This document shows, piece after piece, positions 1-64,000 of a stretch of DNA of 64,000 nt. Location: positions 1 to 64,000 of IMG/VR virus record IMGVR_UViG_3300006754_000009, one strand, 5' to 3'. How positions within the stretch are numbered: the first letter of the stretch is position 1; each line of letters begins with the position of its first letter. Under the pieces are notes generated by a model, which was given only the letters and a program-made list of their open reading frames with translations, did no database searches and was not told where the DNA came from. The translations under genes and the position numbers were made by a program. The DNA is from a virus.

Positions 1-975
1 AGAAGAAGGGAGTTAGCCGATTTAATAAATGAAGATGGGACTTATTTACCTAAATCTATTTTACACGCTGATTTAGATAAAGGAATGTTAGAATTTGTCG
101 GAGACCAATTACAGACAACAGTAAGTGGTAAAAAAATAAATTTAATAGATAAGATATTAACCTTACAAAGATGGGCAGAATTTTCTCAAACCTGGAAGTT
201 TGCAAATCAAGATAAAAATGTTGAGTTACCTTTTATAGTTGTTGTAAGAAAACCAGACGTACAATATGGTAGTAATCCCGCTTTAAAATATAATATACCC
301 GATAGAAAACAATTTCATTATGCAAAAGTACCAACATGGGACGGCAACAGAAAAGGATATGATGTATATACAATACCACAACCAGTACCTGTAGATATCA
401 CCTATAATGTTAAAATTGTGTGCAATAGAATGAGAGAGTTAAATCAATTTAATAGGGTGGTACTTCAGAAATTTACCTCTAGACAAGCTTATACATTTGT
501 TAAAGGACATTATATACCTATAGTTATGGATTCTATTGGGGACGAAAGTCAAATAGATACCGAAGACAGGAGATACTACCAACAAGACTATCAGTTTCAG
601 ATGCAGGGATTTTTACTAGACGAAGAAGAATTTGAAGTTAAGCCAGCAATATCTAGAAGTTTAGTGATGTTTGGGTTTGATAATAAGAATAGAGAGAAGG
701 AACCTAGAACCTTAGGTAAGGAAGTTATAGATAAAGTTAGTAATAGATTAGAGTTTGGGGCTACACAATTAACTTTGAATGTGACATATAAATATAAAAC
801 TAATATAACTATAACAAGAACCAAGAATATTGGAAACACAACATTTCAAATAGACGGAATAACACTTAAAGAACCAATATTAGTTAATCCCGGGGATATT
901 TTGGTTATAACTATAACTAAGCCCGCGGCAGGCAAACCATCAACGTTAACATTAACTGAAGTACTAGTAAGGTAG
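1..975 (+). CDS. Putative neck/tail-completion structural protein (5'-truncated by window edge)
   Basis: The reading frame is open from base 1, so the ATG at 85 is internal and the gene starts upstream of the window; 324 codons are visible. The middle part (IPQPVPVDITYNV, then RMRELNQFNRVVLQKF, then a D/E-R-YY segment and GFLLDEEEFEVKP) has the layout of head-tail connector or tail-terminator proteins that average over several measurements of a ring: a hydrophobic beta core followed by a conserved acidic turn. A beta-rich C-terminal extension begins near position 730. It lies directly upstream of the sheath gene, where T4-like phages often carry neck and sheath-stabilising genes (gp3/gp15 type). 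I infer a tail-completion role from position and fold-like pattern only. It ends at a TAG immediately next to the stop of a convergent small gene. Confidence 0.5.
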   Translation, partial: RRRELADLINEDGTYLPKSILHADLDKGMLEFVGDQLQTTVSGKKINLIDKILTLQRWAEFSQTWKFANQDKNVELPFIVVVRKPDVQYGSNPALKYNIPDRKQFHYAKVPTWDGNRKGYDVYTIPQPVPVDITYNVKIVCNRMRELNQFNRVVLQKFTSRQAYTFVKGHYIPIVMDSIGDESQIDTEDRRYYQQDYQFQMQGFLLDEEEFEVKPAISRSLVMFGFDNKNREKEPRTLGKEVIDKVSNRLEFGATQLTLNVTYKYKTNITITRTKNIGNTTFQIDGITLKEPILVNPGDILVITITKPAAGKPSTLTLTEVLVR

Positions 976-1143
976 TTATTCCCCATAGATATCTTTAACA
1001 GCCTTACACTTTTCTTTTATAAGGAGTTCAACAAAGGCAAACATCTTCAGGCCTTTCTTATTACAATATTTTTTAAGTAATAAGTGGGTTTCCGTACTTA
1101 TTTTTAAGTTTTTGCTTTTTTGTTTTTTGTCTTGTGGTGGCAT
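976..1143 (-). CDS. Small basic protein, possible ribbon-helix-helix-like DNA-binding protein
   Basis: Minus-strand frame of 55 codons from ATG (1141-1143) to TAA (976-978), convergent with the preceding gene and ending one base from its stop. The product is lysine-rich at its N-terminus, followed by a short strand (LKISTETHLLLKKYC) and two helices (NKKGLKMFAFVELLIKEK). This strand-helix-helix layout with a Gly-Leu-Lys turn is typical of small Arc/MetJ-type (RHH) regulators of phages. It fills most of the otherwise empty 324-bp gap between the neck gene and the sheath gene. Function is inferred from pattern only; a chance frame cannot be excluded, but the gap length, codon use and clean fit between neighbours favour a real gene. 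Confidence 0.6.
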   Translation of the reverse strand: MPPQDKKQKSKNLKISTETHLLLKKYCNKKGLKMFAFVELLIKEKCKAVKDIYGE

Positions 1144-1255
1144 TAGATGGGGTATTTTTAATATAATTATTATATAGTATGAAAAAAGTATGAAAAATTA
1201 CCTACACAACACCAAATATAGTGTTTTATACCATAACTTTTGATATTAGGGATTA

Positions 1256-1263
1256 TATTTATA
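1256..1263 (+). promoter_or_regulatory. Phage promoter element TATTTATA before the tail sheath
   Basis: Exact TATTTATA, 36 nt before the sheath ATG, in a non-coding stretch. It is one of 14 near-identical elements upstream of plus-strand transcription units in this window. No conserved upstream box is seen at a fixed distance. Confidence 0.6.
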
Positions 1264-1299
1264 ATAAAAGTAAATAAAACATTTTAAAAATTATAAAAC

Positions 1300-4200
1300 A
1301 TGGCAGACGGTAATAAAGTATTTGTTTCTCCAGGTGTATACACATCCGAGAAAGATTTAACATTTGTAGCACAGAGCGTTGGTGTTACCACACTAGGTTT
1401 AGTTGGAGAGACCTTAAAAGGTCCAGCTTTCGAACCAATATTTATACAATCATATGATGATTTCACAACTAGATTCGGTGGAACATCACCAATAAAATAT
1501 GTAGACTCACAAATACCAAAATATGAGTTAGGATATATCGCAAAATCATATCTTAGTCAATCTAACCAATTGTTTGTTACAAGAGTATTAGGATTAAGTG
1601 GTTATGATGCAGGACCGTCATGGTCTGTACAAACTATAGGTAGTCTTGACCCATCTTCGTTTAGTGCGGCTACTACCGCGTATACATCGGGTGCTACGTC
1701 TTTACCATTTTACATTCCTTTAACTGGGTCAAATGTAACAATTGGTAGTGAGATGTTCTCAAATGCAGCTTTAAGTACTGATTTTATTAGTACTTTACCA
1801 AGTTCTATAAAAGCTCATTTCGGAAATGGTAACGCAACAAATCCTTTACAAGACTGGGAAGAAACAATTTATTTAACTAACGGGACTTCAACAACATTAA
1901 AAGCCGACCTACTTGCATGGGCTAAAGCAATTTATGGTATAGCGAGTGATTTAGGTGACGCTGATGTTGGTGACGCAGCATCTGCTCCATACTCAAGTTG
2001 TTCAGGGTCAAACCCAGATTACTTAGTTTCCGCTACTACGCCATTTTACGGGGGAGCAATCTATCAATATGGGGTTATTCCTACTGACTATACTAATTTA
2101 GCTACAGCAACAACTACCAATTCACTATCCGCGACAAGTTCAACCACGATTTATAATAGATTAGGAGTAGATAGTAATACAGCATTAGAAGGACCTCTTG
2201 ATTATGAAAATGATGCATGGTATTACGGGTTATTCGACTACACTGGTGACACTACATGTTGTAGTGGAACCACATATAGTGGAGTGTCATATCAGTTATA
2301 CGCGACTACAGCAAATACAGGGGCATGTCAGATGATATCTACTGGTAGTACAACTATTGGTGGTACAGCATTTACTGTATTCTCAGGATATTGTGCTGTA
2401 GATTATGTAGATTGGGGTGGTGTACAACCATATACAGATTATGATGGTATGGTAGTATTAACATTTAGGTCTAGAGGATTAAGTACTAAAGCGAGTGGAG
2501 GACCAGTTTACGAAATAACAGCAAATACTGTTACTTTTGATTGTTCAGGAGGAACATACTATAAAGTATTAGAAGACCCTTTCGCGTCATTTGGAATTAA
2601 CGCGAGAACGGCAGAAGGAAAAGACTACACCTTCAAAACATCAATGAGTGTAACATCTACAGATTACGCGTCTAGTGTATTCGGTGTAACACCTTTTGAT
2701 AAGAAGGCAATAGATGTTCCGTTATTTGTTGAAGAATCTTACCCTACTTTATTAAAAGATAGTTGGAGAAAAGGTAAAGTTAGAGGACTACAATGTTGTT
2801 TAACTTATTTGCCATCAGCGAGAGCAACAACAAACACAGGTACAATCGCTTGGAATATGCATGAGTGGTTAACACCGGAAACACCATATGTGGTATCCGA
2901 ACTACAAGGTTCCGACGTATTTAGACTATTTAAGTTTGTCTCCATTTCTGATGGAACTACAGCTAATAGAGAATATAAAGTATCATTAATAAACTTATCT
3001 TTTGAAAGAGCTGAATTTGATGTGATAGTGAGAGATTTTTATGATACTGACGCAAACCCAGTAGTTCTAGAAAAATACACTAGATGTAGTCTAGACCCAA
3101 CTAAAGTGTCTTTTATAGGTAGAAAAATAGGTACATCAACAGGTGAATTTGAATTAAAATCTAAATATACTATGTTATTTTTAGGTGAAGGTGTTCTTGA
3201 CGGGACATTTGCTACTTCATTACCTTGTGGGTTTGAAGGATATAGATTTAGAAGTTACGGAAATTGTCCTATAAATCCACGTTTAGTATATAAAACTAAA
3301 TATTATACACCGGGTGAAGTTGTGTATGACCCACCATTTGGTACGGGTACTGTTAATAACGCTACTGTTAGTGGTGGTGATAAAATAAGTAAAGTTTATC
3401 TAGGTATTTCTGATACTATGGGTGCAGGATACGACCCATCATTCTTTGACCATAAAGGGTACGTAGTACCATCAAACGTATGTACAGCAACTGCAGGTGG
3501 AGAATGGAGTGTAATTACACAAGGATTCCACATGGATTCAGGAGCAACAGTAGTAGTTGGTGGTTCTGGTACTTATGTAAGTTGGTCAGGAACAACACTT
3601 GCTGGTAAATCAGTATTTGAATGTGGTGTAACCTCATTTAGAACAGAACCAACACTAAGTACTGACCCATATAAGAAATTAAGAGCACGTAAATTTACAT
3701 TGGCACCACATGGAGGATTTGACGGTTGGGACATTTACAGAAAAACTAGAAGTAATACTGATGATTATAGAATGGGATTAACTGGGTTCCTAAACGGAGC
3801 ATGTGTTAGCACAGAATTCGCAAATGCTACAGGAAGTGGAACATTCAAAAAATTAAATACTAATGAAGCAAATACTGATTATTTCGCTTATTTAAGAGGT
3901 ATAAACGAATTCTCTAACCCAGAAGCTATAGATATTAATGTATTTGCAACTCCAGGTATAGATTATGTAGATAATTTGGGATTAGTAAACGAAGCAATAG
4001 ATATGGTTGAAACTGATAGAGCAGATTCACTATATATTACAACCACACCAGATTATAATATGTTCGTAGCGGATACTACAGACACAGCTAATCAAATTTC
4101 ACCAGAAGAAGCTGTGGATAATGTAGAAGACTCTTTAATAGATTCTAATTATACAGCTACCTACTATCCTTGGATACAGGTGAGAGATACGGCTAATAAT

Positions 4201-4764
4201 AAACAAATATACATCCCACCAACATCAGAAGTAATGAGAAATATCGCGTTAACTGATAACATCTCCTTCCCTTGGTTTGCTTCCGCTGGTTACACAAGAG
4301 GACTAGTCGATGCTACAAAAGCAAGAAAGAAACTTACTTTAGATGAAAGAGACACACTATATGTTGGAAGATTAAATCCAATCGCTACATTCAGTGATAC
4401 AGGACCGATTATTTGGGGTAATAAAACATTACAAGTTAGAGAATCAGCTTTGGATAGAATTAATGTTAGAAGATTATTATTGCAAACTAGAAAGTTAATT
4501 TCTGCTGTCGCGGTTAGATTAATTTTCGAACAAAATGATGAAATAGTAAGACAACAATTCTTAGACCTGGTAAACCCTATATTAGATTCTATTAGAAGAG
4601 ATAGAGGGCTAACAGACTTTAGAGTGGTACTTTCTAATGACCCAGAAGAAATAGACAGAAATGAAATGAATGGTAAAATCTACATTAAACCTACCAGAGC
4701 ATTAGAATACATCTTTGTTGAATTCTTAATAACACCTACTGGAGCTTCTTTTGAAGACATATAG
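1300..4764 (+). CDS. 18: Tail sheath protein (gp18-like), greatly enlarged
   Basis: The contractile sheath subunit. The N-terminus (VFVSPGVYTSEKD, VGVTTLGLVGETLKGPAF, and a tract ending QLFVTRVLG) is the classic gp18 start. The C-terminal third, from about residue 790 (GGFDGWDIYR; SFPWFASAGYTRG; the run of R/L helices after WGNKTLQVRESALDRINVRR; ending FLITPTGASFEDI), is the conserved inter-subunit sheath core. A middle core segment (FDVIVRDFYDTDANP, about residues 570-640) is also typical. Between these lie long Ser/Thr/Gly-rich, Cys-containing insertions (about 115-440 and 680-790) that account for a length of 1154 residues, against 659 in T4 gp18. The insertions are probably surface domains on the outside of the tail. 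It has its own TATTTATA element upstream and is followed by another, so it may be transcribed alone. Confidence 0.95.
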   Translation: MADGNKVFVSPGVYTSEKDLTFVAQSVGVTTLGLVGETLKGPAFEPIFIQSYDDFTTRFGGTSPIKYVDSQIPKYELGYIAKSYLSQSNQLFVTRVLGLSGYDAGPSWSVQTIGSLDPSSFSAATTAYTSGATSLPFYIPLTGSNVTIGSEMFSNAALSTDFISTLPSSIKAHFGNGNATNPLQDWEETIYLTNGTSTTLKADLLAWAKAIYGIASDLGDADVGDAASAPYSSCSGSNPDYLVSATTPFYGGAIYQYGVIPTDYTNLATATTTNSLSATSSTTIYNRLGVDSNTALEGPLDYENDAWYYGLFDYTGDTTCCSGTTYSGVSYQLYATTANTGACQMISTGSTTIGGTAFTVFSGYCAVDYVDWGGVQPYTDYDGMVVLTFRSRGLSTKASGGPVYEITANTVTFDCSGGTYYKVLEDPFASFGINARTAEGKDYTFKTSMSVTSTDYASSVFGVTPFDKKAIDVPLFVEESYPTLLKDSWRKGKVRGLQCCLTYLPSARATTNTGTIAWNMHEWLTPETPYVVSELQGSDVFRLFKFVSISDGTTANREYKVSLINLSFERAEFDVIVRDFYDTDANPVVLEKYTRCSLDPTKVSFIGRKIGTSTGEFELKSKYTMLFLGEGVLDGTFATSLPCGFEGYRFRSYGNCPINPRLVYKTKYYTPGEVVYDPPFGTGTVNNATVSGGDKISKVYLGISDTMGAGYDPSFFDHKGYVVPSNVCTATAGGEWSVITQGFHMDSGATVVVGGSGTYVSWSGTTLAGKSVFECGVTSFRTEPTLSTDPYKKLRARKFTLAPHGGFDGWDIYRKTRSNTDDYRMGLTGFLNGACVSTEFANATGSGTFKKLNTNEANTDYFAYLRGINEFSNPEAIDINVFATPGIDYVDNLGLVNEAIDMVETDRADSLYITTTPDYNMFVADTTDTANQISPEEAVDNVEDSLIDSNYTATYYPWIQVRDTANNKQIYIPPTSEVMRNIALTDNISFPWFASAGYTRGLVDATKARKKLTLDERDTLYVGRLNPIATFSDTGPIIWGNKTLQVRESALDRINVRRLLLQTRKLISAVAVRLIFEQNDEIVRQQFLDLVNPILDSIRRDRGLTDFRVVLSNDPEEIDRNEMNGKIYIKPTRALEYIFVEFLITPTGASFEDI

Positions 4765-4772
4765 TATTTATA
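4765..4772 (+). promoter_or_regulatory. Phage promoter element TATTTATA
   Basis: Exact TATTTATA directly after the sheath stop codon and 13 nt before the next ATG (4786). If transcription begins 6-8 nt downstream, as for T4 late promoters, the leader would be very short. Confidence 0.55.
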
Positions 4773-4785
4773 ACAATAAAGTAAT

Positions 4786-5541
4786 ATGAAATTTAATAAA
4801 AAAATATTAACGGAAAGTTTAAGTCAACCATCTTCAGGGAAAAAAGTATTCACAGAAGGTAAAAAACAAAATATCATTGTTAGTGAAGAACAATTAGATA
4901 GATTGCTTTTTAGAATACATGAGTCTACTGAAAAAGACATAACTAATATAATAACTGAAACATTTAAAATTATTCGTCACGCTATTATTAATGAAAAGTT
5001 AGATTTAAGTATTCAGAACTACACTAATAATATAATCTCTGAATCCCAAGATGAGTGGAGAGGGCATAACCCAGGAGTTTCTGCTGCTTCAGGAATAGAA
5101 AACATTATAAATTCTATTCATAAAGCATATGAGATGATTAAAGATAGTGATACTAGAAAGAAAATCGCTAACTCTATCACTAAATTAGGTAATTTTATGA
5201 CAATCACAGCAGATGCAATAGGAGCGGGTAGAGACCAAAGAGCCCCAAGACCAACGGATTCATTAAGAGACCCACTTCCTTATCCAGAATTAGAAGAAGG
5301 TGAAGTTAAAGAAGATTCTGGTCATGATGAGGCTATGAATTATGGTAGAGACGAAGGTCATGACGACAAAGAACTTTATGATTTAAAACATGATGGTGGG
5401 AGTGAATACCACATAGATGATTTAGAAGATGATATGCATTATGACCACATTCATGATTCCGAAAAAGAAAAAGAAAATCTTATAAAGGAGGATATTGAAA
5501 AAATGAAAGAAGTAATCAACCCAATATCTAGAATAGTATAG
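4786..5541 (+). CDS. Acidic protein of unknown function with His/Asp-rich C-terminal half
   Basis: Not recognised. 251 residues. The N-terminal 35 residues carry NIIVSEEQLDRLLFRI, resembling the N-terminal motif of the HAD-like protein encoded at 6921 (NILITSKQLKSVSSLI). The central part is helical (about 50-150). The C-terminal part (about 165-235) is low-complexity and dominated by Asp, Glu and His, with repeated HD/DH/GHD groupings, which could bind divalent metal or act as an acidic scaffold. It lies between sheath and tube genes, behind its own promoter element, so an internal virion, scaffold or assembly role is plausible. It is convergent with the minus-strand cassette with only 8 bp between stop codons; I see no terminator hairpin there. 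Confidence 0.75.
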   Translation: MKFNKKILTESLSQPSSGKKVFTEGKKQNIIVSEEQLDRLLFRIHESTEKDITNIITETFKIIRHAIINEKLDLSIQNYTNNIISESQDEWRGHNPGVSAASGIENIINSIHKAYEMIKDSDTRKKIANSITKLGNFMTITADAIGAGRDQRAPRPTDSLRDPLPYPELEEGEVKEDSGHDEAMNYGRDEGHDDKELYDLKHDGGSEYHIDDLEDDMHYDHIHDSEKEKENLIKEDIEKMKEVINPISRIV

Positions 5542-5549
5542 GTAAATTT

Positions 5550-5792
5550 TTAGTCTTCAGGTAGTAATTTTCCACCATTAAGTAAAACTAATAGAGCTAT
5601 AGAAGGAGCTAGAATAGGTGCTTTAAGCACGTGAGTTAAAATATAAAAGGTATACCACCCATTAGTAGGAGATTCATTACGTTTATTCTCGAACTTAACA
5701 TAAGACTTACGTATTTCTTTTTCATTAATAATTAAAAATCCGCCCATTAATATTAGTGAGATAATTAGATATGTGATAATAGTTTGCGTCAT
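5550..5792 (-). CDS. Small membrane protein, third gene of the envelope cassette
   Basis: 80 residues. Residues 4-23 (IITYLIISLILMGGFLIIN) form one hydrophobic segment and residues 55-73 (APILAPSIALLVLLNGG) a second, with a charged KEIRKSYVKFENKR loop between. This predicts a two-pass inner-membrane protein with a positively charged cytoplasmic loop. It is the most downstream gene of the three-gene minus-strand cassette and is separated from the gene before it by 69 bp that hold a weak TTTG/TATATATT promoter-like pair with 22-bp spacing. No family recognised. The context suggests modification of the host envelope, for example superinfection exclusion, but a holin- or spanin-like role cannot be excluded. 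Confidence 0.7.
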   Translation of the reverse strand: MTQTIITYLIISLILMGGFLIINEKEIRKSYVKFENKRNESPTNGWYTFYILTHVLKAPILAPSIALLVLLNGGKLLPED

Positions 5793-5861
5793 AATTTTTA
5801 TTTTTTTTTGGTTAAACTTCTATATTAATATATACGATTTTAATTCATTATAGTTACAAAA

Positions 5862-6287
5862 TTAATTAATAAAACCAACAAAACCGTAGTATTCGTCGAT
5901 AAACGTCATATCTTGTAGGCTAAATATTATAGTACCATCTTTTTTTATAAATAAGAAACCATAATTCCCGTTATAATAATCATATAAATTATAAGTGGTA
6001 CCATATAAACTATCTTCTTTTATAGTTGTTATTTCTAAACCCATAGTCATTGAACCCTCAGGGGACATTCTATTTACTTCTACGGTATTTTCTAAGGTAT
6101 CTACAGTCACAGTATTAGAAGAGTTGGAGATACTGTTAACCACCATATCTTTCATCAAAGCCACTTTAAATTCGTCAGTGAAATTATCTATATGGAGTGT
6201 CATGTTATAAGTTGTGTCTTTAAGTGTGAAAGTCTGAGAACTAACAAATAAAGGTATTAATAATAATAACAAGATAAAATTTTTCAT
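5862..6287 (-). CDS. Secreted (periplasmic) protein of unknown function
   Basis: 141 residues with a clear type I signal peptide: MKNF, a hydrophobic run ILLLLLIPLFV, then SSQ-T, the cleavage pattern common in Flavobacteriia. The mature part is a small beta-rich domain (TYNMTLHIDNFTDEF, MGLEITTIKEDSLYGTTYNL, GFLFIKKDGTIIFSL) with no cysteine. It begins one base after the stop of the upstream lipoprotein gene, so the two are almost certainly co-transcribed. Nothing like it belongs to the T4-type virion or replication set. With its neighbour it looks like host-derived cargo sent to the envelope. Family not recognised. Confidence 0.75.
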   Translation of the reverse strand: MKNFILLLLLIPLFVSSQTFTLKDTTYNMTLHIDNFTDEFKVALMKDMVVNSISNSSNTVTVDTLENTVEVNRMSPEGSMTMGLEITTIKEDSLYGTTYNLYDYYNGNYGFLFIKKDGTIIFSLQDMTFIDEYYGFVGFIN

Positions 6288-6288
6288 G

Positions 6289-6864
6289 TTAATTTATTTT
6301 TTTAAAAGTTAATATAGAATAGTAACGATAATCATAATCGTTAATTTGTTGATAAGCTTCCTGAACAATCAGGTTAATTATTTTATTATCATAATCAATG
6401 TGTTTTATGGTTATAGGTCTAGACGAACCACCTAGAAGTAATTGTGGGCCGACAATAGGTTCAATAACCGTTAAATAGGACTCACTTACATTTAAACCAT
6501 AAGGAACCAAAGTGTCGTAGCCTAAAGTAAACTCTCCAACACCCGGAATACTACTAGGAAAATCAAAAGTCCAAATTGTTTCATACCTAATAATAGATTC
6601 AAAATCATACATAGGAGACCCATATCTTAAACTACTGGTAGGACCACTACTAAAGTGAAATTGAGTTGAAGAAGTATTCAAGTCTAAATTTTCCATAACC
6701 ATTTTACCACTCATTAATAACCAATCACCATCTAAAAATTCAATTTCTATAATAGATGTAGTATCTTGGGTAGTAGGATACTCTACATTACAATCTATTA
6801 GTGGGTAGTTCTTTTCACAAGAACAACACAGGAATACCAATAAGAGATATAATAATTTTTTCAT
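6289..6864 (-). CDS. Putative lipoprotein, first gene of the envelope cassette
   Basis: 191 residues. The N-terminus MKKLLYLLLVFLCCSCEKN is a typical Bacteroidota lipoprotein signal: a short hydrophobic core and a lipobox whose last cysteine (residue 16, in CSC-EKN) would be lipidated after signal peptidase II cleavage. The mature domain (about 30-191) is beta-rich with the style of Bacteroidota lipocalin-like or beta-sandwich lipoproteins (ILEFLDGDWLLMSGKM-type strand, later ITIKHIDYDNKIINLIVQEAY and YYSILTFKKI). It is the lead gene of the minus-strand cassette and carries a near-perfect host-type promoter a few bases upstream. I infer localisation to the outer or inner membrane of the infected host. 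The exact function is unknown; superinfection exclusion by masking a receptor is one possibility. Confidence 0.75.
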   Translation of the reverse strand: MKKLLYLLLVFLCCSCEKNYPLIDCNVEYPTTQDTTSIIEIEFLDGDWLLMSGKMVMENLDLNTSSTQFHFSSGPTSSLRYGSPMYDFESIIRYETIWTFDFPSSIPGVGEFTLGYDTLVPYGLNVSESYLTVIEPIVGPQLLLGGSSRPITIKHIDYDNKIINLIVQEAYQQINDYDYRYYSILTFKKIN

Positions 6865-6868
6865 ACTA

Positions 6869-6900
6869 CAAAGATAAGTAAAATAAATGAATAATCCAAA
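6869..6900 (-). promoter_or_regulatory. Bacteroidota housekeeping-type promoter for the minus-strand cassette
   Basis: Read on the minus strand: TTTG (6900-6897), a 20-bp spacer, then TATCTTTG (6876-6869). This matches the published Bacteroides/Flavobacterium consensus (TTTG at -33, TAnnTTTG at -7, spacer 19-21 bp) at every fixed position. The ATG of the lipoprotein gene begins 4 nt downstream, so the transcript would be nearly leaderless. Confidence 0.8.
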
Positions 6901-6908
6901 TTAATTTG

Positions 6909-6916
6909 TATTTATA
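6909..6916 (+). promoter_or_regulatory. Phage promoter element TATTTATA (divergent from the host-type promoter)
   Basis: Exact TATTTATA, 4 nt before the ATG at 6921. The very short distance implies a leaderless or near-leaderless mRNA if used. It faces away from the host-type promoter at 6869-6900. Confidence 0.45.
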
Positions 6917-6920
6917 TTAT

Positions 6921-7787
6921 ATGTCAAATAATATACTCATAACATCCAAACAACTTAAAAGTGTAAGTTCTTTAATCCAAGAGGAATATTCTAGTACACC
7001 TCCTATTAGAGCTTATTCTTTTGATTGGGACGATAATATCATTAATATGCCTACTAAAATAAAAATGTTAAGGAAAACTGATTCGGGGTGGGAAAAAATT
7101 AATGTTAGTACTAAAGAATTTGCTCTACTTAGAGGTGATGAAAATTATAAATTAGATGAGGGTGCATTCGATAATTTCATAAACGAAGAATCTTTTTTAA
7201 CAGACTTAGAGGAAGCACTACAAAATAATTCTTTCGCTCCATCCTTCAATAAATTTAAAGAAGCTTTAATTTACGCGAACCCAATCTCTATAATAACAGC
7301 GCGTGGACATAACCCAGCAGTACTACGAAAAGGTATGGATTTAGTTATTTCATACACCTTTAGTGAAGAAGAATTAGCAAAAATGATAGACAACATACAA
7401 CAAAATTTACCCGAATTAGATGGGGAAGAGGTAGATACAATTTTAAAAACTTATTTAGATAGTCACGATTATCACCCAGTAACTTCAGAATTTTTTACTG
7501 ATAAGTTTGGTTTAGGGGACGACTCATCAGTTTTAAATCCCGAAGAAAATAAGAAAATCGCGTTAAGGGACTACGTAACCAAGATTGTTACAGGGGCAAA
7601 ACAAATAGTGGATTCAGACCTTAATAAGCTCTCTATAGGGTTTAGTGATGATGATTTAGGTAATATTAACGCAATAAAAGACTTCATAGAACACGTTTTA
7701 CAACATGAATTTCCTAATGTTAATTTTGTGGTATACGACACTTCTGAAGGGGGGATGAATAAAATAGTACTAAAACAACTAAATTAA
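6921..7787 (+). CDS. HAD-superfamily hydrolase/phosphatase-like protein
   Basis: 288 residues from ATG 6921. A TTG at 6906 is in frame, but it would overlap the promoter element and adds only YLYY-like residues. HAD motifs are visible: motif I FDWDDN with nucleophile Asp35 and acid/base Asp37; motif II IITARG with Thr126; and a late acidic motif SDDD (Asp243-245) consistent with Mg binding. A cap-like region lies between motifs I and II. The N-terminal NILITSKQL motif is shared with the protein at 4786. HAD proteins in large T4-like phages often act on nucleotides or nucleic-acid 5'/3' ends (as in PnkP-type enzymes), but there is no kinase domain here, so the substrate is unknown. Confidence 0.75.
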   Translation: MSNNILITSKQLKSVSSLIQEEYSSTPPIRAYSFDWDDNIINMPTKIKMLRKTDSGWEKINVSTKEFALLRGDENYKLDEGAFDNFINEESFLTDLEEALQNNSFAPSFNKFKEALIYANPISIITARGHNPAVLRKGMDLVISYTFSEEELAKMIDNIQQNLPELDGEEVDTILKTYLDSHDYHPVTSEFFTDKFGLGDDSSVLNPEENKKIALRDYVTKIVTGAKQIVDSDLNKLSIGFSDDDLGNINAIKDFIEHVLQHEFPNVNFVVYDTSEGGMNKIVLKQLN

Positions 7788-7809
7788 AATATTTTTTTCA
7801 TTACCGATA

Positions 7810-7817
7810 TATTTATA
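7810..7817 (+). promoter_or_regulatory. Phage promoter element TATTTATA before the tail tube
   Basis: Exact TATTTATA in the gap before the tube gene, 36 nt upstream of the ATG at 7854, the same distance as for the sheath gene. Confidence 0.6.
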
Positions 7818-7853
7818 GATATAATAAAAAAGTAAAAACAAAAATTAAAAGAT

Positions 7854-8342
7854 ATGGCCGATTTATTGATGAAAATGCCGATACCGTATGAACCGAAAAG
7901 AAAGAATAGGTTTATCTTAAGATTCGATTCTTCTCTAGGTATCAATGAATGGTATGTAGAAAGTACATCTAGACCACAAATAACAATAAATTCAGTAGAG
8001 GTTCCATTTTTAAATACATCTACTTATGTAGCTGGTAGATTTACTTGGGGGACTATAAGTGTGACGTTCAGAGACCCAATCGGTCCTTCAGCAGCACAAG
8101 CATTAATGGAGTGGGTGAGACTACATTCAGAATCCGTAACAGGTAGAATGGGTTATGCAGCTGGATACAAAAAGAATATAGATTTAGAAATGTTAGACCC
8201 AACAGGGGTTGTAGTAGAGAAATGGATTTTACAAGGAACATTCTTATCTGATGTTAATTTTGATAGTTTAGGGTATAGTGATGATGGTTTAGCAACAATC
8301 TCAGCAACTCTTCGTCCAGACAGATGTATTTTAGTTTATTAA
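7854..8342 (+). CDS. 19: Tail tube protein (gp19-like)
   Basis: 162 residues, matching the usual size of T4 gp19 (163 aa). The pattern PYEPKRKNRFILRFDSSLGINEWYVES, then TSRPQITINSVEVPFLN, then FTWGTISVTFRDPIGPSAAQALMEWVRLHSE is characteristic of the T4-type tube subunit: a Hcp-like beta barrel with a helix that packs between rings. The later segment (NIDLEMLDPTGVVVEKWILQGTFLSDVNFDSLGYSDDG) is the conserved second sheet. The subunit stacks as hexameric rings inside the sheath. It is expressed from its own promoter element and closed by a strong terminator, consistent with a need for very high copy number. Confidence 0.93.
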   Translation: MADLLMKMPIPYEPKRKNRFILRFDSSLGINEWYVESTSRPQITINSVEVPFLNTSTYVAGRFTWGTISVTFRDPIGPSAAQALMEWVRLHSESVTGRMGYAAGYKKNIDLEMLDPTGVVVEKWILQGTFLSDVNFDSLGYSDDGLATISATLRPDRCILVY

Positions 8343-8363
8343 AGTCAATTTAAATATTATATT

Positions 8364-8392
8364 AAATCCTACTTCTTAGTAGGATTTTTTTT
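8364..8392 (+). terminator. Intrinsic terminator after the tail tube gene
   Basis: Perfect 10-bp inverted repeat (AAATCCTACT / AGTAGGATTT) with a 4-nt loop TCTT, running into a stretch of T residues to 8392. It begins 22 bases after the tube stop codon. Confidence 0.9.
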
Positions 8393-8470
8393 GATATATA
8401 GGTAATATAAACTCTTTACTTTAATGCTATAAATAATAATGCTTAATTATACAAAAAATATAAAGCTATA

Positions 8471-8478
8471 TATTTACA
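8471..8478 (+). promoter_or_regulatory. Phage promoter element, variant TATTTACA
   Basis: TATTTACA, 27 nt before the ATG at 8506, downstream of the tube terminator. It differs from the common element by one base. Confidence 0.5.
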
Positions 8479-8505
8479 ATTATAATATAAGTATTAAATT
8501 ATTAA

Positions 8506-9264
8506 ATGATGCAAAACACAAACGACCAACAAACAGAATCAATTTTACCATATGACGTGGTACAATTACCTTCACAAGGAATTTTTTATCCTAACAATAA
8601 AAACTCAGTAAAGGTGACATATTTAAATGCCTCTGACGAAAATTTATTAGCTTCCCAAGCAACACGAAAAGGGAATTTAATAGATATACTCATCTCTAAA
8701 AAAATGTTAGATAAAGATATAACTGTGGAAAATATGGCTGACTGTGATAAAGAAGCTATATTGGTATTTTTAAGAAATACAGCTTTTGGGTCACAATATG
8801 AGGTTAAAATGGCCGACCCAAAAACCAACCAAGATTTTACCACAACTATTGACTTATCGGTTTTAAAAACCAGAGATATAAATGTAGAACTTGATGAAAA
8901 TAATGAATTTGATTTTGTCCTAGAACAATCTAAGAAAAAAGTAAAACTAACTTTTCTATCACCAGAAGACGAAAAATATCTTCAAGGAGTTGATGAACAA
9001 TATAAAGACCAACCAATTAATCCGTTCATGACAAAACAACTAGAAAGAATGATTAAAGAAATTGATGGAATACGAGATAAGATGACATTAGCACAAGTGA
9101 TTCAAACAATGCCCATCAAAGATTCTCAATCCATTAGAAAAATAGTGAGAGAAAATACACCTAATTTAGACCTTTTAATACCTGTGCAATCACCATCCAA
9201 CGAAACTCTTAATGTCCGAGTTACTTTGGGTGTTGAGTTTTTTCGTCCTTTCTACGGGCTATAG
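8506..9264 (+). CDS. Baseplate hub / tail-assembly chaperone-like protein (gp26/gp51 type)
   Basis: 252 residues. The opening YDVVQLPSQGIFYPN and the following VKVTYLNASDENLLAS, a helix with ISKKML, DCDKEAILVFLRNTAFGSQYEVKMADP and DLSVLKT match the general pattern of the T4-like baseplate hub/assembly family encoded between the tube and tape-measure genes. In long-tailed phages this position is held by tail-assembly chaperones, often made as two products through a frameshift. The C-terminus (VEFFRPFYGL) overlaps the next frame (9212-9442), and a run of six T lies at 9238-9243 just before the stop. I infer a cytoplasmic assembly role with the tape measure; whether it ends up in the virion cannot be told here. 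Confidence 0.7.
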   Translation: MMQNTNDQQTESILPYDVVQLPSQGIFYPNNKNSVKVTYLNASDENLLASQATRKGNLIDILISKKMLDKDITVENMADCDKEAILVFLRNTAFGSQYEVKMADPKTNQDFTTTIDLSVLKTRDINVELDENNEFDFVLEQSKKKVKLTFLSPEDEKYLQGVDEQYKDQPINPFMTKQLERMIKEIDGIRDKMTLAQVIQTMPIKDSQSIRKIVRENTPNLDLLIPVQSPSNETLNVRVTLGVEFFRPFYGL

Positions 9265-9442
9265 GAATGCCCTTTTGCAAGAGTTTTACTACTTAATGAA
9301 ACACCTCCATATTCCATGGTCCGACCTCTTACGTATGCCAACCTTTGAACGTAGATTTTATATTAATAGTTTAGTGGAGGAGTTCGATAAAAAGAAAGAA
9401 GCTTACGAACAATCAAAAAACAAAAGGAAACAGTCATATTAA
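9212..9442 (+). CDS. Overlapping frame: tail-assembly chaperone C-terminal part, probably frameshift product
   Basis: This frame overlaps the preceding gene by 53 bp, in the +1 (equivalently -2) frame. Residues after the overlap (ALLQEFYYLMKHLHIPWSDLLRMPTFERRFYINSLVEEFDKKKEAY) form a compact domain with a short MP-x-x-ERR motif and a charged helix, as found in the downstream part of tail-assembly chaperone pairs. Either it starts independently (ATG 9212 or ATG 9296), or ribosomes shift at TTTTTTC (9238-9244) and make a long fusion of the upstream protein with this segment. I favour the shift because both independent starts lack a good upstream signal and the overlap lies exactly where T, GT or Mu-like shifts occur. 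The end is 24 bp before the tape-measure gene. Confidence 0.65.
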   Translation: MSELLWVLSFFVLSTGYRNALLQEFYYLMKHLHIPWSDLLRMPTFERRFYINSLVEEFDKKKEAYEQSKNKRKQSY

Positions 9443-9443
9443 C

Positions 9444-9451
9444 TATTTATA
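9444..9451 (+). promoter_or_regulatory. Phage promoter element TATTTATA before the tape-measure gene
   Basis: Exact TATTTATA two bases after the preceding stop codon and 15 nt before the ATG at 9467. Confidence 0.55.
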
Positions 9452-9466
9452 GTTAAATGAAAAACT

Positions 9467-11617
9467 ATGTTGAACTTTCTTAAACAATTATTTATTGAAA
9501 GACTTTTATCTGGTGCAAAACCTTATTTTGCATCTCATCCTGAATTAGGGGTCCCTATTGGGATTTTTAACTATAAAGATGAACCCACCAGACAATCCCG
9601 TATAAACTCTATTAAAAAGATAGGTAAAGACGGTAACCCAACATCATCACAACTCGCTAAATTATTAGGTGTTGACAACCCTATACCATCATTTGCTCCT
9701 CTCGACCCTGACGAAAAGAAAGAGGTTGAAAAAATGATTAAGGAAGCTTATAACAAAGGTGTTCAAGACGGTAAAAAGGGAGGTTATAAGGGGGGTGTTT
9801 GGGATGTAGGTGATTTAGGGATTTTTGAAGAAGCTACAAAAGAAAGAGTATCTAGAGAAAGAATCACCGTTTCTGAATTAAACAAAATGTCAGAGCTTTT
9901 AGCTGGTGGTGCTCTCGATACTAGTAAGATAAAGGAGAATATGGGCTTCATTTTAGATATGGTAGCTTTAGAAGACACTTTAAGGGTAGAAATATCTAAA
10001 TCACTAGGTATGACTAACGCACAATTGTTTGATACAATTGATGAATTAAATGAAGCCGGAAAATCTTCCTATAAGTGGGGGATAACAGTAGACGAACTAT
10101 TCCAAACATTCAAAGCAATATCAATTGAGATTGGAAGAAATCTAAGAATCCCTCCAGAAGTAACAGAAAGAGTTACTTTATTAACAAAAACACTCGAAGG
10201 TTTTGATGGAGCTGCTTTTGCAGATGCTTTTGATAGGGTAGGGTTTAGTTTAAAAGATGCAATAGGTGGGGTAGACGACACTAACAATGCGATGTCAGAC
10301 GTACTATCAACAGGTAGACAAATGGGGGTTGTTATGGAAACGTTTTTAAAGAATGTATCTAGTGAAATAAAATTAATTAACACATACCAATTTGAAGGGG
10401 GTGTAGAAGGATTATCCCGAATGGTAGCAAGAGCCCAACGATTAGGTGTATCAATGGCAGATGTAACAGGGTTGGCAGAAAATCTATTAGACCCAGAAGG
10501 AGCAATAGAATTTGCAGCTAAAATGCAAGTAATTGGTGGGGCAGCTAGTGATTTAACCGACCCATTTAAATTAATGTACATGGCTAGTAATGACCTAGAA
10601 GGCTTACAAAAAGCTATTATTGATACTGCATCTGAAGCAGCAACTTTTGATGAAGTAAAAAATAAATTTGTTATATCCCCAGCAACACAAAGACAATTAA
10701 GGGACCAAGCTACAGCAATGGGTATGAACTACCAAGATTTAGCAGATGCTGCTACAAAAGCGGCAAGGGAATCAGCTGTTCTATCACAAATGGAATTTAC
10801 AGAAGGTATAAGTCCAGAAGATAAAGAATTAATAGCGTCCATGGCTCAAATAGGTAAAGGTGGGGCAGCCGAAGTTAAAATACCGGGAATTGATGAGTTA
10901 GTTAGTGTAGAGGATGTAACCGAAGAACAACTAGAACTTTTAAGAAAAGAAGGCCAAACTGACTCAGACATTTATAAACAACAATTAACAGTGGCAGAAA
11001 AAGCCAATCAATATCTAGCTTTAATGGACACTAGTATGAGATTTATGGTTAAAGAAATGGGGGGTGACTCAAGAGCCGCACTAGAAGGAGCTTTTTCACA
11101 AACAGCAGCCGGGAAACTTAATTTACTTACAGAAGAACAAATAGAAACGTTAATGGGTGGTGATGAAGAAAAAATAGCTAAGTTAATAGGTAACTTATCG
11201 GGGTCATTAACAAAAGAAGCTTTTGGTTTGGTACAAGATGCAGCTAAAGGTTTAAACATAGAAAACGCTCACCTAATGGAACTACCACCCGCAAATGATT
11301 TTATTTTAAGACCTGGGATGGATGAACCTCTGAGATTTAATAAAGATGATTTAGTGATTGGAGGAACTGACTTAGAAGGTGCCCTACAAGGAGGTATGAG
11401 TGGGAGTAAAGACCTATTAAGTGAAGTAAGTAATATAACAAATAGTATTTCCACCCAAACTATAAATTCTGGGGTAAAAGAACATAAGATTACTGGTGAA
11501 TTAACAATAAGAGATGGAGCGGGAGGAACCAGTACGGTAACCGCTGAAGAAGTAGCTCGAGCGTTTAATAGAAATAGTGCAGCAAGAAAAGACTTTTTAA
11601 TGATGTTACAATCATAA
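9467..11617 (+). CDS. Tape-measure-like tail protein
   Basis: 716 residues, mostly predicted helix with many Ala, Glu, Lys and Leu and hydrophobic Gly-rich helices in the middle. The central region (EGLSRMVARAQRLGVSMADV, then AAKMQVIGGAASDLTDPFKLMYM, then a conserved QKAIIDTASEAATF segment) resembles tape-measure proteins of T4-like marine phages. Its position just after the tail-assembly chaperone frames fits. At about 0.15 nm per residue for an extended helix, the length predicts a tail of the order of 105-110 nm. The C-terminal part (about 610-716) contains PANDFILRPGMDEPLRFNKDDL, a motif also common at the ends of such proteins. It should fill the tube lumen and be ejected with the DNA. 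Confidence 0.8.
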   Translation: MLNFLKQLFIERLLSGAKPYFASHPELGVPIGIFNYKDEPTRQSRINSIKKIGKDGNPTSSQLAKLLGVDNPIPSFAPLDPDEKKEVEKMIKEAYNKGVQDGKKGGYKGGVWDVGDLGIFEEATKERVSRERITVSELNKMSELLAGGALDTSKIKENMGFILDMVALEDTLRVEISKSLGMTNAQLFDTIDELNEAGKSSYKWGITVDELFQTFKAISIEIGRNLRIPPEVTERVTLLTKTLEGFDGAAFADAFDRVGFSLKDAIGGVDDTNNAMSDVLSTGRQMGVVMETFLKNVSSEIKLINTYQFEGGVEGLSRMVARAQRLGVSMADVTGLAENLLDPEGAIEFAAKMQVIGGAASDLTDPFKLMYMASNDLEGLQKAIIDTASEAATFDEVKNKFVISPATQRQLRDQATAMGMNYQDLADAATKAARESAVLSQMEFTEGISPEDKELIASMAQIGKGGAAEVKIPGIDELVSVEDVTEEQLELLRKEGQTDSDIYKQQLTVAEKANQYLALMDTSMRFMVKEMGGDSRAALEGAFSQTAAGKLNLLTEEQIETLMGGDEEKIAKLIGNLSGSLTKEAFGLVQDAAKGLNIENAHLMELPPANDFILRPGMDEPLRFNKDDLVIGGTDLEGALQGGMSGSKDLLSEVSNITNSISTQTINSGVKEHKITGELTIRDGAGGTSTVTAEEVARAFNRNSAARKDFLMMLQS

Positions 11618-11634
11618 AAAATATTTTTATAATC

Positions 11635-11642
11635 TATTTATT
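11635..11642 (+). promoter_or_regulatory. Phage promoter element, variant TATTTATT
   Basis: TATTTATT between the tape-measure stop and the ATG at 11658, 15 nt before that ATG. It would serve the hub/baseplate block that runs to 22499. Confidence 0.55.
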
Positions 11643-11657
11643 AATAAATAAAATTAT

Positions 11658-14600
11658 ATGTCCGTAGGAAAAAATATAGAAGGAGTACAAGCATTTGGAA
11701 TGATGGGTCCTTATAAACCTAGTGTTGGGTCAACTGAGAGACTAAGACAATTTTTATTAAGTAGAAATTTAAAAAGTTCTTACCTAGCAGATGGAAATCC
11801 AATACCACCAGCATGGGGAATACAACCTCCTGGAGGACAAAAACTAAATCAATTCTACGAAATATCGGTAAAAGACCAACCTACAGTAGAAGAAACCGGA
11901 GTAACACCACAAAGAAATTTATTCCTAGATAATAAATATGGACCAATGGGTGGGTATAAAGACGTACAATTAATTGATGTCGATAAAGTACTACCCAGAA
12001 CAGGACAAGGTTATGTAGCACCAAATAGTAGGACACCCCAATCTTTTGTATCATCAGAATACACCCCAGCCGAAATATTAGAAACAGTTAATATAACTAA
12101 TAATATGATTAACACTATGAATTCTAAAATTTTAGATGATAGTGCGTTAATGAATGCATCTAGCGGTTGGTTAAGAAGAAATTTAGGCGACCTACAAACA
12201 CAATATTTAAAACAAACAACTGACGGAACACAAGGTAATTGGATGTATGATATTAGCACATCTCCCGGAAAAAAAGAATTAGACGGAACAGATTTTATGG
12301 CAAGAATAAGTAATTTATATTATGGAGAATCTACATTACCAGGGAGTTACTTCAATGATGTTTTTGTACCTAATATAAACGGGTTAGTAGCAAACGGGAT
12401 AAGTAAAGGTAGTGAAACAGAGGTAGACTTCCAAGCTACAGCTAGTGCTCTTATAAGTGAAATAACTGGTGGTGACGCCATACCTAAAACATTAATTGCG
12501 TATCCTTCACCAAGTGATTCTTTTATAGAACATATGGGTGAAAAACAACAATCTGCCTTATTTGAAAATTTAAAATTTAATATATTTAGACCTGACTATA
12601 GTAGAGTACAATTACCTATGGGTCTTGAAGCGGTGAAACCTTATTATTATGTCGGCTCCAAAAATGCAGAACCAACTATGTTACAAAGTCCTATAGGAGC
12701 AGTACCACAAGATGAGTTTGGTAGAAATGTAGGTGCATTAGTTTATGGTCCTTCTACATTAGCAAAAGAATTAGAAACAGTTAACGGAACTTCATTATGG
12801 CAATTTTATAAATTTGGAATGTCTGGTGAAGCATATGGTGATGGTGGTAATTTAGACGGTGGGTGGACTTGGTTTGGGACCACATCGTTTGCTTCATTAA
12901 ACGCACCACCCGGATTATTATTAAGTAGGTCCCATACAAAACCAAAAAGAAAGGGTGGGTTATTAGACCAAACACAAAAATTAATTGATTCAGCACCATT
13001 AATGGGTGGAGCAAAAAGAAAACACGCAGGTCACGCAATCGACCAAACATCTAAAGTATTCAATGACGGGTACAAGAACATATCTAAAGGTTCTGGAGCA
13101 AGAAATGTATCTGAAGGGTGGTTAGGTGGTACACAAGTAAATGAATTTTGTAGGACGTGGACTAAAGACAATCCATATTATAAGTACAAAAATATGATTA
13201 GACATAAAGGTAATCATTTAGGAAAAACACATTCGGTTTTAACTAACACTTATAATTTAAATATAGCTCCAGTAATGGGAGAAAACGTAGATACTAATGT
13301 AGACCAGAAAAATGTAAAAAAATATATGTTTTCTATTGAAAATCTTGCTTGGAGAGGAACATCTGAACTATTAAAATTACCTTTATCAGAAAGAGGACCA
13401 AATGGAGGAAGGATAATGTGGTTCCCACCTTACGATATCCAAGTAGGTGATACCAATTCAGCTCAATGGAACTCGGTAAACTTCTTAGGCAGACCAGAAC
13501 CAGTTTATACCTATAATTACACTGAAAGAATTGGTACCTTAAGTTGGAAAATGGTGGTAGACCATCCATCGATTTTAAATGAAATTGCACAAAATACATT
13601 AAAAAATGTACCAGATACAAGAGCGGACGAGGTACTACATTCATTTTTTGCTGGATGTAAAGAGTATGATATATATGAACTTGCAAGTAAATTTCCTAAT
13701 GTTTCTTTAGATGATTTAATAACAGCACAAAATGATGTTACCGACCAATACAATGCAGATGCATCACAAACAGTAAATGACAATGCTAATATTACACCAC
13801 CCAACCCAGTAGACCAAGACGGAGGTTCAACAACTATTAATCTAGGAGAAAATACAGATGGGAGTTCCACTACAATTGATTTGAATGAGGAAGGTATAAC
13901 AAGTACCGGGAATACAGAGACTAACGATTTACCTGATAATAGTACCTTAAGTACCAGTAATTTTTGGGCTGACAACCCACAAGAAAACCTGTCAGAGGAC
14001 GAACAAGCAATTCAAAATTCTAAGGCAAGTGAGACACCAACAAAACATCTAGACACAACTAAAATTTTAGCAAGACTACTAGGTGAAGAAAATTATTTTA
14101 ACGCGTTGAAAGAGGAAGACGAATTTGTATATAACGCATTAAAAAGAGAGTTACAAAATTTCCACCCATCTTTTCATTCAACAACACCAGAAGGACTGAA
14201 CACTCGACTAACATTTTTGCTACAATGTACTAGACCAGGTAATACCATACCAACAGTAACAGAAGATGGTAAGAAAATAGTGGACGCGGATAACACAGCA
14301 TTTGGGGCACCACCTATATGTGTTCTAAGAATAGGTGATTTTTATCATACCAAGATAGCTATAGATTCGGTTAGTTTTAGTTACGACCCATTAGTATTAG
14401 ATATGAATCCTGAAGGAATAGGATTACAGCCTATGATAGCGGGAGTTAGTATGAACTTTAAATTTATTGGTGGTCAAGGACTTAAAGAACCAGTATCTAG
14501 ACTACAAAATGCATTATCATTTAACTATTTTGGTAATACAGAAATGTATGATAATAGAGCATTCCAGACTGAAGGTACTAAATTGATGGATAATGAACAA

Positions 14601-14753
14601 GAAGTAATAACCACTTTAGAGGCGGAAAAAGCAGCAGCAGAAGATGCAGCCGCTAAAGCCGCAGAAGAATTGGCCAAACAACAAGAGGGTGGAACCCCAT
14701 CAGGAGAACAAGACACACCGTTTTGGCAATTTTGGAATAACTCAACAGGATAA
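11658..14753 (+). CDS. Large baseplate-associated structural protein
   Basis: 1031 residues. Not assignable to a named T4 protein with certainty. The best signature is around residues 588-640 (MWFPPYDIQVGDTNSAQWN, FLGRPEPVYTYNYTERIG, WKMVVDHPSILNEIAQN), a motif set seen in baseplate or tube-attached proteins of large T4-like phages. A low-complexity Asn/Thr/Gly linker follows (about 715-790). A second beta-rich domain (about 840-970, with PPICVLRIGDFYHTKIAIDSVSFSYDPL and MIAGVSMNFKFIGGQGL) resembles peptidoglycan- or tube-binding tail domains. The last 45 residues are an Ala/Glu-rich helix with a Gly/Pro tail. It lies between the tape measure and the gp53-like wedge, so a role at the tube-baseplate junction (gp48/gp54-like) is the best inference. 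Confidence 0.7.
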   Translation: MSVGKNIEGVQAFGMMGPYKPSVGSTERLRQFLLSRNLKSSYLADGNPIPPAWGIQPPGGQKLNQFYEISVKDQPTVEETGVTPQRNLFLDNKYGPMGGYKDVQLIDVDKVLPRTGQGYVAPNSRTPQSFVSSEYTPAEILETVNITNNMINTMNSKILDDSALMNASSGWLRRNLGDLQTQYLKQTTDGTQGNWMYDISTSPGKKELDGTDFMARISNLYYGESTLPGSYFNDVFVPNINGLVANGISKGSETEVDFQATASALISEITGGDAIPKTLIAYPSPSDSFIEHMGEKQQSALFENLKFNIFRPDYSRVQLPMGLEAVKPYYYVGSKNAEPTMLQSPIGAVPQDEFGRNVGALVYGPSTLAKELETVNGTSLWQFYKFGMSGEAYGDGGNLDGGWTWFGTTSFASLNAPPGLLLSRSHTKPKRKGGLLDQTQKLIDSAPLMGGAKRKHAGHAIDQTSKVFNDGYKNISKGSGARNVSEGWLGGTQVNEFCRTWTKDNPYYKYKNMIRHKGNHLGKTHSVLTNTYNLNIAPVMGENVDTNVDQKNVKKYMFSIENLAWRGTSELLKLPLSERGPNGGRIMWFPPYDIQVGDTNSAQWNSVNFLGRPEPVYTYNYTERIGTLSWKMVVDHPSILNEIAQNTLKNVPDTRADEVLHSFFAGCKEYDIYELASKFPNVSLDDLITAQNDVTDQYNADASQTVNDNANITPPNPVDQDGGSTTINLGENTDGSSTTIDLNEEGITSTGNTETNDLPDNSTLSTSNFWADNPQENLSEDEQAIQNSKASETPTKHLDTTKILARLLGEENYFNALKEEDEFVYNALKRELQNFHPSFHSTTPEGLNTRLTFLLQCTRPGNTIPTVTEDGKKIVDADNTAFGAPPICVLRIGDFYHTKIAIDSVSFSYDPLVLDMNPEGIGLQPMIAGVSMNFKFIGGQGLKEPVSRLQNALSFNYFGNTEMYDNRAFQTEGTKLMDNEQEVITTLEAEKAAAEDAAAKAAEELAKQQEGGTPSGEQDTPFWQFWNNSTG

Positions 14754-14760
14754 ATAAAGT

Positions 14761-15852
14761 ATGGCACAAGAATTAAATTATAAAAACACATTAAATTTAT
14801 TTGTAGACAGAGCAAATAGCTATACCACTGATGTTAAAAAACGAACAGAGGATATGTACACCCAACACAGTATGGGACTGGTAGAAGAATTTATGTATAC
14901 AAGAAATTTTTCATACGGTACATTAGGAACATTAAGTGGTGGAAATTTAGTGGGTATACCTAGAGATATAATCGATAGAATTTCAAGTTACTACACCACA
15001 TTAAAAAGTAATATTAGTGCAGAGACAACCACAATTCAAACTAAGTTAAATGAATGTAATCCTACAGAAGAAGAAAAAGACTATATCCAAAATTTATTAT
15101 CCCAAACACTAGAAGACCAATTTAATAACATAATAGATAAAGTAATGGGGGATATTAATAGTTATCGAAACTTACAAAAAGATTTAAGTAATGTTATAGA
15201 CATTCTTAATTTTATAACTAATGATAGTTATGACGGTCAATATATAAATGCGGGAGGAGGTAGAGTAGTTGCCTTTCAGTTAACAGGGACCACAGCATTA
15301 ACTCTATTGTCAACCAGTTATAACACTAGCAATAGTTATGTTAATTCTTTTATACAAACTTACATAAATAATAATTTTGCAAAGACCTATACATTAGGAA
15401 ATGAATATTTATTCTTTAATAGTAGGATGTGTACAAAGGATAGTAAAACATTTATTTTTGATAAGAATTATACAAAAGAGTTAGATATTTTAACACGTAA
15501 TAGACAAAGTGATTTATATAATAATCTATTTAAAGTAGACAAAAAAGGTATAAACGGTTTAAGGTACGGCACAACTTTAGAATTTAAACCTAAGATAAAT
15601 GTAATTTTAAAGAGTTGGTTAGACTACGATTGTGGTTTATATAACAATAGAATAAAAGAAGGATTATTAAAAGGGTATGAAATACTAAATAATAGACTTA
15701 ACAATTATTATACAGACTACAAAGTAGGTTATGTAATAAACAGTGGAAACACAGCACAAAATTTAGTTAGAAGTAGGTTGGTAAGTAGAAATAGTGGAAT
15801 GGCAGACACTACATTTAATTATAAATTGATGCAACAACTTTATATTAGTTAA
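14761..15852 (+). CDS. Structural protein of unknown function in the baseplate block
   Basis: Not recognised. 363 residues, starting 7 nt after the previous stop. The first 150 residues are largely helical with heptad-like spacing (TTIQTKLNECNPTEEEKDYIQNLLSQTLEDQ), followed by a beta-rich middle (VVAFQLTGTTALTLLST) and a Tyr/Asn-rich C-terminal part. There are three cysteines, no signal peptide and no membrane segment. Its place between a large tube/baseplate protein and the gp53-like wedge, in one tight operon, makes a virion role likely. The codon use and AT content are like its neighbours. Confidence 0.7.
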   Translation: MAQELNYKNTLNLFVDRANSYTTDVKKRTEDMYTQHSMGLVEEFMYTRNFSYGTLGTLSGGNLVGIPRDIIDRISSYYTTLKSNISAETTTIQTKLNECNPTEEEKDYIQNLLSQTLEDQFNNIIDKVMGDINSYRNLQKDLSNVIDILNFITNDSYDGQYINAGGGRVVAFQLTGTTALTLLSTSYNTSNSYVNSFIQTYINNNFAKTYTLGNEYLFFNSRMCTKDSKTFIFDKNYTKELDILTRNRQSDLYNNLFKVDKKGINGLRYGTTLEFKPKINVILKSWLDYDCGLYNNRIKEGLLKGYEILNNRLNNYYTDYKVGYVINSGNTAQNLVRSRLVSRNSGMADTTFNYKLMQQLYIS

Positions 15853-15856
15853 AAAT

Positions 15857-16174
15857 ATGGCATATTATAATAGATATAATGAATTTGTAGTAAACGGAGA
15901 TTACATAATGGTACCAAACATAAAGCTAACTCCTAAGGTAAGTGATAGAAAAATAGTTTATAAAATAGGTAAAAGTAGATTAGATAAATTATCACAACAA
16001 TTTTATGACACCCCATACTATGGGTGGTTAATAATGTTAGCAAACCCATCATATGGAGGTCAAGAGTGGAATATCCCTGATGATACACTAATAATAGTAC
16101 CATTTCCATTAATGGAGTCACTAGAGGAGTATAAAACAAAATTAGATAAGCACTTCCTCTATTATGGCAAATAA
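15857..16174 (+). CDS. 53: Baseplate wedge protein, gp53-like (LysM-type fold)
   Basis: 105 residues. The sequence KIVYKIGKSRLDKLSQQFYDTPYYGWLIMLANPSYGGQEWNIPDDTLIIVPFP is the typical gp53/tail-protein-X pattern: a LysM-like module in which a Tyr-Tyr-Gly-Trp helix is followed by an Ile-Pro-x-x-x-x-Ile-Pro-hydrophobic end. T4 gp53 (196 aa) is longer, so this is the conserved core only. In T4 it joins wedge subunits around the hub. The gene ends inside the start of the next (11-bp overlap), which implies translational coupling with the hub protein that it would contact. Confidence 0.8.
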   Translation: MAYYNRYNEFVVNGDYIMVPNIKLTPKVSDRKIVYKIGKSRLDKLSQQFYDTPYYGWLIMLANPSYGGQEWNIPDDTLIIVPFPLMESLEEYKTKLDKHFLYYGK

Positions 16175-19100
16175 TTTAAATTCCGGAGACATTCTAACAT
16201 ATCAGGTGGGTAACAATGTAATGATTGTGGACCCAAACTTTGTTATTGACCCAGCTACATCTAGAGTTGCTGAGAGATTAGTAAACCATGAAGATTTAGT
16301 TATGTACGCTAATTTAACTGCAAAAATTTCTCCTAGGAGTAAAGTTATTGTTGGTCAAGGTAATGACTCGGAAGTTGATGTTGAGATTTTTAAAGGGACA
16401 TTAAATTTTTTAAAACCAGAAGGCAAAGATTCTATGGACTCTGATTGGACAGACGCATTCACAAATACCGAGATGAACAAACAAGTAGTTGGTCCCGGAA
16501 AAGGTGATGGAATAAGTAGAAGAATTGAGAACCAATCAGATTTCCAAGGATTTGGAATTACGTCTATAGATATAAAGATTAATGCTTCTTATAGACCTAC
16601 AGTCACTATAAATTTTACGGATGTCAGAGGAAAAACTCTATTTGAACAATCAAAAACAAACACACCCTATACCGCGTTTTTTCATTTGCCCTACCCTATA
16701 TTCTTCTTAACATTAAAGGGATATTACGGTAAAGCCGTAAAATTCCAATTAATGCTAGAAAGTTTTGTGTCTAGATTTGACCCTAGTAGTGGTGACTACT
16801 TAGTTACATGTCAATTTATAGGAAATCATGTAGCCTTATTAAGGGATATTAATATGCATCAAGCGATGACAGCTCCTTATATGTTCCCAAATAGAGTAGA
16901 CGCGACAACTGGTGAGGTAACATCCACAAAAGGAAGACAAATAACTACTGAAGTTTTTAATATATACAGAAAGAAAGGACTAATCGCTGATGATTTTCCA
17001 GACTATACAATACTAGAATTAGTTGAAAAAATCAAAGGAATTGACAATGATATGTCACAAGTATTTGGTAAAGCTAACTTATCATTAACTACAGATAAAT
17101 TAGAATTTAAAGCGGCACTAACAGGTTTTAAGAAAGCAGTATTGGGAACTGATGGATGGTCAGAAACTTATTTAGACGAAGGGGAACGTAAAACTATAAA
17201 AGTACAAGTTGATGATAAGAATTCTACATCTGGAAAAACTGCTTCAGTTAGTGTGTGGCCTCTAAAAGGAGCAACTACAGCAAACGCGTCAGTCGCAGAC
17301 AACTCAAACCCAAACGCTTTAAAAGAATTAGAGGAAAAAGCTCAAACAGCTTTAGAGGCTATCGTAAGTAAGTATACTAGGTTATTAATTAGTAACCCAA
17401 CATTCGGCCCAAACGCCCAAGTACCACCAGAACAAAAAGGTAAATATTCTGTCACAAGTTTACTTTTAAAAGAGGGATTTAGTATTTACAAAAAATCTAA
17501 AATAAAAGGAACGGTTAAAATGGGGACTATAACTACCACGTTAAAACCAGAATTCGAACCATGGTTTTGTTTTGACGGTGCGTATGAAAGCGGTAAATTT
17601 TTAGCTGTATGGAGAGAAACAGACAGGAAATTTGAAACACAAGCTGAAATTATGTCATCAGATGTAAGTGAAGTATTAAATACAAGGTTAAAAGATGTTA
17701 TAGGGTTTAAACCAACAATTAGAAATGTTTTTGCTATTATATTAGGGGGAGCGGACACTTTCTTAAGGATGTTAGATACAGTACATACAGAAGCTATGGA
17801 CGTAAGTAATAACGAAAAGAGAATAGACGCAGCTAAAGGGTCTAACGATGTAAGTCCAGACGCAGATACAAAGGTTGGGTCAGTACCCACACTAGGAAAT
17901 GTCTACCCATGGCCCAAATATTATATAAGTAAACAAACAGAAAATGGTGAAACTAAATACGAATTAACATATCCGGGAGATAAAGATATTATTGATATAA
18001 CAGGAGCAAAAGATAAAATAATATGGCCTGAAGTAGACTTTGTAGAAGAATATTGTAAGACAGCAAATTATAAATACACCAAATTCCAACCACCAGTAGG
18101 TAACGCTGGGGTGAATAAATCATTTACACCTATAGATGTTAAAGATTGGCCACCAGAAATTACACCATATAGTTCATTAGACGATGTTGACGTTTGGTTT
18201 GAAATACTAGATAGAGCATTTGAATTTATTGCTTTAGGGAGTGTAAAGACTAGATATATGGGGTCCAGTATACAAACACAACCAGCAATCGACGAAATAT
18301 CCACCTATGACGCTAGTAACTTATATGATAGTATTAAAGGTTCACCATCGGCTAAAAATGTATTTAAAGATTTAGGTACCGGTGTCTCTGGAAAAACCAC
18401 CGACAATGGATATGAGTCCATAATGTCAATTCTATCCCAAAGTGACCCCGATAGATGGTTGATATATGCTTTTTTCGGAACCGTTACTCCCGATACAGGT
18501 AGACCATCCAGATTATTAATAGAACCTCAACCATACACCGTTAAAGGAAGAGACTTTACAGAAAGTTTTAAATGTATTGAAAATAATAAAGTTGATAGTT
18601 TTTTTGATTTAATACCCACAATAAGAGGTAGTTGGTTGACAAATAATTATGCGGGAACCAATACCATGGGAGGAACCTCACCTGAATTTCATAATATAGT
18701 ACAAAATTTAGAGTATGATATTCAATATACAAATGTATTAACAGAAAAAGAAGAAACTAAGTATTTTACAGATTTTGTTTACGCTAATGACGTGGAATCT
18801 CACGATTACAATGTACAAGCAAAAAATAATAGAAACTACACCGGTCTAAATAATATTCACAAGGTAAATAAGTTCTATAAAGAAGCCGCTCTCAAACCTA
18901 TAGTAACAGAAGGAGAGTTATTTCCAACAGCCACTACTGCTGGGGTTAACGGACTAATATATGTAGCTGATACTCTTGATGTAAAATTAACCTCATTACT
19001 CAACACTCCTTATTTTATAAACGCGATTTTACAAGGGGTAGATTACGAAAGAAATTCACCAACCAATAAAAGTCCATATGCCAGTGCTGCGTACCTATTT

Positions 19101-22100
19101 TTAAATTCATTACCACTACCAACATTTAGAGAAAAAGCTTTATTAGTAAATGAACAATCTTTTGGGGATTACATCTCCCAATTATTTAATCAAATGCCTG
19201 CTTTACATACGGTTCCAATAACACTGTTATTAAAAGTAGGGTCAATTTGGTGGAGGTACAAGAAAAGGGTTAGGACCGGATTTGACCCACTATCTGATAT
19301 ATGGTGGAATTTGGGTAAAGTAAGTACAATACCAGGAGCAACAGGAACCAGGAATATATATGATAATGTAACTAATAATTTAACCACAACATATAATGTA
19401 ACTCTGGCCGGTAACCCATATAACTACCAAACACAGAAATCAGTAGCGGGGGTTGGTAATTTTTTACAGGTGGGAGTATACCCCTTAATTGTTGACGCAA
19501 TAAATTATATAACAACTAGCTCTAATAACTATTTTAATATGGGAGGAGGGCAAGTATTAAATACCCTATCATCAAGTATACCATTAACTATAGAAGAAAA
19601 TAATGTTCTAGCTTTTACATCAGGGGACAATACTAAAGTTAAATTTTATGATGTATACGCAGACTCAAGCACTATTGCTCCTGGCATGGGAGTTAAATTT
19701 AATGATACCGTAGAACCATCTAAATATTATATTCTATATCCTTCATCTGGTGGATTAAGACGTACTGATGCGAGTCTCTATAACACAAATACTTTATTTG
19801 CTGGAGCTACACCTCTTAACGCTGGTAATACACAACCAATACATAATGGAGCCTGTAGATTGATATGGGACATTTCTAATTATGGCCATTTTGAGAATCA
19901 AACATTCCCAACAGCAATTGAATATTTGAAGAAAATAAATCCAGAATCTGACAAGCAAAGTGCATGGTCACTAAATGGAGACGCAAACTATTCTACAATA
20001 CAAGAGCTAAGAGGTGTATTCGGTAAAGACGAACTAGATATATTTGAAGATATGTTTTTACAATTTTCTAGTTTAGAACCAGAAATGGAGTTCAACAGTG
20101 GAACAATGAAAAATATAATAAAAGAATTTGTAGTGATAGAAGATACTTGGTTAAAAGAATCTAATTTTGATGAAGCCACAGATAGAATACCTAGGAAATT
20201 AGCACGAGCTCAATTTTTAAAATTCCTAAAGGTAACCCAAAATTTCTTAAATCAAGAAATAAAATATGAACACACCAACACAACTAAGTTAAATACGATA
20301 ACTAATAATAGTAGTACTATACAAAAAGTAATGGCATTACATTATCAGAATCAAAATTCCAGTGGGCTTCTAAATAGTTTCGCTTCTAGTTATGATTTTG
20401 GTATTTATTCGTCCAGTACAGTAGGCATTCCAGTTGCTCCAGCTGGGTTTGGTTCACCGTTACCTGTGGTAGCACAAGATATGCTATTAGAAGTGGGTCA
20501 CTACTATAACGAATCTAATTCCACACAATTTAATATCTTAACTAATCTTAATGATTCAAATCCAATGTTTTCATTCTTTCAGACAGCACGAGGACCCCTA
20601 GGCAATGGAATAACATTTAATAGTACTAACGTAAAAGATTTCGCACCAGTCATCCGATTATACGCGGCTTACTGTGTTAGTAATGTAACACTGTTGAGTG
20701 GAGCGGAATTTATAGCTAAATTAGTTGGTAAACTAACACTTTTAGAAAATGACCAAGTAAAGTATGTTAATAATTTAGTTAAAAAAGTACAAGAAAACAT
20801 ACATAATAATGCGAAGCAAGACAATCAAACTGACGAACCTATAACGGACGAAAGAACTAAAGTAAAATCTGAACCTTTAAAATTAGAACTATATAGAAGT
20901 TTTAAAACATTGAATGACAGATGGATATCCTCGTTATCCTTAGGAGATAATACTCTATTTGAGAAGTTCTTATTTTTAGATACCGCTAATAGAGACATTG
21001 GTAATGAAGCGATAGTTAATATATGGAATCTAATAAAATTAGACTCACCATTTGAAGCGGGCAGCTCTAAAACACTAACCCAAAGTATAGACGGGTATAT
21101 AAGTATGATATTGAAAGATAATTATTTTAATTATGTACCCCTCCCATCCTATATTAATTTCTTTAACATAGAGAACGATGTAACACAACGTCAAGGAAAT
21201 GCCTTATTTGGTACATTTAGAGAAGTAGATACATTAAAATCAGGACCAGTATTTTTATGTCAATATGTAGGTAATTCATCAGAACAGTTAGATAGTAAAA
21301 CAGAAAATAATGGATTTTTTAATGACGCTCTTAATATTCGTACCGAAACCAACAACCCATTAATCGCGGCTGAGACCCCTAATAAAGAATTAGCTAATAA
21401 GGTGGTTGCGTTTAATGTCGATTTCGGACTAAAGAATCAAAATATTTTTGAGTCTGTGCAGTTAGACCAAAATCAATATCAGAACACCTCAGAGAGTTAC
21501 CAAATTCTACAAGAAATGGCGGATTCTGGTGGTGGTGGAGCCACATCAATGGCATCCCTATCCTTATTTAATGTTTATGCTAGTAGAAGTTATACCGCTA
21601 CAATAACATGTATGGGGAATGTCGCCATTCAACCAACACAGTATTTTCAGTTAAATTACCTACCAATGTTTAATGGACCATACTTTATTGTAAATGTATC
21701 TCATAATATAAGACCTAATAGTATAGAAACAACTTTTGAAGGTGTCAGACAACCATTAGCAGAACTACCCAATATAGAAGATTTGGTTCAGAGAGTAGAT
21801 AGTAATTTATATAAAGCAGCGGAAAGTCGATTAAAACAATTACCCCAAGACCTTTACGCGGACCCTAGAAGTGCAACACCCTCACAAATGAAAAAATCAC
21901 CAACCAGCACTAAATATGTAGATTTACTATCCACAACCTCTAGTCCATTTGTCAATGCGGATGGTGTGACATTTTATGATATTATAGGTAGTGGAATAGA
22001 TGTTCATTACTATTTAATGGATTCTGACCCAGAAAAAACACATCTAGGAATAGACATCATTCCAGGAGCTAAAGCTTATGAAAAAAGTATAAGTGATGAT

Positions 22101-22499
22101 GGAATCCCTATCTATCCTATGATAAATGGTACTGTCACTAATGCATTAGATGGTTGTGCTAATTTACAAACAACAGATGGTTGTGGTGAACTTGGTAATT
22201 TTATAGAAACCAAATTAATTATCTCTAACAAACCGGATGAAGATGACACAGCTTATTATATTGCGAGGTATGCATATTTAAGAAATATAAATTATAGTAA
22301 GGATAACGCCATTAAAAAATCCGAATGCGGTCCTAAAGGTAAGAGTATTGGTATAATGGGAAATAGTGGACTTTCTAAAGAAATACACCTACATGTGGAG
22401 TTAATTAGAGGAGTTATGAAAAATGGTAAGGTGGTGGAACATTATTTAAATCCAGCAGCTTTTATTCCGGGCATCAATAAAGAAGTAAACGGGCAATAA
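16164..22499 (+). CDS. Giant baseplate hub protein with C-terminal M23 metallopeptidase (cell-puncturing hub)
   Basis: 2111 residues. An N-terminal hub-like region (about 130-250) contains TVTINFTDVRGKTLFEQ, HLPYPIFFLTLKGYYGKAVKFQL and a segment on phage gp27-type proteins. A second hub region (about 1800-1870) contains YTATITCMGNVAIQPTQYFQL and GPYFIVNVSHNIRPNSIETTFEG, typical of late-control or gp5-adjacent domains. The last 160 residues are an M23 (LytM-type) peptidase with zinc ligands His1960 and Asp1964 in HLGID and the HLH pair His2075/His2077. All metal-binding and base residues are therefore present, so it should cut peptidoglycan cross-links. In T4 these jobs are split between gp27 and gp5 lysozyme; here they are fused, with a peptidase replacing the lysozyme. 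It acts at the tail tip during entry. Confidence 0.85.
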   Translation: MANNLNSGDILTYQVGNNVMIVDPNFVIDPATSRVAERLVNHEDLVMYANLTAKISPRSKVIVGQGNDSEVDVEIFKGTLNFLKPEGKDSMDSDWTDAFTNTEMNKQVVGPGKGDGISRRIENQSDFQGFGITSIDIKINASYRPTVTINFTDVRGKTLFEQSKTNTPYTAFFHLPYPIFFLTLKGYYGKAVKFQLMLESFVSRFDPSSGDYLVTCQFIGNHVALLRDINMHQAMTAPYMFPNRVDATTGEVTSTKGRQITTEVFNIYRKKGLIADDFPDYTILELVEKIKGIDNDMSQVFGKANLSLTTDKLEFKAALTGFKKAVLGTDGWSETYLDEGERKTIKVQVDDKNSTSGKTASVSVWPLKGATTANASVADNSNPNALKELEEKAQTALEAIVSKYTRLLISNPTFGPNAQVPPEQKGKYSVTSLLLKEGFSIYKKSKIKGTVKMGTITTTLKPEFEPWFCFDGAYESGKFLAVWRETDRKFETQAEIMSSDVSEVLNTRLKDVIGFKPTIRNVFAIILGGADTFLRMLDTVHTEAMDVSNNEKRIDAAKGSNDVSPDADTKVGSVPTLGNVYPWPKYYISKQTENGETKYELTYPGDKDIIDITGAKDKIIWPEVDFVEEYCKTANYKYTKFQPPVGNAGVNKSFTPIDVKDWPPEITPYSSLDDVDVWFEILDRAFEFIALGSVKTRYMGSSIQTQPAIDEISTYDASNLYDSIKGSPSAKNVFKDLGTGVSGKTTDNGYESIMSILSQSDPDRWLIYAFFGTVTPDTGRPSRLLIEPQPYTVKGRDFTESFKCIENNKVDSFFDLIPTIRGSWLTNNYAGTNTMGGTSPEFHNIVQNLEYDIQYTNVLTEKEETKYFTDFVYANDVESHDYNVQAKNNRNYTGLNNIHKVNKFYKEAALKPIVTEGELFPTATTAGVNGLIYVADTLDVKLTSLLNTPYFINAILQGVDYERNSPTNKSPYASAAYLFLNSLPLPTFREKALLVNEQSFGDYISQLFNQMPALHTVPITLLLKVGSIWWRYKKRVRTGFDPLSDIWWNLGKVSTIPGATGTRNIYDNVTNNLTTTYNVTLAGNPYNYQTQKSVAGVGNFLQVGVYPLIVDAINYITTSSNNYFNMGGGQVLNTLSSSIPLTIEENNVLAFTSGDNTKVKFYDVYADSSTIAPGMGVKFNDTVEPSKYYILYPSSGGLRRTDASLYNTNTLFAGATPLNAGNTQPIHNGACRLIWDISNYGHFENQTFPTAIEYLKKINPESDKQSAWSLNGDANYSTIQELRGVFGKDELDIFEDMFLQFSSLEPEMEFNSGTMKNIIKEFVVIEDTWLKESNFDEATDRIPRKLARAQFLKFLKVTQNFLNQEIKYEHTNTTKLNTITNNSSTIQKVMALHYQNQNSSGLLNSFASSYDFGIYSSSTVGIPVAPAGFGSPLPVVAQDMLLEVGHYYNESNSTQFNILTNLNDSNPMFSFFQTARGPLGNGITFNSTNVKDFAPVIRLYAAYCVSNVTLLSGAEFIAKLVGKLTLLENDQVKYVNNLVKKVQENIHNNAKQDNQTDEPITDERTKVKSEPLKLELYRSFKTLNDRWISSLSLGDNTLFEKFLFLDTANRDIGNEAIVNIWNLIKLDSPFEAGSSKTLTQSIDGYISMILKDNYFNYVPLPSYINFFNIENDVTQRQGNALFGTFREVDTLKSGPVFLCQYVGNSSEQLDSKTENNGFFNDALNIRTETNNPLIAAETPNKELANKVVAFNVDFGLKNQNIFESVQLDQNQYQNTSESYQILQEMADSGGGGATSMASLSLFNVYASRSYTATITCMGNVAIQPTQYFQLNYLPMFNGPYFIVNVSHNIRPNSIETTFEGVRQPLAELPNIEDLVQRVDSNLYKAAESRLKQLPQDLYADPRSATPSQMKKSPTSTKYVDLLSTTSSPFVNADGVTFYDIIGSGIDVHYYLMDSDPEKTHLGIDIIPGAKAYEKSISDDGIPIYPMINGTVTNALDGCANLQTTDGCGELGNFIETKLIISNKPDEDDTAYYIARYAYLRNINYSKDNAIKKSECGPKGKSIGIMGNSGLSKEIHLHVELIRGVMKNGKVVEHYLNPAAFIPGINKEVNGQ

Positions 22500-22552
22500 T
22501 AGCTTGTTAAGTTATTACATCTTAAATTCTTGACTCTTATTAGTTTTAATGA

Positions 22553-22560
22553 TATTTATA
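22553..22560 (+). promoter_or_regulatory. Phage promoter element TATTTATA
   Basis: Exact TATTTATA, 13 nt before the ATG at 22574, in the 74-bp gap after the hub gene. It marks the start of the replication island. Confidence 0.55.
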
Positions 22561-22573
22561 TAGAAACAGACTT

Positions 22574-22813
22574 ATGATTTCAGAAAATTTAAAACAAAAA
22601 TTAGGTAATTTTTTAGGAAAAAAAACAGATAATATAGTAGAAAATGGTTCTAATGCTGACGGTGAACAAGTATGTGATTTAGATACTGGTGAATGTTATA
22701 CTATTAGAAGTAGAGACGGTTTAATAGAAAGAGTAGATAATAGTGTTAGAATAAATAGAAAGATAAAAGTAGAGTCACCTTCAGGACAAGTAAAACAATT
22801 ATTAAATGGCTAA
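22574..22813 (+). CDS. Small protein of unknown function
   Basis: Not recognised. 79 residues: a short helical N-terminus (ISENLKQKLGNFLGKK), then a compact segment DGEQVCDLDTGECYTIRSRDGLIERV with two cysteines seven residues apart, and a basic end (RINRKIKVESPSGQVKQLL). The CDLDTGECYTIRSRDGLIERV part looks like a small beta hairpin domain that could bind metal or another protein. It overlaps the following acidic gene by 8 bp, so the two are translationally coupled and probably function together. Confidence 0.75.
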   Translation: MISENLKQKLGNFLGKKTDNIVENGSNADGEQVCDLDTGECYTIRSRDGLIERVDNSVRINRKIKVESPSGQVKQLLNG

Positions 22814-23564
22814 AGAATTAGAAAAAAAGTTAATAGAAGAATTAAATAGATTTAAACAAATTAAACACAATACTGACAATTTGGATGAACAAATGATTGG
22901 TGGTGTTGGTAATTTAGGCATGGGTAGTCATGTTGAAAGATTATTAAATAGAGCGAAGGAATTAGGTGAACAAGAATTAGACCCTAATGCTGCAGCTGAA
23001 GAAATAGAAGGAGGTGAAGAAGAATTAGAAGGAGGTGAAGAAGAAATAGAAGGTGGTGAGGAAGAATTAGAAGGAGAGTTAGAAGGAGAGTTAGAAGGAG
23101 AGTTAGAAGGAGGAATAGATACCGAAATAGATTCTGAAATAACAGATGAAGCAGAAGACACTACAGAATTAGACGTTACCGACCTAGTAAGTAAACAAGA
23201 CGAAGTAAATACTGAGTTATCGGACCAAAAAGATATTCTTTCTAAAAACACCCAAAGCTTAGACGATTTAATGACTAAGTTATCCGACCTAGAAACTCAT
23301 TTAGTTTCCATGGATGATATGGTTGATAAAATTAGTAGCTTAGAAAAGAAGATAGAAGAGTATAGACCAAGAACCCCAGAAGAAAAAATAGGATTAAGAA
23401 AACATGATAGTGGTCCTTACCACAAAACATTAAGTGACTTCTTTACAGATAAAGAAGAAGTTTTTGACAAAACAGGAAAAAAACAATACATTTTAACCAA
23501 AGATGAAGCGGAGAATTACAGTGACTCCGATATTCAAAAAAGTTTTAATGACGAAGAAGAATAA
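22806..23564 (+). CDS. Acidic coiled-coil protein with Gly/Glu tandem repeats
   Basis: 252 residues, very acidic. Residues about 65-103 are a tandem GGEEELEGGEEEIE-type repeat that shortens to ELEG units. Residues about 125-190 form a coiled coil with regular heptads (LSDQKDILSKNTQSLDDLM, then LSDLETHLVSMDDMVDKISSL). The C-terminal 60 residues are charged and include a conserved-looking HDSGPYHKTLSDFF. No enzyme motif is seen. Acidic coiled-coil proteins of this type in T4-like phages can be prohead scaffold or core proteins, but its site at the head of the SSB/UvsX block leaves a replication-accessory role open. I do not assign a function. Confidence 0.75.
   Translation: MAKELEKKLIEELNRFKQIKHNTDNLDEQMIGGVGNLGMGSHVERLLNRAKELGEQELDPNAAAEEIEGGEEELEGGEEEIEGGEEELEGELEGELEGELEGGIDTEIDSEITDEAEDTTELDVTDLVSKQDEVNTELSDQKDILSKNTQSLDDLMTKLSDLETHLVSMDDMVDKISSLEKKIEEYRPRTPEEKIGLRKHDSGPYHKTLSDFFTDKEEVFDKTGKKQYILTKDEAENYSDSDIQKSFNDEEE
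23000..23113 (+). repeat. In-frame tandem repeat in the acidic protein gene
   Basis: About three copies of a 24-bp unit of the form GAAGGAGGTGAAGAAGAATT, followed by about four copies of a 12-bp unit GAAGGAGAGTTA. It encodes the Glu/Gly-rich stretch. The pattern suggests copy-number change by slippage while keeping the frame. Confidence 0.85.
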
Positions 23565-23584
23565 TAAAATTAATTTAAACTTCG

Positions 23585-23618
23585 TTTGACATCCCCCCAC
23601 AATATTCATATATTTACA
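23585..23618 (+). promoter_or_regulatory. Possible dual promoter upstream of the SSB-UvsX block
   Basis: TATTTACA (23611-23618), a variant of the phage element, lies 36 nt before the ATG at 23655. The same bases also sit in TATATTTA (23609-23616), which differs in one base from the Bacteroidota -7 box and is preceded by TTTG (23585-23588) with a 20-bp spacer. Host and phage-modified polymerase could both use the site. Confidence 0.5.
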
Positions 23619-23654
23619 TAGATATTAATTAATTAATGATTAAAAAAAAAATTT

Positions 23655-24524
23655 ATGAGTAATAGTTTAGACGCTGTATTAGCACAATACGAAAAAAACA
23701 AACAAAGTGGTGGTTCCACAAAACCACAAATGACATCAGAAGAAAGAATGAAACAATATCTTTCTATCATGTTACCAAAAGGAACAAAATCAGGAGAAAA
23801 AAGAATTAGAATCGTACCAACACAAGATGGTAGTTCACCTTTTAAAGAAGTGTTTTTTCACAACACACAAGTACAAGGTAGGTGGATGAAAATTTATGAC
23901 CCAGGTAAAGATTCCGCAGGAAAACCAACAGGAGAAAGAAGTCCTTTAAATGAAGTAGAAGAAGCTTTAAGGTTAGCTGGGGATGCACAATCTAAAGAAT
24001 TAGCACGTTCTTATCGTTCACAAAAATTTTATATTGTAAAAGTTATTGATAGAGATAATGAAGAAGACGGAGTAAAATTTTGGAGATTTAAACATAACTG
24101 GAAAGGAGACGGACCAATTGACAAAATAATTCCAATCTGGAGAAATAAAGGAGATGTAACTGACATTAACGAAGGAAGAGACTTAATTCTAATCCTTCAA
24201 ACAGTACCATTACCAGGTGGAAGAGGAGAATACACTACAGTTTCTTCTGTCATGTATGAAGACCCAGGAAAATTATCCGAAGATGAAACCAAAACCAAAG
24301 AGTGGACTGAAGACGAAAGAACTTGGAAAGATGTTTATTCACAAAAACCGGTAGAGTATCTAGAAGCAATTTCTAAAGGGTTAGACCCAGTTTGGGATTC
24401 TGAACTAAAGAAATATGTTTATGATGACCCGAATAGTGGTAAGAAAGAAACTACCACCACTACTATTGGTGAACAAAAAGACCCACAAGCAAACGACCCA
24501 CAGGACGAAGACCTACCATTTTAA
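23655..24524 (+). CDS. 32: Single-stranded DNA-binding protein (gp32-like) with bacterial-SSB-type acidic tip
   Basis: 289 residues, close to T4 gp32 (301 aa). The N-terminus is basic and polar (LAQYEKNKQSGGSTKPQ), corresponding to the cooperativity arm. The body (KRIRIVPTQDGSSPFKEVFFHNTQVQGRWMKIYDPG, FYIVKVIDRDNEEDGVKFWRFKHNW) is the gp32-type OB core. There are no cysteines, so the zinc site of T4 gp32 is absent. The last residues are DEDLPF, nearly identical to the DDDIPF tip through which bacterial SSBs recruit partner proteins. It is followed by uvsX with a 10-bp gap. It should coat ssDNA at phage forks and recombination intermediates. Confidence 0.85.
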   Translation: MSNSLDAVLAQYEKNKQSGGSTKPQMTSEERMKQYLSIMLPKGTKSGEKRIRIVPTQDGSSPFKEVFFHNTQVQGRWMKIYDPGKDSAGKPTGERSPLNEVEEALRLAGDAQSKELARSYRSQKFYIVKVIDRDNEEDGVKFWRFKHNWKGDGPIDKIIPIWRNKGDVTDINEGRDLILILQTVPLPGGRGEYTTVSSVMYEDPGKLSEDETKTKEWTEDERTWKDVYSQKPVEYLEAISKGLDPVWDSELKKYVYDDPNSGKKETTTTTIGEQKDPQANDPQDEDLPF

Positions 24525-24534
24525 TTAGAATACT

Positions 24535-25539
24535 ATGGCATTGAAAAAAAGGACATTTGCAGATTTGAAAAATAAGTTTTCAAAAAAGGCTAAATTTAAA
24601 CAAGAAAGATTTTTTGATTTAGGTAAAGCCTTTCTTGATGCTACCGGATTACCAGGACCAGCTATGGGGCATTTACAAATGTTTTTAGGTCATTCCGATA
24701 CAGGTAAAACAACAGCATTAATTAAAGCAGCGGTAGACGCTCAAAAAAAAGGAGTACTTCCCGTATTAATTATTACTGAACAAAAATGGGGGTTTGAACA
24801 CGCTAAACTTTTAGGTTTTGATTGTGAGGAAGTTGTAGATAAAACTACCGGTGAAGTAGACTGGGATGGTTTTTTCTTATTTAATAATGATTTTCAGTAT
24901 ATTGAAGAAATTACTGATTATATTAATACTTTACTTGATGCACAAGATAAAGGAGAGTTAGAATATGATTTATTATTCTTATGGGATTCAGTTGGTTCTG
25001 TGCCTTGTAAAATGACTTTTGACGGTAAAGGTGGTAAAATGCATAATGCAGCTACACTAGCGGACAAAATTGGTATGGGATTAAATCAACGAATCGGGAA
25101 ATCGAGAAGACAAGACTCCAAATACACTAATACATTAGTAGTTGTAAACCAACCATGGGTAGAATTACCTGACAACCCATTTGGACAACCAAAAATTAAA
25201 GCTAAAGGAGGTGAATCACTATGGTTAAACTCTACATTGGTCTTTAGATTTGGTAACCAAAAAAATGCGGGAACCACAAATATTTCAGCGGTGAAAGAAA
25301 AAAGAAAAGTGAAGTTCGCTACCAGAACTAAAATAACAATTATGAAAAATCATGTTAATGGATTAGGTTATGAAGACGGCAAAATACTTATTACACCACA
25401 TGGTTTTATAGCTGGTAGAGAAGCTAGTGAAGAAAAGAAATCAATAGATAATTATAAACAAGAAAACGCTACATTTTGGTCTGAGCAATTAGGCGTAGGT
25501 GGTGATTTCGACTTAAAAATAGAAAAAGAAAATGACTAA
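24535..25539 (+). CDS. uvsX: RecA-like recombinase UvsX
   Basis: 334 residues. The Walker A motif GHSDTGKTT lies at residues 52-60 (Lys58, Thr59). The Walker B strand LLFLWDSVGS has its Asp at 151. Nearby, TNTLVVVNQPWVEL is the RecA/UvsX DNA-binding region and ATRTKITIMKNHVNGLG resembles the C-terminal domain of T4-like UvsX. T4 UvsX is 391 aa, so this is slightly shorter. The protein forms filaments on ssDNA coated by the neighbouring SSB and drives strand exchange and recombination-dependent replication. Its last 8 bp overlap the FKBP gene. Confidence 0.9.
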   Translation: MALKKRTFADLKNKFSKKAKFKQERFFDLGKAFLDATGLPGPAMGHLQMFLGHSDTGKTTALIKAAVDAQKKGVLPVLIITEQKWGFEHAKLLGFDCEEVVDKTTGEVDWDGFFLFNNDFQYIEEITDYINTLLDAQDKGELEYDLLFLWDSVGSVPCKMTFDGKGGKMHNAATLADKIGMGLNQRIGKSRRQDSKYTNTLVVVNQPWVELPDNPFGQPKIKAKGGESLWLNSTLVFRFGNQKNAGTTNISAVKEKRKVKFATRTKITIMKNHVNGLGYEDGKILITPHGFIAGREASEEKKSIDNYKQENATFWSEQLGVGGDFDLKIEKEND

Positions 25540-25963
25540 ATTAAAAACAGGAGATAAAGTAAAAGTACATTATATCGGTAAACTTAAAGACGGCACAGAA
25601 TTTGATAATTCTAGGACTAGAGAACCAATAGAATTTGCTATAGATGACGGTAACTTACTAAAAGGATTTAACGACTCTGTAAAAGACTTAAGCGAGGGTA
25701 CTAAAACAACAGTAGATATACCAGCCAAAGAAGCTTACGGTGAATACATTACAGAAGCAGTTATAGTTGTACAGAAAAATGAATTCCCAGAAGGAATGGA
25801 CTTTCAACTAAAAGGTTTCGTACAAGGTAAAGACAATCAAGGAAGACCAGTACAAGGACAAATCATTAAAATAGATGAGGAATCCATAAATTTAGATATG
25901 AACCACCCATTAGCTGGAGAAGATTTAAATTTTGAAATAGAGTTAGTAGAAGTAGTAAAGTAA
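25532..25963 (+). CDS. SlyD-like FKBP peptidyl-prolyl isomerase
   Basis: 143 residues. It begins with KLKTGDKVKVHYIGKLKDGTEFDNS, the FKBP first strand and Tyr/Phe/Asp active-site pattern. The later segments EFPEGMDFQLKGFVQGKDNQGRPVQGQIIKIDEESINLDMNHPLAGEDLNFEIELVEV match SlyD: the insert-in-flap chaperone domain (about 70-120) followed by the NHPLAG return into the FKBP fold. It lacks the His/Cys-rich nickel-binding tail of E. coli SlyD. It overlaps uvsX by 8 bp, so it is co-translated in the replication block. Role inferred: folding or isomerisation of a phage protein, possibly among the huge, Pro- and Cys-rich virion proteins. Identification of the fold is confident; the biological role is not. 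Confidence 0.9.
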   Translation: MTKLKTGDKVKVHYIGKLKDGTEFDNSRTREPIEFAIDDGNLLKGFNDSVKDLSEGTKTTVDIPAKEAYGEYITEAVIVVQKNEFPEGMDFQLKGFVQGKDNQGRPVQGQIIKIDEESINLDMNHPLAGEDLNFEIELVEVVK

Positions 25964-25992
25964 AAAAATGTTTAACCCAATAAACTCATTCT

Positions 25993-26997
25993 GTGACAAG
26001 AACACTAATAGTAGATGGTAATTCCTTACTAAATACAGGATTTCATGGTATAAAAAATATGTATAATGGTGAAGACCACATAGGTGGCCTATACCATTTT
26101 CTAAATACATTGAGAAAATTAATAGATGAATATCTAATAACTAAGATAGTAGTTTTTTGGGATGGTGAAAATAATACAGAGCCAAGAAAAAAATTATATC
26201 CTGAATATAAATTAAATAGGAAGAAAAAAAGTAGGAGTATAGAAGATATAGAATCCTACTCTAAACAAAAACTACGAACACAAGAGTACTTAGAGGAATT
26301 ATATGTTAGACAAGCAACCTTTAAGTTTTGTGAAGCTGATGACTGTATATCCTACTATTGTGAAAAAGCAATTGAAGAAGAAAAAATAGTACTTACATCC
26401 GATAGAGATTTGTTACAATTAATCTCACCAACCACATCATTACATATTATTTCATTAAACCAATTATTTAGATTTGAAGATAAAGTACCGTTAGACGGGA
26501 TTTATATTCCACATCAAAATGTAAGGCTTGTAAAAACAATATGTGGTGATTCTTCGGATAATATAAAAGGAATTAAAATGGTTGGTATAAAATCACTTAT
26601 TAAAATAAAACCTGAAATAAGTGAAAAAAAAGTAGAGTTTGAACAATTAATTAATGAGATAAAAAATCGAAAAAAAATAAGTGTTAAAGAAAATAATATA
26701 ATTAATGGAATAACACAACATAATAATATAGACAACCCACTCGAAATTAATTATCAGATAATAAAAACAGGAAAAAAATTCCTCACTAAAGAAGCTATAG
26801 AAGGGGTAAGAAGTTTATTAAAAGAATCCTTAGACCCACAAGGAAGGCATTGGAAAAATGCATTAGACTTGATGATGTCAGATGGAATTCTTAATATTTT
26901 ACCGAAAACAAATGATGGTTGGGTAGATTTCGTTAGACCATACCTACGATTAAGTAGAATAGAAAAAGATTTTTATAAAAAAACAAAAAAAAATTAA
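25993..26997 (+). CDS. rnh: T4 RNase H-type 5'-3' exonuclease (FEN family)
   Basis: 334 residues; T4 RNase H is 305. Starts with GTG at 25993. VDGNSLLNTGFHG contains the first metal-binding Asp. The ECxD-like tract (FKFCEADDCISYYCEKA) and KIVLTSDRDLLQLI supply further active-site acids. CGDSSDNIKGIKMVGIKSLI is the metal-site and helix-3-turn-helix DNA-binding segment. It removes RNA primers and flaps on the lagging strand together with SSB. An ATG at 25968 is out of frame and gives only 17 codons, so it is not the start. The gene follows the FKBP stop by 29 bp and precedes an unknown gene. Confidence 0.88.
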   Translation: MTRTLIVDGNSLLNTGFHGIKNMYNGEDHIGGLYHFLNTLRKLIDEYLITKIVVFWDGENNTEPRKKLYPEYKLNRKKKSRSIEDIESYSKQKLRTQEYLEELYVRQATFKFCEADDCISYYCEKAIEEEKIVLTSDRDLLQLISPTTSLHIISLNQLFRFEDKVPLDGIYIPHQNVRLVKTICGDSSDNIKGIKMVGIKSLIKIKPEISEKKVEFEQLINEIKNRKKISVKENNIINGITQHNNIDNPLEINYQIIKTGKKFLTKEAIEGVRSLLKESLDPQGRHWKNALDLMMSDGILNILPKTNDGWVDFVRPYLRLSRIEKDFYKKTKKN

Positions 26998-26998
26998 T

Positions 26999-27439
26999 AT
27001 GAAGACAAAATTAGATAACACACAAAAATGTGAATTCCTATTAAAGTTAGAAGATAATATAGTATGCCAAAGATTCTTTAGCGTAAGAAATTTTAATGAA
27101 TTAACAACACATTCATTAGACCTACATTATTCAGTAACTTATATTGTAGAAGACATAATTCACCAACTAAAACTTAAAACTTTATTTTTATTGGACAGTG
27201 ATTACAAAGAAAATTCAACAGAATTAGAGCAAAAAGAAGAGCATTTCACGATAACAATTAAAAAAGGTAAGAATGTAATATACGTAAGAAACTTCCGTGC
27301 CGACCTCTACCCCCCAAAAGTTAGATATACCGTAGATATTAGACCACAAATATCTTCAATATTACGTGAGTTAACTCAAACACTGTCGTCAAAAAAAGTT
27401 GCAACCAAATACCAAGATTATAGCTTACTTGTAAGTTAA
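26999..27439 (+). CDS. Unknown protein between rnh and helicase genes
   Basis: Not recognised. 146 residues. The middle (HFTITIKKGKNVIYVRNFRADLYPPKVRYTVDIRPQISSIL) is beta-rich and basic; the N-terminal half contains alternating hydrophobic strands and helices (LNELTTHSLDLHYSVTYIVEDIIHQLKLK-like). It starts one base after the rnh stop codon and precedes the helicase promoter element. In T4 the equivalent region between rnh and 32 holds dsbA, 33 and 59, so this gene could be a late-transcription or helicase-loader analogue. I see no sequence motif to support that. The tight operon placement makes a role in replication or transcription likely. Confidence 0.65.
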   Translation: MKTKLDNTQKCEFLLKLEDNIVCQRFFSVRNFNELTTHSLDLHYSVTYIVEDIIHQLKLKTLFLLDSDYKENSTELEQKEEHFTITIKKGKNVIYVRNFRADLYPPKVRYTVDIRPQISSILRELTQTLSSKKVATKYQDYSLLVS

Positions 27440-27444
27440 TAATG

Positions 27445-27452
27445 TATTTATT
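27445..27452 (+). promoter_or_regulatory. Phage promoter element, variant TATTTATT
   Basis: TATTTATT, 17 nt before the helicase ATG at 27470, directly after the stop of the preceding gene. Confidence 0.5.
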
Positions 27453-27469
27453 AATAAAGAAATTTATAT

Positions 27470-28849
27470 ATGAGTGAGAGAAAAAATTTTGGATATTTAG
27501 GACATTCCTTCCAGTTAAAATTAATTAATTTAATAATAACAGATAATACCTTTTTTAATACTATTATAGACGCAATACAATCAAAGTATTTCGACAACCA
27601 GTATTTTAGATTGATTATGCAATTGATTAAAGAATATTATGACAAATACCAAGTAGCACCATCATTTGACGCGTTAGACCAACTAACTCGTATTGAAATA
27701 TCTTCTGAGATGGCTCAAAAATACATTTTTGATATGTTAAAAGATATAAAAGACACTTCATTTGAAGACCATTTATTCATTAAAGAAAAGTCAGTAAAAT
27801 TTTGTAAACAACAAGAATTGAAAAAAGCCATAAGAAAAGTAGAGAATATAATGGAAAAGGGTGATTTTGAAAGTTATGATAAATGTGAAGAATATATTAG
27901 AGACGCTATTAAAATAGGAGATGGGGATACAGGTAGTTTTGAAATCTTTACGGAATTAGAGAAATTATTAGAAGAGGATTACAGACACCCAGTACCAACA
28001 GGGGTAGACGGACTAGACAATATTTTAAATGGTGGACTAGCAAAGGGTGAGATTGGTGTTGTGTTAGCTCCTACAGGGGTAGGAAAAACAACAATGTTAA
28101 CACGTTTTGCAAATACGGCGTTTAATATGGGTTATAATGTATTACAGATATTTTTTGAGGATAACCCCAAAATAATACAAAGAAAACATTTTACTTGTTG
28201 GACTGGAATACCAAATGACGAACTAAGTAAACATAAAGAAACGGTTTTAGATAAAGCAGATGAAATGAAAAAAACTGGTGGCAAATTAATTTTAAAGAAA
28301 TTACCGTCAGATGAAATGACAATGTTACAAATTAAAAACCAAATAAGAAAAATAATATCTGAAGGTACTAAGATAGATATTGTATTAATAGATTATATTG
28401 ACTGTATATTATCTGGTCGTCAGTATGACGATGAATGGAAGGGGGAAGGTTCAGTAATGAGAAAATTTGAATCGATGTGTCACGAATTAAATCTAGCTGG
28501 TTGGACCGCGACACAAGGTAATAGGAGTTCAATATCCTCAGATGTGGTAACCACGGACCAAATGGGTGGTTCCATCAAAAAAGCACAAGTGGGTCATGTA
28601 ATTATATCAGTAGCTAAAACATTACAACAAAAAGAAATGGGACTAGCTACTATAGCGATAGTAAAATCTCGATTAGGTAAAGACGGAGTCATTTTTGAAA
28701 ATTGTAAATTTGATAATGGGACCCTAGAGATAGATACAGAAACAACACAAACATTCTTAGGTTTCGAAGAAGAAAAAACTAATAGAAACAGAGAAAGAGT
28801 TGCCAGAGCTCTACACAGGAGACAACAAGTAATAAATAAAAATAATTAA
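27470..28849 (+). CDS. 41: Replicative DnaB-type helicase (gp41-like)
   Basis: 459 residues; T4 gp41 is 475. The Walker A segment GEIGVVLAPTGVGKTTMLTRFAN has Lys206 and Thr207. The strand IDIVLIDYIDCIL holds the Walker B Asp, and TQGNRSSISSD is motif H3/H4-like with the conserved Gln. The N-terminal half (about 1-150) is the primase-interacting helical domain. RMRKF- and GGSIKKAQVGHVIISVAKTLQQKE are typical of DnaB-family C-terminal motifs. It should form the hexameric ring on the lagging strand. No primase gene or helicase-loader gene was recognised in the window. Confidence 0.9.
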   Translation: MSERKNFGYLGHSFQLKLINLIITDNTFFNTIIDAIQSKYFDNQYFRLIMQLIKEYYDKYQVAPSFDALDQLTRIEISSEMAQKYIFDMLKDIKDTSFEDHLFIKEKSVKFCKQQELKKAIRKVENIMEKGDFESYDKCEEYIRDAIKIGDGDTGSFEIFTELEKLLEEDYRHPVPTGVDGLDNILNGGLAKGEIGVVLAPTGVGKTTMLTRFANTAFNMGYNVLQIFFEDNPKIIQRKHFTCWTGIPNDELSKHKETVLDKADEMKKTGGKLILKKLPSDEMTMLQIKNQIRKIISEGTKIDIVLIDYIDCILSGRQYDDEWKGEGSVMRKFESMCHELNLAGWTATQGNRSSISSDVVTTDQMGGSIKKAQVGHVIISVAKTLQQKEMGLATIAIVKSRLGKDGVIFENCKFDNGTLEIDTETTQTFLGFEEEKTNRNRERVARALHRRQQVINKNN

Positions 28850-28862
28850 TAAAAAATAAAAT

Positions 28863-30788
28863 ATGGAAGTATCAAATAAGATTCTATCGGATATTACTGT
28901 CTACATGAAGTACGCAAAATATATTCCACAATTCAATAGAAGAGAGACATGGGAAGAACTAGTAACAAGGAATAAAAACATGCATATAAAAAAGTATCCC
29001 ACACTAAAAGAAGAAATAGAAGAGAAATACCAATTTGTTTATGAGAAGAAAGTATTACCATCAATGAGAAGTACGCAGTTCGGAGGTAAACCAATTGAAA
29101 TTTCACCCAATAGAATTTATAATTGTGCGTACCTACCTATAGACCACATTGACTCCTTTAGTGAAACCATGTTCTTATTATTAGGTGGAACCGGTGTCGG
29201 CTATTCAGTTCAAAAACATCATGTAGAGAAATTACCAGCAATACAACACCCATACCCAAAAAGAAAGAAAAGATTTTTAATTGGAGACTCGATTGAAGGT
29301 TGGGCGGACTCCATTAAAGTTTTAATGAAATCATATATGAATGGTGGTGGAAGCAGAGTAGAGTTTGATTATTCAGATATTAGACCAAAAGGAGCAAGAC
29401 TAATTACTTCAGGAGGAAAAGCACCAGGACCACGACCATTAAAAGAATGTTTAGTTAAAATTGAAGGAATATTATCTGAGAAAGAAAATGGAGACCATCT
29501 AACAACTTTAGAAGTGCACGATATTATCTGTTATATTGCAGATGCAGTTCTAGCGGGAGGCATTAGAAGAGCGGCTCTAATTAGTTTATTTAGTGCAGAT
29601 GACAATGAAATGATTGGTTGTAAATCTGGTAAGTGGTACGAGAAAAACCCACAAAGAGGTAGAGCAAATAATTCTGCTTGCCTTATGAGACATAAAATTA
29701 CTAAAGACTTTTTTATGGATATATGGAAAAGAGTTGAGCTATCTGGTGCTGGTGAACCCGGAATTTATCTAAATAATGATAAAGATTGGGGAACAAATCC
29801 TTGTTGTGAAATAGCTTTAAGACCCTATCAATTCTGTAACCTTTGTGAGGTAAATGTAAGTAATATAGACTCACAAGACGACTTAAATGAAAGAGTAAAA
29901 GCAGCAGCGTTTATTGGGACACTTCAAGCGGGGTACACCTCCTTCCATTATCTTAGAGAAATATGGCAAGAAACTACGGAAAAAGACGCGTTAATAGGTG
30001 TATCAATGACAGGTATTGGTTCTGGTAAAGTATTAAAATATGATATGAAAAAAGCCGCAAGTTTAGTTAAACGTGAAAATACCAGAGTATCTAAATTATT
30101 AGAAATAAATCAAGCAGCAAGATGTACTACAGTTAAGCCTGCAGGAACTACATCATTAACATTAGGAACATCATCAGGTATTCATGCATGGCATAACGAT
30201 TATTATATTAGAAGAATTAGAGTGGGTAAGAATGAAGCAATATATCACTATCTCATGACTAATCATCCGGAATTACTAGAAGACGATTACTTTAGACCAC
30301 ATGATACAGCGGTAATTAGTATACCCCAAAAAGCACCAAAAGGTTCTATCATGAGAACGGAATCCCCATTTCAACTACTAGAAAGAGTTAAAAAGGTTGC
30401 GAGTGAATGGGTTAGAAGTGGACACAGAAAAGGTTCAAACTCACACAACGTTTCAGCTACAATTAGTTTAAAAGAAGATGAATGGGATAAAGCTGGAGAA
30501 TGGATGTGGGAAAATAGAAAACATTATAATGGACTTTCAGTATTACCTTATGACGGTGGTACATATACACAAGCCCCATTTGAGGACTCCACTAAAGAGG
30601 TTTACAATGAGATGATGAAAACTTTAAGTGAGATAGACTTGTCTAAGGTGGTGGAATTAGAAGATAACACAGATTTATCCGGTGAATTAGCATGTGCGGG
30701 TGGTGTATGTGAAATTGATGTTGACTTAAAAACCCTAAACGGTAATGGAGTTACTAAAGAAAAAGAAGTAAGTGAAACACAAATTTAG
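28863..30788 (+). CDS. nrdJ: Adenosylcobalamin-dependent ribonucleoside-triphosphate reductase (class II)
   Basis: 641 residues, shorter than the 739-aa Lactobacillus enzyme. Key residues line up with L. leichmannii RTPR: Cys88 (YNCAYLP), the radical motif N312-x-Cys314-x-Glu316 and Cys325 eleven residues further on, equal to the 408/419 spacing, and a C-terminal redox pair Cys611/Cys616 in CAGGVC. Other signatures are LLGGTGVGYSVQ, AGGIRRAALISLFS, and VKPAGTTSLTLGTSSGIHAWH. It makes dNTPs from NTPs using B12 without oxygen or a tyrosyl radical. Needs a B12-competent host or environment. It sits directly after the helicase gene (13-bp gap) and overlaps a zinc-ribbon gene by 17 bp. Confidence 0.93.
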   Translation: MEVSNKILSDITVYMKYAKYIPQFNRRETWEELVTRNKNMHIKKYPTLKEEIEEKYQFVYEKKVLPSMRSTQFGGKPIEISPNRIYNCAYLPIDHIDSFSETMFLLLGGTGVGYSVQKHHVEKLPAIQHPYPKRKKRFLIGDSIEGWADSIKVLMKSYMNGGGSRVEFDYSDIRPKGARLITSGGKAPGPRPLKECLVKIEGILSEKENGDHLTTLEVHDIICYIADAVLAGGIRRAALISLFSADDNEMIGCKSGKWYEKNPQRGRANNSACLMRHKITKDFFMDIWKRVELSGAGEPGIYLNNDKDWGTNPCCEIALRPYQFCNLCEVNVSNIDSQDDLNERVKAAAFIGTLQAGYTSFHYLREIWQETTEKDALIGVSMTGIGSGKVLKYDMKKAASLVKRENTRVSKLLEINQAARCTTVKPAGTTSLTLGTSSGIHAWHNDYYIRRIRVGKNEAIYHYLMTNHPELLEDDYFRPHDTAVISIPQKAPKGSIMRTESPFQLLERVKKVASEWVRSGHRKGSNSHNVSATISLKEDEWDKAGEWMWENRKHYNGLSVLPYDGGTYTQAPFEDSTKEVYNEMMKTLSEIDLSKVVELEDNTDLSGELACAGGVCEIDVDLKTLNGNGVTKEKEVSETQI

Positions 30789-30966
30789 TCAAGAAGTACT
30801 ATACCACTTTAATTGTGGTAATTGTAAGAAATGGTGGTCAGTTGCTGACTACCATTTGTTTTCTAATAATGTACCAAAAAGTGAACAAATGGTACCTAAG
30901 TTAATAATATGTCCTCATTGTGGACATAAAGAGGAATCAATAGAAGTAAAAAATGAAAAAAAATAA
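30772..30966 (+). CDS. Small zinc-ribbon protein
   Basis: 64 residues with GTG start, overlapping the nrdJ end by 17 bp. Four cysteines form two CxxC knuckles, CGNC (residues 15-18) and CPHC (about 48-51), with a Lys/Trp-rich strand between them (KKWWSVADYHLF), the layout of a zinc ribbon. The overlap with nrdJ implies coupled translation. Possible roles are binding to the reductase, transcription regulation or RNA contact; the sequence does not decide. In-frame alternatives for the start are not obvious before the first Cys pair, so the GTG is accepted. Confidence 0.75.
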   Translation: MKHKFSQEVLYHFNCGNCKKWWSVADYHLFSNNVPKSEQMVPKLIICPHCGHKEESIEVKNEKK

Positions 30967-31105
30967 AGATTGGATTGAAGAACTATTTCTTAAAGAATTT
31001 ATTTTAAAGAATAATAAAGAGAAAAGTAAATCCGAAAATAGAAAACAAAGTAATCTTAGAAGTATTTATTATAAAAAAGAATGCCCAATCAAAAATACGG
31101 TATAA
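30953..31105 (+). CDS. Possible very small basic protein overlapping both neighbours
   Basis: ATG at 30953 to TAA at 31103-31105 gives 50 residues rich in Lys, Asn and Glu, with one helical segment (DWIEELFLKEFILKNNKEK). It overlaps the zinc-ribbon gene by 14 bp and the gp25 gene by 25 bp and fills an otherwise 114-bp non-coding gap that also contains the gp25 promoter element. The overlap with a promoter makes it doubtful, while the ATG placed just upstream of the zinc-ribbon stop favours it. No family recognised. Confidence 0.35.
   Translation: MKKNKDWIEELFLKEFILKNNKEKSKSENRKQSNLRSIYYKKECPIKNTV
31063..31070 (+). promoter_or_regulatory. Phage promoter element, variant TATTTATT, before gp25/gp6
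   Basis: TATTTATT, 10 nt before the gp25 ATG at 31081. It marks the return from replication genes to baseplate genes. Confidence 0.5.
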
Positions 31106-31542
31106 CGTTCCCATTTAAAGATAGTCCAGAAGGATTTTTCTTAAAATTAAGTAATACTACTGACGAAGAAGTAAGGTCGAGCTTAATCCACTTAATACTT
31201 ACAGTCAAAGGGTCACGATATTTCTTACCGGATTTTGGCACAAACTTAATGAAGTTTATATTTGAACCACTAGATAACACAACTAAATTAAGTATTAATA
31301 ATGAAATTAGGGATACTGTAGAGAAGTTCATGCCTAATTTAATAATTAATGATATAGAAGTTAAATCAGCGGAAGATATAAGATTAGAGCAGGAAAGTGA
31401 CCCAAATTCCGAAGATATAAACAACAATAGTTTTGGTTTTGTGGGTGAAGACGAAAGAGAATACGCCTTACGGGTTAGAATTGATTATACCGCAGGGGAC
31501 GGCTTTTTTGAAACTAAAGATTTTGTTATAATAAATTTATAA
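31081..31542 (+). CDS. 25: Baseplate wedge protein gp25-like
   Basis: 153 residues, close to T4 gp25 (132 aa). The segment VRSSLIHLILTVKGSRYFLPDFGTNLMKFIFEPLD is diagnostic of the gp25 / GPW family (gp25-like lysozyme-fold superfamily), and the C-terminal strand YALRVRIDYTAGDGFFETKDFVIINL fits the rest of that fold. In contractile machines this protein links the sheath's first ring to the wedge proteins and the hub. It is followed after one base by the gp6-like gene, the same order as in T4-like phages, so the two are translated from one message. Confidence 0.92.
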   Translation: MPNQKYGITFPFKDSPEGFFLKLSNTTDEEVRSSLIHLILTVKGSRYFLPDFGTNLMKFIFEPLDNTTKLSINNEIRDTVEKFMPNLIINDIEVKSAEDIRLEQESDPNSEDINNNSFGFVGEDEREYALRVRIDYTAGDGFFETKDFVIINL

Positions 31543-31543
31543 A

Positions 31544-33385
31544 ATGGCAGAAAAAAAGATAGCATATACAGAAAGAGATTTTCTAGGTATTAGAAATGAA
31601 TTATTAAGATTAACTAACACCTACTACCCTGATTTAATTAGAAACGCGAATGACGCATCCATATACTCTGTGTTTTTAGATTTAAACGCAGCAGTAGCAG
31701 ACAACCTAAACTTCCAAATAGACAGAACATTCCAGGAAACAGTATTAGATTTTGCACAAGAAAGAAGTTCTCTTTATAATTTAGCTAAAACTTATGGTTT
31801 AAAAATACCAGGAAACAGACCATCACTAACAATGGTGGATATTTCTATCATAGTTCCAGCATTAGGAGATAAAGAAGATTTTAAGTACTTAGGTAACCTA
31901 AGAAGAGGAGCTCAATTTAGAGGTGGGGGTCAGGTATTTGAAACAGTAAATGATTGTGATTTCTCAACTCAATATAATAACGAAGGTATTGTTAATAGAA
32001 CTAAACAACCAAATAGAGATATTAACGGAATAATACAAAACTACACAATGACCAAAAGAGAAGTGGTAGTTAATGGTGTTACTAAAATCTTTAAGAAAGA
32101 AATTACCGACTCATTAGTTAGTCCTTTTTATGAGTTATTTTTACCTGAAAAAAATGTAGTGGGAGTTACTGGAGTAATCCAAAAACCAGGACTTGGATAC
32201 CAAACATTACCAACAAACGTAGAATTTTTAGACAGAACAACTGATAAGTGGTATGAAGTACAGGCGTTAGCACAAGATGAGGTATTTGTAGAAGACCCAT
32301 CATCACCACCAGATGAAATAGGGATAAAAGTAGGGAAATATATAGAAGTTGACCAAAGATTCACAACACAATATACACCACAAGGATATTTTCATTTAAC
32401 ATTTGGGGGTGGAAATCAGACATCACAAGATTTATTAGACGATTTTGCAAAAAAAGGCACACCATTAAACATGGCTCAATACATGAATAATATTTCATTA
32501 GGAAAAATGGTACAAGGTAATAGTACTATTTTTGTCCAATACAGAATAGGTGGGGGTAAATCCTCTAATCTAGGAGCTGGAGCTATAAGAAATGTCGGAA
32601 CCAATAACTTTGTAGTAGCAGGACCCAACTCTCAAGTAAATCAATCTGTTATCGATAGTTTAGCAGTAACCAACGTTACTGCCGCTATAGGTGGAGCAAA
32701 CCCAATGTCAGTAGAAGAAATTAGAAATTATATATCTTTTAATTTTGCAGCACAAAACAGAGCAGTATCTATTAATGATTACGTAGCTAAATTACGAATG
32801 ATGCCTAGTACATTTGGTGCACCAGCGAAAGTAGGTGTAACAGAAGTAGAAAATAAAGTTAGATTAAATATATTGTCTTATACACCAGAAGGTAAATTAA
32901 CCTCAGAAATAACATCTACACTAAAAAATAATATAGCGACTTATTTGTCTAATTATAGAATGATGAACGATTATATAGTCGTAGGTCCAGCTAAAGTAAT
33001 AGATATTTCTTTTATGTTAGATTTAACAATAGAGAGTTCATATAATTCAGGAGCTATAGTTAGTAATGTCATAGAAAAAGTAAGCGATTATTTTAGTATA
33101 AATAAAATAGAAATGGGCCAAGACCTATCATTAGGTGAATTAAGAAGTCAGATAATGAATCAACCAGGAGTTGTAAATATAGTTGATGTAAAAGTTTACA
33201 ATAAGGTAGGGGATACCTATTCCCAGTCAGTTACATCACAACCTTATGTAAGCCAAGGAACCAGAGAGATAGGGTTAATTAATGACACTATATATGCACA
33301 ACCAGACGAAATTTTGCAAGTAAGATATCCTGAAAAAGATATAGCTATAAGAATACGCAAACCTCACAAACCAAACTTCACCTAA
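31544..33385 (+). CDS. 6: Baseplate wedge protein gp6-like (baseplate J)
   Basis: 613 residues; T4 gp6 is 660. YTERDFLGIRNELLRLTNTYYPDLIRNANDASIYSVFLDLNAAVADNLNFQIDR is the classic N-terminal helical start of gp6/J proteins, and the central part (MSVEEIRNYISFNFAAQNRAVSINDYVAKLRMMPSTFG) carries the conserved core with its acidic/aromatic loop. The C-terminal DYFSINKIEMGQDLSLGELRSQIMNQPGVVNIVDV is the J-type end. It forms the inner iris of the baseplate that opens on contraction. It lies next to gp25 and upstream of the large distal baseplate genes. Confidence 0.93.
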   Translation: MAEKKIAYTERDFLGIRNELLRLTNTYYPDLIRNANDASIYSVFLDLNAAVADNLNFQIDRTFQETVLDFAQERSSLYNLAKTYGLKIPGNRPSLTMVDISIIVPALGDKEDFKYLGNLRRGAQFRGGGQVFETVNDCDFSTQYNNEGIVNRTKQPNRDINGIIQNYTMTKREVVVNGVTKIFKKEITDSLVSPFYELFLPEKNVVGVTGVIQKPGLGYQTLPTNVEFLDRTTDKWYEVQALAQDEVFVEDPSSPPDEIGIKVGKYIEVDQRFTTQYTPQGYFHLTFGGGNQTSQDLLDDFAKKGTPLNMAQYMNNISLGKMVQGNSTIFVQYRIGGGKSSNLGAGAIRNVGTNNFVVAGPNSQVNQSVIDSLAVTNVTAAIGGANPMSVEEIRNYISFNFAAQNRAVSINDYVAKLRMMPSTFGAPAKVGVTEVENKVRLNILSYTPEGKLTSEITSTLKNNIATYLSNYRMMNDYIVVGPAKVIDISFMLDLTIESSYNSGAIVSNVIEKVSDYFSINKIEMGQDLSLGELRSQIMNQPGVVNIVDVKVYNKVGDTYSQSVTSQPYVSQGTREIGLINDTIYAQPDEILQVRYPEKDIAIRIRKPHKPNFT

Positions 33386-33433
33386 ACTTTACTATAATCC
33401 TTAACTAATTACTTTTACTTTTAAGGGGGGAAC

Positions 33434-33441
33434 TATTTATT
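33434..33441 (+). promoter_or_regulatory. Phage promoter element, variant TATTTATT
   Basis: TATTTATT in the 102-bp gap after the gp6-like gene, 46 nt before the ATG at 33488. A run of G residues lies just upstream. No terminator with a clear U-tract was seen in the gap. Confidence 0.5.
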
Positions 33442-33487
33442 TTTATAAGTACTATAAACCTTTTTAAATAAAATTTTTTAATCATAT

Positions 33488-36400
33488 ATGGCAAAATCTT
33501 TTAGAGTAAGAACAGAAGTAGGGAGGGATAAAAATGTAACTTTTGAATTAAATCAAGATTTTGATTTATTAGAAATATTAAGTTTATCTCTTACACAACA
33601 AGAAATCTACACACGTATGTGTTCTGATTTTGGTGTGGTATGCGGTAGAGTTGTAGCTAATAATGGTTTTGGTATTCCAAACGCTAAAGTATCCATATTC
33701 ATCCCACTAGAGACCGAAGACGAAAAAAATGAGGTTGTAAGGTTTTTATACCCATATAAAGAACCGTATGAAAAAAATGAAGACGGAAAAAGATACAACC
33801 TATTAAGTACGGAACCAAATTTTGATTGTCATGTTGCGGTAGGGACATTCCCCACACTTAAGTCGGTACTAACTCAACAAGAAGTTAAATACGTCTACGA
33901 AAAATATTATAAATTCACAGCTAAATCAAACGAGTCTGGAGACTTTATGATTTACGGGGTACCAACAGGTCCCCAACAAATAGTAATGGACGTAGATTTA
34001 AGTGATATCGGATGTTTTTCGATGCTTCCAGAAGACTTCAAACAAAAAGGAGCTCCACCATCTCAATTTGACGGACCTCGATTTAAAGATGACCCTGAGT
34101 TAGATTCTTTACCCCAAATTATAAATCAAACCAAAGTAGTTGATATAAGACCATTTTGGGGTGATGAGGAGACATGTAGAGCTGCAATAACTAGAATAGA
34201 TTTTGACCTAGGTAATTCTGGATTTAAATTAGAACCTACATCTGTGTTTATGGGTAGTACCGCTCAAGATACTGACAAAGATTCAGTAAACAAACAATGT
34301 AGACCTAAAAAACATATGGGTGAACTATGTAGTCTAATAACCACACCTGGGATTATAGATTGTATCCGATATACACCATTTTTAAAAGATGACGACACAG
34401 CTTTTCCTACTTATAATGGTGTTACGTATAGTGGGCCACCACTTGGGGGTAAAGTTCCTGTACTACAAAGACTTTATTTAGATAATGGTGGTAGGGTAAT
34501 AGATGAAACTGGTTCATTTTTAGTACATATACCTATGAATTTAGACCATGTTACCACAGATGAATTTGGTAAAATGATTTTATCTAACGACCCATCTAAG
34601 GGGGTTCCTACACGAGCCAGATGTAGATTTAGGGTTAGACCTGAACAAAGTAGAGGTACTGCACGACAAAGACGGTCAGCAGCCTATCTAGTACCTAATC
34701 TAAGAGAATATACCACTCAAAACAATGACGACGGTGATTGGCCAGGAATTGACCCTAGAAGTTATTGTTTCTCAACAGAATATAGTGATTATCATGGTTA
34801 TGCACAAAGACATTTAATGCCTGGTGCTGAAGATGAATTTTATGATATGACCTTTAATAGAGTATATACATGTGCTCAATTCCATGACCATGTTAAACAC
34901 GCAGGAAGAAGGCAGTTTATCGGGATAAAAGAAATTTTACCAGAAATGGACCAACAATGTTCAACATCCGCAATGTTTTTCCCCGTTAATAGTGCTGTGA
35001 GAAATGCAAAATTTATGATTTTCTTCATGAATTTTATATATGATTTTTTAGGTTTAATCTACATGGTTATAAATTTAATTATTAGTTTATTAGCCGCTAT
35101 ATTAGGTTTAGTATTAGGGATTGTTTTATTTATAATTTGGGCCGTATGCATGTTGTGGTGTGCAATTTATGGTATTGTAATACAATTTTCTTTAGGATGG
35201 CCTTTTAATACTACATGGGTTTTATTTAGGATGTCATGGTTTCTTTCCTCACCACCCAACATATGTGGACAAATAAATTTAACTGGATTTGGGTGCGGTA
35301 TACAGTGTGAATATTTTGGTTTAACTATTGGGTTTGTTTTATTTCAGTTACGACAAACCAAATATCCAGATTGTGAAAAGTGTAGTTGTAGACCTTCAGC
35401 GAGTGATGAATTCATAGCCCTAGCTGACATTGCACCGTGTCCAGACGCGGTTCCAGAGGAACCAGAACCAGGGCAAAATTCTCCATGTCCTGTAGGTAAC
35501 GCAACATTTAATAACTCAATGGGTATAGAAATGAAATGGAGTCATGACTGTTGTGGAACAGGAGACTATCTAACCTCACCTGAGACTGTCCAAGATACTG
35601 ATACTATTTGTTGTCATAATTCTTATGGTTATAATTCTGAACTATATTCTCCTAGCCATGAGTCTGACGGTTTTGCTGCTGGAGGATGTTATGTAAAAAT
35701 AGTGTGCTTTAACATTGCGTGTATTGGGTATAATTTAGATATGACAGTTCTATACGAATGGATGAAAAGAGAGAAAGTAGCCAGTGCTTTATGTAATGGT
35801 ATATTAAACTATTTCTGGGAAAATAGTTGGGTAAGTGGATTCTTATATCAGTTCCAGTTCAGAGCAAAATTGCAATTGACTGTTAATGGGTATACGGATT
35901 GGAGAGGAGAGACCCACGACACCTATATTACCGACTCAGATTTTTGTAGAAAAGTGGTGTACTTACATCCAGTAGATAATACATTTTATTATAGGTCAAC
36001 ACCATTCCAAGTCCAAAGTGCAGCAAAGGACGGACAATTCATCGGTGATACAGACGGAGTAATGTCATTATGGTTTGCAGGAGGAAATCAAAGTGATGAC
36101 TTACATGCATCCGGAGACATGGACCGACACATATATTTCCCAACAACCATGACGGATATGGGTTCTAGAAATCAGTGTATACAACAAATATGTTTAGACC
36201 CAAATTTTGCTGAAGAATGTTCAGTAACAGACCAAATAGGGAGTACTACATTCCAAGACATTACAGATTTAGTTTCTGACACTTATAATCTTAAGTTATA
36301 TGCTTTTAATTATACTTTATCTAGTATATTTGCTAGACCAGAAAAAGAAATTGGGGGTGATGTAGCACAAGCACTTATGCAAAATTGTATGTTAGGGGTA

Positions 36401-37081
36401 TTTGGGTATGAATCCAATATGAGTAGTACGATTTGTGACTGTACTGACCCAACACAAAATACATCATTGCCTATACCAGGTCTAGAATATCCACCCCCAG
36501 CAGTTCCTGATACACCATACGTTGAAAACGCATTAAATATAGCACCTGGACAACTTAATAGTGGAGGTCCTTTGCAGTGGACACCATTATTATTTACGGC
36601 ATCAACACCAACTATTATGAGTGGACAAGAGTTAATAAATTGTGTTACTCTTGATTTGTCCGCAACCACTCAACAAGTTCCTTTTTATCCATGGAGAGTT
36701 AGAGGTGGTGGAGGGTTTGGTGGTTTATATAATGATTGGCAAAATACGACTGGAGATTACCAAATTAAAATGTCAGTGCCTTTAGGGCCAATGTCAATTT
36801 GGCCAGCAATTGGAGTAACTCTCCCTACATGTTATTACGGTCCTTCTTGTCCAGGAAACCCTTCAATTGCCTCTGGGGAGTTTCAACATTATATGGGCCA
36901 TGCGGGAGGTAGTGGGTACCAACTACCAAACAATTATCCGTTAATGACAGACCAATCTGACAACAGTATGTGTTTTTCACAACCATTATTTTATTACTTC
37001 GGATTAAGACCAGGACAAACATCCTATAATACCTTCATTAGGTTATATGTTGATGAAGAATTAGCAGACGCAGTAATATAA
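33488..37081 (+). CDS. Large baseplate-type protein with internal hydrophobic hairpin
   Basis: 1197 residues. The N-terminal domain (about 1-180) contains VCGRVVANNGFGIPNAKVSIFIPLE, and later SGDFMIYGVPTGPQQIVMDVDL, a carboxypeptidase-regulatory-like (Ig-type) beta domain. Around residues 510-570 there is an unusually long hydrophobic stretch (FMNFIYDFLGLIYMVINLI, then a glycine-containing IVLFIIWAVCML segment) compatible with two membrane-spanning helices. Several Cys-rich parts follow (KCSCRPS, CCGTGDYL, TICCHNSYG, GGCYVKIVC). The gene directly follows gp6-like and is expressed with the fibre block, so it is likely the next wedge component (gp7-like position). The hydrophobic hairpin is not a feature of T4 baseplate proteins and suggests insertion into a membrane on infection. 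I infer this; no family was recognised for the whole protein. Confidence 0.75.
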   Translation: MAKSFRVRTEVGRDKNVTFELNQDFDLLEILSLSLTQQEIYTRMCSDFGVVCGRVVANNGFGIPNAKVSIFIPLETEDEKNEVVRFLYPYKEPYEKNEDGKRYNLLSTEPNFDCHVAVGTFPTLKSVLTQQEVKYVYEKYYKFTAKSNESGDFMIYGVPTGPQQIVMDVDLSDIGCFSMLPEDFKQKGAPPSQFDGPRFKDDPELDSLPQIINQTKVVDIRPFWGDEETCRAAITRIDFDLGNSGFKLEPTSVFMGSTAQDTDKDSVNKQCRPKKHMGELCSLITTPGIIDCIRYTPFLKDDDTAFPTYNGVTYSGPPLGGKVPVLQRLYLDNGGRVIDETGSFLVHIPMNLDHVTTDEFGKMILSNDPSKGVPTRARCRFRVRPEQSRGTARQRRSAAYLVPNLREYTTQNNDDGDWPGIDPRSYCFSTEYSDYHGYAQRHLMPGAEDEFYDMTFNRVYTCAQFHDHVKHAGRRQFIGIKEILPEMDQQCSTSAMFFPVNSAVRNAKFMIFFMNFIYDFLGLIYMVINLIISLLAAILGLVLGIVLFIIWAVCMLWCAIYGIVIQFSLGWPFNTTWVLFRMSWFLSSPPNICGQINLTGFGCGIQCEYFGLTIGFVLFQLRQTKYPDCEKCSCRPSASDEFIALADIAPCPDAVPEEPEPGQNSPCPVGNATFNNSMGIEMKWSHDCCGTGDYLTSPETVQDTDTICCHNSYGYNSELYSPSHESDGFAAGGCYVKIVCFNIACIGYNLDMTVLYEWMKREKVASALCNGILNYFWENSWVSGFLYQFQFRAKLQLTVNGYTDWRGETHDTYITDSDFCRKVVYLHPVDNTFYYRSTPFQVQSAAKDGQFIGDTDGVMSLWFAGGNQSDDLHASGDMDRHIYFPTTMTDMGSRNQCIQQICLDPNFAEECSVTDQIGSTTFQDITDLVSDTYNLKLYAFNYTLSSIFARPEKEIGGDVAQALMQNCMLGVFGYESNMSSTICDCTDPTQNTSLPIPGLEYPPPAVPDTPYVENALNIAPGQLNSGGPLQWTPLLFTASTPTIMSGQELINCVTLDLSATTQQVPFYPWRVRGGGGFGGLYNDWQNTTGDYQIKMSVPLGPMSIWPAIGVTLPTCYYGPSCPGNPSIASGEFQHYMGHAGGSGYQLPNNYPLMTDQSDNSMCFSQPLFYYFGLRPGQTSYNTFIRLYVDEELADAVI

Positions 37082-38877
37082 TGAGTAATCAAAAAAACAT
37101 AAGAATAGTAAAAGGTAGTTCTAAGTATAAAGGAGGACAAGATTTTGATGTATCTCTACAACCTTTATTAGCTGCGGAAAGAAGAACTCTAATACAAGGA
37201 GATAGAAATTTAGTATTAAATGTCGTAGACCAATTTAATTTTGAAAGAGATTACTCTAGCACATATAGAATGTACGGAAAGATAGATGTTTTATATCAGA
37301 ATATAATAACAGGTTCTACACAAGACCCAGACATGTTATCTAGTATGTACTTTGTGCCAGACTTTCAGGGATGCACTTCAATACCATGTATTGGACTACC
37401 ACCAGCAAAAACATTTGATTTTGTACCATTAGAACACTACGGACCAACAACCATGACCTCAATATACAGTGATTTATTATCGTATCAAGATAATTGGGTA
37501 TTATATATATCATACGTTTATTCATCCGACACAACCCAACCAATGCAATTTACTATAAGTCCAGGCCAAGGGGTAAAGTTTATATCTGGAGACGGTATAC
37601 CGTTTAAGAGTGAATTAGCAGAAATTAACGGAAAGGAAGTTTTTAGAATTATAACAGCAGCACCTCACGGAATATCTCCAGGTGAATATATGGAACTACA
37701 ACCAGAAGTAATACCTCAAACTACATCATTTGGTGGTATAGATTTTATTAGTAGCATTGATTTAAATCTAAATATAGATGGTGTAGCACACTCCAGCACA
37801 CAAACATTATTTGAAGTAGATTCTTTAGGTAATGGGTATGAAAATTCAGAAGAATATGTGATAAATATAAATACTAGAGGATTAATTGGGACTACTATTA
37901 ATGGTGGAGCCACACCATTCCCAAATACAGGTGTTGGTGTGATTAAAAGATTTGCTAATAGAGAGAATCCAGAGACTAAATCACAATATTACACTCATAT
38001 ACACAAACTTATAACCAATCCAACAGACTATACTTTAGGTAGAACGGGCTTTGAAAATGGAATATATAATAGAAAAGGTAGAGTATATAAGTCACGTAAA
38101 ACTCCACCCACATACCCCGCTAAAACAGTAATAAGGGAAGAATTTAAATCTTATTTATGGAATGTTAATGATGATATAGACCGGGAAAGTTATTTTGATA
38201 ATCTCAATAGACCTGTTATAGACTTATATCTAACTATTTTTCCAACTAATAAAAATCTAATGTGGGAGTACGCGAGTAGTAATTCACCTTGTGGGTATGG
38301 CTGGGGATGGAACTTCAAAAAAGATGGAACTATAGACCCTTTTATAGATAACGCCACCAATCCAACCTATATCATACAGACAAATAATAATGGGGTTGAC
38401 CCATTACCAGCGAGTGGTACGACTTATAGAGGAGCTTTTGTGGAATACAACCCGTACGAGTTAAAAGAAAGAATAATATCAAAAATAGGGCATTCATTAA
38501 AATTTAATCCTACAGCATTAAATTCGGGAGATTACATGTACCCCCAAATACAATCTAGATACAAATATAACCCCCATCATAGAATACCTATAAGAAAATT
38601 ATCTAACGGTATAAATTATAATGACACACTATTTACATCTCCACAGTACGCTACCTATTCTTCCATAGAAGGAACATTTAGATGGAGACCTATGTTACCT
38701 GTGGGTTATTTTGAGGAAGAAAAGAATGGTGTAGTTTATCCCTACTTAAATGACTCACATTACCCACATCATACACTAGAATTTATGATTGAGGCAGTAG
38801 GACCAATATTAACATTAAAAGAGCACTCAGCGAGTACGATAAACATATTAAATGCATACATGGATGGCTGCCAATAG
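37081..38877 (+). CDS. Virion structural protein of unknown function
   Basis: Not recognised. 598 residues. The start overlaps the preceding stop by one base (TAATG), a coupled junction. It has a beta-rich N-terminus (LQPLLAAERRTLIQGDRNLVLNVVDQFNFERD), Pro-rich repeats of VIPQ/TPLP-like turns, a GHSLKFNPTALNSGDYMYPQI segment, and few cysteines compared with its neighbours. No signal peptide, membrane helix or enzyme motif. Its place between the hairpin-containing baseplate protein and the Cys-rich repeat protein, on one transcript, makes a distal baseplate or fibre-attachment role likely. Confidence 0.75.
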   Translation: MSNQKNIRIVKGSSKYKGGQDFDVSLQPLLAAERRTLIQGDRNLVLNVVDQFNFERDYSSTYRMYGKIDVLYQNIITGSTQDPDMLSSMYFVPDFQGCTSIPCIGLPPAKTFDFVPLEHYGPTTMTSIYSDLLSYQDNWVLYISYVYSSDTTQPMQFTISPGQGVKFISGDGIPFKSELAEINGKEVFRIITAAPHGISPGEYMELQPEVIPQTTSFGGIDFISSIDLNLNIDGVAHSSTQTLFEVDSLGNGYENSEEYVININTRGLIGTTINGGATPFPNTGVGVIKRFANRENPETKSQYYTHIHKLITNPTDYTLGRTGFENGIYNRKGRVYKSRKTPPTYPAKTVIREEFKSYLWNVNDDIDRESYFDNLNRPVIDLYLTIFPTNKNLMWEYASSNSPCGYGWGWNFKKDGTIDPFIDNATNPTYIIQTNNNGVDPLPASGTTYRGAFVEYNPYELKERIISKIGHSLKFNPTALNSGDYMYPQIQSRYKYNPHHRIPIRKLSNGINYNDTLFTSPQYATYSSIEGTFRWRPMLPVGYFEEEKNGVVYPYLNDSHYPHHTLEFMIEAVGPILTLKEHSASTINILNAYMDGCQ

Positions 38878-39748
38878 AATACAAATAAAAGCATCAGACA
38901 CCAACAAAAAAATCACAATCCCGTTAGGTGATACATTTGATGAAGTAGGTAGAGAACAATTAATCAATATTTACGAAGAAGTAGAATTACAAGATAATAT
39001 TAATGTAATACAAGATTTTGAAACAACAAAATACGCTTTTAATAATTCTGTTAGTGGTGACTCAGTATACTATCAATTTGAATTCCTAGATGGTACAGGA
39101 ACTTATCAGAATAGTTTTTTAGATGTTGGGTTTACCCCCTTTGAGTTAGCAACAGAGGCAAAAGCCGTTACAAAAAGCTTCTTTAAATTTAATTTTTACG
39201 ATTCTCCCGACAGAAAACAACAGAAGATGGTATTCTCCAATATCATGCCTCTTAATAATTGTTTAAAAGGTGGTTCAGTACTAGTTGATGTAAACACAGA
39301 CCCCTTAGAATACTACAATCAAATTGCGAAGGACATAGTTCCACCAGTATGGAACTATTTTGAACCAAGAGTGAGACTTAGACCTAGACCTGGTGTTAAT
39401 GAAAATTATTATATTCATTGGTTTAAAAAAAGAGACCTATACGAAGGAAATGTATTTTATATGTCATGTCAATTTTTTAACGCTAAAACAGGAAAGATAA
39501 TGAGAATGATAAACGAAAGCCCTCCGATGCCTGTACCAACAGTATATAATTACATAGACTATTATTATTATGAAGTGATTCTTAAAATAGAACCAAACAC
39601 CACATATAATCCAAGGTTTAATTATAAAGTACGTAAATATAACGCATTAAATTATAATGCCGGTCAAGTAGGTATGGGTAGTGAAGTAGGAACTGGTTTT
39701 CCTCCGGGCCAACAACCAATAAAGTTTTATGAATATGTTAATCCTTAA
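38864..39748 (+). CDS. Virion structural protein of unknown function
   Basis: Not recognised. 294 residues from ATG 38864, overlapping the preceding gene by 14 bp. An in-frame ATG at 38852 would add four residues, so the start is uncertain. The product is beta-rich with aromatic stretches (QFEFLDGTGTYQNSFLDVGF; VYNYIDYYYYEVILKIEPN), lacks cysteine-rich parts, and ends with a Gly/Pro-rich tail. The last 30 residues (NYNAGQVGMGSEVGTGFPPGQQP) look like a flexible linker. It is coupled to the gene before it and precedes the 2636-aa Cys-rich gene by 3 bp, so they are probably assembled together. Confidence 0.7.
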   Translation: MAANRIQIKASDTNKKITIPLGDTFDEVGREQLINIYEEVELQDNINVIQDFETTKYAFNNSVSGDSVYYQFEFLDGTGTYQNSFLDVGFTPFELATEAKAVTKSFFKFNFYDSPDRKQQKMVFSNIMPLNNCLKGGSVLVDVNTDPLEYYNQIAKDIVPPVWNYFEPRVRLRPRPGVNENYYIHWFKKRDLYEGNVFYMSCQFFNAKTGKIMRMINESPPMPVPTVYNYIDYYYYEVILKIEPNTTYNPRFNYKVRKYNALNYNAGQVGMGSEVGTGFPPGQQPIKFYEYVNP

Positions 39749-39751
39749 TTT

Positions 39752-42700
39752 ATGGAAAGATTAAATTTTAGAGTAAAAAGAACAAACCCAGATATGTATT
39801 CTTCACTACCTTGTAGTGGTGGAACCAACTACTGGCCTATAAATTATAGTATAGACTGTTCTGGAATGAGTATGTATAACGCGACAGCTTCACAATTAAT
39901 GAATGCATTAAATGGTGATATAACTACTTTCCCTGAGGACTTACGACAATGCTCCTTAACTAACCCTTGTGTAATACTATGGGATTTAAATTATTCGGTT
40001 AGTACTGGTCATTGTACTAATATTGGAAATTACGCTTATAAAGCGTTTTATGGGTTTAATGTTCATGATAGTGCACCTACACAAGTAGTTACTGGTGAAA
40101 CCTATGATTATGTAATAACACTTTTCGAGTCATTATACGTAGATTTTAGTAAACCAATTAATACCACTTCTGACTATACCCTATCTTATATTATAGGGCC
40201 ATGTCACTGTGACCCTGGATTAGAAGAAAATCTAAATAACCTAACTTTATTGTTATCCCAAGACTTTAATGATATTGGACATTATAGTATATGGGACGGT
40301 AATATATTTCAGAAAGAAACATTTTCTAATTTTGTATTTACAGCGAGTACATTTGTTGTGGTACCTGGAGATACAATCCAAATATGGAACACTACTGATT
40401 TTAGTTACTATAAAGAGGTACAAGAATTGCCATATACTATTGATTGGGGTGATGGGAATAGTACAACACTTAATTTTTCTGTTGGTGGGGCTATAACAGC
40501 AGAAAACACCTATCCACCAGGCCCACCTATGGAGTATAGAATTACTATAACACAAGATAGCCCATGGGGACCAACTAGTGTGTCCCAAGTTATTACAGCA
40601 CCAAATTATAGTTATCCACAATTAGTTGCTACGAACCAGATACCCGCAAACAGTGCGTTAACTATAAATCCGTCTGGTGTAACGGTGGGTACAGGATATA
40701 CTTCAGGTCCATCTGGTGTTTTTGGTCAAAGTAATTATATCCCATGGGATACAGGAACACACATAGATGAATATAGTGGAATGACTCAATTCCCAAACTG
40801 TTTTGAAGTAACAGGTGTTACTACTAGTATGTTAGGGATATTCCAAACTTATACCACCTTAAATTCCCCAAATTTACCCCCCGGATATGTAATAGGTACT
40901 ATAGTACCAATTGGAGGTGATATTATAAATCCTATAACAAATAATATAGAAACCGGTATGTATGGGCAGATTAATTGGGCAGACCCAATTTATACAGGTT
41001 ACACCATTTCCTCAGCGAATAATGCTACCCCTATTCATTTTTATGATTTCCCTAATGGTATTACACTTTATGTAGCAGAAAGTTGTGGATTAGATGCTCT
41101 TGCTTTTGGTGCGTATGACTGTTTTAAATGTACCGTTGAGGATTGTGAGTATTGTGAAACTAAAGATGAGTATATAGATAGAATTACAGGGATTTGGACC
41201 CCCATCACATTTAATACACAACGAGGAGTATGGTCACCATATACCGATTATATGGTAGGAGATATAGTTTTTGATACTACATATAATACATGTTGTTGTT
41301 TTATGGCTGTAGCCGACATATTTCAAACAGGACTAACTCAGTCATTATGGTCAGGCACACCACCATCCGAAACTTTACAAGGTGTGTGGTACCAAAATAG
41401 TCTCCCTATAGCACATATTTGGGAAGCGTGTTCTCCTGAATGTGTAAATTGTCCTCCAGGAACCACTCTACCATGTGACGATACAACCTTCCCACATGTT
41501 AACTCACCTGTTGCACCATCCCCTAATGTTGGTAAAGCAGGTCTATTTCAAAATGGTTATTCTTACAGTGTTGGTGATTTCGTATTTGGTCAAGAAGGTA
41601 ATTGTTACCAAGCATTATCTGCTACTAGTGGTAATTACCCACCGACCGCATTTACCTCCACAACATATTGGGAATATGTGGGATGTTCTACTTGGATTTG
41701 TCCACAAGATTTAAATAACATACCAGTATTAAGTTGTGAATTAGTTCCTGGTACTGGAATAACAACCTCCACAAATGTAATTCAAGGACACCAATATTAT
41801 GGTGGTTGTTTAGATGATTTTGATGATGGAGAGTGTTATGCGGATAGATGGTTATGTCCAGGACAATATGGGTGTACTGGATGTACACAAATTGACTCTA
41901 CCCATTCTCTATATACTAGTTATGACCCAATGAACCCATTAGCGGGACCAGTATTTGCTAACTCCATAGATTGTGAAGGATGGTGTAACCCACCTGCATA
42001 TTCATGTACAACCCAACAATCCGCTAACCCTAATGCTTGTTGTACATTATTTTCATGTGCAGAAGATGATGCTAATATGACTCCAGGAGTATACACTTCT
42101 CTTGTTACAACCGTAGTAGCTTTAGTTCCACCCGTCCTACCTAATGGTTTAAATATGAATGAATGGTTAGCTATAAATGAAAGCTTTTATTTTACCGGAC
42201 CCCCAACAAATTTCAACTTACCAAATGTTTGTAATAGTGGAACAAATGGGGTAACACCTACTTCCTACGCATGGTCTACGTCAGCTTGTTGTAATTATGA
42301 GGGTTTTGATTATGAATGTTGTACTGGGTGTGTACCAGTTACTTTTGGTGGAGCTTATAACGATTTAGCGGCGTGTCAAACCGACCCAAATAATAATGGA
42401 GGGGCAACCCAACCATGTGGTTGGACGTGTGAAACCATAAACCAACCCTGTATACCATGTTATGATTGTTTCTGTGGTTACGCGGGATATGGATTTACAC
42501 AAGCTGGTTATTCAGCGTGTACAGCAGATTGTCAAGTAATAGAGTCAGCTTGGATATGTGATTGTACCAATAGTATGACCCCATGTACCTATGTAACTCC
42601 CGCTCCAGGACCGGTAGATAATGTAGTTATATTTAGCGGAAATGTTGCTGGTAGTATTTTATGTAATCAACTATGTCCATGTGATGCCGGTTGGGACTGT

Positions 42701-45700
42701 TTTATAGATGTCACCACCGGTCAGCCCACATATTGCCAAGATGGGGTTAGTGGCTATTATATGGCACAAAATGACCTAGGATTCTCAAATCCTAACCCAA
42801 ACTTTACGGGATATAGTGATTTTACAGCATGTTGTGAAGCAACGGATTGTTGTTTTGCTGATTGTGATATTACCGCTGCACCAGGAACAGAACCAGGTAA
42901 TCAAGTAGCCTTTCCTGGTGGAAACTGGCCTTGTTATTATATTCCTCAATTTCAACCACCTCAACCAGGACTGAACTGTGACCCCACTGGTCCACCTAAC
43001 TGGGGACTTCCATATTGTAATATGTTAGAGTGTACAAGTGCGTTAGCCTTAAACCCATTACCTCCTCCCGCACCAGCATATATATGTGATGTGCCTACAG
43101 TAGACGATTGTTACTGTGCATGTGATGATTATATGACCAATATTGGACAAGGAGGTACTGTACTTACATCACAAGGGCAATATGTAATTATGGGTAATTA
43201 TACATTACATGATATTGTATATCATTGGGACGCAGATTCACCATTATGTTGTTATGTGTGTATGTGTCCGTCATTAATGGGAAGCGCGGACTGTATAACT
43301 ACTTTTGATTGTAGTTGTTTTATTCCAGATGATGGTCCATCAACTGGTGGAGTCCCAAATTGCTGGGAACCATGTGGTGCAACTCCAGGGACAGCACCAA
43401 CAGGTTGTGACCCCTGTGGAATCGTACAAAGCAATACTTGGGAATGTACAACTAGTGGATGTTCAATGTCATCATGTATACACAACCCAGGTCTTACTCA
43501 AGAATCACAAAACTGTTATACTGGGAATACATGTGAAGGACACTGTAGAGCAAGTTGTTATTGTGAAAATGCAACAACTGATACAACCAATTGTGTAGTT
43601 TTACAAGATTGGATGAACAATACTAATACAGGTATATTTTTTGGTGGTTACCCAACGTGGCCCCCAGTACCACCAGGAGCTACCCACCCAGTTTATCCAA
43701 TGGCATCTTTAGATAATTGTCTTGCTATGTTATCTGTAATGGATTGTTGTCCAGGAGGGTCAGCGGATACGTGGTATTGTGATTGGACCTCTAATTGTGA
43801 GACCGTAGCTGGTAATGCAGGACTAGGATGTGTGATAATTCCCGCGGGAACCCCTGGTTATCCAGGACCATTTACCAGTCTTGATGATTGTGAAGATTGG
43901 TGTACTTGGGAATGTGGTTGCCCACCAAATGGATTAGGAACATGTGTATTTAACGCGTTATCGACCGCTGCAGTCACAGCAGGTTCAGCTTATGATTGTT
44001 GGTTGATGAATGGAGGTGATTGTGATTGTTGTGCCCCACCAGACGAATGGTGGTGTGACACCTATGGAGCTGCAAATGGGGATTATACAACAGCAGTACC
44101 TGCATCTGCCTGTAGACCCGGTAGTTATTATGGTGGAGCGAGTGTCCTACACCAACAAGGAGCAATCGGTCAATTAGCAGGAGGACCGTCCGACCCAGCT
44201 AATACTTATTTTGACGCACAAGTAACTAATAATTTTACAGGTATTGGATTTCCAGACCAATTAAGTTGTGAACAACAATGTAGATTCTGTTGTGATTGTC
44301 CTTCCCCACCAGGCACCGCTCATTGTAATGATGTAGACTGGGGAATTGCCACATGTACTTGTACACAGATACCAAGTGAATTAACACCGTTTTTCTGTGA
44401 ACAACAAACCACATTAACACCTCTTGGTTTTCCTTGTGTACCTTCAGCTACCACTGAATGGTGGTGTATAGATATTGTAGGATGCCAACCATACCTTTCA
44501 TCATCTCCACCATCATCATTTATTTCAGGACCACATATCGATTTAATAACTTGTCAGTCAGTATGTAGTTGGGCATGTGGAGATTGCATCAATGACTGTT
44601 TCTGCACCTTCCAAGCTTCACAATACTGTGTTCCCAATTATACAACTGAAGCCTTGTGTCAAACCGCAGTAGCCTCAGTAATAGTCTACGCGGGTGCAAA
44701 TAGTTGTTGTGAGTGTTATGAATGTTTTTCCACTGGAAGTATAAGCTATACATATTTTGATGACACACTAAATTCATGGCAAATTGGAAGTGTTACTGTT
44801 AGTCCATTCACTGGACCTGCTCCTATGTGGAATATGGGTACAAATTATTCTATAGGTGATGTGGTAATGTTTATATATGACGGAACACCATGTTGCTATG
44901 TAGCTGTAGATGATGACCCCTCAAATTTCTGGACTATAGACCCATATACTTATTACACTTACTACCAAAATGATTTAAATACAACAAATCCGGTATGGCC
45001 AGGACCAGCAGGACCTGGAACTAACGCAAATAATTCAGGTACTTTAGTATGGATTACATGTAACCCTAATTGTGTGACCGTACCTTCTATAACTTATGAC
45101 TGTATCCCAGGAGTAACAACACCTTCCCCTGGTGATTGCTCCAACATGACCTTGATACCTGGTGGTCTGATTGGTGCATTTTCAGCAATATTTTGGTTAT
45201 GTGACCCCGTAAACGGAGTACCACCAGCAACACCATTCTCAGATTATTATTATGAAAATTTGAGTTGGACTGGACTTGGTAGTCCTTGTTTAGACAGTAA
45301 CGGTCACGCACTAGCGTATCCGATAACTATGACTTTCCCAGTCTGTATTAATGACTCAGTTTTTGAGGCCGCATACATGCCTATGGTTTCCCACTCCAAA
45401 CAAGAGTGGGTTGACCACCTAGTTAATGCTGGGTTAGCAGCAAATGTTGGAATGGACTGGTGGGCATTAAGAGCATTACTTACAGCTGTATGTGGTCAGT
45501 CAAACATGATTGTAAGTAGTGACCACTGTGAATGCCCAACTACCTCATGTACTTGTGTTCCAGTAACAGGACCAGGAGGACAATACCCTGATAGTCCGTC
45601 ATGTAATCAAGCTTTATTAAGTGACCCTTGTTGTGGTTACTGGGAATGTATTCCAGGTGCCATGTGTAGTTGTGTGTTTAACAATACGCTAACAACATAT

Positions 45701-47662
45701 TTAGGACCACCATTCAATTACTTAACTCAAACTGCATGTGAAAGTGACCTTACCACGTGTTGTTCAGGTACTACATCCATGAACTATCTGTGTAGAGATT
45801 TCGATTGTCAATGTGTACAGGACCCTCTTGGGACTTTCCCAAGTTTAATAGATTGTTTAAATGACCAATCAGAATGTTGTTGGACAGGTACTACTACCAC
45901 TTACGATTGTATACAAGGTAATAATCAACAGTGTCACTGTGTTACAGTAACATCACCTGCGGTAGGTCAATACCCGACAATAGGTGACTGTTTAAGTGAC
46001 CAAACAGAATGTTGTTACACAGGAATGTCAGGGACTGTTATGTATGACTGTGACCAAACATTAGGAGCATGTAACTGTGTAGCCGTCATGCCTCCAGGAA
46101 CATGGGGACCTTTCCCGACCATGCATGACTGTCAAACGAGTCATACATGTTGTTATACCGGAAATACTGGTACTACTGGATTTCTGTGTAGACAGAGTAT
46201 AGTAACTCATGGTGGACCTGGCGGTGTAATAACCCACTCTCTTCAATGCATATGTGAACCAACTAATACCAGTCCTGTTTACGCAACTCTGGGAGATTGT
46301 CTGAATGACCCCACGGATTGTTGTTGGACAGGTACTACCGCAGGACTGTGCATAGATTGTCAGGATACCTATATGCTTGAATTCCAACCCTTGGATGGTA
46401 CATATTCTCCATATGGTCAATATATGTCATCAGCAATTGGTACTTTTGATAATACAGCTACAGGACAAGGAAATGCTTCACCAGAAGTGTGGGGTTTAAA
46501 TCTATTATGGGGTAGTAATCAAATTGTCTTAAGTCCAATTGACCAATGTTGTTATATCTTTGTAGGTGATTCGGACCCTACTCACGCTTATTACGCTTTT
46601 GACCCAGCAGTCTGTTATCAGAATTGGTTACTTGGATTAGCGTGTGATGGAAGTAGTTCAGCAAACCCTACACAAGTTTGGACTCACCAACAACCATCAC
46701 AGATTTGGGTACCATGTGACCCTCACTGTTCAGCCCACAACATGCCAACCTACGACTGTAACCAATTTTTCCAGTGTGTATCCCCAATAGGTGGTGGTGG
46801 TTTTTATACCGGACCTACAGCATATAATGATTGTTTATTGGGTTGTAACCCACCAGGATGTGATGATTGTAGTTCAGTATTAAATAGTTTTATGGTCCCA
46901 GGAGCACCAGTTTCATTTTTAGGTACGTGGCAACCAACTGTTGTATATACTGATAATGAATGTGTGGTAGACCCAGACGATTTATGTTGTTATTGTTGTG
47001 TAGTAATAGACGACAGCATATGGAGTCCTGGAGACGCACTGAGTTGTAAAGATTTCCACCAACCATCAGCGTATATAAATGTTGCCATGGCTGGGGGTGG
47101 TGGATGGATGAGCTGTGGATACACCCAAATTGGTGACCCGTGTTATGGTACAGGGGATTGTGATGGGTGTTATACTACTTTAGCAAGTGCATTAGGCACA
47201 ACACCTATAACCTTTACTCCGTGGCCTGGTAATAGTGGTAGTTTTAATTATTTGTTTGGTGGTTGTGTTACAGACCCAGTTGATGGTTGTTGTTATTGTT
47301 GTGTTGATGACAACGCGATAGCACCACCACCGGCAAACGCAAGAATGGCAACGCCAATGTCATCTTCCTTCCCTTGTGCCATTATAAATGGTACTTTCAC
47401 ACCTGGATTTAATGGACATTGGGAGTCCTGTTTAGTAGACCAAAGTGGTAATATGTGTACCCCAGCAATTGTTTATGGTTGTACGGATTGTGGTACTATA
47501 TGGGAAAACGACCCCATACTGAATCCTGGTGGTCTTATGTGTTGGGAAATTACACAGGGTAGTGTACTCAACCCTTTGAATTTTCCTAACCCAACCGTGA
47601 TTGCTGGAGCAACTAACTTCTATGTTGGTGCAAATGCTGATAATGGTGGTTGTACTTATTAA
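39752..47662 (+). CDS. Giant cysteine-rich repeat protein, probable extracellular adhesin/fibre
   Basis: 2636 residues. Residues about 200-290 form a PKD-like domain (VVPGDTIQIWN, then IDWGDGNST). From about residue 470 on the protein is extraordinarily rich in Cys, about one in ten in sampled stretches, with many CC pairs. Two module types recur. First, W/Y-x-C...C...G...Y-x-S/T-x-x-x-C-x-x-x-C units, which become regular 45-55-residue repeats at about 1930-2200 (for example FPSLIDCLNDQSECCWTGTT, YPTIGDCLSDQTECCYTGM). Second, units with W-x-x-x-x-x-Y-x-x-G-D-x-V followed by CCYxCV-like ends (near residues 490, 600, 1146, 1693, 2253, 2389 and 2500), which resemble chitin-binding (CBM5/12-like) modules. 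No transmembrane segment. Likely a long, disulfide-stabilised, glycan-binding fibre. Confidence 0.8.
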   Translation: MERLNFRVKRTNPDMYSSLPCSGGTNYWPINYSIDCSGMSMYNATASQLMNALNGDITTFPEDLRQCSLTNPCVILWDLNYSVSTGHCTNIGNYAYKAFYGFNVHDSAPTQVVTGETYDYVITLFESLYVDFSKPINTTSDYTLSYIIGPCHCDPGLEENLNNLTLLLSQDFNDIGHYSIWDGNIFQKETFSNFVFTASTFVVVPGDTIQIWNTTDFSYYKEVQELPYTIDWGDGNSTTLNFSVGGAITAENTYPPGPPMEYRITITQDSPWGPTSVSQVITAPNYSYPQLVATNQIPANSALTINPSGVTVGTGYTSGPSGVFGQSNYIPWDTGTHIDEYSGMTQFPNCFEVTGVTTSMLGIFQTYTTLNSPNLPPGYVIGTIVPIGGDIINPITNNIETGMYGQINWADPIYTGYTISSANNATPIHFYDFPNGITLYVAESCGLDALAFGAYDCFKCTVEDCEYCETKDEYIDRITGIWTPITFNTQRGVWSPYTDYMVGDIVFDTTYNTCCCFMAVADIFQTGLTQSLWSGTPPSETLQGVWYQNSLPIAHIWEACSPECVNCPPGTTLPCDDTTFPHVNSPVAPSPNVGKAGLFQNGYSYSVGDFVFGQEGNCYQALSATSGNYPPTAFTSTTYWEYVGCSTWICPQDLNNIPVLSCELVPGTGITTSTNVIQGHQYYGGCLDDFDDGECYADRWLCPGQYGCTGCTQIDSTHSLYTSYDPMNPLAGPVFANSIDCEGWCNPPAYSCTTQQSANPNACCTLFSCAEDDANMTPGVYTSLVTTVVALVPPVLPNGLNMNEWLAINESFYFTGPPTNFNLPNVCNSGTNGVTPTSYAWSTSACCNYEGFDYECCTGCVPVTFGGAYNDLAACQTDPNNNGGATQPCGWTCETINQPCIPCYDCFCGYAGYGFTQAGYSACTADCQVIESAWICDCTNSMTPCTYVTPAPGPVDNVVIFSGNVAGSILCNQLCPCDAGWDCFIDVTTGQPTYCQDGVSGYYMAQNDLGFSNPNPNFTGYSDFTACCEATDCCFADCDITAAPGTEPGNQVAFPGGNWPCYYIPQFQPPQPGLNCDPTGPPNWGLPYCNMLECTSALALNPLPPPAPAYICDVPTVDDCYCACDDYMTNIGQGGTVLTSQGQYVIMGNYTLHDIVYHWDADSPLCCYVCMCPSLMGSADCITTFDCSCFIPDDGPSTGGVPNCWEPCGATPGTAPTGCDPCGIVQSNTWECTTSGCSMSSCIHNPGLTQESQNCYTGNTCEGHCRASCYCENATTDTTNCVVLQDWMNNTNTGIFFGGYPTWPPVPPGATHPVYPMASLDNCLAMLSVMDCCPGGSADTWYCDWTSNCETVAGNAGLGCVIIPAGTPGYPGPFTSLDDCEDWCTWECGCPPNGLGTCVFNALSTAAVTAGSAYDCWLMNGGDCDCCAPPDEWWCDTYGAANGDYTTAVPASACRPGSYYGGASVLHQQGAIGQLAGGPSDPANTYFDAQVTNNFTGIGFPDQLSCEQQCRFCCDCPSPPGTAHCNDVDWGIATCTCTQIPSELTPFFCEQQTTLTPLGFPCVPSATTEWWCIDIVGCQPYLSSSPPSSFISGPHIDLITCQSVCSWACGDCINDCFCTFQASQYCVPNYTTEALCQTAVASVIVYAGANSCCECYECFSTGSISYTYFDDTLNSWQIGSVTVSPFTGPAPMWNMGTNYSIGDVVMFIYDGTPCCYVAVDDDPSNFWTIDPYTYYTYYQNDLNTTNPVWPGPAGPGTNANNSGTLVWITCNPNCVTVPSITYDCIPGVTTPSPGDCSNMTLIPGGLIGAFSAIFWLCDPVNGVPPATPFSDYYYENLSWTGLGSPCLDSNGHALAYPITMTFPVCINDSVFEAAYMPMVSHSKQEWVDHLVNAGLAANVGMDWWALRALLTAVCGQSNMIVSSDHCECPTTSCTCVPVTGPGGQYPDSPSCNQALLSDPCCGYWECIPGAMCSCVFNNTLTTYLGPPFNYLTQTACESDLTTCCSGTTSMNYLCRDFDCQCVQDPLGTFPSLIDCLNDQSECCWTGTTTTYDCIQGNNQQCHCVTVTSPAVGQYPTIGDCLSDQTECCYTGMSGTVMYDCDQTLGACNCVAVMPPGTWGPFPTMHDCQTSHTCCYTGNTGTTGFLCRQSIVTHGGPGGVITHSLQCICEPTNTSPVYATLGDCLNDPTDCCWTGTTAGLCIDCQDTYMLEFQPLDGTYSPYGQYMSSAIGTFDNTATGQGNASPEVWGLNLLWGSNQIVLSPIDQCCYIFVGDSDPTHAYYAFDPAVCYQNWLLGLACDGSSSANPTQVWTHQQPSQIWVPCDPHCSAHNMPTYDCNQFFQCVSPIGGGGFYTGPTAYNDCLLGCNPPGCDDCSSVLNSFMVPGAPVSFLGTWQPTVVYTDNECVVDPDDLCCYCCVVIDDSIWSPGDALSCKDFHQPSAYINVAMAGGGGWMSCGYTQIGDPCYGTGDCDGCYTTLASALGTTPITFTPWPGNSGSFNYLFGGCVTDPVDGCCYCCVDDNAIAPPPANARMATPMSSSFPCAIINGTFTPGFNGHWESCLVDQSGNMCTPAIVYGCTDCGTIWENDPILNPGGLMCWEITQGSVLNPLNFPNPTVIAGATNFYVGANADNGGCTY
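45540..46345 (+). repeat. Protein-coding tandem repeats within the giant Cys-rich gene
   Basis: Five to six degenerate units of about 140-165 bp encode repeats ending in a Cys-Cys-x-Thr-Gly pattern, each with a Tyr/Phe-Pro-x-hydrophobic-x-x-Cys core. At the DNA level units differ, so they look old rather than freshly duplicated. Confidence 0.7.
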
Positions 47663-47713
47663 TGCTACACTATGAGTAATAACAATTTAAATAAATATAA
47701 ATTAGTAGTTAGA

Positions 47714-47721
47714 TATTTATA
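47714..47721 (+). promoter_or_regulatory. Phage promoter element TATTTATA
   Basis: Exact TATTTATA, 11 nt before the ATG at 47733, in the 70-bp gap after the giant Cys-rich gene. Confidence 0.55.
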
Positions 47722-47732
47722 ATAAAATAAAG

Positions 47733-47954
47733 ATGAGTTTAGGTATAGTAAAATATAGTGGGTGTATCCCACCTCTAACAAAAGAAGAGGTATTAATGAA
47801 TGTATGTGAAAGACCAGAAACTAGGTCAAATATATTTATTGAGAGAGGGAAAATATCAGTTTTTGAAAGACCCCAAAGACTAGATTTAACACCCAATATG
47901 GGAGAATTAGTTACACATGGTTATGGGTTCTATAAAATAGCAAAAGAATATTAA
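47733..47954 (+). CDS. Small virion-block protein of unknown function
   Basis: Not recognised. 73 residues with a compact pattern: GIVKYSGCIPPLTKEEVLMNVCERPETRSNIFIERGKISVFERPQRL, containing two cysteines 17 residues apart, and an aromatic C-terminus (HGYGFYKIAKEY). It opens the transcription unit that continues into three large structural genes, after which only a 3-bp gap separates it from the next gene. Possibly a small fibre-joint or chaperone protein. It is well placed to be expressed early in that block and is clearly coding by its fit between neighbours. Confidence 0.75.
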   Translation: MSLGIVKYSGCIPPLTKEEVLMNVCERPETRSNIFIERGKISVFERPQRLDLTPNMGELVTHGYGFYKIAKEY

Positions 47955-47957
47955 TAA

Positions 47958-48875
47958 ATGGCATTAGGAGCATACGGAATAAAAAGACCAGCAGATGTAC
48001 GTCCGGAAGACGCACAAGTTATAGTACATTTTCAACCAGATAGAAGTGCAGCTAGCAATTATGTTATCACTCAGCTACCATCCAGTCAAGTATTAGCTCC
48101 ACATGTTCACAATACTAGTACCGGTGGTAACCCTAACGAAGTACTAGGGGGGTTATATGATTTAAAACTACCTTCAGCTGTATTTAGTCAAAAAGGTATA
48201 TATACAGTATATATTAGACCAATTGAAATAAGAACTAATATTATAGATTGTGGTATTTTATCATCGTTACCTAACGTAAAAGGTTTAGTATTCGATTTAA
48301 ATTCAGTGCCACTACAATTTAGAGACAGGTTTAGACCTTCTGAATTAGTAGGATATAGAATAGAATATTTAGAATTAGATGGGTCAAAAAAGAGTAATTT
48401 CTTTAGGCTTGTAACATCTAATTTTTATTGTCAACCTGTAGCAGCAAAATTAACCAACCCAAATCAAGTATCACCACGATATGTGTATACCAACAATAAA
48501 ACTAATTTAGTTTTTTGTACACTAACACCAACAAGTGCACCATCAAATAATCCAAACGCTATTCCATTCATTGGTCAAGCAGGACAACAAGTAATAATAA
48601 CTAACACCTTCTTTAACCCAATGGTGTTAGATGTCGAGATGGTAGACCACGACTTTGACACGTTAGCAATTGCATTATACGGTAATCAAGCAAAATCTAT
48701 AGATACTGGTATATACACCTTATATGATTTAAGTGGGTTAAATAACATATATCAACAATATGACTTATATGAAGTAAGAGACGCATTTAATGACCAATTA
48801 TTTGAGGTTAGACAAAATAGAGGTAACAATATCGATTTTAGTCAATCATTTAATAATATAATAACTAACCAATAA
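47958..48875 (+). CDS. Virion structural protein of unknown function
   Basis: Not recognised. 305 residues. The pattern is beta-rich with few charges: an N-terminal region KRPADVRPEDAQVIVHFQPDRSAAS, a central VKGLVFDLNSVPLQFRDRFRPSELVGYRIEYLELDGSKKSNFFRLVTSNFYCQPVAAKL, and a C-terminal NQLFEVRQNRGNNIDFSQSF. One central Cys. It sits 3 bp after the small protein and 4 bp before the next, in a single transcription unit. A connector role between baseplate and fibres is a reasonable guess from the position, nothing more. Confidence 0.75.
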   Translation: MALGAYGIKRPADVRPEDAQVIVHFQPDRSAASNYVITQLPSSQVLAPHVHNTSTGGNPNEVLGGLYDLKLPSAVFSQKGIYTVYIRPIEIRTNIIDCGILSSLPNVKGLVFDLNSVPLQFRDRFRPSELVGYRIEYLELDGSKKSNFFRLVTSNFYCQPVAAKLTNPNQVSPRYVYTNNKTNLVFCTLTPTSAPSNNPNAIPFIGQAGQQVIITNTFFNPMVLDVEMVDHDFDTLAIALYGNQAKSIDTGIYTLYDLSGLNNIYQQYDLYEVRDAFNDQLFEVRQNRGNNIDFSQSFNNIITNQ

Positions 48876-48879
48876 TACA

Positions 48880-51800
48880 ATGCCTAGTAATAGATTTAGA
48901 TATCCTCCATCCCCACCCAATGGTTTGGGAACGTTCAGTGATAACTTAGTAGGCAATCAGATTACTGATGGGTCATCACAAATGACTTTAGGTAATTTTT
49001 CTACCCCACAAAATTATTCTAGACAAAGTAGTAGTGTTTACAATCTAGATAGTTTTTCCGCTCCTATAACTTTAGAATCTTTAAATATAACGGACCTTGA
49101 ATTAGCTCAATCATTAAGTAGTAATCAACTACAAGTATATATTAATAATGATACTACTGAGTTAACTAATTTTGTATTATACGGCTCCTTAAACAAAAGA
49201 TTAAAAGTAGCTACTCAGAATATAATAAATTTTTTTCCAGGAGCACTTTTTATAGATGGAATAGACCCAAACTACAACACAGGAAATACTACCGCTTATA
49301 ATATTGTTTATGATAGTGGTAGAAATCAGACCACTTTTAAGGTTAATGTAAACTATATATCGAACCCATTTAGTATAGAGTTTACAACTAATGGTGACAT
49401 TATAACCACCAATTTAAATAAAGAACAAATAATAAATAATTTAGAGTCATTTGGTTATAGTAGTGATACTATAGTAAATGTAGCTGATGGTACCGTATCC
49501 CAGTTAAGAAATTTTACTAAAGAATATAATAACTATTGTTTAACTTTTAGTGGGAGTATTACTGACAAAGAATATAAAGTTTTAAAATTTAAACCACAAA
49601 CTACAACCATTAATTATATAGAATTAACGGTCAAAGGAGCTCCATTCGGAACCGGTAGCACTACCACAACACAGTACTACTTAAAACCCAACAAACAGGA
49701 ATCAGAAAAAGTATTTAAAAAATTTGATAATATAGAATCATTTTTAGTAAATAGAGACTGTACTCCTATCTATACAGCACACTTTAAACTAATAAAAGAG
49801 ACAGACCAAGGAGTAACATATTTTAATAACGAATATATTACATGGATACGTCAAGATGCAGTAAATATAGATATTACCACTAGTAATTACACTAACTATT
49901 TAACTAAATTAGCTTCTATAGGGGACGAACTAGACCAACAAAAAACCAATCTAATTTCTCGATTTTTAACAGCTCCAATACTAAAAGAATTCGATACTAC
50001 GGACCAAAAAGTAGAAAAAACATTACAAATTTACGGAAGAAGCTTTGATGATGTAAAAACATTTGTAGACGGCATAGCTTATATGACTAACGTTACCTAT
50101 GACGGTAAAAACAACATACCCAATAAATTAATTAAGAATTTTGCTCAGACATTAGGGTGGACAACACCAACAACCTTAGATAACACCACATTTTTGGATA
50201 GCGTATTAGGAGTATCCAACCCCACCTACTCAGGAACTAGTGTAGGTAAAACACCAGCAGAGTTAGATGTAGAATTATATAGAAGAATTTTAATGAATAC
50301 GGCTTACCTATTTAAATCTAAGGGTACCAGAAAATCTATAGAGTTTTTATTGTCCTTAATAGGAGCTCCTCCAGCATTAGTAGAATTTAACGAATATATT
50401 GTACTAGCTGACTCTAAACTTAGATTACAACAACCCCTACAATATAGATATGGGGGGCCCGAAGAATGGAGTGCCTCCACAGGTACCACTAATTGGAATA
50501 ATATTGGAAACCACACAGGTACGGGATGGGTGTCACCAAATTACTATAGACCACCCAATAGATTTGAAAATAGATGGTCTCAAATATCCGGAGGGACATA
50601 CGACACCACCACCATAAAATTTAGTCATATATTATTTAATTTAGGTGTACAACCAGCATTTTATTTGTCTACTGGTACTACATCACACCCATTTATTAGG
50701 TACACACCCCAAAATACACAAGGAGACTACCCAGTAGATAAAGACGGATACCCAACCAAACCAAGAGTAACTAATAATTATTTTTTCCAGAGAGGTGCTG
50801 GGTGGTTCGAAAGAAATGAAGAACATAAATCTGAACTAATAATAGATGAAAAAACTTCTGTTCTCTCCGGATGTACCCCCCAGATAAATAATATATTTGG
50901 GCCGTTCACATGGGGTGGTTTCTGGACTATGGGACAATACTCTAATGACTTAAAATGTCCTTATCTAGATAGATTTAGAAGATTTCCTCATATGCCTTTT
51001 GGTTTTGGATTAACCAGAATAATTGATGATAAAAAATCATGGCCTTATTTAGAACCAGGAAGACATCTAAGGGATTTTACTTTTAAAAATAGAGACGCGT
51101 ACTACCATACATATAATGAAAAATTAGTTCTAAACGTAAAAAATATAGAGTTAAATTTAAATATAGGACAAGGATTGAGTTATGATATATGGAGACAATC
51201 TGCTGAAAGTAATTGTTTCTTTAGTGGAGGTTCATTACCCTCACCTTACCCTAATTCAGGAGGAACTTGGGACTCCACAAACCCGCAATGGAACGCAAAA
51301 ATACATGACTTTAAAACCTTCCATAGATATTTCTGGAGAAATTTTATAGATGTAAAAAATAGAATGACCATAAGTGACGGAAAAACAGGAGGATACCCAA
51401 CACTACAACAGATGTATCTAGATTATTTAAGAAATACATGTGGGGATAGTAATAAATACACATATACTAAAATGTTAGACTACGCTCAGTCAATGGGCGA
51501 TTATTGGGTACGTATAATAGAACAAATGATGCCCGCTACAACTTTATGGACTAGTGGTGTAAAAATACAAAATTCAGTATTCCATAGAGATAAGTTTGTG
51601 TACAGGTGTTATAATATGACAGGAACTACCATAGTTAGTGCATTAACAGGCACATTTACTGTTAATCCAACAGGATATACTTCATATCCAGCCCCACAAT
51701 TTCAGATGAGAATGCAAAATGTTTCACCACCGATAACCCCAACTACCGGTACAACATACTATCATAATATAATAAACGGGTCCACCCCAACCCCTATTTC

Positions 51801-52167
51801 TACCTATTCGACATCTTACAATATAGATAACCGAGGAGACAGATTTGGCAGTGAGATAGTAAGTGAAGTAACTAATATATTAGCTAATAAATTTCTCACT
51901 AATAAACGAGAATATAGAGAGAAGGCAATATTTACAAAACAAGGTAGTGTAAATAATCTTTTATGTGTGTACGGATTAAAAGAATTTGGTGATGATGATA
52001 TAAATTGGATAAAAAATTATGATTTAAATATTGAGGGTGACAACCCAATAACACCTACCGGTGGAGTTACAACACCAACAGTCCCTAATACACCAACTAG
52101 AGGAAGGGGTACATTAGGTGTGAGAGCAAGAACACCGATAACAAGTAGTAGAGGAATGTCGTATTAA
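48880..52167 (+). CDS. Large tail/baseplate protein with KSKGTR motif
   Basis: 1095 residues. The most distinctive part (about residues 385-500) has a helical segment KNIPNKLIKNFAQTLGW-like followed by RRILMNTAYLFKSKGTRKSIEFLLSLIGAPPALVEFNEYIV. A set of RRIL-x-N...L-x-KSKGT-x-x-S-I-x-x-L-L-x-x-x-G is common in tail proteins linking baseplate wedges to fibres (P2 gpI-like or gp7-type position). Regions on either side are beta-rich with Asn/Thr repeats; there is a Thr/Pro-rich C-terminal tail after about residue 1050. Few cysteines. Likely the baseplate-to-fibre attachment component of this block, inferred from motif and position. Confidence 0.75.
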   Translation: MPSNRFRYPPSPPNGLGTFSDNLVGNQITDGSSQMTLGNFSTPQNYSRQSSSVYNLDSFSAPITLESLNITDLELAQSLSSNQLQVYINNDTTELTNFVLYGSLNKRLKVATQNIINFFPGALFIDGIDPNYNTGNTTAYNIVYDSGRNQTTFKVNVNYISNPFSIEFTTNGDIITTNLNKEQIINNLESFGYSSDTIVNVADGTVSQLRNFTKEYNNYCLTFSGSITDKEYKVLKFKPQTTTINYIELTVKGAPFGTGSTTTTQYYLKPNKQESEKVFKKFDNIESFLVNRDCTPIYTAHFKLIKETDQGVTYFNNEYITWIRQDAVNIDITTSNYTNYLTKLASIGDELDQQKTNLISRFLTAPILKEFDTTDQKVEKTLQIYGRSFDDVKTFVDGIAYMTNVTYDGKNNIPNKLIKNFAQTLGWTTPTTLDNTTFLDSVLGVSNPTYSGTSVGKTPAELDVELYRRILMNTAYLFKSKGTRKSIEFLLSLIGAPPALVEFNEYIVLADSKLRLQQPLQYRYGGPEEWSASTGTTNWNNIGNHTGTGWVSPNYYRPPNRFENRWSQISGGTYDTTTIKFSHILFNLGVQPAFYLSTGTTSHPFIRYTPQNTQGDYPVDKDGYPTKPRVTNNYFFQRGAGWFERNEEHKSELIIDEKTSVLSGCTPQINNIFGPFTWGGFWTMGQYSNDLKCPYLDRFRRFPHMPFGFGLTRIIDDKKSWPYLEPGRHLRDFTFKNRDAYYHTYNEKLVLNVKNIELNLNIGQGLSYDIWRQSAESNCFFSGGSLPSPYPNSGGTWDSTNPQWNAKIHDFKTFHRYFWRNFIDVKNRMTISDGKTGGYPTLQQMYLDYLRNTCGDSNKYTYTKMLDYAQSMGDYWVRIIEQMMPATTLWTSGVKIQNSVFHRDKFVYRCYNMTGTTIVSALTGTFTVNPTGYTSYPAPQFQMRMQNVSPPITPTTGTTYYHNIINGSTPTPISTYSTSYNIDNRGDRFGSEIVSEVTNILANKFLTNKREYREKAIFTKQGSVNNLLCVYGLKEFGDDDINWIKNYDLNIEGDNPITPTGGVTTPTVPNTPTRGRGTLGVRARTPITSSRGMSY

Positions 52168-52176
52168 TTAAGTATT

Positions 52177-55100
52177 ATGCCATATAAAATATATAAGAGT
52201 AGAATAGATTTAAGAGTTTTATCAGATAAGATAAAATTTGTATTTTATGTTTCAGGTGATGAAAATATACCACATAAGCGCAACAAGTCTTATAATAAGA
52301 CTAAAGCATTTACTTTCATTTATGATACAAATAGAGCGGTAGAGGTAGTAACTTATAGTGATAATACAGCTGAAAGAGTTTTTCTTAAATTTCCAGCAAG
52401 CAATATAGACATAAAAAATAATAGTGATATGGTTAGTTTTACCACAACCAACCTAGTACTAGAGGTTTTTAGAAATAAACAAGGTGTATTTGGGTTTGAG
52501 GAAGTTAAAGGTGGTGGTTGGGGTGCTTTTCTATCCCACCAAAACTATTTCGACGTAAGTACTGGTTATGGTACTAAAACAGGAAGTGGAGCCCTAAGAA
52601 ATCTAGGAAGAGGTAACGGGGGCAAATCCCACACAATACAAATGCTAATACCAGGTATCAGAGTGAATAAAAAAATAATGAATAATATATCTTTTGACTT
52701 AGATATTCTTATAGAATCACAAAATCAATATATAAATACATTAGGGTTTAAATTAACAAAAGATAATACTATTACTATTGAAAATGGTTTATTGGATATA
52801 AAATCTCCTCGACAAGTAATAAACCAAACAAAGGAATTAGAATTAGATACCACCTACCTGTCATTATCACCAAAAGACTTAGCGTCAAGAAAAGTTTTAC
52901 ATGATTATAAGAAACAACTTATTAAATATAATGCAGATGTAGAAGGGTTACATTTAATTTCTAGTAAGGTTTACGCGGTAGAAAATAATATAGTTCCCGA
53001 TGTTAACTTAGATAATGTAAATTTAACACCTTTGAATACAATACAGATACCCTATAATGTTTCCAGGGTAGTGTTTGACAATAATATTTCCGCAACTAGA
53101 AAATATTTTAAAGAAGGAAAAGAAATATATCAGTTAGATTGGGCACAAGAACTATTTAACAATAACTTAGTAACTAAAGCAAATAAATGTTACTCCCTCA
53201 AGTTCTCAACGGAAGAACAATTAGTAGCCTTTGCAGAAAAATTAAAAAATCAGCAGATAGGTAATATAGAAACCTATCCAGTAGTAAACCCAAATGGAAC
53301 TGTTACAAATGTTATAAGACCATATAGTGATATATCACAATGGGTAGAAAGAACCGTACTAGACCAATTTAATGACATATCTTTTAGTTATAAGAGTAAC
53401 GGACTTATTAGAAGTATATTAGTTTGTCCTAGAAAAAAGACACTGATTAATGATATAGAAGGTAAACAAAACAACCTATATACTAGTGGTGGTGAATTTA
53501 CATATAGAGACGGAAAAAATTATATTGGTTCATATCATATACACCCTGAACATGGAATAATGGAAGGAGCGTATCATACAGAGGAATCTCACCAGAAGTT
53601 AATTAGATTATTTAACTACGCACCAATAAGTGGTGATAGTAAAACCGATTTTTTATTTACTACTTATTCTAATACCACTAAAAGTTTATATTCCGGATTT
53701 ACCACTACAACTACCGACAAATTCAAGAGTAATGACACCTACGATTTATTTCTAACAGGTTCAACTTATTCAGGAAGCACCATAATACCCATAACTAATA
53801 TAGAAACCAACCAAAAGTTACCATTAATAGATGATATAACCAAGGAATACAGACCATATATTTTTAATAAAGGGTATAGTCAGAACGGTGGAAATATTGT
53901 GTTAAATGAATCAAACCCAGATAACTACTTGACATATAGTGTTTCGGGTAACGGTATTTATAGGTTCACCTATAAAGCATATCTAGACATTAAATATACA
54001 GATACTAAATGGTGTAACTATCTTTCCCGTGCTTACCCTTCCTCGACTACAGGAACCTACCCAAGCACTAATTATGATATAAAAAGACTAATAAATACCT
54101 CCATAATTCAAGCGGGGGAAGGTGAGAGTGAGACTGCCATACTGGATACAAACTATAAATTCCACCCGGGGTATAAATTTAAGTCCGCGGAGGAAAAAAG
54201 AGTAGACAACATACCCGATAATAGTGGGATATTAAATTTTAATTTTACTGTGAGGTTGAATAAATTTAATTCAGGAAGTACAGCTTCTACTGTTATTAAA
54301 GAATTTAAAGTTTTAAGAAGTAAACTATATGGGACGGCAAACGACTACTTAACGTTACCCGTAACTCAATTAGACAAAGCATCTAGTGGGAGTAATGTGT
54401 GTGTTTTAAGTGGGGTTTCATCATCGACGATATTCCACAAACAAATCCCCATCACTATAGATACTGGGTTTATAAATTTAGTTAGTGGACAATCTCTAAC
54501 CTTAACTTATGACACTAATTGGAGTGCGGACTCTAAAAGCAATTATTTTAGTGAATCTGGAACAACCAATTTAAAAGTTAATTTAGGACACCAATTAGAC
54601 GTAAGTGGTAACACTAAAAATGCACCATGGTTTAGGGGGGTTAAAGTAGGAAATGAATTCATATATAAAAAATTATTTTTTGACGCGACACAGAAATCCA
54701 AAGCATTTACAATGGTTTCTTCAGGAGAAGAGAGAAAAGTAAAAACTGATGGTACCCTATACCTAACCGATAAAGAATGTGGAAACATAACCAGACCAGT
54801 AGTAAATAAAGAAACATTTAATAGATTAAGATTTTTAGACACCACCGGACCAAAGGATATGTTAATATGGGACCAAAGTGTTACCACACCCACTAATAAT
54901 TGGCAAAAATTAATAGAAAATAATACCATCAAAGATTATATATTACCTAAATGTGAGGATACTTTCTGCCATCTTAGTGAAATGCATGAAGATGGAGTAT
55001 TCTGCTTCAACCTACCAACGTATAATGATGAATATGGTGGGAAATGTGATTTTACTTTCCCACAAATTAAACAATCCTATGTTATTCAAAACGTGTTTAA

Positions 55101-56106
55101 AAATATGTTTGGAAACCAGTTAACTCACTATATAGTTGTAACACCAGAATGTAATTTCTATAAACCATGTTCACCATCTAAAGTGAATACAGCATATGAT
55201 ATTTTACATAAAAATATCCCACAGAATTGGAAATTAGTTAATGTAAACAAAAAATTAAAAATTAATGGTAAAGAAATTAAAATTATTTCTAGTTATTCAC
55301 ACTATAATCCCGGACCAACAACTATGGCGGGTGATTTTAGATGTCAATATTATTGTAAATGTGGACAAACTATGGCAGAAGAACTCGGAATAGACCCAAT
55401 CTATGGTGTGAGTGATGTTTATACTAATTTAGAGTTATTAAATTGTGATGAATGTTATCAAGAAGCAAAAAAACATTGTGATAAGTTATATAATACATGT
55501 AAACCAATTCTAGTAGGGAGTTGTGATGACGCTGATTTTGTACTAGAACCAACAGGAAATATAGTTAAAAAATCTCCAGCCCTCATATCTACAACATCAT
55601 TAACAACACTAGATGCTGGTGGGGGAACCGCCCCACCCAAACCATCAGGACCATGGAATCCACCAGGAGGGCCTCGAGGACCTAGAGAGCCTATAAAAAC
55701 CAATGAAGAACGACCAGATAATACTAGGTACATTTGTGATGATGGGGTGTGTATTCCATATGTAGCAGAAACAGGTGGGATTAAGGGTATGGGGGATACA
55801 TCAAGAACTAGCACCCAAACACTAACTACTACTAGTAGTATAATATACGCGAGTTTAACTACTTGTATGGCAGATTGTGTTGTCACAAGTAGTGGTAAAC
55901 CTACAACGCCTTCTGAAGAAGAAGAACAAACACAAGATAACAGTGATTATGGTGGGGGTAGTCATGATGAGGAAGTAGATGACGGTAGTAAAGAGTCCGA
56001 TAAAGATACTGATAAAGAAGGTGTATGTCCCCATAGCTATTATTGGTGTGAGGCTATGGGTGATTGTATAAGCAATGATGTACCTTGTGAAGAGATGTTA
56101 AAATAA
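52177..56106 (+). CDS. Large virion protein with C-terminal Cys/Pro-rich tail
   Basis: 1309 residues, starting 9 nt after the preceding stop. The first 1100 residues are beta-rich and Asn/Thr-rich without a recognised domain. From about residue 1100 the protein becomes Cys-rich (RCQYYCKCGQTMAEELG, then NCDECYQEAKKHCDKLYNTCKPI). After a Pro/Gly-rich linker (PPKPSGPWNPPGGPRGPRE) come two more Cys units: YICDDGVCIPYV...YASLTTCMADC, the same Y-x-C...C...Y-x-S-L-x-x-C-x-x-x-C module as in the giant Cys-rich protein, and a terminal CPHSYYWCEAMGDCI unit. A stretch of E/D/S/G low complexity separates them. A fibre or tip protein carrying small receptor-binding modules is the best reading. Confidence 0.75.
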   Translation: MPYKIYKSRIDLRVLSDKIKFVFYVSGDENIPHKRNKSYNKTKAFTFIYDTNRAVEVVTYSDNTAERVFLKFPASNIDIKNNSDMVSFTTTNLVLEVFRNKQGVFGFEEVKGGGWGAFLSHQNYFDVSTGYGTKTGSGALRNLGRGNGGKSHTIQMLIPGIRVNKKIMNNISFDLDILIESQNQYINTLGFKLTKDNTITIENGLLDIKSPRQVINQTKELELDTTYLSLSPKDLASRKVLHDYKKQLIKYNADVEGLHLISSKVYAVENNIVPDVNLDNVNLTPLNTIQIPYNVSRVVFDNNISATRKYFKEGKEIYQLDWAQELFNNNLVTKANKCYSLKFSTEEQLVAFAEKLKNQQIGNIETYPVVNPNGTVTNVIRPYSDISQWVERTVLDQFNDISFSYKSNGLIRSILVCPRKKTLINDIEGKQNNLYTSGGEFTYRDGKNYIGSYHIHPEHGIMEGAYHTEESHQKLIRLFNYAPISGDSKTDFLFTTYSNTTKSLYSGFTTTTTDKFKSNDTYDLFLTGSTYSGSTIIPITNIETNQKLPLIDDITKEYRPYIFNKGYSQNGGNIVLNESNPDNYLTYSVSGNGIYRFTYKAYLDIKYTDTKWCNYLSRAYPSSTTGTYPSTNYDIKRLINTSIIQAGEGESETAILDTNYKFHPGYKFKSAEEKRVDNIPDNSGILNFNFTVRLNKFNSGSTASTVIKEFKVLRSKLYGTANDYLTLPVTQLDKASSGSNVCVLSGVSSSTIFHKQIPITIDTGFINLVSGQSLTLTYDTNWSADSKSNYFSESGTTNLKVNLGHQLDVSGNTKNAPWFRGVKVGNEFIYKKLFFDATQKSKAFTMVSSGEERKVKTDGTLYLTDKECGNITRPVVNKETFNRLRFLDTTGPKDMLIWDQSVTTPTNNWQKLIENNTIKDYILPKCEDTFCHLSEMHEDGVFCFNLPTYNDEYGGKCDFTFPQIKQSYVIQNVFKNMFGNQLTHYIVVTPECNFYKPCSPSKVNTAYDILHKNIPQNWKLVNVNKKLKINGKEIKIISSYSHYNPGPTTMAGDFRCQYYCKCGQTMAEELGIDPIYGVSDVYTNLELLNCDECYQEAKKHCDKLYNTCKPILVGSCDDADFVLEPTGNIVKKSPALISTTSLTTLDAGGGTAPPKPSGPWNPPGGPRGPREPIKTNEERPDNTRYICDDGVCIPYVAETGGIKGMGDTSRTSTQTLTTTSSIIYASLTTCMADCVVTSSGKPTTPSEEEEQTQDNSDYGGGSHDEEVDDGSKESDKDTDKEGVCPHSYYWCEAMGDCISNDVPCEEMLK

Positions 56107-56113
56107 ATAAAAT

Positions 56114-59100
56114 ATGGGAAGTATAATAGGAAATAACGGTAATATAAATTTAGTGGGTGTTACTATGCAAGACACTGTTAGTGGGCAATGTGGAGGAGCT
56201 ATATATAACCCCCAAGTCTCCGGAACTAGTACCACTTCACCATATAGTGTTGTCTGGTCCGGCATAAGTAATTATAGTGCCACAACATTTAATATATTTA
56301 GTTTATGTGAGGGGGAATACCAAGCTGTAATAACGGATGCAACCGGAGGTACCGGAACCACAAATATATTAATAAGTGGATATACAAACCCAACCATTTC
56401 AGCTAGATTAACTAACGATGACTGTATACTAGACCCCAACAAAAAAGGAACCATAACAATAGATAGTTCAACTACCACCACTTCAACCTACACCTATGAA
56501 CTTTCTAAAGATAGTGTTTTAAAAGACAGTTATTATGGTTCTACAGCCGACACTTCATATACCTTTAGTGATATCGAAAACGGCGTTTATACTGTAAGTG
56601 TTATTGAAGAAAAAGCAACCCAATTCAGTGAAAGACCAGATAAAACGGGATGTACCTATACGGATTATAATGATGGTGGAGAATATAGTGGATGGACCAT
56701 AGCAAATTTATTTGCTAAATGGGAATCGTGGTTACCACGTGCATACCACACTGTTACTTTTGGGGCAGGTGTAGGACCTGCGATTGGTGGTGGTAGTGGG
56801 GGTAATTTTGATTCTGGGTTAGGTAGTAATGGAAGAATATATAGTAATAATCCATATGTTTGGTTTTATACAGGAAGTTCAGCAACTAGAAAATCTGATA
56901 CCACAAAAAATTGGTATTTAGGAAGTAGTGCATATACTATAGACGAAGGTGATAACATAGGACCTTCCGGACCAACAGCTACCGCAGCAGATGTAGGTTA
57001 TTTTTATTATAATACAGTAATAAATAAATTTTTAATTTGGTGGAACGGTTTACCAGGGACAACTTATGGTTGGTTAACCTGGGACCCTAGAGTAGACTAC
57101 GGAATTTACGGAAACCCCGTCGCTTGTAGAGCTCTTACAGGTTCAACCAACGGTATTAGTAATATTGATGTGGACGGTAATGATTATACTGTAGATTCAT
57201 CAGGTAATGTTGCGTTAGCAAGTACCGTAGTTAATGCGGCACCAAGTGCTTTACGTAAATTTGCAACACCTACAACAGGAAATTGGAATCAAATCATTGG
57301 AAGAACCAGTCTATGTTCCTATATGAATTATACCTGGGCCACTTCATTTAATTCTACAGATAGTGATGATGATACAATAGGTTTAATTCTTGCGTCATTT
57401 AGAGATGAATATGGAACTTATGGGCCTACTGGTGTTACCCATACTCTTTCATTAAACTTTAGAGGTTCTACGGGAGCTATATCGATTCTTGATAATACCA
57501 CAAATACTGCTTATTCTAATTTTTATTATTCAGGAAATCAATTTAGAGACTGTAGATTAAGTGCTAATTGTACTACTAATCCTTATATCAGTACTAAAAT
57601 CTTAGAGAATGATGGGGGAACTACACCATTATCAGGAGCAAATTGGGATGTCATGGGTTCATTAAGAACTAAAATTACGAGGTCGGGAGAAATGGGAGAA
57701 CATTTTAAAATCCAACTTACCCATACTATGGGTCCTGCTGGGGTTGTACCTGCAGGAGGAGCGAGTGGATATATTGACGCGTATGAAATAAATCTTAATC
57801 TTTTAGATAGACTTACATGGACAGGAAATACAATTTCCGCAGAACCATGGATAGATGACTATGCATTCTGTAAATATTTAGGTTCACGAAGAATAGGCTT
57901 TTATGCTAGTTCACAAGAAGCTGTAAGTTGGTATCATATGCAATTTAGTGGAAGCCCAATACAAAAATATTTAAGTGTACCTAATTGTAACAAACAAAGA
58001 GGTCCCATAACTTCAGTAATAATTACAGCAACTACAGCCACCACCTTAAATATAAGTGAAACAAAATCACAAGTACCTTATACCACCAACGAACCAGGGG
58101 TCCCACAAATAAGACCTAAGATGAATGTTTCTTTACAAACAATGCCTAACCCATCAGTTACTATTAATGGAATAAATAGACCTTACGTGACATCAACCGA
58201 TACAATAGGTGGGGTACCAGATTTGAATATATATAATTTAAGTAATAGTGGTAGTTGTGAAGTACAATTTTATTTTGGTGGTGAGAATGACGAATTAATT
58301 TTTGGGGACGCTTATCCTAAGTTTAGAATCTACCCTTATTTATCTGAAACAGATGAAATAGCTACCATACCTGACTATGAAGCTATATTTGACACATTAC
58401 CTTCTTATTTTGACCAGACATTACAAAATACAATTGTTAGTGCGAGCACCACGATTCCATTATCTAGTTTAACACAAAGTTCATGGCAATTTATTGTTAA
58501 ACCAACTTATTTATTTAAAGACAAAAACTCGGTAGCGGATTATTGGATAGATACCGCCACCTACCCACCTAGTAGTAAAATTGACATTAAAAGAGATTTC
58601 TATTTAGTTGTAGTTAAAAATCCAGCTACCCCTGACTTATACTTAGGTGATTTTAAGTATCCAGCTAATACAGTACCATCTCTTTATACACAAACATTTA
58701 CAATCGATGGTATGCCTGACGCACCAGGTTATGTTGGACCTAGTGTAGTTAAAAAAGCACCCGGACCATATTCCGCGTATACATACACTTACACGTTAAG
58801 GAGTGGAATATTTAATAGAACAGGACCTTTAGTTTATGTGAACGGAATATTATTAACGGAAGGATTTAGTGGTACCACGACTAAACCACAGACAGGGGAC
58901 TATAATTGGTTACAACCATCTAGAACTATAAGATTTCATGCAGAAACAGTGAGAAATAAGGATGTCGTACAAGTGATTTATGACACTATGGGTAATTCTT
59001 ACGTTGAATTTGCTACATTACCAGATACAGTACCAACATCCAGTGGAGAAACTATATATGAAGCAGATGGGTATTATTATATTAATTTAACTAAACAATC

Positions 59101-59617
59101 CACGGGGGGTGTTGGATTAGCATTAAACGGTGTAACTCAGACAGTCGACACCGATTTCCAACAAGTTAGTAACAGAAGGATTCAATTATTACGTAGTACT
59201 TCAGATTATGTAAGTGGAGATACTTTTGCCATATTTTATAGAACCATATATCAAACCATATCTGTCGCAGCAACTAAAAAACCACAAGTCCCAATTAGAT
59301 ATACAAAAAAATATAATTTAGAAGAATTTATTATAATCAAACTGTACAATGCTAATGGTGACCAAGTAGATGAACAAACTATAGTTGTGAACCCACACGA
59401 AATAGGGCCCATAAATAAAATGTGTTATTTAGAACCATCTACTTTTGGAAATTATACGTATGAAGTATTAATAAAAAGAGCTTACCCATTAATAAATAAA
59501 GATACGATTTACACTGTATCACAAAGTGAAAGAATACCATTTGAAATAAGTAAAAGTGTTTTTTACACAGATAACCCTTTTAAAAGAGAAGCTTTAGGTA
59601 GAGTTACACCATATTAA
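56114..59617 (+). CDS. Large fibre-like protein with SprB-like N-terminal repeats
   Basis: 1167 residues. The first 170 residues show two beta modules of the form C-x-G-x-I...Y-x-V-x-W-x-G...x-x-L-x-x-G-x-Y-x-x-x-V-T-D (SPYSVVWSGISNYSATTF, then LCEGEYQAVITDATGGTG), and a related second copy ending FSDIENGVYTVSVIEE. This matches SprB-type repeats of gliding Bacteroidota adhesins. The middle region (about 200-560) contains segments like SLNFRGSTGAISILDNTTN and GPAGVVPAGGASGYIDAYEINL with lectin or jelly-roll character. The C-terminal 280 residues (YTLRSGIFNRTGPLVYVNGILL and VQVIYDTMGNSYVEF) look like further beta domains. It ends before the promoter element at 59641. A receptor-binding tail fibre is likely. 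Confidence 0.75.
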   Translation: MGSIIGNNGNINLVGVTMQDTVSGQCGGAIYNPQVSGTSTTSPYSVVWSGISNYSATTFNIFSLCEGEYQAVITDATGGTGTTNILISGYTNPTISARLTNDDCILDPNKKGTITIDSSTTTTSTYTYELSKDSVLKDSYYGSTADTSYTFSDIENGVYTVSVIEEKATQFSERPDKTGCTYTDYNDGGEYSGWTIANLFAKWESWLPRAYHTVTFGAGVGPAIGGGSGGNFDSGLGSNGRIYSNNPYVWFYTGSSATRKSDTTKNWYLGSSAYTIDEGDNIGPSGPTATAADVGYFYYNTVINKFLIWWNGLPGTTYGWLTWDPRVDYGIYGNPVACRALTGSTNGISNIDVDGNDYTVDSSGNVALASTVVNAAPSALRKFATPTTGNWNQIIGRTSLCSYMNYTWATSFNSTDSDDDTIGLILASFRDEYGTYGPTGVTHTLSLNFRGSTGAISILDNTTNTAYSNFYYSGNQFRDCRLSANCTTNPYISTKILENDGGTTPLSGANWDVMGSLRTKITRSGEMGEHFKIQLTHTMGPAGVVPAGGASGYIDAYEINLNLLDRLTWTGNTISAEPWIDDYAFCKYLGSRRIGFYASSQEAVSWYHMQFSGSPIQKYLSVPNCNKQRGPITSVIITATTATTLNISETKSQVPYTTNEPGVPQIRPKMNVSLQTMPNPSVTINGINRPYVTSTDTIGGVPDLNIYNLSNSGSCEVQFYFGGENDELIFGDAYPKFRIYPYLSETDEIATIPDYEAIFDTLPSYFDQTLQNTIVSASTTIPLSSLTQSSWQFIVKPTYLFKDKNSVADYWIDTATYPPSSKIDIKRDFYLVVVKNPATPDLYLGDFKYPANTVPSLYTQTFTIDGMPDAPGYVGPSVVKKAPGPYSAYTYTYTLRSGIFNRTGPLVYVNGILLTEGFSGTTTKPQTGDYNWLQPSRTIRFHAETVRNKDVVQVIYDTMGNSYVEFATLPDTVPTSSGETIYEADGYYYINLTKQSTGGVGLALNGVTQTVDTDFQQVSNRRIQLLRSTSDYVSGDTFAIFYRTIYQTISVAATKKPQVPIRYTKKYNLEEFIIIKLYNANGDQVDEQTIVVNPHEIGPINKMCYLEPSTFGNYTYEVLIKRAYPLINKDTIYTVSQSERIPFEISKSVFYTDNPFKREALGRVTPY

Positions 59618-59640
59618 GATGAGTAAAACAAAATAAAATG

Positions 59641-59648
59641 TATTTATG
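59641..59648 (+). promoter_or_regulatory. Phage promoter element, variant TATTTATG
   Basis: TATTTATG, 16 nt before the ATG at 59665, followed by AAAGGA, the only candidate Shine-Dalgarno-like stretch seen next to a start in the window. Confidence 0.5.
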
Positions 59649-59664
59649 ATTAAAGGAAAAAATT

Positions 59665-62094
59665 ATGAGTTATATAATTAAAAACAACACACAAGGAGCA
59701 ATTGTTGCCAGACTAACTGATGCTGGTAGAAAAAAATTATCAGAAGGTAAATTAAATATAGGACTATTTCAATTAGGAGATAGTGAAATGTGTTATAATT
59801 GTTATAATACAAGTCTTCCTGCACAATATACCGGATTAAATATTTTACAAGCTGAACACAACGCCCAAAATCTATTACCTTTACCGGAAAAGAATAAGGG
59901 TCATGTAAAATACCCTATAAGTGGAGGTATCACTAGCGGTGATACTTTTGGACCTACAATTCCACAACATCTCTATGAAGAAGTATATAACACTGCAACA
60001 GCAAGAGGTTTCTTTACAGTACCCGAAACTAACACACCTGGGGTATACACCTACTTCTCAGCTCAAACAAACGCAGCCTATACACTATCTTCAAATTGGT
60101 TGTTCTGCGCATCCGCGATGACGGGTACAAGTAGTATGCAAATTACTAGTGCGGACTGTAGCACACAAAGCTATACACCAATAAATGGAGACTTAATTTC
60201 CGTTACCTATGAATTTTCGGGTAATGCGTGTTCACAGTTAAATTATAGTGCAGCATCACAAACTTTATTCTATCAAGTCCAAGCAGGAAATACCAACTCA
60301 GCACAAACAGCAATCGAATTAAATATTACGGTAGACAGGGATTTGCCGGATTATACTCTAGAACAATATTCGGGTATTACTGGTAGTTGTGCACATGTAA
60401 GAGTGTACCCTCCTTTTTCTGCAAACCCAATGACTACCGCGAGTATATATAGTACCGCAGCTACAGCTACCTATTGGTGTAATGACACATTATCCTTTAA
60501 TAATTGTGCAAGCTTGAATACTACCGACACTAAAATATGGAATATGAATATAAATTGGACCCATACTTTAGCTGGTGTAGATACATCTGCCTATGAAGGA
60601 GATACATATTATGGTTCTAGTGGATATTGTGGCTCGAGAGAGTATTTTGGATTACAAAGTAATAATGGGCAATCATTTACTGACCAGTTTATTGATTTTT
60701 ACCACCAAAATATTATTGGAGGTACCTATTATTATGATTCTTTTGATAATATAAGAGTTGTATTACCATCGGAACAGAAAGCCGCTGGTTTCCTACATTA
60801 CACAAATAACACAACTACCGATTTTTATGGGGAAAAATTTGCTTTAAAACAAGCAGGTTTTTGTGGTAATCAAACTTGTGTAGGAGAAGCTAGAAACTTT
60901 AAATTACATTTACCTTGGTTAATGTGGCATAAGAAAAATGCAATTGGTTCAGGTACAGGAAGTGGTGTTGGAAATGAAACTATATTAGGTCAAACTTTTT
61001 ATGTGGACCCACCTGGTTATCCCGGAGCGTTCCCAGCAGACGGAAATCCACACCTAATGTTATCCACACCAAACACTAATATGAATGACCAAGGACTAAG
61101 GTATTATCATTTATGGGATGACAACGCGGGTAGTGGAGCTACACCTAATAGAGTAGGTAAAGTATTTCCCGATTATAAAATGATGGTTATAGATGATGAA
61201 GAATTATTAACCGCAATGTCATATAAATCTAATAGAAGTTTTACCTTACCAGCCCCTAAAACAGAAAAGGTATTAGCCGGTACCTCATGTACATCAGGGT
61301 CTTGTGGTAATGGTGTCGTACAAGCATACACCGACTCAATTTACCTAACTTATATGTTTTATAATAGTGCAGGTACACCAACAGGACTACATTGTAATTA
61401 CTATTCTTACGAAACCCTAGCATTAGGAGAAGAATTATTTGATTTAGCGGTCACATTTGGAAGTGAATTTCCTTATTTAAGGGATTTAGGAAATCTTAAT
61501 GGTGGAGGTAATTCCTTAAGTGGTACTGGATTTGAAGCAGACCGATTATATTTGTTAAGTCAAATAGTTAGTAGTGGAGCGGAACCAGACCCAGCATTAT
61601 GGAAATATAAAGATGTTACAGCTCAAATTCCTAACCATACAGTAGGAAATAAGATACTGGCCACCAATCTGATAGGACATACGTTTTATCTAACCGATTG
61701 TGATACAGACGCAAGTTGTATACAATGCTATACCGCTATGACAGCATATGAGTTACAGAATTATATAACCATACCAACTACATCACAACCAGAAGACTTA
61801 CAATTTGGTGACGAGTATTTCTTTTATGGGACTCTTGAGACGGATATAATGGCAACTATCTATGAAATGAGACATGTAGTACAATTAGGACAAACACAAT
61901 ACTTAACATCAACCAACCCAACCTGGTTAGATTATATGGCGGTACCCACTAATTCAGCGGTTACACCAAAGATTACTGAAATCGGTTTATTTGATAACGA
62001 AAACGGGTTCCCAGATTTAATGGCTATTGCTAAATTGCAGTCACCAGTAGACAGAACGGGGACCCAGCAATTTACAATATCTATTGATTTTTAA
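59665..62094 (+). CDS. Tail-fibre-like protein with N-terminal attachment module
   Basis: 809 residues. Residues 14-45 (VARLTDAGRKKLSEGKLNI, then LFQLGDSEMCY) form an N-terminal module shared with the next two genes. The remainder is beta-rich with several domains, including a Cys-bearing part (about 75-240) and EGDTYYGSSGYCGSREYFGLQ, a region DDNAGSGATPNRVGKVFPDYKMMVIDDEELLTAMSYKSNRSFTLPAP that recurs in phage structural proteins, and a C-terminal TPKITEIGLFDNENGFPDLMAIAKL module typical of fibre proteins. Ends with an ATGG overlap into the next gene. The attachment module probably docks it to the baseplate; the rest could reach the host surface. Confidence 0.8.
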   Translation: MSYIIKNNTQGAIVARLTDAGRKKLSEGKLNIGLFQLGDSEMCYNCYNTSLPAQYTGLNILQAEHNAQNLLPLPEKNKGHVKYPISGGITSGDTFGPTIPQHLYEEVYNTATARGFFTVPETNTPGVYTYFSAQTNAAYTLSSNWLFCASAMTGTSSMQITSADCSTQSYTPINGDLISVTYEFSGNACSQLNYSAASQTLFYQVQAGNTNSAQTAIELNITVDRDLPDYTLEQYSGITGSCAHVRVYPPFSANPMTTASIYSTAATATYWCNDTLSFNNCASLNTTDTKIWNMNINWTHTLAGVDTSAYEGDTYYGSSGYCGSREYFGLQSNNGQSFTDQFIDFYHQNIIGGTYYYDSFDNIRVVLPSEQKAAGFLHYTNNTTTDFYGEKFALKQAGFCGNQTCVGEARNFKLHLPWLMWHKKNAIGSGTGSGVGNETILGQTFYVDPPGYPGAFPADGNPHLMLSTPNTNMNDQGLRYYHLWDDNAGSGATPNRVGKVFPDYKMMVIDDEELLTAMSYKSNRSFTLPAPKTEKVLAGTSCTSGSCGNGVVQAYTDSIYLTYMFYNSAGTPTGLHCNYYSYETLALGEELFDLAVTFGSEFPYLRDLGNLNGGGNSLSGTGFEADRLYLLSQIVSSGAEPDPALWKYKDVTAQIPNHTVGNKILATNLIGHTFYLTDCDTDASCIQCYTAMTAYELQNYITIPTTSQPEDLQFGDEYFFYGTLETDIMATIYEMRHVVQLGQTQYLTSTNPTWLDYMAVPTNSAVTPKITEIGLFDNENGFPDLMAIAKLQSPVDRTGTQQFTISIDF

Positions 62095-62873
62095 TGGCCT
62101 ATTTAAATATACATAATAATTCTGTATCGGGAAACACATTTAGATTGTACCTATCTGATTATGGGAAATTACAATTAGCTGGTAATGGTAGTTTTTATTC
62201 TATGATAGAGAAATTTGGATTAGGTGATAAAGACATGGATTATCGTAGATTTGCATCAGGAAACACGTGTCAAAGTGAAGGTGGGTTAAGTGCTTTAAGT
62301 AGTTCGTGTTTCTATGATTTACCCGACTCACGAGGAGGGGAATTAACAACTATATCTGGTGGTTATACAACATACGCAAGTGTAATGGTAGGACCTAAGT
62401 ATAGTATAGAAAGTAACGTAATAAAATTAAGTAATACGTCAGTTGGGGTAAACCCACAACCATCAACCATATGGTTAAAATATAACGAACCTATTAAATC
62501 TACAGAATTAGAAGAACCAGATAGTGGCATGTTTAGTAGTTGTTGGACATTAGGAAAATCGGTTACTACTTTTTTTCCGTCATATTGTTGGGCATGTTCG
62601 GATTTTAATGGGGATGGCAAAATTGATATTGATGATTTAAAAATATTTTTAAATTTAATGGAGGGTGAAGAAAATGGAACCCGTGAACTAATAGGAGATT
62701 ACAATGGTGATGGTAAAGTAGATATGACCGATTTTAATATATTTTTAAACTGTATGACATATGATGGAAGTAATATCTTAGATTTTTGTAAAGACAAAGA
62801 AGTTTTTTGTTTACTTTGTGAACATCTAGGTGAAGCTTCACCATGTAACGGAGATTGTTTGGAATGTATTTAA
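62094..62873 (+). CDS. Fibre-like protein with attachment module and dockerin-like Ca-binding pair
   Basis: 259 residues, starting within the stop codon of the preceding gene. Residues about 15-50 (RLYLSDYGKLQLAGNG, FGLGDKDMDYR) are a second copy of the attachment module. Residues about 168-224 contain two EF-hand-like calcium loops, DFNGDGKIDIDDL and DYNGDGKVDMTDF, 34 residues apart with matching hydrophobic helices after each: the duplicated F-hand arrangement of a type I dockerin. The C-terminal 35 residues are Cys-rich (LCEHLGEASPCNGDCLECI). Dockerins bind cohesin domains in cellulosome-type systems and in some bacterial surface proteins; no cohesin was recognised in this window. Calcium-dependent assembly of the fibre or binding to a host surface protein are both possible. 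Confidence 0.8.
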   Translation: MAYLNIHNNSVSGNTFRLYLSDYGKLQLAGNGSFYSMIEKFGLGDKDMDYRRFASGNTCQSEGGLSALSSSCFYDLPDSRGGELTTISGGYTTYASVMVGPKYSIESNVIKLSNTSVGVNPQPSTIWLKYNEPIKSTELEEPDSGMFSSCWTLGKSVTTFFPSYCWACSDFNGDGKIDIDDLKIFLNLMEGEENGTRELIGDYNGDGKVDMTDFNIFLNCMTYDGSNILDFCKDKEVFCLLCEHLGEASPCNGDCLECI

Positions 62874-62924
62874 TGATAAAATAAATTGGATAACTAGATA
62901 ATTATATAATAAGAGAATAATAAT

Positions 62925-64000
62925 ATGGGATATATAGATAGTGCAAGCACAACCACAATTAAAATACAATTAACAGAAGACGCTAGAAGTCGAATGTTAA
63001 CTGCTAGTAATTTTATGGGTTTATTTGATAAATTTGGGATTTCAGATAGTGATATTGATTACAGAAACACCCAAAACCATGCGGATACCACGAATACTAG
63101 TAATAATTCTGCACAATTAGGGTTCTTACCAGACGTTACTGGGAATGACACTACATTTAGAAACGCGGTAAGTAGTGGATACAAACAAAAAGATATGGTA
63201 CATACCACACCACAAAGTAGTAATGTATTATCGAGTCCTAAGAAATACGTAGCGTTAGGGTTTTTAAATAACAACAATCAAGTAGAGTATTATAGAGATA
63301 CGGTAGAGATAGATGTGTATTTACACGACTATTTTGTTTTATGTAAATTATTAACTTCTAGATATATAGACGACCACAAAAACGTATTATCCACAAACTC
63401 GTCTGGAATAACCGCCTTATTTACCACCTATTTTAAAGATACACTAGATGTTGAAAATACGACAGACTACTTAAAATTATTAAATACATTATCAGAATAC
63501 GGAATAACCCAATATATGAATTTCTGGGAATCTATTAAGGTGTATGACGGAACAACCTTAAGAACTAGTACCGTAAAATTAGTAGCGGATAAAGATTACT
63601 CCTATTACAATGCGTTAGCATTAGCAGGAGGAGCATATATGGGGAGAGGTGAACACACAGGTATAGATTTTGCGGGAACCAATCTAAAAGGGGTAAAACT
63701 CGCTTCACCATTCTCTATGGTGTTTTCCCCTGGTCTAAATGATAATTCTTCACGCTTTCTTAAAGGGTGTGGTGGAGCTGGAATTGGATTTGGAGCGTAT
63801 GATATTGGGTATTTAAATGCTGGAGGATTAAGTGCTTGGGATAGTAACACTAACCCTTATCCTATGTTCACGATGAATAGCACATTAAACGGGTGGGCAA
63901 CACAAGACTATAATATTAAATCAGTATTTATTGGGTTCGTCACTACAATTGACATGGAAAGTAGTGTTCCGTTAAGTAAAGATGGTTTTGGTAATGAAGG
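62925..64000 (+). CDS. Fibre-like protein with attachment module (runs off the window)
   Basis: ATG at 62925, open to the end of the window with 358 complete codons, so the 3' end is missing. The first 45 residues (IKIQLTEDARSRMLTASNF, then FDKFGISDSDIDYR) are a third copy of the attachment module seen in the two preceding genes. The rest seen here is beta/alpha mixed with no cysteine-rich part in the visible portion. No promoter element of the TATTTATA type lies in the 51-bp gap, so it is probably transcribed with the genes before it. Reading on the minus strand gives only short shadows. Confidence 0.8.
   Translation, partial: MGYIDSASTTTIKIQLTEDARSRMLTASNFMGLFDKFGISDSDIDYRNTQNHADTTNTSNNSAQLGFLPDVTGNDTTFRNAVSSGYKQKDMVHTTPQSSNVLSSPKKYVALGFLNNNNQVEYYRDTVEIDVYLHDYFVLCKLLTSRYIDDHKNVLSTNSSGITALFTTYFKDTLDVENTTDYLKLLNTLSEYGITQYMNFWESIKVYDGTTLRTSTVKLVADKDYSYYNALALAGGAYMGRGEHTGIDFAGTNLKGVKLASPFSMVFSPGLNDNSSRFLKGCGGAGIGFGAYDIGYLNAGGLSAWDSNTNPYPMFTMNSTLNGWATQDYNIKSVFIGFVTTIDMESSVPLSKDGFGNE

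Follow-up and report, generated by a model that had tools for sequence, protein, structure and literature searches.

A conserved family of giant cysteine-rich proteins, encoded in the baseplate gene cluster of T4-like phages and undescribed within the databases searched, can be defined from sequence comparisons around one reading frame of the window, which is the whole stretch of DNA analysed (64,000 nucleotides, bases 1-64000 of an IMG/VR virus record of 89,263 bases). The protein is probably a baseplate-attached receptor- or glycan-binding protein that would be armoured by disulfide bonds after lysis and whose specificity would reside in the C-terminal third. We infer from the sequences its presence in the virion, its oxidation after lysis, its binding function and its attachment by the N-terminal region. 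The adhesion role in the tail or baseplate predicted in the initial annotation is supported by the fixed synteny near a gp6-like gene and by the combination of a conserved N-terminal part with a swapped C-terminal third. The features of the protein are the following:

39752..47662, + strand, giant cysteine-rich protein (2636 aa, 215 Cys, 25 Lys+Arg, pI 4.1), with 13 complete homologues
39752..41071, + strand, N-terminal region (aa 1-440), with few Cys, among the best conserved parts, containing the motifs CSGGTNYWPI and QDFNDIGHYSxWDGN
41213..41320, + strand, CCY module 1 (aa 488-523), leave-one-out HMM score of 24.0 versus 3.2 in shuffles
41534..41626, + strand, CCY-like module 2 (aa 595-625), a doubtful member found as a regex site, leave-one-out score of 3.0, not above shuffles
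43166..43267, + strand, CCY module 3 (aa 1139-1172), leave-one-out score of 13.0
44813..44923, + strand, CCY module 4 (aa 1688-1724), leave-one-out score of 21.9
45119..45526, + strand, variable cassette (about aa 1790-1925), unrelated in sequence between the homologues L014 and L015 and the lowest-conserved inner block
45641..46339, + strand, tandem array of five six-Cys units (aa 1964-2196), detected by motif count and HMM
46484..46582, + strand, CCY module 5 (aa 2245-2277), leave-one-out score of 16.1
46922..47011, + strand, CCY module 6 (aa 2391-2420), leave-one-out score of 21.2
47234..47314, + strand, CCY module 7 (aa 2495-2521), leave-one-out score of 24.7

The reading frame is real and was recovered at exactly these coordinates (2636 codons). 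The initial annotation described one residue in ten as a cysteine over most of the length. This holds locally, with 9-15 Cys per 100 residues over most of 700-1650 and 1900-2200, but not for the protein as a whole (8.2%, versus 0-4.6% in the other proteins of the window), the density being low in residues 1-500. The scarcity of Lys and Arg and the pI of 4.1 are unlike those of the neighbouring gene products. A tryptic digest of the 2636 aa should yield only three peptides of 7-30 residues, so such proteins would escape tryptic proteomics of virions. The N-terminal region (aa 1-440) is the probable part of attachment to the baseplate; an AF2 model of residues 1-720 was uninformative (mean pLDDT of 41).

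Repeating units rich in CC pairs had also been proposed. The repeats themselves were confirmed by motif counts and HMMs, whereas the 24 CC pairs do not exceed the number found in composition-matched shuffles (19.6 +/- 4.0). The CxC count is likewise near chance for this composition, and CC-pair enrichment was discarded as evidence. Two classes of repeats were detected, both above shuffles: a tandem six-Cys unit of ~42 aa (five copies) and the modules GDxV...CCYxxV (six or seven, from seven sites). The six-Cys unit has the form [WYF]xC...CxC...G.Y.xT..DC...CC[WY]TG, with a motif count of 5 for a shuffle mean of 0.005 and HMM i-E values of 5e-9 to 2e-14. More copies, partly divergent and scattered, are present in L007 and L009. 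In an AF2 model of three units, each unit is predicted with modest confidence (mean pLDDT of 62) to form a beta-hairpin and, after it, a short helix. The CCY-type sites number 7 for a shuffle mean of 0.15, with a pattern drawn up after the sites had been seen, and six of the seven modules recover each other in the leave-one-out HMM.

At least seven chitin-binding-like units had been counted at the outset: seven CCY-type sites do exist, one of them a doubtful member, but none reaches the cut-off of the family CBM_5_12 (PF02839, 26.2 bits), the best module scoring 14.9 bits (E 0.028). The motif W-x(5)-Y-x-x-GD-x-V of CBM5/12 begins several CCY modules (E 0.028-0.29), yet the match is partial, covering the first half of the module with 13-15 of the 44 profile positions. 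Module 1 is CBM5/12-like in its motif only (E 0.28 on the homologue L003), and the unit of L033 homologous to module 4 reaches E 0.028. CC-aromatic cores are not typical of CBM5/12. The PKD-like units reported earlier have no Pfam support: the fragment aa 1-433 matches no family at E<=10, and the stretch DWGDG is not conserved in L007 and L009. Neither the PKD nor the chitin-binding label is established. With the three-unit model, Foldseek against PDB and BFVD gave no significant result; one BFVD match, A0A516LFR9, has E 7e-3 with this low-confidence model. The predicted beta-hairpin plus helix with conserved Cys recalls the Kunitz/BPTI fold, to which most small-domain Foldseek matches belong, but none of these matches is significant (best E 0.66, probability <= 0.18, query pLDDT of 62) and there is no sequence match.

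The window encodes a T4-like contractile tail (sheath, tube, gp6-like Baseplate_J protein, T4 baseplate hub) together with T4-like replication genes (gp32-like SSB, UvsX, exonuclease, DnaB helicase, ribonucleotide reductase). According to the sheath and gp6 proteins, the closest cultured relatives are the Flavobacterium phage immuto and the Microcystis phage Mel-JY01 (25-35% identity). The carriers of the cysteine-rich gene are uncultured T4-like phages, probably marine; no host-linked relative was found in the genome scans. Three neighbouring genes are of particular relevance:

31544..33385, + strand, Baseplate_J / gp6-like wedge protein (Pfam PF04865, E 6.7e-6; PHROG baseplate wedge, E 1e-18)
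48880..52167, + strand, 1095-aa tail-cluster protein, with profile matches to long baseplate-cluster ORFs of Mel-JY01 (E 2.9e-11) and immuto (E 3.8e-4)
52177..56106, + strand, 1309-aa protein, whose homologues contain, close to the C-terminus, a single copy of the unit in a four-Cys version

The gp6-like gene lies upstream of the cysteine-rich gene with three ORFs between them, an order shared by the relatives: gp25-like, gp6-like, ~1200 aa, ~600 aa, ~300 aa, cysteine-rich protein, 73-aa ORF, 305 aa, ~1100 aa and ~1300 aa. This order holds for every contig with visible neighbours, and the 73-aa ORF is seen in nine aligned lineages. The tail modules of immuto and Mel-JY01 contain homologues of the gp6-like, gp25-like, sheath and 1095-aa proteins but no cysteine-rich homologue, and none of their ORFs of at least 300 aa in this region exceeds 2.2% Cys. 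The four-Cys unit in the homologues of the 1309-aa protein, YxCxxGxC...GxYxSLxxCxxxC, is accompanied by a second small Cys motif and matches weakly (i-E 0.05 in L013); this neighbour has no homologue among cultured phages.

Homologues of the 2636-aa protein were detected in 22 IMG/VR contigs, including the duplicates L013/L018, L033/L034 and L039/L040, with identities from 100% down to about 30%. The 13 complete homologues contain 2454-2966 aa and 199-248 Cys, and are all low in Lys and Arg. The protein has no family in Pfam or PHROGs at E<=0.1, profiles of the family and of the array retrieved no PDB chain, a search of 50,697 phage genomes gave no match, and neither the full protein nor the six-Cys array has a homologue in cultured phages. 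Literature searches gave no description of such a protein. The term undescribed, already used in the initial annotation, can therefore be kept for Pfam, PHROGs, PDB and cultured phages. The same three databases (Pfam, PHROGs, PDB) gave no significant similarity to a known receptor-binding protein or carbohydrate-binding module; the protein behaves like a receptor-binding protein with an architecture found in no known family.

This behaviour is best seen in closely related phages. Between L014 and L015, the flanking ORFs are 94.7-100% identical (eight of nine above 98%) and the cysteine-rich protein only 86.8%. The two proteins are nearly identical from residue 1 to about 1700 and unrelated at residues ~1790-1960, and the six-Cys array and the C-terminus diverge too. 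Since the L015 cassette resembles its counterparts in L039 and in the window protein, an exchange between lineages seems to have occurred. In L003 and L004 (97% identical), about 28 of the 70 differences fall in units 3-4 with all Cys kept. Conservation of the window protein is lowest at aa 1801-1920 and in the last block. From these alignments, conserved N-terminal two thirds followed by a swapped or hypervariable C-terminal third appear as the usual pattern of receptor-binding proteins. The receptor-binding and tail-fibre proteins of T4-like phages share the location downstream of baseplate wedge genes, the conserved N-terminus and the exchanged or variable C-terminus; they differ by the absence of any sequence or fold match, by the extreme Cys content found here and by fibre repeats or a chaperone domain, none of which was recognised in the present protein.

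The cysteines are much better conserved than the rest of the chain. Between the window protein and L003/L006, 98-99% of Cys are identical versus 61-62% for the whole protein, and the corresponding values with L007/L009 are 88% and 38%. His identity drops to 33% and 7%, respectively, which places His among the least conserved residues. L007 and L009 have 242 of 243 Cys in common. Where cysteines do change between close relatives, they mostly do so by two. L003 and L005 (82% identical) differ by 2 of 220 Cys, gained together; the window protein differs from L003 and L006 at 583+609, 933+951 and 1172+1204; positions 924+929 are lost together between L033 and L035. Two of these pairs are located as follows:

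42548..42604, + strand, co-varying positions 933/951, Ala+Ala in the window and Cys+Cys in the other compared homologues reaching it
43265..43363, + strand, co-varying Cys pair 1172/1204, both Cys in the window, L007, L009, L013, L033, L035 and L039

The second pair is lost in L003-L006 (M or L / P) and in L014/L015 (T/T), and these different replacements suggest two losses. For 24 of the 57 gapless columns with variable Cys, a column of identical pattern lies at most 45 residues away (9.6 expected; reached in 0 of 1000 shuffles). Proline also clusters (z of 3.1, versus 4.8 for Cys), so part of the signal may reflect shared block ancestry; 14 other residues show no clustering to speak of. The Cys count is even in 10 of the 13 homologues, and the odd total of the window protein fits a lone Cys1817 whose apparent partner, 1718, is an Ala. 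Unpaired exceptions comprise this residue, position 2525 of L009 and several in the C-terminal region.

A signal-like hydrophobic N-terminus is absent from all 13 homologues, and in the simplest reading the bonds would for that reason probably form after lysis. The initial annotation had noted no oxidoreductase in the window. A glutaredoxin-family gene is present elsewhere in the record: an ORF of 116 aa with the motif CDYC (L010:11093-11443, about 74992-75342 of the record) lies outside the window. The glutaredoxin-family match (75019-75105 of the record) was found in six of seven records, i.e. its own and five of six related ones. The usual role of glutaredoxins is to support ribonucleotide reductase, as reductants and not as oxidants, so this gene was not counted as an oxidase. 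No thioredoxin was found, although the control search worked, and a search for Erv1-like oxidases gave no match, control genomes being equally silent. Virion disulfides do occur in phages, as illustrated by the contractile Agrobacterium phage Milano, which has intra- and inter-chain bonds in its virion, receptor-binding proteins included (PMC10811340). As proposed here, its structural proteins, among them those of the baseplate, contain disulfides though they are made in the bacterial cytoplasm (PMC10811340). They differ in averaging 2.1% Cys and in having bonds partly between sheath and baseplate subunits (PMC10811340), whereas a single chain with 8.2% Cys in repeated modules is considered here.

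The initial annotation had left open whether the cysteines form disulfides or bind metal. The cytoplasm is reducing and CxC and CC motifs are numerous, both of which suit metal; nevertheless their counts are near chance, Cys are gained and lost in pairs and not in fours, and their totals are mostly even. Conserved Cys/His ligand sets were not found given the His identities above, a comparison that is silent on Cys-only sites. Since Cys change in pairs and His is unconserved, the evidence favours disulfides, and metal binding (Zn, Fe-S or metallothionein-like sites) appears highly improbable. A disulfide network could alternatively belong to a structural baseplate part that locks the tail until reduced, with no role in receptor binding, as proposed for Milano, where baseplate and sheath disulfides need reduction before contraction (PMC10811340). 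The location in the baseplate cluster and the 3.4% Cys of the neighbouring 1197-aa protein agree with such a lock. We nonetheless consider it unlikely, as Cys pairs change together within one chain, the remaining baseplate proteins are poor in Cys, and a C-terminal third swapped between near-identical phages fits specificity better.

The same C-terminal variation looks host-directed, which speaks against a virion protein that would bind particulate glycans (chitin, mucilage, marine snow) and hold the phage near its hosts instead of recognising a host receptor. The presence of a CBM5/12-like motif in a set of six or seven related modules (CBM_5_12 E 0.028-0.29) and a putative chitinase gene just upstream of the baseplate genes in a Microcystis phage relative point in that direction, but with every module under the Pfam cut-off this role seems rather improbable. 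Finally, the low Lys/Arg and high Cys contents, unlike those of the neighbours, might indicate an intracellular or released factor that is encoded in the tail cluster by chance. A product outside the virion is very unlikely, given a gene order kept across lineages down to 33-38% identity and an N-terminus without signal-like features for secretion.

Under the preferred reading of a baseplate-attached binding protein, the chain would be synthesized in the cytoplasm without a signal peptide and would be assembled into the tail by its conserved N-terminal region. Oxidation after lysis would then yield a chain of small modules containing about 100 intramolecular disulfides, and these bonds, together with an almost complete lack of Lys and Arg, may confer resistance to trypsin-like proteases and to extracellular unfolding. 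Specificity would be determined in the C-terminal third by the variable cassette, the six-Cys array and the terminal CCY modules, where most Cys positions would be retained as a framework, with diversification of the intervening residues or exchange of whole cassettes. More tentatively, we propose a single baseplate adhesin of ~2,500-3,000 residues passing from a reduced cytoplasmic precursor to an all-disulfide chain of modules after lysis, with host specificity evolving by swapping or diversifying Cys-scaffolded units in the manner of animal disulfide-rich domains. If so, hosts would be bound by a disulfide-rich modular protein of a kind usually met in secreted animal proteins, although its synthesis takes place in the cytoplasm of a bacterium. 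It would become testable by what route over 100 Cys pairs are matched correctly after lysis when no phage oxidase has been recognised, and a natural disulfide scaffold tolerating large loop variation would be available.

Other observations concern the vicinity of the gene. The 1197-aa baseplate-cluster protein (33488-37081 of the window, 3.4% Cys) contains a long hydrophobic, membrane-like stretch, MIFFMNFIYDFLGLIYMVINLIISLLAAILGLVLGIVLFIIW, which is odd for a tail protein. The gap of ~290 nt located 3' of the cysteine-rich gene was rejected as a regulatory element, as it contains the conserved 73-aa ORF (47733-47954), which lies between the cysteine-rich and 305-aa genes, is under the usual length threshold and is kept in nine lineages. 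The sequence GATATTTAT..TAAAA is invariant ahead of this ORF in the nine lineages. The motif TATTTATWATAAAA, found directly upstream of late genes (1254-1269, 31061-31076 and 47712-47727), is a possible late promoter whose count in the window is weakly above chance. In some lineages, small basic ORFs (15-19% Lys+Arg) directly follow the cysteine-rich gene (L015:17954-18529, L033:10465-11178 and L035:10505-11176) and are possibly homing endonucleases. An ORF of 259 aa in the tail gene block (62094-62873 of the window) contains a dockerin type I / EF-hand pair (Pfam E 8.5e-8). The proteins L010:12398-13978 and L011:1566-2201 (-), otherwise unlike, have in common the motif KQLYDLLVxNGYDxAFLRK near their C-termini. 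The adjacent ORFs L010:15344-15652 and L010:15676-15996 have near-identical starts, MKKIKLTExxLTxIIxKVxKEQ, possibly a targeting peptide common to both. An ORF judged by eye to be M23-peptidase-like, L010:7351-8124 (-), ends with a Cys-rich C-terminal tail, CRCSSSRPECCCE.
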